From Kiritimatiellia bacterium (lineage in GTDB: Bacteria > Verrucomicrobiota > Kiritimatiellia > CAIQIC01 > Lenti-01), in contig JAFYAC010000057.1 of assembly GCA_017540905.1 (NCBI GenBank), forward strand, positions 1-34,775: a DNA stretch of 34,775 nucleotides. Direction: 5' to 3'. Below, piece by piece: positions 1-34,775 of the stretch. Both the position numbers and the translations under genes were made by a program. The stretch's first letter is position 1. Every line of letters starts with the position of its first letter. The notes under the pieces are model-generated. The model did not search any database and was not told the origin of the DNA. It worked only from the letters and a program-made list of their open reading frames with translations.

Positions 1-3
1 CCT

Positions 4-98
4 GGTGGGGCGAGCCGTCCCCGGCGAGCCGGTGTGGAAGGGGGCAGGAGGTCTGGAAAACCGGCAAGAACGGCTCGGCGGGGACGCCTCGCCCCACC
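4..98. repeat. Palindromic repeat, GGTRGGGCGAGC family, copy 1
   Basis: Two 28-nt arms (4-31 and 71-98) are reverse complements with about two mismatches and would form a long hairpin with a 39-nt loop. The ends read GGTGGGGCGAGC and its complement. Related ends occur at 11541, 11671 and 23901, so this is a dispersed family. No transposase is associated. It lies upstream of the sigma factor gene. The stretch 99-269 holds no separate gene; a possible -10 (TACGAT, 215-220) has a poorly spaced -35. Confidence 0.75.
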
Positions 99-269
99 AT
101 GCGCCTCGCGCGGGAATATGCAAGCGTGGATTTGGTCCGCCCAGTGCACAAACCGGAGCTGCGCCCTGCAAAACCCGGAGGGCGGATTTTTGCTTGGCAA
201 GCGGGGGGAGGGTGTACGATTCTGGGAACGTGGCGCGCGGGAGGTGTCCGGCGCCGCACGGAGAAACCC

Positions 270-944
270 ATGGCCAGAATCCCCACGACTTCGGAAACGC
301 TGCTCCGCGACATTTCCGGCGACTTGCTGCATCCGCGGTGGACCGAGTTCGCCGGACGCTACCGCCCCATGATGGAGGAGCTCGTGGAGCGGGAGTTCCC
401 CGGGGTGGAGGCGGACGAAATCATCCAGCAGACGCTCCTCGCACTCGCGCGCATCCTCCCCGGGTACCGGTACAGGCCCGGCGAGAAGGGATATTTCCAT
501 TCCTATCTCTCCAAGATCCTCCGCAACAAGTGCATCGACGCGCTCCGCCGGGAGGGGCGCCGGGAGGAGCTCGCCCGCCGCCACCTCGACGCGCGCATCG
601 CCGCCGGGGAGGTGCAGGCCGCGGCTTCGGCGGACGACGGGGACGGGGACGGGGCGGAGCCCGCGCTCGTGCTCGCGACCGGCGGGGAGGCGCCGGGGAC
701 CTCTATCGAGGCGTGGCTCCAGGATGCGTGCCACATCGCGCTCCAGCAGCTGGAGGCGGAGACCATGGAGCGGAATCCGAAGCATTGGCACGTATTCCGG
801 CGGACATGGCTCGACGGGGAGCCGCCCGCCGCCGTCGCGGATTCGCTGCTGCTGGCGCGCCCGACCGTGGACCAGATCAAGAAACGGATGCTCGGGCGCC
901 TGGAGGAGATGATCCGCGCCCTGCGGGAGCTGGAGCGGGTCTAA
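270..944 (+). CDS. ECF-like RNA polymerase sigma-70 factor
   Basis: A 224-residue protein with the architecture of a short (ECF-type) sigma factor. Region 2 lies at about residues 35-95: a VEADEIIQQTLLALAR stretch resembling the core-binding DxEDIvQetfl motif, then RNKCIDALRREGR as the end of region 2. An Ala/Asp/Gly-rich linker (about 110-150) leads to a region 4 helix-turn-helix (about 165-215; VFRRTWLDGEPPAAVADSL, then a recognition helix with TVDQIKKRMLGRLEEM). The ATG at 270 is preferred over an in-frame ATG at 99 because GGAG lies at 260-263, and because the extra N-terminus would be read through a repeat. The next gene on the same strand is a transmembrane Ser/Thr kinase 625 nt away, a pairing known from PVC bacteria. 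No anti-sigma factor is adjacent. The promoters it recognises cannot be inferred here. Confidence 0.85.
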   Translation: MARIPTTSETLLRDISGDLLHPRWTEFAGRYRPMMEELVEREFPGVEADEIIQQTLLALARILPGYRYRPGEKGYFHSYLSKILRNKCIDALRREGRREELARRHLDARIAAGEVQAAASADDGDGDGAEPALVLATGGEAPGTSIEAWLQDACHIALQQLEAETMERNPKHWHVFRRTWLDGEPPAAVADSLLLARPTVDQIKKRMLGRLEEMIRALRELERV

Positions 945-1095
945 GGGGGCGGGCGGTGGGAACGGTGGGTGCCATGTATCCACGAATGCCACTTGCCATG
1001 AGGCACCCGCCGGACGCGTGGCGGCGAGGGGTTTCCCATTTCTCTCTATGCTTCGCACGAGGAAGGCGTTTCCCCGAAAAATTGGAAAGATTGGC

Positions 1096-1430
1096 AAACT
1101 CCGATTTATCCGATGCCTTCGCTAACGCTCCGGCGATGCGTCCCAATGGCTTTTCCCATGGCCTCCCAACAACGCGGGCAGCGACGGGCCCCCGTGTCCG
1201 GGGCCTCCGTCGTTGCCCGCACGGTGGACATTTTCCCCATTCCGGTTCTCGGGGCATTCGCCGCATCGTGTGCAGCCCAATGCTCCACCTGCCAGAATCG
1301 GAAAAATCTCTGCAGTGTGCGCAGCGACGGATGCCCGGCATCCGTCACTGCGCACGTTGGATTGCAAAAGAAGAAGATGCAGGGAAGCTTCGCCGGAGCG
1401 TTAGCGAAGGCATCGGACAAATCGGAGTTT
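1096..1430. repeat. Long inverted repeat with nested REP-like hairpins
   Basis: The 40-nt arms 1096-1135 and 1391-1430 are reverse complements with one mismatch. Two further near-perfect hairpins lie between them: 1174-1187 with 1207-1220 (14-nt arms, one mismatch) and 1317-1335 with 1337-1355 (19-nt arms, one mismatch). The inner hairpins share a GCAGCGACGG core. There is no coding sequence in the 945-1569 gap between the sigma factor and the kinase; the open frames there are read-through of these palindromes. It looks like a non-autonomous mobile or REP/BIME-like element. Confidence 0.8.
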
Positions 1431-1569
1431 GGTTTTTCATGACACCCGGATTTGATTGCCTGAGCCATATTCCGGTCCGTTTCCTGCCCTCCGCGGATGC
1501 TGCGCCGGAGGCGGCCGCGTGTCAGATTCGCCGACCTGCGAGCGTGATACAAGGATGATGGAACCCGCC

Positions 1570-3681
1570 ATGGAAACGCACCCCGACCAACCCGGCGACG
1601 ACATCGGCGCGCTGCTGGAGCGCTTCCGCACCACGCTCGGCGAGGAGGAGCGGCGCGGCTACGCCGGGGCCGCCGCGGAACGGCTCTTCGCGGAAGGTTC
1701 GGCGGCGGGCGACTGGACGGTGCTGGGATTCCTCGCGCGCGGCGGCAGCTCGGAAACGTATTGCGCGCGCCACCGGACGCTCGGCACCCCCGCCGTGCTC
1801 AAGGTCCTCCACCGCACGGAACCGCGCCACCTCGAACGGTTCCGGCGGGAGACCCGCTTCCTGCGGGAGCGCCCCGGGCCGTCGTTCCCGGCCTTCCTGG
1901 ACGCCGGGGAGACCGCCGGGCGGCCGTGGATCGCCATCGAGCCGCTCGAGGTGTTCCCGCCCCCGGCCTCCGACGCCGCCGTGGCGCGCTACCTCCTCGA
2001 CGTCGGCACGGGCCTGTCCGCCCTCCATGCGCGCGGGTGGCTCCACCGCGACGTAAAGCCCGCCAACATCCTGCGCCGCGCCGACGGGCATGCGGTGCTC
2101 GTCGATTTCGGCCTGCTCAAGAAGATCGATTCCGGCCCGGACTCCGTCACGGCCCTCTCCGTGGTCGATGGGCGGCCCGTCGGCGTGGGCACCCCCGGTT
2201 ACGCGGCGCCCGAGCAGTTTGCCGGCGGTCCCGCCACGCCCGCGACCGACGTGCACGCGTTGGGGTGTCTGGCCGACCGCTGCTTCGGCGGCCGCCCGCC
2301 CCGCCATTGGGAACGCATCATCGCGAAGGCCACGCACGCGCTGCCCCACCGCCGCTATCCCTCCGTCGCCGCCATGATGCGCGCCATACGCCTCCGGCAT
2401 CTCCGAGCCGGGCTGTTCCATGCGGCCCTGGCCATTCTGGCGGTTGCGGTTGGTGCGGTCCTGCTGCTCCGGCCGCGGCCGCCGGAACCCGTCCCGGCGG
2501 AACCGCCGCCACCCGCCCCGGCAACGCAGGCGGCGGACGGGATGCCGCCGCTTCCACCGGACGCGCCGCAACCCGAAGCCGCACCGGAACCGGAGGCGCC
2601 GGAAACGGTCCCCGAAGCCCCGTCCGTACCGGACAGGGCGGAAGGGGATGACAGCCCCCCCGCCCAGCCCCTCAGCTTCGAAGAAATGCAACACATCATG
2701 GGGGAGCGGATGCGGGCCATCCAGGAGGCCGGCGCCAGCATGCGCGAGGCCCGGGAATACATGGACGAGGGCTCCTGGGCAAAAGGACTCCGGGCCGCCG
2801 AGCGCGGTCTGGAACTGAGTGGCGCGGAAACCCATCCCGCCCCCGGCCGGGTGGAGTGCCAGTACCTGCTCGCCATGGCCTGGTACCTGCTGGTCGTCCC
2901 CGACGACAGCCTGCGGGACCCGGGGCGCGCCGCCCGGCTGGAGCAGATCGCCCGCGACGCGGGCGCGAGCGGGCCCTTCGTGGACATCATCGACGCCGCC
3001 CTGCAATTCGAGTCCGGCGACACGGAAGGCGCGCTCGAAACCATCGCCCGCCTGACCGCCTCCGGCCGGGGCGACGACGAGACCGACCGGCAGCTCCTCT
3101 GCTACCAGGCGGGCCACCGCTACACCCTGCGCCCCACCACCCAATCCGAAGAGGTCCGCCGGCTCCTGGAGGAAGCCGACCGCCACCTCCAAACCGCCCG
3201 CAAACGGTGCCGGGACGCGGACTGGGCCGGCGGGTTGGCCGCCGCCGAGGAAGCCCTGTCCCTGGTCGGCGCGGAACACCGCGATCCGCCGGTGCCCGAC
3301 GACGGCAAGTATTTGCTCGCCGCGGCCTGGCTTCTTCTCGTCGTCCCCGACGCCGACCTGCGCGACACCGAGCGCGCCGGCCGCCTGTACCGCCAGGCCG
3401 AACGGCTGAACGCGTGGGGCGGCATGTCCGGCCACATCCGCGCCGCCCTCCAGTTCGCGGAGGGGCGGCCGGAGGAAGCGTTCCGGACGATGCAGGAGGT
3501 CGTCGAACGGGAGGGCGATTCCGAGTACGAGGACATGGAAACGGAAATCCAGCTCCGATGCTACGAACACGGCCAACCGTACTACCTGCCGCCCCGCGGC
3601 GCCCTGCCCTGGGAGAACTCCTCCGACCCATACACGACCGCCCGCACCCTCGCGTTCGTCACCTCCTTCCCCGACGACTGA
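1570..3681 (+). CDS. Membrane-anchored Ser/Thr protein kinase with duplicated C-terminal repeat domain
   Basis: About 703 residues. The kinase domain spans residues 50-275: glycine-rich loop LARGGSSETY (55-64), ATP lysine K78, catalytic loop HRDVKPANIL (159-168, Asp161), DFG 179-181 and APE-type motif AAPEQF. The C-lobe after it is unusually short. One membrane helix (about 281-300) is followed by a Pro/Ala/Glu-rich linker. Two homologous blocks of about 130 residues follow (about 385-515 and 540-675). Both contain a W-A-x-GL-x-AAE motif, a YLLA.AW.LLVVPD.LRD segment and an ALQFE/AEG segment, so the sensor half arose by duplication of a TPR-like unit. The start is uncertain: ATG codons at 1555, 1558 and 1570 are all possible. 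I chose 1570 because AGGA at 1552-1555 is too close to the others, although a leaderless start at 1558 is conceivable. It probably works with the upstream sigma factor (inference from position). Confidence 0.85.
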   Translation: METHPDQPGDDIGALLERFRTTLGEEERRGYAGAAAERLFAEGSAAGDWTVLGFLARGGSSETYCARHRTLGTPAVLKVLHRTEPRHLERFRRETRFLRERPGPSFPAFLDAGETAGRPWIAIEPLEVFPPPASDAAVARYLLDVGTGLSALHARGWLHRDVKPANILRRADGHAVLVDFGLLKKIDSGPDSVTALSVVDGRPVGVGTPGYAAPEQFAGGPATPATDVHALGCLADRCFGGRPPRHWERIIAKATHALPHRRYPSVAAMMRAIRLRHLRAGLFHAALAILAVAVGAVLLLRPRPPEPVPAEPPPPAPATQAADGMPPLPPDAPQPEAAPEPEAPETVPEAPSVPDRAEGDDSPPAQPLSFEEMQHIMGERMRAIQEAGASMREAREYMDEGSWAKGLRAAERGLELSGAETHPAPGRVECQYLLAMAWYLLVVPDDSLRDPGRAARLEQIARDAGASGPFVDIIDAALQFESGDTEGALETIARLTASGRGDDETDRQLLCYQAGHRYTLRPTTQSEEVRRLLEEADRHLQTARKRCRDADWAGGLAAAEEALSLVGAEHRDPPVPDDGKYLLAAAWLLLVVPDADLRDTERAGRLYRQAERLNAWGGMSGHIRAALQFAEGRPEEAFRTMQEVVEREGDSEYEDMETEIQLRCYEHGQPYYLPPRGALPWENSSDPYTTARTLAFVTSFPDD

Positions 3682-3867
3682 AGACGCGGCGGCCCGGGCG
3701 CAGGGCTGTTGTCCGGCGGGGCGGCGACGCCGGCTCCGGGGAATGCTGGGCATGGCTTTGCCTTGCGGCCAGGGATACCGGCAATCCAGTGGCAATCCTT
3801 GGGACGACCGCGGAACCCCGTTTTCCAGCTGTTTTCAACCATGCCTCCGCCGGGCCCCGTTGCGCGT

Positions 3868-3896
3868 TTGACGTGCGGACCGGATTTTGCGATAAA
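3868..3896 (+). promoter_or_regulatory. Promoter of the CAU tRNA
   Basis: TTGACG (3868-3873), a 17-nt spacer, then GATAAA (3891-3896), ending 11 nt before the tRNA. The -35 is near consensus and the -10 differs at its first base. The preceding stretch 3682-3867 holds nothing else recognisable. Confidence 0.6.
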
Positions 3897-3907
3897 GCGC
3901 CCGTCGC

Positions 3908-3981
3908 CGGACCCTTAGCTCAGTCGGTCAGAGCGGGAGACTCATAATCTCTTGGTCGCAGGTTCAAGTCCTGCAGGGTCC
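3908..3981 (+). tRNA. tRNA with CAU anticodon, probably tRNA-Ile2 (lysidine type)
   Basis: Full cloverleaf of 74 nt: acceptor GGACCCT/AGGGTCC, D-stem GCTC/GAGC, anticodon stem GGAGA/TCTCT with loop CTCATAA (anticodon CAT), T-stem GCAGG/CCTGC with loop TTCAAGT, discriminator A. The 3' CCA is not encoded (A is followed by CTT). The CAU anticodon could be Met or Ile2. The sequence is very like E. coli ileX/ileY as I remember it, and it has C4-G69 and C5-G68, the pairs known to favour the lysidine synthetase TilS. I therefore favour Ile decoding of AUA. Elongator Met remains possible. Confidence 0.93.
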
Positions 3982-4238
3982 ACTTCTTTTTCGCCGGCAA
4001 ACAGTGGCGAAAGTTGCCCTCCATGCGCTTTGCACAAGGGCTTCAAGCGCCGCACCACCTCCCTCTCCTCCGCGTCGAACCGCCAGAAGGCGTCCCGCAG
4101 GTCGCTTGGGTCGAAGAGGCACCCGTGCGCGCCGTGGAAATCCGCCATGAAGCGCCACAGGGCGGGCTTGTTCTCGTCGGTGCGGACGTCGACGAGGGTT
4201 CCGTAGAAGTCGAAAACGTAGTTGGCGAACTCGTGCAT
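3942..4238 (-). pseudogene. Truncated HAD-family hydrolase (N-terminal remnant)
   Basis: The frame from ATG 4238 encodes 98 residues. The first ~65 look like the start of a haloacid-dehalogenase-type phosphatase: YVFDFYGTLVDVRTDEN, with motif I Asp in a DxYGT variant, then an ALWRFMADFHGAHG cap-type helix. HAD hydrolases of this type usually run 200-240 residues. Here motifs II-IV are missing, and the frame ends in residues translated from the antisense of the tRNA (3942-3981), where there is no family similarity. The break lies at about 3985-4040. The start is 5 nt past the stop of the upstream lipoprotein gene, so the two were one transcription unit. A shortened but expressed peptide cannot be excluded. 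Confidence 0.75.
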
Positions 4239-4243
4239 GGGAC

Positions 4244-4798
4244 TCAGGGGATTGGTTCCGGGGGCGGTTCCGTTCCGGGGGGCAGAACCTCGAACTGCTT
4301 CTCGCACAGCATGATTCCGTTATGGAAGACGAACATGCCATAGGTGCCGGACAACATCGGTTCGCCGGGTTCGAGGAGGTAGCCAATGACGGGGTTCGCC
4401 CGGGTTTCGGCGGCGGTGCGCCGGAAGTGCAGACCCTGCGGCATGTGACTGCCATCCTCCGGCGGCAGGCCGACGACGAAATCGATGGCGTCCGGATCGG
4501 GCTCCCCTTCGAGGCGGAACCGGAAGCCGAACGCCGTGCCTTCCGCGAACGGGATTTGCGTCGTCGTCCGGACATGCTCCTGCCCGGAGAGACGCCACTC
4601 CCCGGCCGGACCTTCCGAGCGGCCCGCGACGACCAAGTTCGTGTAGATGCCGTATTCCACGATTGTCGCCCGCACCTGGTCGGGTGGCGGTGTCGGCACC
4701 TCCAAACTCGCGCATGCACAAAGGAACAGGCTCGGCAACGCCGCCAACAGCGCCATCCGGAAAGCCAAACCATGCACTCTGCAAACTCTTCTGCCCAT
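4244..4798 (-). CDS. DUF3859-like lipoprotein
   Basis: About 184 residues. The N-terminus is a lipoprotein signal: a basic start (MGRRVCR), a hydrophobic core (ALLAALPSLFL) and a lipobox-like LCAC with the acylated Cys at about residue 29. The mature part begins with a V-[RT]-A-T-I-V-E-Y-G-I-Y type strand, has a GTAFGFRFRLEGEPD stretch in the middle and ends with YGMFVFHNGIMLCEKQFEVL. This order is what I remember of DUF3859, a beta-rich family of unknown function; the assignment is from memory, without a search. ATG 4798 has AAAGGG upstream at good distance. It is transcribed away from the operon starting at 5008 and leads into the broken HAD gene. Surface or periplasmic localisation is inferred. 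Confidence 0.75.
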   Translation of the reverse strand: MGRRVCRVHGLAFRMALLAALPSLFLCACASLEVPTPPPDQVRATIVEYGIYTNLVVAGRSEGPAGEWRLSGQEHVRTTTQIPFAEGTAFGFRFRLEGEPDPDAIDFVVGLPPEDGSHMPQGLHFRRTAAETRANPVIGYLLEPGEPMLSGTYGMFVFHNGIMLCEKQFEVLPPGTEPPPEPIP

Positions 4799-4826
4799 GG
4801 CATCCGCCCTTTCGTTCGATGTCGCA

Positions 4827-4855
4827 ACCCTACCCGTCCCCCTGCCGCAAAGCAA
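4827..4855 (-). promoter_or_regulatory. Promoter of the lipoprotein gene
   Basis: Read on the minus strand: TTGCTT (4855-4850), a 17-nt spacer and TAGGGT (4832-4827), about 28 nt upstream of the ATG at 4798. Spacing is ideal and both boxes are moderate matches. Confidence 0.45.
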
Positions 4856-4972
4856 GCTCCGCCTTCCGCGGCCTTGGCGTTCATGTGCGGAAGCATGGCG
4901 CAAAACGGACGGAAACGCCTGTCTTTTCCGTAATCTCACTGCACCGCCGCGCCCCACCCCCGCGGGTTCGCG

Positions 4973-5001
4973 TGGACTTTCCGCGCCCGATGCGCTATAC
5001 A
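4973..5001 (+). promoter_or_regulatory. Promoter of the five-gene operon, apparently leaderless
   Basis: TGGACT (4973-4978), a 17-nt spacer and TATACA (4996-5001). Only six bases separate the -10 from the ATG at 5008, so transcription would start at or next to the A of the start codon. An AGGGGG just before the ATG is too close to act as a normal Shine-Dalgarno sequence. Confidence 0.55.
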
Positions 5002-5007
5002 GGGGGC

Positions 5008-5409
5008 ATGAAACTTCCCTTTTTCGCCCAACTCTTCAAGTCGCTGGCCCGGCCGCCCGCGACGAATCCCTTCCCGGCGCCCCACCTGCCGCCGTCCGTC
5101 ACCGACTATCTCGACGACGTCCGCGCGGGCCAGGCCAAGCTCAACCCGCCGGTCCCCTTCCCGCCCGGCGGGCGCGCCCGCATCGCCTACGACCCGGCGG
5201 CCTGCATCGGCTGCAAGCTGTGCATCAAGGTGTGCCCCGCGCACGCGATCGACTTCATCCCCGAGGCGAAGAAGATCCGCATCTTCCGCGCCCAGTGCAT
5301 CGCCTGCGGGCAGTGCACGGAAGTCTGCGCGAAGAAGTGCCTGTCGATGGACGGCGAATTCCTGCAAGCCGACACCGACCGCAACTCCCCCGCCCTGATC
5401 GCCGAATGA
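5008..5409 (+). CDS. 2x[4Fe-4S] ferredoxin-type protein, EchF/NuoI-like
   Basis: A 133-residue protein with two classical cluster motifs: CxxCxxCxxxCP at Cys66, 69, 72, 76 and CxxCxxCxxxC at Cys97, 100, 103, 107. Two [4Fe-4S] clusters are expected, with the linking ~20 residues typical of 8Fe ferredoxins. The N-terminal ~60 residues (FKSLARPPATNPFP, later a GRARIAYDPAACIGC lead-in) resemble the small iron-sulfur subunit of membrane hydrogenases and complex I (EchF, NuoI). It has no signal peptide, so it is cytoplasmic or bound to the inner face of a membrane complex. No other subunits of such a complex are in the window. It is the first gene of an overlapping operon (4 nt shared with the TPR gene). 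Its redox partner is unknown. Confidence 0.88.
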   Translation: MKLPFFAQLFKSLARPPATNPFPAPHLPPSVTDYLDDVRAGQAKLNPPVPFPPGGRARIAYDPAACIGCKLCIKVCPAHAIDFIPEAKKIRIFRAQCIACGQCTEVCAKKCLSMDGEFLQADTDRNSPALIAE

Positions 5410-7799
5410 CATCCCGCCGCCACCTCCTCCCCGCCGCCGCACTGGCCGCGGCGTTCCTGTCCGTCGCCCCGCCCCGCCCCGCCCCCGCGGCCCCGGCCCT
5501 CTCCGCCGCCGAGCAGCTCCACTTCGCGGACGGCATCTACCTGCGCGGCTTCCACGAGAGCGCCGTCGGCGAATACCTCGCACTCCTGCGCGACTTCCCG
5601 GACGCCCCCGAAGCCGCCGCCGCCCTCTACCGCACCGGCGAATGCTACCGCCAGCTCGGCAACGCCCAGGGCGCCGAACGCTTCTACCGCCGCGTCGCCG
5701 CCGAGCACCCCGCCCCCCCCTACGCCCCCCGCGCCGAACTCCGCCGCGCCACCCTCGAACTCGACGCCGGCCGCCCCGCCGAAGCCGCCGCCCGCCTCAA
5801 AGCCCTCCGCGAAGCCCCCCTTCCCCTCGACCCCGACACCGCCGCGGCCGCCGCCTACGACCTGGGCCGCGCCCAGCGCGACTCCGGCGACCGCGAAGCC
5901 GCCGCCGCCACCTGGGAAGCCCTCCTCGCGTCCCCGCCCGCCCCCGACACCCCCTACCTCTCCTGCGCCGCCCTCGACCTGGCCGAGCTCCGCAACGGCG
6001 TGAAGAAATACGCCGCCCGCATGCCCGCCTGGTACGCCCTGGCCGCCGAAAAAGCCGCCACCCCCGCCGCCAAGGCCGAAGCCCTCTACCGCTGGGGCGA
6101 ATGGTCCTTCTCGCGCGGCGACCACGCCTCCGCGGCCGACACCCTCCAATCCCTGCGCATGGAAGCCCCCGACTCCCGCCGCGCCCGCGACGCCGCCATC
6201 CTCCTCGGCTGGTCCCTCTACTACCTCGACCGCGCCCCCGAGGCCCTCGACCTGGCCGACGCCGCCGAAGCCTCCGCCGCCTCCGCCCCGGCCGCGGCGG
6301 CGGCCGCCTACCTCCGCGCCTCCGCCCTCCGCAAACTCAACCGCGACGGCGAAGCCCTCCTCGCCTACAACGCCCTCCTTTCCGACTACCCCGGCACCCC
6401 CTTCGCCGCGCGCGCTTCCTACGAAGTCATGGCGACCCACTTCAAGCGCGGCGACCACGCCGCCGCCCTCGCCGCGGCCCCCCTCCGTCCCGACCCCGAA
6501 CAAGCCGCCGACGTCCTCTGGATGCGCGCCGAATGCGAACGCGCCCTCCACCGCGCCGACGACGCCCGCGCCGACTACCGCGCCCTGGCCGAGACCCATT
6601 CCGATTCCCCCCACGCCCCCGACGCCCTCCTCCGGCTGGCCGAAATGGCCCGCGACGACGGCCTCGACGCCGAAGCCGCCTCCTGGTACCTCCGCGCCGC
6701 CGAAACCTCCTCCCCCGACGCCCCGGCCGCCCTGCACTCCGCCGCCCTCTCCCAACTCCGCGCCGGCGACGCCACCGCCGCCCTGGCCACCTGGGACCGC
6801 CTCCTCGCCTCCGCCGCCGACAACGCAAAATCCTCCCCCGACCCCGACCTCCTCGCCTCCGCCCGCCTCCAGCGCGCCCTGGCCCTGCACTCCATGGACC
6901 GCACCGCCGAAGCCGCATCCGCCCTCGACGATCTCCTCGCCGCCACCCCCCACGGCCCCGCCGCCGCCCAAGCCCACTACTGGCGCGGCGAACTCCAGGC
7001 CCGCGACGAAAACTGGCCCGCCGCCGAAACCTCCTTCCGCGCCGCCCTGGCCGAACCCGCCGATCCCCGCACCGCCTCCCTCGCCCGCCTACGCCTCGTC
7101 ACCGCCCTCCAGCGGCAGGACCGCATGGATGACGCCGCCGACCAGACCGAGCCCCTCCTGGCCGATTCCTCTTTCATTGCCGAGAACCCCGCCCTCGTCG
7201 AGTGGCTCCTCAAACTCCGCTTCGACCAAGGCCAAACCACCCGCGCCCTCCGCGCCGCCACCGAACTCGCCCAGAACACCGAAGACGGCCCCTGGCGCCA
7301 GATCGCCTGGTACTGGGTAGGTCTCTGCCGCTCCCGCACCGGCGACGACACCGCCGCCGCCGAAGCCTACGAACGCGCCGCCGCCATCCCCGCCCAAACC
7401 CGCGAAGGCACCACCGCCCTCCTCTACCTTGCCGACCTCGACCGCGCCGCCGGCCGCTACGACCTCGCCCTTTCCCGCTTCTCCGCCGCCGCCGACCAGG
7501 CCCGCGACGACGACTCCCTCGACCTGCGCGTCCGCGCCTACTTCGGCCTGGGCGAGACCGAAGAAGCCGCCGGCCGCCCCTCCGAGGCCGCCCGCCACTA
7601 CCGCGTCGTTGCCGTCCTCTTCGACGACCCCGAATACTCCCCCCACGCCCTCTACCGTTCCGGCCTCCTCCTCAAGACCCTCGGACGCGACGCCGAAGCC
7701 GCCGACACCTTCGCCGAACTCACCGCCCGCTACCCCGAATCCGCCTTCGCCCGCCAGGCCGCCGCCGAACAAGCCCCTTCCGGGGAGTCCGCCCCGTGA
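5406..7799 (+). CDS. Secreted or periplasmic tetratricopeptide-repeat protein
   Basis: 797 residues starting at an ATGA overlap with the ferredoxin stop. The first ~28 residues are a signal peptide (MTSRRHLLP, a hydrophobic Ala/Leu core, then APAAPA). The remainder is almost entirely helical TPR units, very rich in Ala, with recurring patterns such as AALYRTGECYRQLGNAQGAERFYRRV, LGRAQRDSGDREAAAATWEAL and LYRSGLLLKTLGRDAEAADTFAEL (the last at about residues 750-775). No catalytic domain is seen. TPR proteins of this size usually act as scaffolds in the periplasm or outer membrane, for example in envelope assembly or secretion; the partner here is unknown. Codon use is extremely C-ending, which produces long spurious open frames on both strands. 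Confidence 0.85.
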   Translation: MTSRRHLLPAAALAAAFLSVAPPRPAPAAPALSAAEQLHFADGIYLRGFHESAVGEYLALLRDFPDAPEAAAALYRTGECYRQLGNAQGAERFYRRVAAEHPAPPYAPRAELRRATLELDAGRPAEAAARLKALREAPLPLDPDTAAAAAYDLGRAQRDSGDREAAAATWEALLASPPAPDTPYLSCAALDLAELRNGVKKYAARMPAWYALAAEKAATPAAKAEALYRWGEWSFSRGDHASAADTLQSLRMEAPDSRRARDAAILLGWSLYYLDRAPEALDLADAAEASAASAPAAAAAAYLRASALRKLNRDGEALLAYNALLSDYPGTPFAARASYEVMATHFKRGDHAAALAAAPLRPDPEQAADVLWMRAECERALHRADDARADYRALAETHSDSPHAPDALLRLAEMARDDGLDAEAASWYLRAAETSSPDAPAALHSAALSQLRAGDATAALATWDRLLASAADNAKSSPDPDLLASARLQRALALHSMDRTAEAASALDDLLAATPHGPAAAQAHYWRGELQARDENWPAAETSFRAALAEPADPRTASLARLRLVTALQRQDRMDDAADQTEPLLADSSFIAENPALVEWLLKLRFDQGQTTRALRAATELAQNTEDGPWRQIAWYWVGLCRSRTGDDTAAAEAYERAAAIPAQTREGTTALLYLADLDRAAGRYDLALSRFSAAADQARDDDSLDLRVRAYFGLGETEEAAGRPSEAARHYRVVAVLFDDPEYSPHALYRSGLLLKTLGRDAEAADTFAELTARYPESAFARQAAAEQAPSGESAP

Positions 7800-8413
7800 T
7801 TGCCGAATGGAACATCCGCGCCTGCTCCTCCCAGTGCGCCGCCTGCCACCGCCCCTTTGACGACGGCGAGCGCCTGACCTCCCGCCTCCTCTTCACCCCC
7901 GAAGGCTACCTCCGCGAAGACTACTGCCGCGCCTGCTGGCCCGCCCGACCCGACCCCGCCGCCGGCCTTTCCGACTGGTCCGCCGTATGGCACGCCCCCG
8001 CCCCTCCGCCTCCCGAGCCCCTCAAGAAAGAGACCGCCGAGTCCCTCCTGCGCGAGCTCATGGAGACCGACCAGACCGACCAGCGCAACGCCATCTTCAT
8101 CCTCGCCGTCATGCTCGAGCGCCGCCGCATCCTCGTCGAAAAAGACATCCAGACCCTTCCCGACGGCACCCGCGTCCGCATCTACGAACACAAAAAAACC
8201 GGCGAATCCTTTGTCATCCCCGACCCCCAGCTCAAGCTCGCCGAAATCGCCACCGTCGAACTCGAAGTCATGTCCCTCCTCGGCATCCCCCCCCCCGGCA
8301 CCAAGCCATCCCCCCAGCCGCCCAATCCCATCGATCCCAATCCCAAAAATCCCGCCGATCCCAAGAATCCCACTCCCCCACAACCCTCCAACCCACAGGA
8401 GCCCCCTCAATGA
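7796..8413 (+). CDS. Hypothetical protein with N-terminal CxxC zinc-ribbon-like motif
   Basis: 205 residues beginning with GTG at 7796, overlapping the previous TGA by 4 nt; GGGAG at 7782-7786 is a good ribosome binding site. An N-terminal segment has CAAC (Cys14, Cys17) and, about 30 residues later, YCRAC, so four cysteines could hold one zinc ion. A central region (about 75-160) has a conserved look: helices with TAESLLRELMETDQTDQRNA and RRRILVEKDIQ, then beta-strand segments RVRIYEHKKTGESFVIPDP. The last ~40 residues are low-complexity Pro/Asn/Lys repeats (PNPIDPNPKNPADPKNP). I do not recognise a named family. It sits between the TPR gene and psuG in a tightly overlapping operon. Confidence 0.8.
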   Translation: MIAEWNIRACSSQCAACHRPFDDGERLTSRLLFTPEGYLREDYCRACWPARPDPAAGLSDWSAVWHAPAPPPPEPLKKETAESLLRELMETDQTDQRNAIFILAVMLERRRILVEKDIQTLPDGTRVRIYEHKKTGESFVIPDPQLKLAEIATVELEVMSLLGIPPPGTKPSPQPPNPIDPNPKNPADPKNPTPPQPSNPQEPPQ

Positions 8414-9339
8414 CCACCCTCCCCCCTCCCGACTCCTCCCACCTCCGCATCCTCCCCGAGATCCGCGACGCCCTGGCCGCGGGCCGTCCCGTCGTGGCCC
8501 TCGAATCCACCATCATCTCCCACGGCATGCCCTATCCCGAGAACCTCGCCTTCGCGGCCGAAGTCGAGAACGTCATCCGCGCCGCGGGCGCCGTCCCCGC
8601 CACCCTGGCGGTCATCGACGGCCGTTGCCAGGTCGGCTGCGGCCCCGACGAACTCGCCATCCTGGCGCGCGGCGAAAACATCGCCAAAGTCTCCCGCCGC
8701 GACCTGCCCGTACTGGCCGCCCGCCGCCAGACCGGCGCCACCACCGTCGCCGCCACCATGATCATCGCCGCGATGGCGGGCATCAAAGTCTTCGCGACCG
8801 GCGGCATCGGCGGCGTCCACCGCCACGGCGAAAGCACCATGGACATCTCCGCCGACCTCCAGGAACTCGCGCACACCCCGGTGGCCGTCGTCTGCGCCGG
8901 ATGCAAATCCATCCTCGACATCGGCCGCACCCTCGAATACCTCGAAACCTTCGGCGTCCCCGTCCTCTGCATGGGCTCCACCCACTTCCCGGCCTTCTAC
9001 TGCAAAGAAAGCGGCTACGAAGCCGACACCGCCTGCCCGACCCCGGCCGACGCCGCCTCCATCATCCGCGCCAAATGGGACCTCGGCCTCGGCGGCGGCG
9101 TCCTCGTCGCCAACCCCATCCCCGACCAGTACGCCATGGACCCCGCCCGCATGAACGCCGTCATCGAGCAAGCCCTCCAGGAAGCCGACCGCCGCCACAT
9201 CCACGGCAAAGCCATCACCCCCTTCCTCCTCGCCTGGATCAAAGACGCCACCGGCGGCGACTCCCTCGCCTCCAACATCCAACTCGCCTACCACAACGCC
9301 CGCACCGCCGCCCAAATCGCCGTCGAACTCTGCAAATGA
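8410..9339 (+). CDS. psuG: Pseudouridine-5'-phosphate glycosidase
   Basis: 309 residues, the normal length of the PsuG/IndA family, which splits pseudouridine 5'-phosphate to uracil and ribose 5-phosphate and needs a divalent metal. The key positions fall almost exactly as in E. coli YeiN: Glu32 in ALESTIISHG, Lys93 in IAKVSRRDLP, Asp149 in MDISADL, Lys166 in CAGCKSILD (the Schiff-base lysine) and Asn289 in SLASNIQLAYHNA. The GGIGGVHRHGE loop is intact. It starts at an ATGA overlap with the zinc-ribbon gene and overlaps the PLD gene by 4 nt. No pseudouridine kinase (psuK) is in the window, so the source of its substrate is not explained by context. Confidence 0.97.
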   Translation: MTTLPPPDSSHLRILPEIRDALAAGRPVVALESTIISHGMPYPENLAFAAEVENVIRAAGAVPATLAVIDGRCQVGCGPDELAILARGENIAKVSRRDLPVLAARRQTGATTVAATMIIAAMAGIKVFATGGIGGVHRHGESTMDISADLQELAHTPVAVVCAGCKSILDIGRTLEYLETFGVPVLCMGSTHFPAFYCKESGYEADTACPTPADAASIIRAKWDLGLGGGVLVANPIPDQYAMDPARMNAVIEQALQEADRRHIHGKAITPFLLAWIKDATGGDSLASNIQLAYHNARTAAQIAVELCK

Positions 9340-10148
9340 AGCCCCTCCCCACCCTCGCCCCCGCCCTCCTCGCCGCCCTCTGCCTCCTCGCCGCCCCCCG
9401 GGGGGCTCTGGGGGCAGAGCCCCCCGTCGCTCGTGAAACCCTCCCCACCCCCTCCACCTTCCTCCACGACGTCGCCTGGACCCCCAACCCACCCCCCGCC
9501 ACCGACGGCACCCTCTTCCTCACCCTCGGCGACGACCCCGAAACCATCCGCTACTTCGAAGTCCCCCGCACCGAATGGGAAGCCTTCAAGACCGCCGACT
9601 CCCCCGGCTCCTTTTACGCCAAGAACATCCGCCAAGCCTACGAGCGCCAGTACGGCGCCTCCCGCGAAGAAAAATTCGACACCCCGATCCCCGTCCAGAC
9701 CCAGATCGACGCCCTCTGCGCATTCAACGAAGAATGCGAACCCGTGGTCCTCGAAGCCATCGAGAACGCCCACACCTCCATCTACATCGCCTGTTACGCC
9801 TTCACCCGCACCCGCATCGCCCGCGCCCTCCTCGACGCCCATTCCCGCGGCGTCCGCATCGCCGTCAAGATGGACACCCGCCAAGCCGAACACCCCGGTG
9901 CCCAGCGCATCCTCGCCCTTTTCCGCGAAGCCGGCATCCCGGTGACCCTCATCTACACCACCGGCGAATACTCCGCCATGCACAACAAATTCATGATCTT
10001 CGACATGCTGCAAGTCGTGACCGGCAGCTACAACTACACCACCCAGGCCCAAGTCTCCAACTGGGAAAACCTCATCTGGCTCCGTTCCCCCTCCATGGCC
10101 GAACAATACAAACAAGCCTGGGACGCCATCGTCTCCGACGCACCGTAA
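9336..10148 (+). CDS. Secreted KTSC-phospholipase D-like protein (single HKD)
   Basis: 270 residues. A signal peptide (about 1-26) is followed by a KTSC-like domain (about 60-115): an IRYFEVPRTEWEAF segment and then a GSFYAKNIRQAYERQYG segment. The PLD domain follows (about 130-265), with one HxKxxxxD motif (His216, Lys218, Asp223) and the following GSYNYT and NWENL motifs. Single-HKD proteins of this type act as dimers, and characterised relatives include the Nuc-type endonucleases. The substrate here (DNA, RNA or phospholipid) cannot be told. The signal peptide predicts action outside the cytoplasm. The start is the ATGA overlap with psuG; it is the last gene of the operon and precedes the tRNA-Asn promoter by about 10 nt. 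Confidence 0.88.
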   Translation: MKPLPTLAPALLAALCLLAAPRGALGAEPPVARETLPTPSTFLHDVAWTPNPPPATDGTLFLTLGDDPETIRYFEVPRTEWEAFKTADSPGSFYAKNIRQAYERQYGASREEKFDTPIPVQTQIDALCAFNEECEPVVLEAIENAHTSIYIACYAFTRTRIARALLDAHSRGVRIAVKMDTRQAEHPGAQRILALFREAGIPVTLIYTTGEYSAMHNKFMIFDMLQVVTGSYNYTTQAQVSNWENLIWLRSPSMAEQYKQAWDAIVSDAP

Positions 10149-10156
10149 TTTCCCGC

Positions 10157-10184
10157 TTGACCTTTTCCCTCCCCCCGCTATACT
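10157..10184 (+). promoter_or_regulatory. Promoter of tRNA-Asn (possibly also rplM-rpsI)
   Basis: TTGACC (10157-10162), a 16-nt spacer and TATACT (10179-10184), 17 nt upstream of the tRNA. Both boxes are close to the sigma-70 consensus. No clear separate promoter is visible between the tRNA and rplM, so read-through into the ribosomal genes is possible. Confidence 0.75.
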
Positions 10185-10201
10185 GCCCCGCGAATTCAGG
10201 T

Positions 10202-10276
10202 TCCAGCGTAGCTCAATGGTAGAGCGGTTGGCTGTTAACCAATAGGTTGCAGGTTCGAGCCCTGCCGCTGGAGCCA
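10202..10276 (+). tRNA. tRNA-Asn (GUU)
   Basis: A full cloverleaf: acceptor TCCAGCG/CGCTGGA, D-stem GCTC/GAGC, anticodon stem GTTGG/CCAAT with loop CTGTTAA (anticodon GTT), T-stem GCAGG/CCTGC with loop TTCGAGC, discriminator G as expected for Asn. The 3' CCA is encoded (10274-10276), unlike the other tRNA of this window. Confidence 0.97.
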
Positions 10277-10299
10277 TTCTTTCTGTCTTCCGGGCTAGG

Positions 10300-10319
10300 C
10301 CGCCGACGGTAATCGGCGG
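10300..10319 (+). promoter_or_regulatory. Hairpin in the rplM leader
   Basis: A 7-bp perfect stem (CCGCCGA/TCGGCGG) with a 6-nt loop lies in the 207-nt gap between tRNA-Asn and rplM. It has no T-run, so it is not a standard terminator. It could be a 3' processing signal of the tRNA or part of an L13 autoregulatory leader; neither is demonstrated. Confidence 0.35.
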
Positions 10320-10483
10320 TCGAACCGCAAAAAGGAGCGTTCCCGATGCAACGGACGGCGGAAAGGCCTCCGCCCGCCGGAAAAAACCGATCCCTCCGGC
10401 ACGAGGTTGTTTCGCAGCAAACCGCGCACACCGCGCCGCCGCTTTTCAGGGCGTCCCGGCACGCCGCGCAGAAAGCCAGAACC

Positions 10484-10909
10484 ATGAAAACAACCCAACC
10501 GAAAGAATCCGAAGTCATCCACAAGTGGTATCTGATCGATGCCACCGACAAGCCCGCCGGCCGCCTGGCCGTCGACGTCTGCCGCCTGCTCCGCGGCCGC
10601 GGCAAGCCCGACTACACGCCCCACATCGACATGGGCGATTTCGTCGTCGTGACCAACTGCTCGAAGATCAAGCTCACCGGCCGCAAGGAAACCGGCAAGA
10701 CCTACGCCAAGTACACCCGCTACCAGAGCGGCCTGACCGAGACGCCCGCCGAGAAGATCCGCGCGAAGGATCCCGGCTACATCCTCGTCCACGCCGTCCG
10801 CGGCATGCTCCCGAAGAACCGTCTCAGCCGCCAGCTCATCAAGCGCCTGAAGACCTACGCCGGCGCCGAGCATCCCCACGCCGCCCAGAACCCCGAAGTC
10901 ATTGGCTAA
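10484..10909 (+). CDS. rplM: 50S ribosomal protein L13
   Basis: 141 residues, the usual length. L13 landmarks include HKWYLIDATDKPAGRLAVDVCRLLRGRGKPDYTPHIDMGDFVVV near the start, then KLTGRK, KYTRYQSG and the VRGMLPKN segment. It binds 23S rRNA early in assembly of the large subunit. The start at 10484 fits the family; an in-frame ATG at 10346 would add about 46 unrelated residues and is rejected. The ribosome binding site is weak. rpsI follows after 12 nt, the conserved L13-S9 operon. Confidence 0.98.
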   Translation: MKTTQPKESEVIHKWYLIDATDKPAGRLAVDVCRLLRGRGKPDYTPHIDMGDFVVVTNCSKIKLTGRKETGKTYAKYTRYQSGLTETPAEKIRAKDPGYILVHAVRGMLPKNRLSRQLIKRLKTYAGAEHPHAAQNPEVIG

Positions 10910-10921
10910 AGGAGAACGACC

Positions 10922-11326
10922 ATGGCCACGAAGAAACCCGAAATCGAATACCTCGCCACCGGCCGCCGCAAGACCGCCATCGCCCAGGTCCGCCTGTTCA
11001 AGGGCGACGGGACCATCACCGTCAACGGACGCGCCTTCGCCGACTACTTCCCCACCACCGACGTGCAGCTGCTCGTCGAAGCCCCGTTCAAGGCGCTCGA
11101 AGCCATGGGCCAGTACGACGTCATCGCCAAGTGCGTCGGCGGCGGCGCGGTCGGCCAGGCCGGCGCCCTGCGGCACGGCATCGCGCGCGCGCTGATCCAG
11201 GTGGACGAGAACTTCCGCGCCGTCCTCAAGAAGGCCGGCTTCCTCACCCGCGACCCTCGCATGAAGGAACGCAAGAAGCCCGGCCAGCCCGGCGCCCGCC
11301 GCCGCTTCCAGTTCTCGAAACGCTGA
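10922..11326 (+). CDS. rpsI: 30S ribosomal protein S9
   Basis: 134 residues, with the typical EYLATGRRKTAIAQVRLF N-terminus, a GGGAVGQAGALRHGIARAL middle and the C-terminal ...KKPGQPGARRRFQFSKR tail, whose final KR/SKR reaches toward the P-site tRNA in the family. A strong AGGAG ribosome binding site lies 9 nt before the ATG. It is cotranscribed with rplM and followed by an intrinsic terminator. Confidence 0.98.
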   Translation: MATKKPEIEYLATGRRKTAIAQVRLFKGDGTITVNGRAFADYFPTTDVQLLVEAPFKALEAMGQYDVIAKCVGGGAVGQAGALRHGIARALIQVDENFRAVLKKAGFLTRDPRMKERKKPGQPGARRRFQFSKR

Positions 11327-11344
11327 TCCACCCCCCCAGCGCAC

Positions 11345-11379
11345 AAGCCCCCGGCGATTCCCCGCCGGGGCTTTTTTTT
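11345..11379 (+). terminator. Rho-independent terminator after rpsI
   Basis: The stem AGCCCC(C)GGCG/CGCCGGGGCT, with a short ATTCCC loop and one bulged C, is directly followed by eight T residues. It begins 18 nt after the rpsI stop and is the clearest terminator in the window. Confidence 0.93.
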
Positions 11380-11540
11380 GCCCTCCCCCGCCACCTCCGC
11401 CCTCCCCTTCCCTCCCCTCGAATTTGCCTCGCGATATCAAGGAAAACATTGCCGTTCCCCCCACATTTCCCTCTCTCCCGCCATCTACCTTTCACCCTCC
11501 GCCGCCCGTCTGTCCGCCCCCTGGTACAGGCCCGGCCTCG

Positions 11541-11744
11541 GGTAGGGCGGGCAGTCCCCTGCCCGCCGTGCGCAAGGGCTGCGGCATGAAGGCAAATCCA
11601 TACGCGAGACAAGCGCCCTGCGGCGAATGGACTCGCCACCCTACGGCGAAACTTGTCGGGCGCTCCCTCCGGTAGGGCCCGACCTCTGGGCGGGCCGTGC
11701 GACAGGATGGCCCATGCCGGGCCGCCCGGAGGTCGGCCCCTACC
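11541..11744. repeat. Palindromic repeat, GGTRGGGCGAGC family, copies 2 and 3
   Basis: Two partly overlapping units. One starts with GGTAGGGCGGGCAG at 11541. The other has arms 11671-11696 and 11720-11744, near reverse complements that begin GGTAGGGCCCGACC and end in CCCCTACC. The ends match those of the copies at 4-98 and 23901-23970. No gene is recognisable in 11380-11776; the open frames there are translations of the palindromes. Confidence 0.65.
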
Positions 11745-11776
11745 ACCCACCCGCACCCTGCAAAAACCTGCCACTC

Positions 11777-12010
11777 ATGGGACAAGCCCGCTCGCACTCC
11801 TTTCTCTTCTGCCTGCGGCGCGAAACACGGAGCGCGCGGAGAAAGGAGACACGGAGAGTTTCCAGGGAGGAGCTTCGCGCGGCCAAAAACGTCCCCCTCA
11901 AGTGTTTGTCCGGCGTTTTCCGTGCGCGAAGGCTCCTCCAACAAACACCCCATCCAAAATCTCCTCCGTGCCTCCTTCCTCCGCGCGCTCCGTGTTTCGC
12001 GCCGCGAGCC
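11777..12010. repeat. MITE-like element with 'CGGAG' terminal inverted repeats, copy A
   Basis: An element of about 230 bp starting with ATGGGACAAGCCC. Its left arm (11811-11856, rich in ACGGAG) and right arm (11961-12010) are reverse complements with few mismatches. Its interior, including CCAAAAACGTCCC and CTCCTCCAACAAAC, is shared with copy B at 33221-33453. A partial copy C lies at 28600-28740. It has no coding capacity. Similar CTCCGTG-rich repeats are, to my knowledge, widespread in environmental bacteria. Confidence 0.82.
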
Positions 12011-12061
12011 CTATCCCCCCCTCCTTCCCCCTCCTCCCCTCCCCTCACCCCCTCCTCACCC

Positions 12062-12679
12062 TCACCCCTCCCGCTCCGCCACCATCTCCGTCACCGCCCG
12101 GCCCGCCAGCGCCTCCGGACGCCCTCCCGGCCTGATCCATTCATCCAGCAACTCCCCGGGCAGCACCAGCGGCATCCGGTCGTGGATTTCCGCGAGCCGT
12201 CCCGCCGCCGCCCGCGTCAGCACCGCGAACACCGGCCACTCTCCTTCCATCCGGTACAACCCGCACAGCCACGCCACGGCGCCACCCGCCGGACGGATAA
12301 TGAACTTGTCCCCGGCCACCTTCCTCCCCGTCGGCCCGATGCGGTGCTCCCACTCGTAGTACCACGCCGCCGGCACCGCGCACCGCCTCCCCAGCCACGA
12401 CTCGGAAAACGACGCCTTCCGCGCCGCCGTCTCCACCCTGGCGTTCACCACCAGCCCCCCGCCCGGCATCCGGAACCCCCATTGCATCGCGAAAGCCGCC
12501 CTCCGCCCGTCCCTCCCCGGCGCCACCACCGCCACCACGTCCGTCGGCCGCGCGTCCCCCTCCGTGCGGAGCGCCTTCCCCGCCTTCAAAAAACGCCCCG
12601 CCAAGCGCGACCCCGCGACCGCGGCCACCATCTCACCCACCCCTTCCCTGTCCACCTCCAGATGGAACCGCGTGCACAT
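12062..12679 (-). CDS. SRAP-domain protein (YedK/HMCES family) protecting abasic sites
   Basis: 205 residues, close to family length. The initiator Met is followed by Cys2, the residue that forms a covalent thiazolidine with abasic sites in single-stranded DNA. Other family landmarks are QWGF (66-69), NARVET (79-84: Asn79, Arg81, Glu83), RRCAVPAAWYYEW (active-site Glu109) and LTRAAAGRLAEIHDRMP (His166). All catalytic and DNA-binding residues I can check are present, so it should be functional in replication-associated abasic-site shielding. It starts 15 nt downstream of the metallopeptidase gene stop, so the two form a minus-strand unit. Confidence 0.95.
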   Translation of the reverse strand: MCTRFHLEVDREGVGEMVAAVAGSRLAGRFLKAGKALRTEGDARPTDVVAVVAPGRDGRRAAFAMQWGFRMPGGGLVVNARVETAARKASFSESWLGRRCAVPAAWYYEWEHRIGPTGRKVAGDKFIIRPAGGAVAWLCGLYRMEGEWPVFAVLTRAAAGRLAEIHDRMPLVLPGELLDEWIRPGGRPEALAGRAVTEMVAEREG

Positions 12680-12694
12680 CCCCCGCGCCCCCGC

Positions 12695-13582
12695 TCACAA
12701 ATCCTCGAATCGCACCTTGAACAACAGATCCCGGTCCTGGATCCGGCCCTCGTCCAGCCCCTTCTTGAACCAGCGCATCCGCGACTGGCTCGTCCCGTGC
12801 GTGAAATTCTCCGGCTGCACGTACCCGCGCGCCTTCTTCTGAAGATAGTCGTCGCCGATCACCTGCGCGCACCGGATGGCCTCCTCGATGTCCCCGTCCT
12901 CCAGGCTGCCGAAGCGCGCATTGTCGTGGTGCGCCCACACCCCGGCGAGGAAGTCCGCCTGCAACTCCAGGCGCACGCTCACCCGGTTCGCCGCCTCCTT
13001 GTCGAGCCGGGCCATCTCCTTGTGCTTCTCCCCGAGGATGCCGAGCATGTTCTGCACATGGTGCCCCACCTCGTGGCCGATGACGTAGGCGTACGCGAAA
13101 TCCCCGTCCGCCCCCAACTGCTCGCGCATCGTGGAGAAGAACGACAAATCGATGTACAGGCACTTGTCCGCCGAGCAATAGAACGGCCCCACCTGCTTGC
13201 TGGCCCCGCCGCAGCCGCTCTGGACCGAATCCGTGAACAGCACGAGCGTCGGCGGCTCGTACGTCCGCCCCATCTCCCGGAAAATCCCGCTCCACACGTC
13301 CTCGGTACCCGCGAGCACCTGGGCCGAGAACTCCGCCAGCTCCTGCTCCTCCGCCGTCGGCTTGTACTCCCCGCCGCCGGCCGTCTGCCCCGCCTGGATG
13401 CCGCCGCCGCCCGATTCCACGACCGCGTTGAGCACCGCGTTCAGCGGATTCCCGCCCGTCATGTACGCGAACAGCGCCACGAGCAGCAGCCCGCCCAGAC
13501 CCAATCCCCCGGCCATCTTCATTCCGCCCTTCCCGCGGATATCCCTGACGTTCGAACTCGCCCTGCGGCCCTGCATTCTCAT
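12695..13582 (-). CDS. YpfJ-type membrane-anchored zinc metallopeptidase
   Basis: 295 residues. The N-terminus MRMQGRRASSNVRDIRG is the family-typical opening, followed by a membrane helix (about 24-41) and a Gly-rich linker. The catalytic part has HEVGHH (170-175: zinc ligands His170 and His174, general base Glu171) and a downstream RLELQADFLAG helix whose acidic residue is the likely third ligand. CGG...FYC and CLYIDLSFF segments precede the motif, as in other neutral zinc metallopeptidases of the PF04228 family. Its natural substrate is unknown. The ribosome binding site AAGGAAGG lies just upstream. The 220-nt gap to the divergent giant amylase gene holds that gene's promoter; the promoter for this gene is unclear. 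Confidence 0.93.
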   Translation of the reverse strand: MRMQGRRASSNVRDIRGKGGMKMAGGLGLGGLLLVALFAYMTGGNPLNAVLNAVVESGGGGIQAGQTAGGGEYKPTAEEQELAEFSAQVLAGTEDVWSGIFREMGRTYEPPTLVLFTDSVQSGCGGASKQVGPFYCSADKCLYIDLSFFSTMREQLGADGDFAYAYVIGHEVGHHVQNMLGILGEKHKEMARLDKEAANRVSVRLELQADFLAGVWAHHDNARFGSLEDGDIEEAIRCAQVIGDDYLQKKARGYVQPENFTHGTSQSRMRWFKKGLDEGRIQDRDLLFKVRFEDL

Positions 13583-13711
13583 TGCGCACCTTCCTTTCTT
13601 CCTGGCACTCTACCCGCATTCCCCGAAAAATCCACGCCAAAACTCTCCCCCCCGCCCCCTTCCCTTTCCCCGCCGGAGGGTTGCCGAGGTCCGGCGGGAG
13701 AAAATCCGGGA

Positions 13712-13739
13712 TTGCGTATCCTTCCGCGCCGTGTAAAAT
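13712..13739 (+). promoter_or_regulatory. Promoter of the giant amylase gene
   Basis: TTGCGT (13712-13717), a 16-nt spacer and TAAAAT (13734-13739). It predicts a 5' leader of about 55 nt before the ATG at 13803, which has a strong AGGAAGGAG ribosome binding site. Confidence 0.6.
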
Positions 13740-13802
13740 GCGTGTCGCAAGACGGAATCCGGTATTCCGCCGGCTTCCGCCTTCCAGGAAGGAGCCGTAC
13801 AC

Positions 13803-16800
13803 ATGAAACCGTTCGCCCGTCATTCCGCGGTGGCCGTTCTCGTTCTCTCCGCGCTGTTCCCTTCCGGCGTGTTCCTTCCTTCCGCGCGGGCGGAGGCCAT
13901 CCTCCAGTGTTTCAACCTGTCGCACAACGAGATCGCCGCGCGCATCCCCGAAATCGCCGAGGCCGGCTACTCCGCCCTCTGGATTCCGCCGCCCACCAAG
14001 GCCAACGGCGGGATGTCCGTCGGCTACGACCTGTACGACCCCTTCGACATCGGCTCGACCGACCTCCGCGGCCAGTACCCCACCCGCTACGGCACCAAGG
14101 CCGACCTGCTCAACCTCATCGATGTCGCCCACCGCTTCGGCATGCGCGTCTATTTCGACAACGTCATGAACCACCGCGCCTACGACGTGCCCGGCTACAA
14201 CGAAAACACGCCCGTCGACGTGTACCCCGGCATGGTCGCCGAGGACTTCCACCTCCGCGTCACGTCAGACGGCCACTACCGCAAGTGGGACAACATCGAC
14301 TGGGACAACTTCTCCGAGTGGGACGTCATGTACCGCCCGCTCTCCGATCTCATCGACATCGCCCACGAGAATCTCAAGAGGGACGGCGACAACCGCCCCT
14401 TCAACGGCAACTTCGGCCCCGGCTACGAGATGGGCCAGTGGTATCCGAAGCCCTACATCGTCCGCCACGCCTACCGCAAGGAGGACACGTGGAAGCTCTT
14501 CGACCGCATGCCGGTCCCCTGGAAGAAGAACGAGGACTACGCCGTCGGCGACGGCGCGCTCCAGGACACAGCCCCCGACAACGGGCGCAACCTCTACACC
14601 GGCTTCGGGAATTCCGCCTGGAACCCGGAAGACCCGGCCACCAAGGCGCTGCTCGAAGAGCACGCGGACTGGTTCGCGGACAACGACGCCGCCAACGGCG
14701 TCTCGATGAAGCTCATCGAAAACTACCCCAATTTCTACAAGGAGAAGGTGGACGACTACCTGAACCGCGCCGTCCGCTGGCTCATCGACACGACCCACGT
14801 GGACGGCCTGCGCCTGGACGCGGTCAAGCATGTGCCGTACGAGTTCTTCGGCGACGCCTACGGGGAGGACAAGGACCGCTCCAGCTACGGCTACATCGGC
14901 CAGGCCCAGTGGCAGTTCAACATGACCCGCGGCTTCAACGACTGGACCAACCACCGCAACACGGTCTTCTCCAACGACGGCCCGCGCGACGACCTGATGG
15001 TCTTCGGCGAGCACCTCGCGGCGCCGCCGGCCCAGGGGCCGTACATCGACGCGGGGATGCGGCTGGTGGACAGCGACCTGCGGTCCGCGCTCGACGACGC
15101 GTTCAAGTTCAACCAGCTCTGGGGATTCGAATGGCCCGGCCATGCGGGCTTCGGCCCGGACCACGGCATCATGCACGCGCAAAGCCACGACGACGACCAC
15201 GTGGACCGCAAGCAGCTCCACCACGCCTACTACTACATGCGGAGCGGCCTCGGCCTCGTCTACACCGACGGCAACAACCGGGCGCCGGAGCTTTCCGGTT
15301 CCGGCGGCGCGTTCCCCCGCTGGGCCTGCACGGACTACCTCGGGCAATGGGGCGAGAGCCAGATTCCGACTCTCCTCAAGGTCCACGAAAACTTCGCGAT
15401 GTACGATGACAAGGCCTGCCCCATCGACTACCAGCCCGGCAACTTCATCGCGTGGGAACGCGGCGGCGGCTGGCCGTGGAACCGGGTGCTGGTCATGTTC
15501 AACTCGCACCGGGACGACGGGCAGACCATCTGGACGGGCGGGAGCTACCCCGACGGCGACTACCTCTACAACTACGCTTCCACCTACCCCGGCTACATGA
15601 CCCACTGGGAGGGCGGGACCGACGACGCCCCCTACGCCACCGCCGGCGACCTGCGCGCGGGCAAGGTCTGGATGCCCAAAAGCAGCTACGCGCTTTGGGG
15701 CTACAAGAACCCCGACCCGAGCGAATACTGGGCCGCCGCCGTCCGCGCCGCCGACTACGCGTCCGGCTGCACCAACACGTCCCGCTCCGGCCTCTCCGAC
15801 GTCATCACCGTGTACGACGACGGCCAGGTCGCGCCCGTCTGCGGCGTCGTGCGCAAGGACGGCGTGGACGGCGACCCCGGCTTCAACCCCAACGGCGTCG
15901 AAGACGCCGACCCGACCGACTTCTCCTACACGATGGCCATTCCCGTCGTCCGCGGAACCAACGTCGCCTTCGGCATCCACCTGGACGGCGAGGCCGAACA
16001 CGTCATGGCGCGCCTCGACGGCGGCATGGATTTCGGCAACGGCATCGACGGCACGCGCAGCGACGTCGAGGGCGATGCGGCCAAGGACTCCCGCGACAAT
16101 CCGCCGGGCGCCGCCCGCGACTGTTTCCTCGGGTTCGAGAACATCGACAGCTATTTCATCCAGCGCACCTGGGCCGAAGTGTTCGCCGCGAAGGACACCC
16201 ACACGACCGACCACGGCTGCGTCCTCCGGAGCGGCGACGCGACCACCTACGAAGTCGCCATCGGCGGCGCAGCCCGGATCTGGACCAATGACTACGGCAT
16301 CGGCCTCAACACGGACCTGAAGAACCCCTCCTTCCTCTACCACGACCCGGAAGGCACGGGAACCTACCGCGACACAACCGCCTCGCCCGCAGCGAAATCC
16401 GCCTCCGTCCCCGCCGCCACCGCGAAGGCTTCCTCCCCCGGCGGGGACGCCCCGTCCCTCTGTGCGTCGGCCAGCTGGATTGGCAAGAGCTACATTTTCG
16501 CCAACGGCTGGTACAAGGGCGACAATGAGTTCAACGACGAATGGGAACCGCTTCCGTTCCACGAAGCGGATTTGGGCACGGTCACCGGCCCCCTCCGTTT
16601 CGGCGGACGCTGCCGGACGTACGGGGAGGAACACGGAGAAGAGAATCCGGCCTACCTCCACTACCAGCTCCTGAACGACACCGACGGGACGACCATCGCG
16701 GCAGGCACCCAGACGCTCTACTGGTATGCCTACAGGGACAACGACAACTGGTTCCGCAGCAGCACGGGCAACCGGGAGGCGGAGCGGATGGCGACCCTCG

Positions 16801-19800
16801 ACCTGGACGGGCTGGAACCCGGAACGAAATGCCGGCTGGCCGTCTGGTTCGAGGCGAAGGGTTCGGACGACTCCTCCGTCTGGGACAACAACGACCAGGC
16901 GAACTACGTGGCGACCTTCACCGTCGGGGCGGACGAGGGGCAGGCGCCTTCGTGGCTCGGCAAGAGCTACATCTACGCCAACGGCTGGTACAAGGGCGAC
17001 GGCGAATCCTACAACGACTGGCTCCCGGACGCGTTCGACGGGGCCGACCTCGGGCGGATCTACGACACCATCGCCTTCGGCGGGCAGTGCCAGACCTTCC
17101 CGATGAGCAAGATCGAGGGACAAGCGCATCCGGCGCGCATCTGCTACAACATCCTTTCCAACGGCACGATTGTCTCAAACGGGACTTGCTCCCTTTCCTG
17201 GTACGACTGGAACCAGACCGGCACCGACAACAACAACTGGTTCGAAAGCCGCAACGGCGAAGGTGCGTGGGAAACGGCGGACATCGACGTGTCCGGCCTC
17301 GCCGACGGCCAATACGAGCTGGCCGTCTGGTTCGAGGCGGACGGAGAGAACGGCCTCATCTACGACCACAATCACGAAGCCAACTACGTGGCGTCGTTCA
17401 CCATCGGCGCCGGTCCCGAGCCCGCCGGGACGGATGTCACGTTCCCGCAGTTCTCCCTCGACGGCGGGCACCCCGTGGTGTACGCGAAGATGGCCCACGG
17501 CAACGGGCTGGCGGCGTGGCTCTACTACACGACCAACGGCGCCTGGCCCAACGGTTGCGCGGGCAAGTCCCCCGACCGCAACGTCTCGGTCGTTCGCGGC
17601 GAATGGGTCGGCAACCAGTGGGAACGGGACGGCACCTCCGGCGAATGGAAGATTTCCGGCGACTGGTGGCGGTTCACGCTCCCCGCGCTCCCCGCCGGCA
17701 CCGTCCTCAAGTACAAGATCGGCGGCGCCGCCCTCCAGGGGGACACGGAGAAAGGCTACCAGGGCTGGGAAACCGTCTGGCCGGGAAGCGCCGACGCCGT
17801 CTGGCGCAAGACCAAGATTACCGGCGAGTGGCGCGTGCCCCGGGAAGGCGGTCTCGACCTGACGAAGCAGCAGTACCACAAGCACCTCGACTATGCTTCC
17901 AAGACGACCGGCTTCGACGAGGGCTTCCACCTCTTCACCGTACGTTGCTGGCCGGACCGCAAAAACGGCGCGGAAATCTTCAACACCTTCCGCCAGACGT
18001 TCTACATGGACCGCGAGACGCCGCACGGCATCCTCCTCTATCCCGCCAAGGACTACGACGAGGTCGGCGGTGCCAGCTACGGGATGAGCGTGCGGACCGA
18101 CCGGACCGTCGAAAAGGTGTACTACCACATCACCGACGCCTCCCCGGCGAACGACGGCCCCGGCAACGGCGTCAACACCAACGGCGCCGTCGAATGGGCC
18201 GAGGCGACCCTGGCGAGCGCCTGGGACGAAGACATGGCAACCAACACGGCGCTCCCGAAGGTGTGGACCTTCAACTACAACGGCGTCGCCCCCAGCAACA
18301 CCCCCGCCACCATCCGGGTCCGCCTCTGGGAGTGGTCCAGCGTCCCCACCAACCGCTGGGACGCCCATAGCCCGACCAACGACAGACCGGAGGCGCTCCA
18401 CGTCACCGAAATCGTTCGCCCGGTCCGCGCCAACGGCGAGACGAAGTACGTCTATTACAGCTGGCCCGAGGCCGACAACGAAATGGTGCAGGCGGGCTGG
18501 AAAGTCTGGGTGCGCTTCTCGGGGAACCTCTTCAACTGGGACATCGACCCGGCCAACCCCGGCAACGTGTATGCCAAGGCCCACGTGTACGTCACGAACA
18601 ACGCCGCCGCCGGGGGCATCGGCGACGAGGTGCACGGCGTGGAATGGAGCGACCTGTCCTGGGCCAGCGGCGGCGAATGCCAGATGGCCTTCGCCATGCC
18701 CAACGTGTATACCCGCGATGACGCCTCCCGCTACCGGCTGACCGTCGCCATCGACACCGACTTCGGCCACGCGGAAGCCTCCCGCACCATCCGCCACAAG
18801 GGGCCCGCGCAGCCGGCGTGCATCATCGCGACGCCACCGGAAACCGACTCCGACGGCGTCAAGTGGGTCATTTCGATGGAGGACGTGCCGCCCGCCGCCC
18901 TCGCCACGAACCAAGCCCTCCGCGAGACGCCCGTCATCGTCCACACGGACCTCTCCGTCACGAACGTCACCGTGCAGTTCACCGGCGCGCCCGACGGCGC
19001 CGCGCCGCGCCTGGAGTCCACGGGCGTCACGACCAACGGCAGCGTCCTCTTCTGGAACTGGGTCTGGACGGTGGACAAGCCGGGAAGCTACGCCTTCACC
19101 GCGACGGCCACCGCGGATCCCGCCCTCGACCCGAAGTTGACGCTGTTCACGAACACCGCCGCGCGCAACGCGACCATCCTCTTCCAGCAGAAGTGCGACA
19201 CCACGGATGCCTCGGACGGCGACTGGGACGACGACGGCATCCCCAACGCCACCGAATTGACCCGGACGCCCCTCCCGACCAGGGGCGACGAGCAGTGGAC
19301 GCAGGACGAGGTCTTCGCCTTCTACGTTTCGGGGCGGACGGACAACGCCTCCCCCGACACCGACGGCGACGGCCTGCCCGACGGCCTCGAACTCGGCGTG
19401 CGCTGGCCCGCGGACGGAACCGACACCCGCACCGACACCAACGGCGACGGATGGCCGAACTTCCTCGCCGACTTCGATCCGCCCTTCTTCAACACGGTGG
19501 ACAACGCGGACAAGGTCCCCGGCGTCTCCGCCAAGGGAACGGGCGCCGACCGCAAGACCATCGTGCTCGGCACCGTCACCGACCCGCGCAACGCGGACAC
19601 GGACTACGACGGCCTGCCCGACGGCGTCGAAGACGCCAACCGCAACGGCTGGGTGGACGGCGACGGCAGTTCCCTGCCTCCCGGCACGCCCCAGGATTAC
19701 AACCGGAACCGCCCCAACGGCCTGGCCGACGGCGGCGAAATCTGGCAGGAGACAAGCCCCAACGTCGCCGACAGCGACGGCGACGGCCTCTCCGACGGCT

Positions 19801-22800
19801 ACGGCGAGGACACCAACCGCAACGGGCGGGTCGACATCTTCCTCAAGTACGAAAACGATGTCCTCGCCGAAGTCAACCTCTCCAGCAATCAGTGGGCCGT
19901 GTACCGTGCGGTCCAGTCCCCGCATTCGCGCGCGGTCAACTGGAAGAAGCTCTTCGACGACTACGCCGTCAATGGCCGGTACGACGGCGAAGTGCAGAAG
20001 AAGAACGGCGGCTGGCCGCACCTGATCGTCACCGAGACCGATCCGCTTTCGAAGGACACCGACGGCGACGGCCTGCCCGACGGCTGGGAAGTCCGCTACG
20101 GCCTCGATCCGCTCGACAACGGCTCGTACAACTTCGCCACGGGGCTCGCGGGCGATCCCGGCAACGGGCCCGACGGCAACCCCGACGAGGACTACCTCGC
20201 CGACGGCACGACGCCCCGCACGAACCTCCTCGAATTCCAGTCCGGCACCAACCCCAAGGTCCCGGACACCGTCGAAAACCCCGGCGGGGAAGGCTCCATC
20301 GTCATCGGCGAGGGCGCGGAAATCGGCCAGGTCAACGAGACGCGCTACCACCGCGAATTCCTCGACTGGACCCTCGGCGACCTGCTCGCTCTCGACAACT
20401 ACAGCCAGGAAGGAAACGTCTCCGACGTCTACCGGAAGTTCAACGACGGCTTCGATTCCTCGCGCGACATCGTCGCCTTCTACTTCCACGACGGCGGCCT
20501 TCCCGAAAAGGGCGGCGACGGCAAGCTCTACTTCCGCGTGGACTTCGACGATCTGGCCGGAGGCGCGGAAAAGGGCCATCTCGACCTCTATGTCGCCATC
20601 AACGTGGGCATCTACGGCGAGGGCGAACTCAACCTGCCCGACAACGTCGACGCCCGCACCGCCATGGGCTGGAACGCGGTCTGCGCGGTGTACGAAAGCG
20701 CCCTCTGCAACCTCATCCTCGACACGGATTCGGAGCACAACACCACGGCCATCGGCCAGAGCTTCGATGGCATGGGCATCGTGACGAACGCGCTGGACGG
20801 GGCGTATTTCAACACCAACCTCGACTGCGTCGCCTGGTCCGTCGACCGCAGCGCCCTCGCGCTCGCCGGCTGGGACGGCGACCCCGACAGCCTTTCCTTC
20901 CAGGTGTACACGACCAAGGACGGCACCCAGAACGATCCCCGCGGCGAAGGCGACAAGAGCGGGCTCAACGACTTCACCGACACCATCGGCGACGACTGGC
21001 TCTGCAGCGACTACGACAACGACGGGAGCTACATCGCCGAACACGGCGTCTATTCCTCCTGCATCGGCCGCACCAAGGGCTGGAACAACCGCGGACGCCA
21101 CGCGAAGCTCGCGCTGGTCGCCCACGGCAACCAGGCCATCGAGGCGGGCAGCACCATCCAGGCCATCGTGGACAACGGCGCGGGCGCGGGCTACCAGCGC
21201 CCCGTCAAGATCCACAACATCTACACCAACTGCCCGCTCAACCTCCACGTCACCCCCACCCTCGCCATGGCGCTCGAATGGGCGAAAACCGGCACGGACA
21301 AGCCATGGTTCTCCGGCCCCGCGCTCAACGCGCAGATCCGCTCCGGCATCGCCGCCGGTTCGCTGAGCCTCCTCGGCAGCACCTATTCCGACCACATCCT
21401 CCCCTACTTCCCGCCGGAGTTCAACCGGGCCAACGTCGCGCTCGCCAACGATGTCCTCGACACCATCTACGGCGGCACGAACGGCGCCCCCGTTGTCTCC
21501 CGCAAGGTCTTCTGGGCGCCGGAACGCGTCGTGGACACGGGCGTCCTTGACCAGATCGGAACGATGGGCTACCAGGCGACGATCGTCGACCAGACGCCCC
21601 ACCTCCTCGACTGGTTCGGCCGCGAAACCGCCCTGGGCGATTCCGGCTACAAGCTCCAGCGCTACTGGCTCGCGGACCAGGGCAAGGAGATGAAGGCGTT
21701 CGTCCTTTCGACCGCCGCCAACGATTCGCGCTACGCGAACACGGACGGCGGGCTGCCCACCGACCTGCGTCACCTCTTCCTGCGCCGCGCGCGCAGCGGA
21801 CAGGCCGCGATTTCCGCCCTGTTCTACATGTGGGAGGAGCTCGCGGGCAACGCCAACGCCGACGCGTACGACCGGAACCTCCGCTGGATCGCGAACCACC
21901 CGTGGATTCAGGTCGTCACGCTCGACCGGGCACTGGAAGACCCCTCCGTTACCAACAACATGTTCTACCCCGACGGTGCGCACAACTTCACCGCCGCGAC
22001 GCCCCTCGAAGCCCACGACTGGGTCCACCACGCCTGCAACGAAAACTACGGCAACTGGTATTACGGGAGCGGCCGCCACGAAGGCCTCGCGGGGAAGACC
22101 AACGAAGTGCGCTACGGGGTCCGGTTGCCCTCCGGGAAACCCTTCGGCACCGTGACCAACGGCATCCTCGCCGATACCTGGGCGACCGTATCCGCCATCT
22201 CCAACCCCGACGTGAAACGCCTCGCCGAAGCGACGCTCTTCGCCAGCGTCTTCGAGACAGCCTTCCACGAGGAAGAGAACGGGAACCTCTCGCGCTGGAG
22301 CTACAACGACTACATCTACCCGGCAACGGGGATGAAGGAAGGCGGCGGCAAGATGGGCCTCCAGTCCTTCTCCTGGCGCGCCCAGTCCCGGACGAGGCTT
22401 GCGAACGTCTACGGCGAGGTGGACGCCTGGGCGGGACGCACGCTGTCGAAGGTGGAAGTCCTGTCGAAGGACGTGGACCTCGACGGCGAAAACGAATGGA
22501 TTCTCCGGAACAACAAGCTGATGGCGCTCTTCGAGGCCGAAGGCGGCCTCATGGTCGGCGCGTGGCTCAAGGATGGTGGCCGCGTCCGGCAGGTCGTCGG
22601 CAACTTCGCCGCCATCCCCGAAAACGGCTACGAGGACGAGGAGAGCGAATTCGTCCGCTACGTGGAATGGGAAGACAAAACCAAACACGGGTACCTCCTC
22701 GCCCAGCGCGGGTCCGCCCTGAAGGACGTCGAGGGCGGTTCGCACACCGGGCTCTACGCGGTTACGAACAGCGCAAACGGCCTCACCTTCTCGCACGGGT

Positions 22801-23882
22801 CGCTCTCGAAGACGGTGACGCTCGCATCCCCCGCCACCAACGCCTTCGCCGTCGCCTACGCGGGTTCCGGCGCACTCAAGGTCCGCTCCGGCCTTTCGCC
22901 GGACCTGGACGCCCTGATGCTCACCGGCCAGGCTAACCTGACCGAAACGGCGGACGGCTCCAAGACCCTCTCCGTCACCACCATCCGTCCCGACGAAGGG
23001 ACCGGCGTGACGGCGACGTTGGCCGTCACCCGCGGTGCCATCGACACATCCGCCACCGACAGGCCGGTCAATGTTCCCGAAGAATTCAACACCGTCAACA
23101 TGCGCAACGCCGCGCACGTCCGGCAGGTGGATGTCACCGGCACCGGCTCGCTCGCCTTCACCCTCGCGTTCTCCGTGGAGAACACGGAAAACCTGCCCCC
23201 GGTCATAACCGTCACCCCCGACCGGAATCCGCAGCTCTTCCCCGTCGGTGCAACGACAAGCTTCACCGTCGACGCGTCCGACCCGGACAGCGCGAACGTA
23301 ACCGTATCGTGCGGCCCGTTGCCGAAAGCGGGCAACACGCTGGCCTCGTTCTCCGGGTCCACGCATGTGTTCTCCTGGACGCCGTCCCCCCTCTCCCAGG
23401 GAACACGCACGGAAGACTTCAAGACGAACGTCACCTTCACCGCGACCGACGGAACCAACACGACCTCGCGGACGGTGAACATCGTCATCCCCTGGGACTC
23501 CGACGGCGACGCCATGCCCGACGACTGGGAGTTCCTGCGGTTCGGGACGCTCGCCCAACACGCCGGCACCGACTGGGACCAAGACGAGTTCCTGGATTGG
23601 AAAGAATACGTCGCGGGAACCTCGCCGATCGACCCCTTCGACTACCTCGGTTGCGAGAGCCTGTTCGTCGACCACGCAGCGAAAACCGCCGAACTGACCT
23701 TCCAGAGCGTCCCGGGAAAGAGCTATGCCATCGAAGCCGCGGAAGGCGGCACCGGCCTGATTGCCTTCGACTGGACGGTGGTGGCGGTCCCGGTCCAGGC
23801 AACCGGCCCGCACACGACGTGGCTGGACACCGACCCCGCCAGCACCACCCGCATGTACCGCATCCGCGTTCTCTTCCCGTAA
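13803..23882 (+). CDS. Giant secreted GH13 alpha-amylase fused to a GH57-like module
   Basis: 3359 residues with a signal peptide (about 1-30). The GH13 barrel (about 31-580) has region I YFDNVMNHR, nucleophile Asp339 in GLRLDAVKH, acid/base Glu403 in VFGEH, and His462/Asp463 in QSHDDDH. Two tandem repeats of about 155 residues follow (891-1203), then a CBM25-like aromatic segment and Ig-like regions. Calcium-binding DxDGDGLPD repeats (about 1800-2155) come next, then a glucodextranase-C-like region (about 2170-2430). A GH57-like part follows (about 2435-2880), with HGNQ, LLGSTYSDHILPYFP and FWAPERV (candidate nucleophile Glu2574). An Ig-like domain, a second calcium-repeat pair (about 3232-3280) and a C-terminal beta domain ending in YRIRVLFP close the protein. 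It should degrade extracellular starch or glycogen. Module borders are by eye. Confidence 0.9.
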   Translation: MKPFARHSAVAVLVLSALFPSGVFLPSARAEAILQCFNLSHNEIAARIPEIAEAGYSALWIPPPTKANGGMSVGYDLYDPFDIGSTDLRGQYPTRYGTKADLLNLIDVAHRFGMRVYFDNVMNHRAYDVPGYNENTPVDVYPGMVAEDFHLRVTSDGHYRKWDNIDWDNFSEWDVMYRPLSDLIDIAHENLKRDGDNRPFNGNFGPGYEMGQWYPKPYIVRHAYRKEDTWKLFDRMPVPWKKNEDYAVGDGALQDTAPDNGRNLYTGFGNSAWNPEDPATKALLEEHADWFADNDAANGVSMKLIENYPNFYKEKVDDYLNRAVRWLIDTTHVDGLRLDAVKHVPYEFFGDAYGEDKDRSSYGYIGQAQWQFNMTRGFNDWTNHRNTVFSNDGPRDDLMVFGEHLAAPPAQGPYIDAGMRLVDSDLRSALDDAFKFNQLWGFEWPGHAGFGPDHGIMHAQSHDDDHVDRKQLHHAYYYMRSGLGLVYTDGNNRAPELSGSGGAFPRWACTDYLGQWGESQIPTLLKVHENFAMYDDKACPIDYQPGNFIAWERGGGWPWNRVLVMFNSHRDDGQTIWTGGSYPDGDYLYNYASTYPGYMTHWEGGTDDAPYATAGDLRAGKVWMPKSSYALWGYKNPDPSEYWAAAVRAADYASGCTNTSRSGLSDVITVYDDGQVAPVCGVVRKDGVDGDPGFNPNGVEDADPTDFSYTMAIPVVRGTNVAFGIHLDGEAEHVMARLDGGMDFGNGIDGTRSDVEGDAAKDSRDNPPGAARDCFLGFENIDSYFIQRTWAEVFAAKDTHTTDHGCVLRSGDATTYEVAIGGAARIWTNDYGIGLNTDLKNPSFLYHDPEGTGTYRDTTASPAAKSASVPAATAKASSPGGDAPSLCASASWIGKSYIFANGWYKGDNEFNDEWEPLPFHEADLGTVTGPLRFGGRCRTYGEEHGEENPAYLHYQLLNDTDGTTIAAGTQTLYWYAYRDNDNWFRSSTGNREAERMATLDLDGLEPGTKCRLAVWFEAKGSDDSSVWDNNDQANYVATFTVGADEGQAPSWLGKSYIYANGWYKGDGESYNDWLPDAFDGADLGRIYDTIAFGGQCQTFPMSKIEGQAHPARICYNILSNGTIVSNGTCSLSWYDWNQTGTDNNNWFESRNGEGAWETADIDVSGLADGQYELAVWFEADGENGLIYDHNHEANYVASFTIGAGPEPAGTDVTFPQFSLDGGHPVVYAKMAHGNGLAAWLYYTTNGAWPNGCAGKSPDRNVSVVRGEWVGNQWERDGTSGEWKISGDWWRFTLPALPAGTVLKYKIGGAALQGDTEKGYQGWETVWPGSADAVWRKTKITGEWRVPREGGLDLTKQQYHKHLDYASKTTGFDEGFHLFTVRCWPDRKNGAEIFNTFRQTFYMDRETPHGILLYPAKDYDEVGGASYGMSVRTDRTVEKVYYHITDASPANDGPGNGVNTNGAVEWAEATLASAWDEDMATNTALPKVWTFNYNGVAPSNTPATIRVRLWEWSSVPTNRWDAHSPTNDRPEALHVTEIVRPVRANGETKYVYYSWPEADNEMVQAGWKVWVRFSGNLFNWDIDPANPGNVYAKAHVYVTNNAAAGGIGDEVHGVEWSDLSWASGGECQMAFAMPNVYTRDDASRYRLTVAIDTDFGHAEASRTIRHKGPAQPACIIATPPETDSDGVKWVISMEDVPPAALATNQALRETPVIVHTDLSVTNVTVQFTGAPDGAAPRLESTGVTTNGSVLFWNWVWTVDKPGSYAFTATATADPALDPKLTLFTNTAARNATILFQQKCDTTDASDGDWDDDGIPNATELTRTPLPTRGDEQWTQDEVFAFYVSGRTDNASPDTDGDGLPDGLELGVRWPADGTDTRTDTNGDGWPNFLADFDPPFFNTVDNADKVPGVSAKGTGADRKTIVLGTVTDPRNADTDYDGLPDGVEDANRNGWVDGDGSSLPPGTPQDYNRNRPNGLADGGEIWQETSPNVADSDGDGLSDGYGEDTNRNGRVDIFLKYENDVLAEVNLSSNQWAVYRAVQSPHSRAVNWKKLFDDYAVNGRYDGEVQKKNGGWPHLIVTETDPLSKDTDGDGLPDGWEVRYGLDPLDNGSYNFATGLAGDPGNGPDGNPDEDYLADGTTPRTNLLEFQSGTNPKVPDTVENPGGEGSIVIGEGAEIGQVNETRYHREFLDWTLGDLLALDNYSQEGNVSDVYRKFNDGFDSSRDIVAFYFHDGGLPEKGGDGKLYFRVDFDDLAGGAEKGHLDLYVAINVGIYGEGELNLPDNVDARTAMGWNAVCAVYESALCNLILDTDSEHNTTAIGQSFDGMGIVTNALDGAYFNTNLDCVAWSVDRSALALAGWDGDPDSLSFQVYTTKDGTQNDPRGEGDKSGLNDFTDTIGDDWLCSDYDNDGSYIAEHGVYSSCIGRTKGWNNRGRHAKLALVAHGNQAIEAGSTIQAIVDNGAGAGYQRPVKIHNIYTNCPLNLHVTPTLAMALEWAKTGTDKPWFSGPALNAQIRSGIAAGSLSLLGSTYSDHILPYFPPEFNRANVALANDVLDTIYGGTNGAPVVSRKVFWAPERVVDTGVLDQIGTMGYQATIVDQTPHLLDWFGRETALGDSGYKLQRYWLADQGKEMKAFVLSTAANDSRYANTDGGLPTDLRHLFLRRARSGQAAISALFYMWEELAGNANADAYDRNLRWIANHPWIQVVTLDRALEDPSVTNNMFYPDGAHNFTAATPLEAHDWVHHACNENYGNWYYGSGRHEGLAGKTNEVRYGVRLPSGKPFGTVTNGILADTWATVSAISNPDVKRLAEATLFASVFETAFHEEENGNLSRWSYNDYIYPATGMKEGGGKMGLQSFSWRAQSRTRLANVYGEVDAWAGRTLSKVEVLSKDVDLDGENEWILRNNKLMALFEAEGGLMVGAWLKDGGRVRQVVGNFAAIPENGYEDEESEFVRYVEWEDKTKHGYLLAQRGSALKDVEGGSHTGLYAVTNSANGLTFSHGSLSKTVTLASPATNAFAVAYAGSGALKVRSGLSPDLDALMLTGQANLTETADGSKTLSVTTIRPDEGTGVTATLAVTRGAIDTSATDRPVNVPEEFNTVNMRNAAHVRQVDVTGTGSLAFTLAFSVENTENLPPVITVTPDRNPQLFPVGATTSFTVDASDPDSANVTVSCGPLPKAGNTLASFSGSTHVFSWTPSPLSQGTRTEDFKTNVTFTATDGTNTTSRTVNIVIPWDSDGDAMPDDWEFLRFGTLAQHAGTDWDQDEFLDWKEYVAGTSPIDPFDYLGCESLFVDHAAKTAELTFQSVPGKSYAIEAAEGGTGLIAFDWTVVAVPVQATGPHTTWLDTDPASTTRMYRIRVLFP
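16473..17411 (+). repeat. Tandem duplicated module inside the giant amylase
   Basis: Residues 891-1046 and 1050-1203 are clear copies. Each begins SW[IL]GKSYI[FY]ANGWYKGD, continues with an ADLG...FGG[RQ]C[RQ]T strand and a DN(D/N)NWF motif, and ends LAVWFEA...ANYVA[ST]FT[IV]GA. The aromatic-rich pattern suggests a carbohydrate-binding or spacer role. I do not recognise a named CBM family. Confidence 0.85.
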
Positions 23883-23900
23883 CACCCAGCAAGCACTCGA

Positions 23901-23970
23901 GGTAGGGCGAGCACTCCGTGCGAGCCGTTCCCATTTTTCCATGCGGCTCGCTCGGAGAGCTCGCCCCACC
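23901..23970. repeat. Palindromic repeat, GGTRGGGCGAGC family, copy 4
   Basis: Arms 23901-23927 and 23944-23970 (27 nt) are reverse complements with about three mismatches; the loop is 16 nt and contains CATTTTTCCATG. It lies 18 nt after the giant amylase stop and may also act as a transcription end. A second small hairpin (CCTCCG 23974-23979 with CGGAGG 23991-23996) follows. Confidence 0.8.
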
Positions 23971-24039
23971 ACGCCTCCGAAATTGAAGCCCGGAGGATGA
24001 GAATGGAGATGCGCCGCTTCCCGCACCCAAAACTCTTTC

Positions 24040-24068
24040 TTGAGCCCCCCACCCTCCTCCGTTAGGAT
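24040..24068 (+). promoter_or_regulatory. Promoter of the second amylase gene, apparently leaderless
   Basis: TTGAGC (24040-24045), a 17-nt spacer and TAGGAT (24063-24068). The -10 ends 7 nt before ATG 24076, so the transcript would start at or next to the start codon. No Shine-Dalgarno sequence fits this ATG. Confidence 0.55.
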
Positions 24069-24075
24069 GCGTCCC

Positions 24076-27000
24076 ATGAACGCATCATTCGTCCTCCACC
24101 GTTCCCGCTCCGTTTTGCTCGCGCTCTTCTGCCTCGCCGCAGCCGTCCCCCTTCCCTCCCTCGCCGCCAAGTCCACCCGTCCCGGAATGGGCGCCGTCCC
24201 CTACGCCGACGCGAAGGGCACCGGCACCACCTTCCGCGTGTGGGCCGGCGCCGCCAAGAAGGTCGAAGTCGCCGGCGACTTCAACGGATGGGGCCGCACC
24301 GCCCTCTCCTCCGAAGGCAACGGCATCTGGTCCGTGGACGTCCCCGGCGCGGGCCACGGGCAGAAGTACAAATTCATCCTCGACGGCGTCAACTGGCGCA
24401 AGGATCCGCGCGCCGTCCGCGTCTACTCCTCGGCCACCGACGCCGACTGCTTCATCTACGACCACTCCCTCTTCGACTGGGAAGGCGCCGAGCATGTCGT
24501 GGGAGGCACGGAAGGCTACCCCTGCATCTGGCGCAACGACCTCGTCGTCTACGAAATGCACGTCGGCTCCTTCAACGGCGAGGACTGGCTGCCATCGACC
24601 TTCGACGAAGCCATCGAGAAGATCCCGCACCTCAAGCACCTGGGCATATCCGCCGTCGAACTGATGCCGGTCGCCGAGTTCGCGGGCGACCGCTCGTGGG
24701 GGTACAATCCGGCCGACCTCTTCGCGCCCGAGTCGAGCCTCGGCGGCGCCGACGGCTTCAAGCGCTTCGTGAAGGCGTGCCACAAGGCGGGCATCGCGGT
24801 CATCGTCGACGTCGTCCACAACCACTACGGCCCGACCGACCTCGCCATCTGGCAGTTCGACGGCGCCGGCCCCAACGGCGGCATGTACTTCTACGACGAC
24901 GACCGCCGCTACACCGACTGGGGCGAGACCCGTCCCGACTACGGCAACACCAACGTCGCCGCCTTCGTCCGCGACCAGATCTTCTCGCTCGTCGAGGACT
25001 ACCACGTCGACGGCTTCCGCTGGGACAGCGTCTTCAACATCGCCTACTACGGCGGCTACAACCAGAATGCCGAAGGCGTCGCCCTGCTGGACGCCATCAA
25101 CACCGAGCTCAAGGACCGCTATCCCGACGTCTTCCGCATCGCCGAAGACAACGCCTTCGACGCGAACATGAACTTCGAGGCCCAGTGGCACCACGGCTCC
25201 CTCAACGACCTCCGCGCCCTCGCGACGGCATCGAGCGACTCCGACCGCAACATGGACGCCGTCGCCTACTACCTCATCGACCCCAACAACGTCGGCCTCC
25301 ACCAGGTCGTCTACGCCGAGAGCCACGACTCCTGCGGCGACCTCAACAACAAGCACCGCCTGCCGCGCGAAATCGACGGCGGCTCCCCGCAAGGCTACTG
25401 GGCCAAGAAGCGCGCCTTCCTGGCGAACGCCGTCGCCCTCGTCTCGCCGGGCATCCCCATGCTCTTCATGGGCAGCGAATACAACGAAGACTGGGACTTC
25501 TCCAACGACCACTCCCTCCGCTGGACCGGCCTCGCCGAAGAAAACGCCGGCATCGTCCAGATGTACGCCGACCTCATCGCCCTCCGCCGCAACGCCAAGG
25601 GCGTCACCGGCGCCCTCCGCGAGACCGGCAACGCCGCCTGGACCGTCCTCAACAACGACGGCAAGGTCGTCGCCGTCGCGCGCGGCGGCGGCCTCCTCCT
25701 CGTCTTCAACTGGAGCGCCACCGCCTACAAGCCCTACGACACCCTCAAATTCCCCGTCAAAGGCACCTGGCACTGCCTCTACAACTCCGACTCCCGCGCC
25801 TACGACCGCTCCTTCGGCGACGTCGGCCCCGCCGTCGGCGACACCGTGTCCGTCGGCGACACCCACATCTCCGCCGTCCCCCTCGGCGCCTACTCCCTCC
25901 AGGTCTGGGGCACCGCTCCCCTCCCCGCCGACGCCGCCGTCGCCTTCGACCCGCCCCTCCCCGACGGCTGCACGAACGTCACCATCGCCTTCGACCCCGG
26001 CGACGGCGCCCTCGCCGACGCCGACCCCGTCTACGCCCTCGTCGCCCCCAACGGCGATTGGTCCGAGACGAACGTCCTCACCCTCCCCATGGCCCGCGCC
26101 GGCTGCGGCGCCCAATGGACCTGCACCCTCGCCATCCCCGACGGAACCACCGCCCTCCACGTCTGCTTCCACGACCAAACCAAAACCCGTTGGGAAAACA
26201 ACTCCGGCGACAACTGGCTCTGCCCCGTCGCCAACTGCGGCGACCTCCCTTCCGCCGTCACCGCCACCCCCGCCCGCCCCACCGACGGCAGCACCTTCCG
26301 CCTGACCTACGAAGTCAACGCCGGCCCCCTCACCAACCGCCCCGCCGGCGCCGGCATCACCGCCCACGTCGGCTTCAACGGATGGTCCACATCCCGCGAC
26401 ATCCCCATGACCAACACCACCGGCGACCTCTGGGCGTGCGACGTCGAAATCCCGCTCGGCACCTGGTACATCCCCGTCTGCTTCTACTCCGGCGAAGGCG
26501 CCGACTCCGTCTGGGACAACAACAACGAAAAGAACTGGACCATCGCCGTCGCCATCGAAGACACTACCCCAGTGCCCGGCTTCGCCATTACAACCCCTTC
26601 GGCCTCCCCCGTCACCATCTCCAACGCCGCCGTCGCCGTCGCCGGAACCTCCACCAACTTCGTGGGCCCCCTCCTCTGGACCAACGACGCCAACGCCTCC
26701 GCCGCCACCCTCCTGCCCGGCGCCACCTGGACCGCCGACATCCCCCTCGCCCACGGCACCAACGTCATCCACTTCATCGCCCTCAACCCCAACGACGGCG
26801 CCGCCGACTCCGACTACACCGACTTCCATACCGGCGCCAACGGCGGCCATGGCTTCGCCCCTTGGGAGCTCGACATTCCCTCCGCCAACGCTGGCGTCTT
26901 CACCTCCGCCGCCGACGGCTGGGGCTTCTGGGCCAACTCCGGCGCCATGGTCGAAGCCACGCGCCCCTTCATCCACCCCCTCCAGCCGGGCGACACCGTC

Positions 27001-27690
27001 ACCTTCGGCATCCGCAACGGCTACATCGACGAAGGCGGCTCCGTCGGCTTCGGCTTCCGCAACGCCCACGGCCAGACCGCCCTCGAATGGTACTTCCAGG
27101 GCGGCACCGACGGCTACACCCTCAACGCCGCCGCCCGCACCACCAACGCCCTCCCCTTCACCGACCGCCTCCAGCGCATCGCCTTCACCCTGGGCCCCGA
27201 CTGGACCTACACCCTCTCCGTGGGCACCAACACCTGGACCGGGAACCTCAAGAACGCCAGCGTCGAGCGCATCGCCGCCGTCCGCTTCTGGAACTACACC
27301 GCCGGCGGCGGCTCCGACCACAATTTCTATGTCACCGACCTGGCCGTCACCTCCACCAACCCCCGCCTCGCCCCCGAACTCGCCCAGACCCTCACTGTCG
27401 TCCTCCCCGGCGCCCCGCCCCCCGTCATCATCACCCCCACCGCCGCAACCGTCGCCACCGACCCCGCCACCGGCGCCCCCCTCCTGACCGCCACCCTCGA
27501 CGCCGACGCCCCCGCCGCCCTCGCCGATTCCATCTGGTACGCCGTCGCCCTCGACCCCGAAACCCACACCTGGAACTGGATCCCCCTCCCCACCGCCAAC
27601 GTCACCCTCACCGGCTCCACCGTCACCCTCCGCTGCCCCGACCTCCCCACCGCCATCTACTCCCTCGGCAACCCACCCACCATCCCCTGA
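24076..27690 (+). CDS. Secreted CBM48-GH13 amylase/branching-like enzyme with starch-binding modules
   Basis: 1204 residues with a signal peptide (about 1-30). CBM48-type domain (about 45-125; FRVWAGAAKKVEVAGDFNGW) is followed by a GH13 barrel (about 150-560) with region I VIVDVVHNHYG, nucleophile Asp317 in GFRWDSV, acid/base Glu357 in RIAEDN, and His417/Asp418 in ESHDS. The C-terminal beta domain ends near 618. Two CBM25-like modules follow (about 623-720 and 730-830), each closing with a W-[ED]-N-N...NW motif, then a glucodextranase-B/Ig-like domain (about 835-925), a jelly-roll-like domain (about 925-1105) and a final beta domain. The CBM48-GH13 order resembles branching enzymes and malto-oligosyl trehalohydrolases, but the protein is exported, so a depolymerase or debranching role is likelier. 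ATG 24076 gives the cleanest signal peptide; ATG 24067 is an alternative. It follows the giant amylase by 193 nt. Confidence 0.92.
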   Translation: MNASFVLHRSRSVLLALFCLAAAVPLPSLAAKSTRPGMGAVPYADAKGTGTTFRVWAGAAKKVEVAGDFNGWGRTALSSEGNGIWSVDVPGAGHGQKYKFILDGVNWRKDPRAVRVYSSATDADCFIYDHSLFDWEGAEHVVGGTEGYPCIWRNDLVVYEMHVGSFNGEDWLPSTFDEAIEKIPHLKHLGISAVELMPVAEFAGDRSWGYNPADLFAPESSLGGADGFKRFVKACHKAGIAVIVDVVHNHYGPTDLAIWQFDGAGPNGGMYFYDDDRRYTDWGETRPDYGNTNVAAFVRDQIFSLVEDYHVDGFRWDSVFNIAYYGGYNQNAEGVALLDAINTELKDRYPDVFRIAEDNAFDANMNFEAQWHHGSLNDLRALATASSDSDRNMDAVAYYLIDPNNVGLHQVVYAESHDSCGDLNNKHRLPREIDGGSPQGYWAKKRAFLANAVALVSPGIPMLFMGSEYNEDWDFSNDHSLRWTGLAEENAGIVQMYADLIALRRNAKGVTGALRETGNAAWTVLNNDGKVVAVARGGGLLLVFNWSATAYKPYDTLKFPVKGTWHCLYNSDSRAYDRSFGDVGPAVGDTVSVGDTHISAVPLGAYSLQVWGTAPLPADAAVAFDPPLPDGCTNVTIAFDPGDGALADADPVYALVAPNGDWSETNVLTLPMARAGCGAQWTCTLAIPDGTTALHVCFHDQTKTRWENNSGDNWLCPVANCGDLPSAVTATPARPTDGSTFRLTYEVNAGPLTNRPAGAGITAHVGFNGWSTSRDIPMTNTTGDLWACDVEIPLGTWYIPVCFYSGEGADSVWDNNNEKNWTIAVAIEDTTPVPGFAITTPSASPVTISNAAVAVAGTSTNFVGPLLWTNDANASAATLLPGATWTADIPLAHGTNVIHFIALNPNDGAADSDYTDFHTGANGGHGFAPWELDIPSANAGVFTSAADGWGFWANSGAMVEATRPFIHPLQPGDTVTFGIRNGYIDEGGSVGFGFRNAHGQTALEWYFQGGTDGYTLNAAARTTNALPFTDRLQRIAFTLGPDWTYTLSVGTNTWTGNLKNASVERIAAVRFWNYTAGGGSDHNFYVTDLAVTSTNPRLAPELAQTLTVVLPGAPPPVIITPTAATVATDPATGAPLLTATLDADAPAALADSIWYAVALDPETHTWNWIPLPTANVTLTGSTVTLRCPDLPTAIYSLGNPPTIP

Positions 27691-27709
27691 CCTCCCTCCC
27701 GTCCCCGAC

Positions 27710-27811
27710 TTTTCCAACGATTGGAAAACTTTTTTCCAATGGTTGGAAAATTTCTCCGGTTTTTTCCAACGATTGGAACAAATTTTCGCCCATTTTCCAA
27801 TGATTGGAAAA
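27710..27811. repeat. Cluster of four TTTTCCAA-N3-TTGGAAAA palindromes
   Basis: Copies at 27710-27728, 27732-27750, 27762-27779 (last bases altered) and 27793-27811. The two 8-nt half-sites are invariant apart from the third copy's end, and only the 3-nt centre varies (CGA, TGG, CGA, TGA). Start-to-start spacing is 22, 30 and 31 nt. The cluster begins 20 nt after the second amylase stop. It could act as a multi-site operator, a terminator region or a dispersed repeat. It is the only AT-rich stretch nearby. Confidence 0.9.
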
Positions 27812-27897
27812 AATTTGGTTCTTCTGGAATTATAGTGGACGGGGCGGATTTCCGGGAGATCATGGAGAGATATTTGGAGAATGGAGAGTGCGCGAGC

Positions 27898-28440
27898 ATT
27901 CTCCCCCCTCCGAGAGGGGGGTGCCGCCCGGAGGAAGATGGCTTGTGGATTGCGAGTGCGGAGTGGAAGGAAAGGGCGGCGGGGGGAGTACTGCGGGGGG
28001 CCGTCGATGCAGGCTTCCGCATGGTCCATCCGCAGAGGGATTGGTTCGTTTCTTGCCGGTGGAAAGTCGTGCTTGCCGCGACGGCCAATCGCAGTACTCC
28101 CCCCGTCGCGGCCCCTGCCGCTTGTCTTTTGCCATGTATCATCCTTCCATTCATGGCCGCACCACCCCCCTCTCGGAGGGGGGCGGGTCCTCCCGCCCTT
28201 CTTGCTCCTTGCATTCGTGGAGTTCCATGGGTGGTGCCACTACATTCCCCGGAGTGCCAAACATGCGAAAGCATGAACTTACGCTCCACAGGCAACATAT
28301 CGGTCATGCCTGTTCGCGCTCCGGGAGTGCGAAGTCCCTCCCCCTTCCGGGAGGGGGGAGCCGCGCGGCGAATGCCGGGCGACCGGGTCGCCCAAGGAGA
28401 GCCGAAGAACAGCGCGGCGGGGGGAGTCCCGCAAGCCGCC
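27898..28440. repeat. Composite palindromic repeat island
   Basis: Three G/C-run hairpins of one type: 27902-27921, about 28164-28186 and about 28336-28360, each with a CCCCCCTC-x-GAGGGGGG-like stem. A 20-nt inverted repeat (27976-27995 with 28090-28109, one mismatch) is built on GGGGGGAGTACTGCG, and a further GCGGCGGGGGGAGT lies at about 28414. The 1144-nt gap between the second amylase and the SNF2 gene contains no believable gene; the open frames have no family character. Confidence 0.72.
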
Positions 28441-28599
28441 CGGTCGCTGCCTTCCGGCTTTGAGAAACCGCCCCTCACGTGCATGTCGCGAGATTAAGGA
28501 AAACACAATGAATTCCTTTTGATTCCAATACAGTTCCCCCTCATGAAACCCATCTCCGTCCGCGCTGGCGCGGGGGCCGGAGATTCGCCCCGAATGCGG

Positions 28600-28740
28600 A
28601 TCGGACAAGCCCCCCTTCCCCATCGAAAAACACATCTCCACTGGCCAATGCCCCTCCAAAAAACTCCCCCCAAAAAGCCTCCGTGTCTCCGTCCTCCGTT
28701 CCCTCCGTGTTTCGCGCCGCGGGCCCGTTTTCCAAGTGAG
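28600..28740. repeat. 'CGGAG' element, copy C, lacking its left arm
   Basis: Starts with an ATCGGACAAGCCC flank like that of copies A and B, but then jumps to the right half (CTCCGTGTCTCCGT... CCGTGTTTCGCGCCGC, then CCGTTTTCC and AATCCTTG). The left inverted-repeat arm is missing, as expected from an internal deletion. It lies directly upstream of the SNF2 gene promoter. Confidence 0.7.
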
Positions 28741-28774
28741 AATCCTTGTCCGGCCAACAGTCCCGACAAAACCC

Positions 28775-28802
28775 TTGCGGCCCCTGTGCCGCCGACTATA
28801 CT
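28775..28802 (+). promoter_or_regulatory. Promoter of the SNF2 gene
   Basis: TTGCGG (28775-28780), a 16-nt spacer and TATACT (28797-28802). It predicts a leader of about 25 nt before ATG 28835, which has no obvious Shine-Dalgarno sequence. Confidence 0.65.
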
Positions 28803-28834
28803 CGCCCGATCTCCACACAACGGACCCGACCACC

Positions 28835-31800
28835 ATGAAACAACCGCCCCCCTCCGCCCCCAACCAACCCGCCTCCCTGCCGCATCTCGGGGACATCCCG
28901 GACGACACCCTGCGGGTCCTCGCCACCTACCTCTTCCACACGCGCTGCCCGAACAGCTACCGCTGGCAGCTCTCCTCCATCCTCCGGGACGAATGGTCGC
29001 GCATCCTGCCGGACACCGCCATCCTCGACGCCTGCAAATTCCTCGCCGCCCGCGGGTGGCTCAAGCGGGACGGCCACGTGTCCTCGCTGTATCCGGGCAA
29101 TTTCCACGCCGACCCGCCCTCGCCGTCCGTGGCCCTCGCCGTGCTCGCCGAGCTGGAACAAGGCAACCTCCTCGGGGACCCGGCGAAAGACGACTTCCAC
29201 TGTTCGCAATCCTTCACGGCCTATCTCAAGGTGCTGCTGGCCTTCCTGCAAGGCGAGTCGCTGCTGGCCCCCTTTGGCAAGCATCCGCCCAAGCAGCGGG
29301 AAATCTGGTGGCTGGCGACCTTCCTGCTGGCCATGGCGCCGGACGACAAGCCCTTCCCCACCTTCCACCCCCCGGCGGACACCCCGGCGGAGCTCCTGCG
29401 CGTGCTGGCGGCGGACCGGTTCCAGCAGGGATGCGACTTCCTGCCGGTGCTGGAGACCTGGCGCAACCTGCTGGCAGACCCGATTTTCGCGAAAGCCTCC
29501 CTCCCGGCGGACCACGCCGAATACATGGCCCTCTGCCTGATGGCCGGGTGCCCCTCGTGGCTGGACGCACTCCCCGCGCAGCTGCCGCCGCCGGCCGCCG
29601 ACTTCCGGTCCGGCTGCAAGGCCTTGCTGGCGGGCGACGTGCAGGCCGCCGCGAAAGGCTTCGCCCAAATCGACGCCGAGTGCCCCCCCGGCCGCGCCGA
29701 CGAATACATCCCGCACGTCATAGCCACCCCCGCCTCGAACCTCCTCTCCCTCTTCGCCCAGGCGTTTTCGGGCAAGCCGGCCCAGACGCGCATCGCCCGC
29801 CTGGCCAAGCGCCTCGCCGAGCCGGCGACCTTCTCGGAATGGAGCCTGCCGCTGATCGCCCGCAACCTCCGCGCCTTCCGCCGCGAACACGCCGCCTCCT
29901 ACCGCCCGCTCTTCGATCCCGACGCCCCCCACCTGCCGCAGCACGACTTCGGCCCCCATCCCTGGGCCGAGGCGGGCGTGGCGGCCAGCGCGGCCCTCTC
30001 CGCCTACACCCGCGCCGAGGCGCAGGACCTGGCCCCGATGGCCCTGATTGCGGCCCGCCGCGCGGAGAAGCTCGGCCTGCCGACCCTGGCGGCGGCGTGG
30101 CTGTCGGCCTTTGCCTGGGCGATGCCCCCGGCCGACGCCGCCGAAGCCGCCAAGATGGCCGACCGCCTCAAGACCGCCGGCGCCGCCTGGTTCCGCCCCT
30201 GGGACGGCGCGGCGGCCAAGCCCTGGAAGCAGATCGTGCTCGCGCTGGGCCAAGCCCTGCCCCCGGCGGGGGCGGGCGGCGGTACGGGGCGCGCCGCGGC
30301 GGTGCGCGCGGGCCGCCTCGTCTGGCAAGTCGGCCTGGTGCGCAACGTCCTTGCGTCCAACGGCCACTGGTACAACCGCGAACCCCCGCAGCCCGGCGCC
30401 CTCTGCGACTGCATCGGCATCGCCGCCTTCCTGCGCGGCCCGCGCGCCCCCTCCGACGGCACCGCCGACCGCCCCCTGACCTACCGCGCCCTCCTTTCCG
30501 GCAAATACGACGCCATCCTCACCGACCCCGACCGCGCCCTCGTCGCGGCCCTCCGCTCCGTCTCCTCCGACCCCAAGCGCTACCCCGCCGCGACCGCCGA
30601 CGTCCTCGCCGCCCTCTGCGCCATCCCCGACCCCACCCGCGCCCCCACCACGCACGACACCTTCCCCGCCGACCCCGCCAAGGCCCTCCCCTGCGCCTTC
30701 GTGCGGCGCGACCTGCCCCTCTCCGCCAAATCCGCCCCCGGCGGCGGAATGGCCCTCGCCGTCGAGCCCTGGTGCATCGGCTTCCGCGGCGACGCCGCCA
30801 TCCTCTGCCTCGCCGAAGACGAATACGCCGTCATCCCCTTCCCGCGCGCCGCCCGGGCCACCCTCGACGTCTTCGCCAACTACGGCGACCCCGACCGCGG
30901 CACCCTGGACCTGCCCAAGGAAGCCCTGCCCGACCTCAAGCCCCTCCTGCCGCGCCTGGCCGCCCTCGCCCCCCTCCAGGGCGAACTCTCCGCGATGGGC
31001 GGCGACGCCGGCCTCCCGCGCCTCGACGGCGACCCCACCCCCCTCGTCCGCCTCCGCCTCGACGCCGGAACACTCACCCTGACCCTCCACGCCCGGCCCC
31101 TTGCCGGCAACCCCCTCGTCCTGGTGCCCGGCGCCGGCCAGCCCGAACGCCTCGTCGCGCACGACGGCAAATCCGCCATCCTCGTCCGCGACCTCGCCGC
31201 CGAAAAGAAAGGCGCCGCCGCCGTCCACGCCGCCCTCGCCGACTACGAAACCTGGGCCGCCTCCCCGACCCAGTGGGCCATCGACGACCTCCCCGCCATG
31301 CTCGGCGCCATCGACGCCCTCCGCGCCCTCGGCAAAACCGCGCGCCTCGAATGGCTCTCCCCGAAAAAACTCTCCGTCACCTCCCCCGTCCCCTCCTCCT
31401 GGCGCGTCACCGCCGCCGGCGGCGCCGACCGCTGGTTCACCGTCAAGGGCGACTTCCGCCTCGACGACGGCCGCGCCGCCACCCTCTCCGCCCTCATCGA
31501 CGCCTGGCAGCGCCGCACCGGCGAATACGTCCCCTTCGGCGACGACGCCTACATCCGCCTCACCTCCGCCCTGTCCCGCCGCCTCGAAGCCCTCGCCGCC
31601 GCCGCCCGCCCCGCCCCCGGCAAGGAAGGGCGCGACGGCGCCATCGCCCTCCCCCCCGCCGCCCTGCCCCTCCTCGACGCCGCCTTCGACCCCGCCGCCG
31701 ATGCCGCCGCCGGACTTTCCCTCCCCGCCCCCCTCGCCGACCGCGCCGCCGCCATCCGCGACGCCTTCGCCGCCTCCGTCCAGGTCCCCGCCCGCCTCAC

Positions 31801-33160
31801 CGCCGTCCTCCGCCCCTACCAGCACGACGGCTACCTCTGGCTCTCCCGCCTCGCCGCCGCCGGCCTCGGCTCATGCCTCGCCGACGACATGGGCCTCGGC
31901 AAGACCCTCCAGCTCATCGCCCTCCTCCTCGCCCGCGCCGCCGACGGCCCCTCCCTCGTCGTCGCCCCCGCCTCCGTCTGCGGCAACTGGCGCGGCGAAC
32001 TCCGCCGCTTCGCCCCCACCCTGCGCCCCATCATGGCCTGGGACGCCGATGCCGACGCCACCGACGCCGCCCTCGCCGCCGCCGGCCCCGGCGACATCGT
32101 CATCGCCGGCTACTCCCTCCTCTCCGCCCGCGCCGACGCCTTCGCCGCCCGCCCCTGGAACGGCGTCGTCCTCGACGAAGCCCAGGCCATCAAGAACGAA
32201 GACACCCTCCGCGCCCGCGCCGTCCGCCGCCTCTCCGCCCGCTTCCGCTGCGCCGCCACCGGCACCCCCGTCGAGAACCGCCTCGCCGACATCTGGTCCC
32301 TCTTCGAATTCCTCAACCCCGGCCTCCTCGGCACCCCCGCCGACTTCGCCCGCCGCTTCGCCGCCGACGGCCGCCCCGCGCCCGCCCTCAAGCGCCTCCT
32401 CGCCCCCCTCATCCTCCGCCGCCGCAAGCGCGACGTCCTCGACGACCTCCCCGCCAAGACCGAGATCACCCTCCCCGTCCTCCTCTCCGACGGCGAACGC
32501 GCCGGCTACGAAACCCTCCGCCGCCGCGCCCTCGAGAACCTCGACCGCACCGGCGGCAAAACCAACCGCATCAGCATCCTCGCCGAACTCACCCGCCTCC
32601 GCCGCTACTGCTGCCATCCCTCCCTCGTCCTCGGCCCCGGCTCCGGCATCCCCTCCGCCAAACTCGACACCCTCCTCCGCCTCCTCTCCACCCTCCGCGA
32701 AAACCGCCACCGCGCCCTCGTCTTCTCCCAATTCACCGACGGCCTGGCCATCGTCCGCCGCGCCCTCGACGGCGCCGGCCACACCCACCTCTACCTCGAC
32801 GGCCAGACCCCGTCCGCCGACCGCGCCCGCCTGGTGGACGCCTTCCAGCGCGGCGAAGGCGACTTCTTCCTCATCTCCCTCAAGGCGGGCGGACTCGGCC
32901 TCAACCTCACCGCGGCCGACTACGTCATCCTGCTCGATCCCTGGTGGAACCCGGCCGTCGAGAACCAGGCGGCCGACCGCGCCCACCGCATCGGCCAGAC
33001 CAACCCCGTCACCGTCTACCGCCTCATCGCCTCCGACACCGTCGAAGAGCGCGTCCTCGCCCTCCACGCCGAAAAGCGCGCCCTTTCCGCCGACCTCCTC
33101 GACGCCGCCTCCTCCGCCCCCGACCTCACCCCAGACCTCCTCCTCTCCCTCTTCCAGTAA
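28835..33160 (+). CDS. Large SNF2-family DNA-dependent ATPase (helicase-like)
   Basis: 1441 residues. The C-terminal ~450 form the SNF2 motor: LRPYQHDGYLWL (Q-like region), Walker A DMGLGKT (1018-1024), LVVAPASVCGNW (motif Ia), Walker B DEAQ (1114-1117), ATGTPVENR (motif III), LKAGGLGLNLTAADYV (motif V) and QAADRAHRIGQ (motif VI, about 1380-1390). It therefore should translocate on double-stranded DNA or remodel protein-DNA complexes, as HepA/RapA-like and other bacterial SNF2 proteins do. The ~950-residue N-terminal part is not recognised; it is helical and rich in Ala, Leu and Pro, with a beta-rich portion before the motor. It contains no SWIM zinc-finger pattern that I can see. The gene stands alone, with palindromic repeats on both sides. 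No nuclease or methylase accompanies it, so a defence role is not supported. Confidence 0.93.
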   Translation: MKQPPPSAPNQPASLPHLGDIPDDTLRVLATYLFHTRCPNSYRWQLSSILRDEWSRILPDTAILDACKFLAARGWLKRDGHVSSLYPGNFHADPPSPSVALAVLAELEQGNLLGDPAKDDFHCSQSFTAYLKVLLAFLQGESLLAPFGKHPPKQREIWWLATFLLAMAPDDKPFPTFHPPADTPAELLRVLAADRFQQGCDFLPVLETWRNLLADPIFAKASLPADHAEYMALCLMAGCPSWLDALPAQLPPPAADFRSGCKALLAGDVQAAAKGFAQIDAECPPGRADEYIPHVIATPASNLLSLFAQAFSGKPAQTRIARLAKRLAEPATFSEWSLPLIARNLRAFRREHAASYRPLFDPDAPHLPQHDFGPHPWAEAGVAASAALSAYTRAEAQDLAPMALIAARRAEKLGLPTLAAAWLSAFAWAMPPADAAEAAKMADRLKTAGAAWFRPWDGAAAKPWKQIVLALGQALPPAGAGGGTGRAAAVRAGRLVWQVGLVRNVLASNGHWYNREPPQPGALCDCIGIAAFLRGPRAPSDGTADRPLTYRALLSGKYDAILTDPDRALVAALRSVSSDPKRYPAATADVLAALCAIPDPTRAPTTHDTFPADPAKALPCAFVRRDLPLSAKSAPGGGMALAVEPWCIGFRGDAAILCLAEDEYAVIPFPRAARATLDVFANYGDPDRGTLDLPKEALPDLKPLLPRLAALAPLQGELSAMGGDAGLPRLDGDPTPLVRLRLDAGTLTLTLHARPLAGNPLVLVPGAGQPERLVAHDGKSAILVRDLAAEKKGAAAVHAALADYETWAASPTQWAIDDLPAMLGAIDALRALGKTARLEWLSPKKLSVTSPVPSSWRVTAAGGADRWFTVKGDFRLDDGRAATLSALIDAWQRRTGEYVPFGDDAYIRLTSALSRRLEALAAAARPAPGKEGRDGAIALPPAALPLLDAAFDPAADAAAGLSLPAPLADRAAAIRDAFAASVQVPARLTAVLRPYQHDGYLWLSRLAAAGLGSCLADDMGLGKTLQLIALLLARAADGPSLVVAPASVCGNWRGELRRFAPTLRPIMAWDADADATDAALAAAGPGDIVIAGYSLLSARADAFAARPWNGVVLDEAQAIKNEDTLRARAVRRLSARFRCAATGTPVENRLADIWSLFEFLNPGLLGTPADFARRFAADGRPAPALKRLLAPLILRRRKRDVLDDLPAKTEITLPVLLSDGERAGYETLRRRALENLDRTGGKTNRISILAELTRLRRYCCHPSLVLGPGSGIPSAKLDTLLRLLSTLRENRHRALVFSQFTDGLAIVRRALDGAGHTHLYLDGQTPSADRARLVDAFQRGEGDFFLISLKAGGLGLNLTAADYVILLDPWWNPAVENQAADRAHRIGQTNPVTVYRLIASDTVEERVLALHAEKRALSADLLDAASSAPDLTPDLLLSLFQ

Positions 33161-33220
33161 CCCCCGCCCCGTACCGCCCCGCTCCACCGCACATGGGTCA
33201 GGGCATAAAATCCAAGCTGG

Positions 33221-33453
33221 ATGGGACAACCCCGCCCGCTCTCCTTTTTCCTCTGCCTGCGGCGCAAAACACGGAGCGCGCGGAGGAAGGAGACACGGAG
33301 ATTTTCCAGGGAGGACCTTCGTATTTCCAAAAACGTCCCTCTCACGCGTTTGGCCGGCGTTTTCCGGGTGCGAAGTCTCCTCCAACAAACGCTCCATCCA
33401 AAATCTCTCCGTGTCTCCGTGCCTCCGTTCCCTCCGTGTTTCGCGCCGCAGGC
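33221..33453. repeat. MITE-like element with 'CGGAG' terminal inverted repeats, copy B
   Basis: About 233 bp, starting ATGGGACAACCCC. Left arm from 33255 (GCCTGCGGCGCAAAACACGG) and right arm ending 33453 are reverse complements with few mismatches. The interior matches copy A (for example CCAAAAACGTCCC and CTCCTCCAACAAAC). The gap 33161-33617 contains no gene apart from this element and an AT-rich stretch (33560-33580). Confidence 0.82.
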
Positions 33454-33580
33454 CCGTTTCCCAAAGTGTTTCCCAAAGACCAATCCTTGCCTGATCGGCC
33501 TTTCCCCCCGCCCCCATCCCGCCCCCATCCCGCTCCCCCCTTTTTTCCCGCCCCCCAAATATTAAAGATTACGAAAAACG

Positions 33581-33609
33581 TTGACTTTCCCTCCCGTTCC
33601 CCCCATGCT
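33581..33609 (+). promoter_or_regulatory. Candidate leaderless promoter
   Basis: TTGACT (33581-33586), a 17-nt spacer and CATGCT (33604-33609). The -10 ends 8 nt before ATG 33618 and no Shine-Dalgarno sequence is present. The -35 is good and the -10 is weak. Confidence 0.4.
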
Positions 33610-33617
33610 CCCCCCCA

Positions 33618-34487
33618 ATGAACAACGCCCTCAAGCACACCCTCCGCGAGGCCCGTGACATCGCCGCCACCGGCGCGGCCCTGACCCTCGGCGCACCCCT
33701 CCTGCCCTTCGCCATCCCGGCCGCCATCGCCGGCGTCGCCGCCCTGGCCGCGACCACCCTCGCCGTCTCCTTCGCCACCGAAGCCGGCCACGCCATCCTC
33801 TCCGAACTCCGCCGCCGCGCCCGTCTCCGCGCCCCGCGCCCACCGTCCCCCTCCCTGCGCGGCACCCCGACCGCCAAGGAATTCAAGGCCGACCTCGCCA
33901 CCCGCCCCCGCACCCTCGCCGTCCGCCTGCGCCTCGGCTCCCGCATGGCCGACCTCGCGCCGACCCTCGACTCCGCCAACCGCTACGGCCCCCTCCCCGC
34001 CCACTCCCGCGCCCGCCGCATCGCCGGCCGGGGCCGCGGCCTCAAAGGCTGGCTGGAAGACAACCGCATCCCCCTGGGCTACAGCACCCTGATGTCCTAC
34101 AAACTCCTGGCCGTCCGCCTGCGCGCCCTCCTGCGCCTGGACGAACGCATGCCCCTCGAGTGGCTCCTCCCCGGCGCGGCCCCCGACCGCCCCCTGCCGC
34201 CCGGCCTTCTCCCCGCGCACACCGCCGCGCGGCGCCGCCTCGCCAAACTCCTCCGCGACCACTGGAACTTCACCCGCCTTTCCCGCCACGTCAACGCCGC
34301 CCTCGGCCTCTACCGCCTCCCCACGCCCCGCCGCGCGGCCGCCGCCCCGCTCGACGGCGACCTCCTGGAAAACACCCGCCGCGAACTCACTCTCTTCCTG
34401 CAAGCCCGCGACCTCCCGCCCCGCCGGGAACGCCTCCGACGCACCGCCCTCGCCTGGTTTCCAGCGGCTCCCCCGGCCTTGGAGTGA
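33618..34487 (+). CDS. Hypothetical protein with hydrophobic N-terminus and basic helical body
   Basis: 289 residues, not recognised. Residues 16-53 are strongly hydrophobic (Ala/Leu/Ile with Gly-Pro breaks), suggesting a membrane hairpin or two short helices. The rest is highly basic. A segment at about 141-175 (GLKGWLEDNRIPLGYSTLMSYKLLAVRL) resembles the short helical motif in some phage and plasmid proteins (the DUF3102-like W-L-x-x-N-[GR]-I pattern with a following S-x-x-x-x-Y helix); this is a resemblance only. Three helical basic segments follow, to a Pro-rich end. The start codon has no Shine-Dalgarno sequence and a possible leaderless promoter. No neighbouring gene explains its role; rpsU follows on the same strand after its own promoter. 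Confidence 0.65.
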   Translation: MNNALKHTLREARDIAATGAALTLGAPLLPFAIPAAIAGVAALAATTLAVSFATEAGHAILSELRRRARLRAPRPPSPSLRGTPTAKEFKADLATRPRTLAVRLRLGSRMADLAPTLDSANRYGPLPAHSRARRIAGRGRGLKGWLEDNRIPLGYSTLMSYKLLAVRLRALLRLDERMPLEWLLPGAAPDRPLPPGLLPAHTAARRRLAKLLRDHWNFTRLSRHVNAALGLYRLPTPRRAAAAPLDGDLLENTRRELTLFLQARDLPPRRERLRRTALAWFPAAPPALE

Positions 34488-34554
34488 ACGAGGCGGGGGA
34501 AAAACACCCCATCCCGCACGGGAACGCGCGTTCCGTTCCATTTGGAAAAGCGGA

Positions 34555-34583
34555 TTGACAGGGACGGGGGGGGAAGGTATGGT
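34555..34583 (+). promoter_or_regulatory. Promoter of rpsU
   Basis: Consensus TTGACA (34555-34560), a 17-nt spacer and TATGGT (34578-34583). The predicted transcript start is near 34590, giving a leader of about 78 nt. A perfect 14-nt palindrome (GGAACGCGCGTTCC, 34521-34534) lies just upstream and could be an operator or a terminator remnant of the previous gene. Confidence 0.82.
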
Positions 34584-34597
34584 GCGCGGCGATTTTT

Positions 34598-34640
34598 GCG
34601 GGGCCGTCCGGTCCCGCGATCCCGCGCCCGGCGCGCGGGA
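34598..34640 (+). promoter_or_regulatory. Structured rpsU leader with two stem-loops
   Basis: Stem 1 pairs 34598-34605 with 34610-34617 (GCGGGGCC/GGTCCCGC, one G-U pair) with a GTCC loop. Stem 2 pairs 34620-34627 with 34633-34640 (TCCCGCGC/GCGCGGGA) with a 5-nt loop. They are separated by two bases and end 27 nt before the start codon, next to the AGGTG ribosome binding site. An autoregulatory role for S21 is a guess. Confidence 0.5.
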
Positions 34641-34667
34641 AATACTCCCGAAAGTAGGTGATTTGTT

Positions 34668-34775
34668 TTGGTAACGACTGAAGTGAAGATCAGGAAGGGC
34701 GAATCCGTCGAAAAGGCGCTCCGCCGCCTGAAGAAGAAACTGGATCGCGAAGGCATCATGCGCGACATCCGGGCG
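34668..34775 (+). CDS. rpsU: 30S ribosomal protein S21 (5' part, cut by the window end)
   Basis: The first 36 codons, starting with TTG at 34668 (reading TTG GTA ACG ACT). The sequence TTEVKIRKGESVEKALRRLKKKLDREGIMRDIR matches the S21 N-terminus (V-x-[KR]-x-[NG]-E-x-x-[DE]-x-A-L-[RK]-[RK]-x-K pattern). AGGTG at 34655-34659 lies 8 nt before the TTG, and no in-frame ATG or GTG fits better. S21 helps initiation on the 30S subunit near the anti-Shine-Dalgarno region. The rest of the gene (about 30 codons) lies beyond the window. Confidence 0.85.
   Translation, partial: MVTTEVKIRKGESVEKALRRLKKKLDREGIMRDIRA

Follow-up and report, generated by a model that had tools for sequence, protein, structure and literature searches.

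A GH13 module and a GH57-like module share one chain in many Verrucomicrobiota, with the canonical GH57 proton donor missing from the window's clade

The two principal alpha-amylase families, GH13 and GH57, have unrelated structures. In the window analysed here, a stretch of 34,775 nucleotides from a Kiritimatiellia bacterium, modules of both types were found in a single uninterrupted open reading frame of 3359 residues (13803 to 23882, + strand), as read from the ORF list and its translation. Both Pfam families were matched on this continuous frame, bearing out an earlier note, made from the DNA letters, that had placed GH13 and GH57-type modules on one 3359-residue chain. The architecture, though seemingly undescribed, is widespread in Verrucomicrobiota. 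The sequence gives good support to an enzyme that degrades alpha-glucans and has one GH13 site complete. A Shine-Dalgarno-like AGGAAGGAG precedes the ATG by eye, and residues 1-30 (13803 to 13892, + strand) resemble a signal peptide when the translation is inspected by eye; we infer that the protein is exported.

The frame lies on contig C84 of a fragmented draft genome (3.5 Mb, 178 contigs, 84% complete), a circumstance that would favor reading the fusion as an artefact of assembly or frame. The same co-linear order recurs, however, in two further fusion paralogues of the same genome (contigs C114 and C38; 3156 and 3168 residues from the listed starts) and in 60 homologous ORFs among the matches listed, including one from Cerasicoccus arenae KCTC 12870. 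The gene is thus not an assembly fusion, and we regard the artefact as refuted, with a negligible residual probability. A search of 57 relatives found the GH57-like domain in 28, and an even sample of 288 genomes from the phylum had it in 31, the window's own genome being counted both times; 36 of the 50 match rows from the phylum sample fell in frames of 2574-3383 residues, these being frame lengths that say nothing about GH13. In stretches taken from the relatives, 28 of 36 GH57-like ORFs also matched GH13; of the remaining eight, five stand alone and three are truncated where a stretch or contig ends. Named genomes yielded 78 loci from the best 80 of 116 relatives, some on contigs shared with those stretches, and among the matches listed these loci came from Kiritimatiellae, Opitutia, Verrucomicrobiae, Spartobacteria, MAGs labelled Lentisphaerae, Planctomycetota and Sumerlaeia. 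GH13 was found on the same frame in 60 of 79 GH57-like ORFs among the matches listed, with both modules near full length in 52. The 19 ORFs lacking it among the same matches comprised 11 starting at a contig edge, three interrupted by frame breaks, their GH13 lying in an upstream frame (L089, L101 and L122), and five stand-alone proteins from Planctomycetota and Sumerlaeia (L150 and L155-L158). A frame of 26,627 residues in one relative (L073, G020:C61) was discarded as an artefact, 72,000 of 80,708 bases being masked as N, and represents no giant gene.

In a sample of 198 Planctomycetota genomes, 16 matched the domain, eight of them strongly with two copies each and eight in a weak and partial manner; no frame behind the strong matches (8/198 genomes) exceeded 1572 residues. 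The fusion is thus a Verrucomicrobiota trait within what was sampled. The earlier note had called such a starch-degrading machine unusual; it is widely distributed, with the domain in 31 of the 288 genomes, and seemingly undescribed. Titles and the beginnings of abstracts of open PMC papers, among the matches listed, held no description of a GH13-GH57 fusion or of GH57 in these phyla, and the parts of PMC11046441 covered name other fusions (TreS-Mak and GlgB-MalQ) and make no mention of this one.

The GH13 alpha-amylase module spans residues 31-585 (13893 to 15557, + strand). It matched PF00128 above the gathering score, as the earlier note had anticipated (54.6 bits against a cut-off of 22, E 1.4e-14), and its best solved match in a profile search was the alpha-amylase 1mwo (E 6e-34). 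Similarity to solved alpha-amylases points to a (beta/alpha)8 barrel in this part; the NCBIfam amylase equivalog models matched the 3359-residue protein far below their cut-offs. Alignment and motif positions identify the nucleophile Asp339 (14817 to 14819), the acid/base Glu403 (15009 to 15011) and the third acid Asp463 (15189 to 15191, all + strand), in line with the three catalytic acids noted earlier from the letters. This triad was intact in 19 of 19 and then in 56 of 56 sequences among the matches listed, the latter set being made up of the window's own protein plus 55 of the 60 fused ORFs.

Downstream, two Trp-rich modules are arranged in tandem at residues ~891-1044 and ~1050-1202 (16473 to 17408, + strand), as delineated by the positions of the motifs SWIGKSYIFANGWYKG and SWLGKSYIYANGWYKG; query residues 2-62 of the window's second copy aligned at 47.6% with the first of the copies in L046. 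In the C38 paralogue, a different module appears by eye in place of the tandem pair. An Ig-like beta-sandwich chain, conserved in the family, follows at residues 1205-1830 (17415 to 19292, + strand), and structural comparison of its model returned no specific match. TSP3-type DxDGDG repeats, recognized by PF18884 and from a motif list, occupy residues ~1807-2090 (19221 to 20072, + strand). The spacer of calcium-binding repeats described in the earlier note is therefore present in the form of these calcium-type TSP3 repeats, but a large share of the spacer consists of Ig-like beta-sandwich.

Sequence and model together indicate that the C-terminal block consists of three parts: a domain resembling those of glucodextranase and Sas6, a barrel of GH57 type that has its nucleophile, and a beta-sandwich of the 4-alpha-glucanotransferase type. 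The first is a predicted beta-sandwich at residues 2165-2430 (20295 to 21092, + strand) resembling the C-terminal domain of glucodextranase and one domain of the starch-binding Sas6. The second, at residues 2434-2882 (21102 to 22448, + strand), is predicted to fold as an incomplete (beta/alpha)7 barrel of the GH57 type with a helical region, as had been expected from its motifs; HGNQ (2441-2444), LLGSTYSDHILPYFP (2523-2537) and FWAPERV (2570-2576) all stand where they had been located, and HGNQ, GSTYSDH and WAPERV were seen by eye as candidates for the five conserved sequence regions of GH57. PF03065 matched residues 2508-2605 (28.0 bits against a cut-off of 21.2, E 1.7e-6), inside the ~2435-2720 region proposed earlier for a GH57 match. 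Of 26 relatives of the domain, 24 were matched by this family at E<=0.01. It also matched two of five further relatives, whereas the other three, the distant L152 (fused), L074 and L155 (both stand-alone), gave no hit at E<=1. Profile matches to PDB sequences were weak, the best being to 7e1y, a GH57 (E 0.0032), as was that to the genome's own canonical GH57 (E 0.057, hhalign), so that membership of the family is argued from Pfam and the predicted fold. The Foldseek scores against 1k1x were low (TM 0.27/0.39, rmsd 12.9), the query being the whole multi-domain model, and GH38 stood high in the Foldseek ranking but reached only 14.9 in VIA-align versus 28.1 for GH57. The third part, a predicted super-beta-sandwich at residues 2883-3127 (22449 to 23183, + strand), was likened to the C-terminal part of 4-alpha-glucanotransferase because the 1k1x alignment extends as far as model residue 960; in a weak alignment, DVDLDGENE here faces DVDFDGRAE in 1k1w.

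Directly downstream of the fusion gene lies a branching-enzyme-like gene with a starch-binding module (24040 to 27690, + strand), its product carrying CBM48, GH13, alpha-amylase C and CBM53 by Pfam; among the matches listed, it found a strong match only in the same-genus locus L081 and a partial one in L146. The window also encodes a putative neutral zinc metallopeptidase (12695 to 13582, - strand, PF04228), an indigoidine synthase A-like protein (7987 to 9339, + strand, PF04227) and a SNF2-type helicase (28736 to 33160, + strand, PF00176). A GH13 search of the genome gave 17 match rows, some being two per gene and some lying in the fusions themselves, and the same genome encodes a 1539-residue GH57 + CBM53 + CBM25 protein that looks secreted by eye (L079, 380 to 4999, - strand). 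In C. arenae, the fusion is accompanied by a GH13, a LacI regulator, a 1019-residue ORF, a GH13 with Malt_amylase_C and a GH31. The 1019-residue ORF (L128:12574-15630) had no Pfam match at E<=1e-5; its alignment displays by eye the GH13-type motifs MLDAPFNHT, GIDGLRCDFGQG, SESLDGG and SHDE with apparent catalytic acids, and its family is possibly an undescribed GH13 branch. Its homologues form a conserved downstream partner of ~1.0-1.3 kaa in 22 of 79 sources (the window and 78 loci), and those of the other neighbors were found in 14 (LacI), 10 (Malt_amylase_C GH13), two (an 854-residue GH13) and one (GH31) of the 79, all at E<=1e-8 among the matches listed. The scanned neighbors in L140 and L125 were not of the amylase type (MgtE, nitronate monooxygenase, an ORF without Pfam match and H+-pyrophosphatase). 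Thus, an alpha-glucan gene neighborhood around the fusion is not universal. A substrate other than starch or glycogen for the two modules, such as a different alpha-linked glycan, seems improbable to us, given that the best GH13 matches are alpha-amylases, that VIA-align puts the GH57 alpha-glucan enzymes well above GH38 and that some neighbors are amylase-type.

According to PMC6037648, catalysis in GH57 enzymes depends on a strand-4 Glu and a strand-7 Asp. The nucleophile is retained as Glu2574 (21522 to 21524, + strand; model residue 410, just past strand 401-406) and was conserved in 70 of 70 GH57-like sequences among the matches listed, this alignment (A3) being built from the window plus the 69 ORFs that were left once 10 incomplete ones of the 79 had been excluded. 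At the canonical position of the proton donor, in contrast, the protein harbors Met2676 (21828 to 21830, + strand), at the end of model strand 506-512. The position was assigned from the alignment, the order of the strands and a D-x-E-x-F motif rather than from coordinate superposition. Among the matches listed, Asp occupies it in 26 of 70 sequences and another residue in 44 (M 11, N 11, H 7, S 4, R 3, W 3, A 2, P, Q and G), and it is absent from all 33 sequences of the window's clade. The picture of two ordinary active enzymes implied by the earlier note is therefore not sustained, as the canonical GH57 donor is missing here and in every sampled member of that clade. With Met2676 at the donor position the GH57 residue set is incomplete and, one defining residue having been found replaced, the strict name is GH57-like rather than complete GH57.

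On a quick maximum-likelihood tree, computed without the catalytic-position columns and drawn midpoint-rooted, the strand-7 residue requires five changes, at least four of which fall on well-supported branches (among the matches listed). The Asp is present in four planctomycete stand-alone proteins and in the fused protein of the Verrucomicrobiia MAG L152, and it is kept in 5 of 5 stand-alone paralogues of the window's class (FDDWEAF or FDDWEAL). As the stand-alone proteins and L152 keep it, loss of the donor inside the fused proteins would be the likelier direction on this midpoint-drawn tree. The paralogues in question (L074-L077 and L080) are GH57-like proteins of 1.15-1.24 kaa paralogous to the fused module, with both Glu and Asp present.

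With the nucleophile kept, the donor lost and the pocket conserved, the barrel would have either a displaced acid or the role of a glucan-holding pseudoenzyme. The near-invariant Asp2648 (21744 to 21746, + strand) is a candidate replacement donor; its column holds D in 32 of 33 sequences of the clade and in 26 of 26 D-bearing sequences among the matches listed, and also in stand-alone relatives. The remaining pocket of the acid-less clade is nearly invariant, at least as strictly as in the D-bearing set among the matches listed, although the latter is more diverse and the comparison is thus not like for like. Between the window and its same-genus counterpart, dN/dS was 0.24 for GH57 and 0.23 for GH13 (dS 0.28 and 0.10), and against a second genome 0.40 for GH57, slightly above the 0.34 for GH13. 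A pseudoenzyme in this clade, in which GH13 would cut while the Sas6-like domain and the GH57-like block hold or unwind the glucan and dock the enzyme, is a serious contender to which we grant somewhat under an even chance. Replacement of the acid by ten residue types in 44 of 70 sequences and in 33 of 33 of the clade (among the matches listed) fits it, as do the resemblance of the adjoining domain model to starch-binding Sas6 and the existence of GH57 'like' groups that have lost one or both catalytic residues, reported in PMC6037648; pocket conservation would be equally expected of a glucan-binding pseudoenzyme. It accords less well with a nucleophile present in 70 of 70 sequences across several acid losses (among the matches listed), with a pocket at least as strict in the acid-less clade as in the more diverse D-bearing set, and with dN/dS values for GH57 and GH13 that lie near each other. 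Because the nucleophile has been retained while the acid was lost repeatedly, and selection is purifying, we lean slightly toward a displaced acid over a binder.

The reading we prefer, at close to an even chance, is thus that of a secreted two-module alpha-glucan-degrading enzyme whose GH57-type site is active with a replacement acid. The protein would be exported from the cell, its GH13 module would cleave starch or glycogen internally at alpha-1,4 bonds, and the C-terminal block would bind the same polymer and act as a retaining (trans)glycosidase, the donor in the Kiritimatiellae-side clade coming from another conserved acid (candidates Asp2648, Asp2596 and Asp2690). More tentatively, and with some doubt, we envisage a bicatalytic amylase widespread in one phylum, of which one large clade has a GH57 site with a relocated acid/base, the textbook donor having been lost several times. 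If true, a relocated acid/base with the nucleophile kept would be a new GH57 catalytic layout, and Verrucomicrobiota would have in the conserved GH13-GH57 single chain a characteristic tool for alpha-glucans. Repeated donor loss with the nucleophile kept in all 70 sequences makes testable what supplies the acid in an incomplete GH57, or what role is served without it.

Among known systems, the GH13 alpha-amylases 1mwo, 3qgv and 3bc9 resemble the N-terminal module in profile (E 6e-34 to 4e-32) and in their complete triad, with chains of 435-599 residues that are far shorter than the 3359-residue fusion. The Sas6 (7uww) and glucodextranase (1ug9) domains resemble residues 2165-2430 by predicted structure only, no match having been found at the sequence level. 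In PMC6037648, whose main text does not contain the word 'fusion', the GH57 'like' proteins are similar in missing one or both catalytic residues and differ in size, their groups averaging 443-728 residues; one Opitutaceae GH57 sequence sits there on a separate unclassified branch. The Thermococcus litoralis GH57 4-alpha-glucanotransferase (1k1w/1k1x) shares 14% identity with the GH57-like block, which differs in missing the proton donor and in being carried on a 3.4-kaa chain together with GH13 and a Sas6-like domain.
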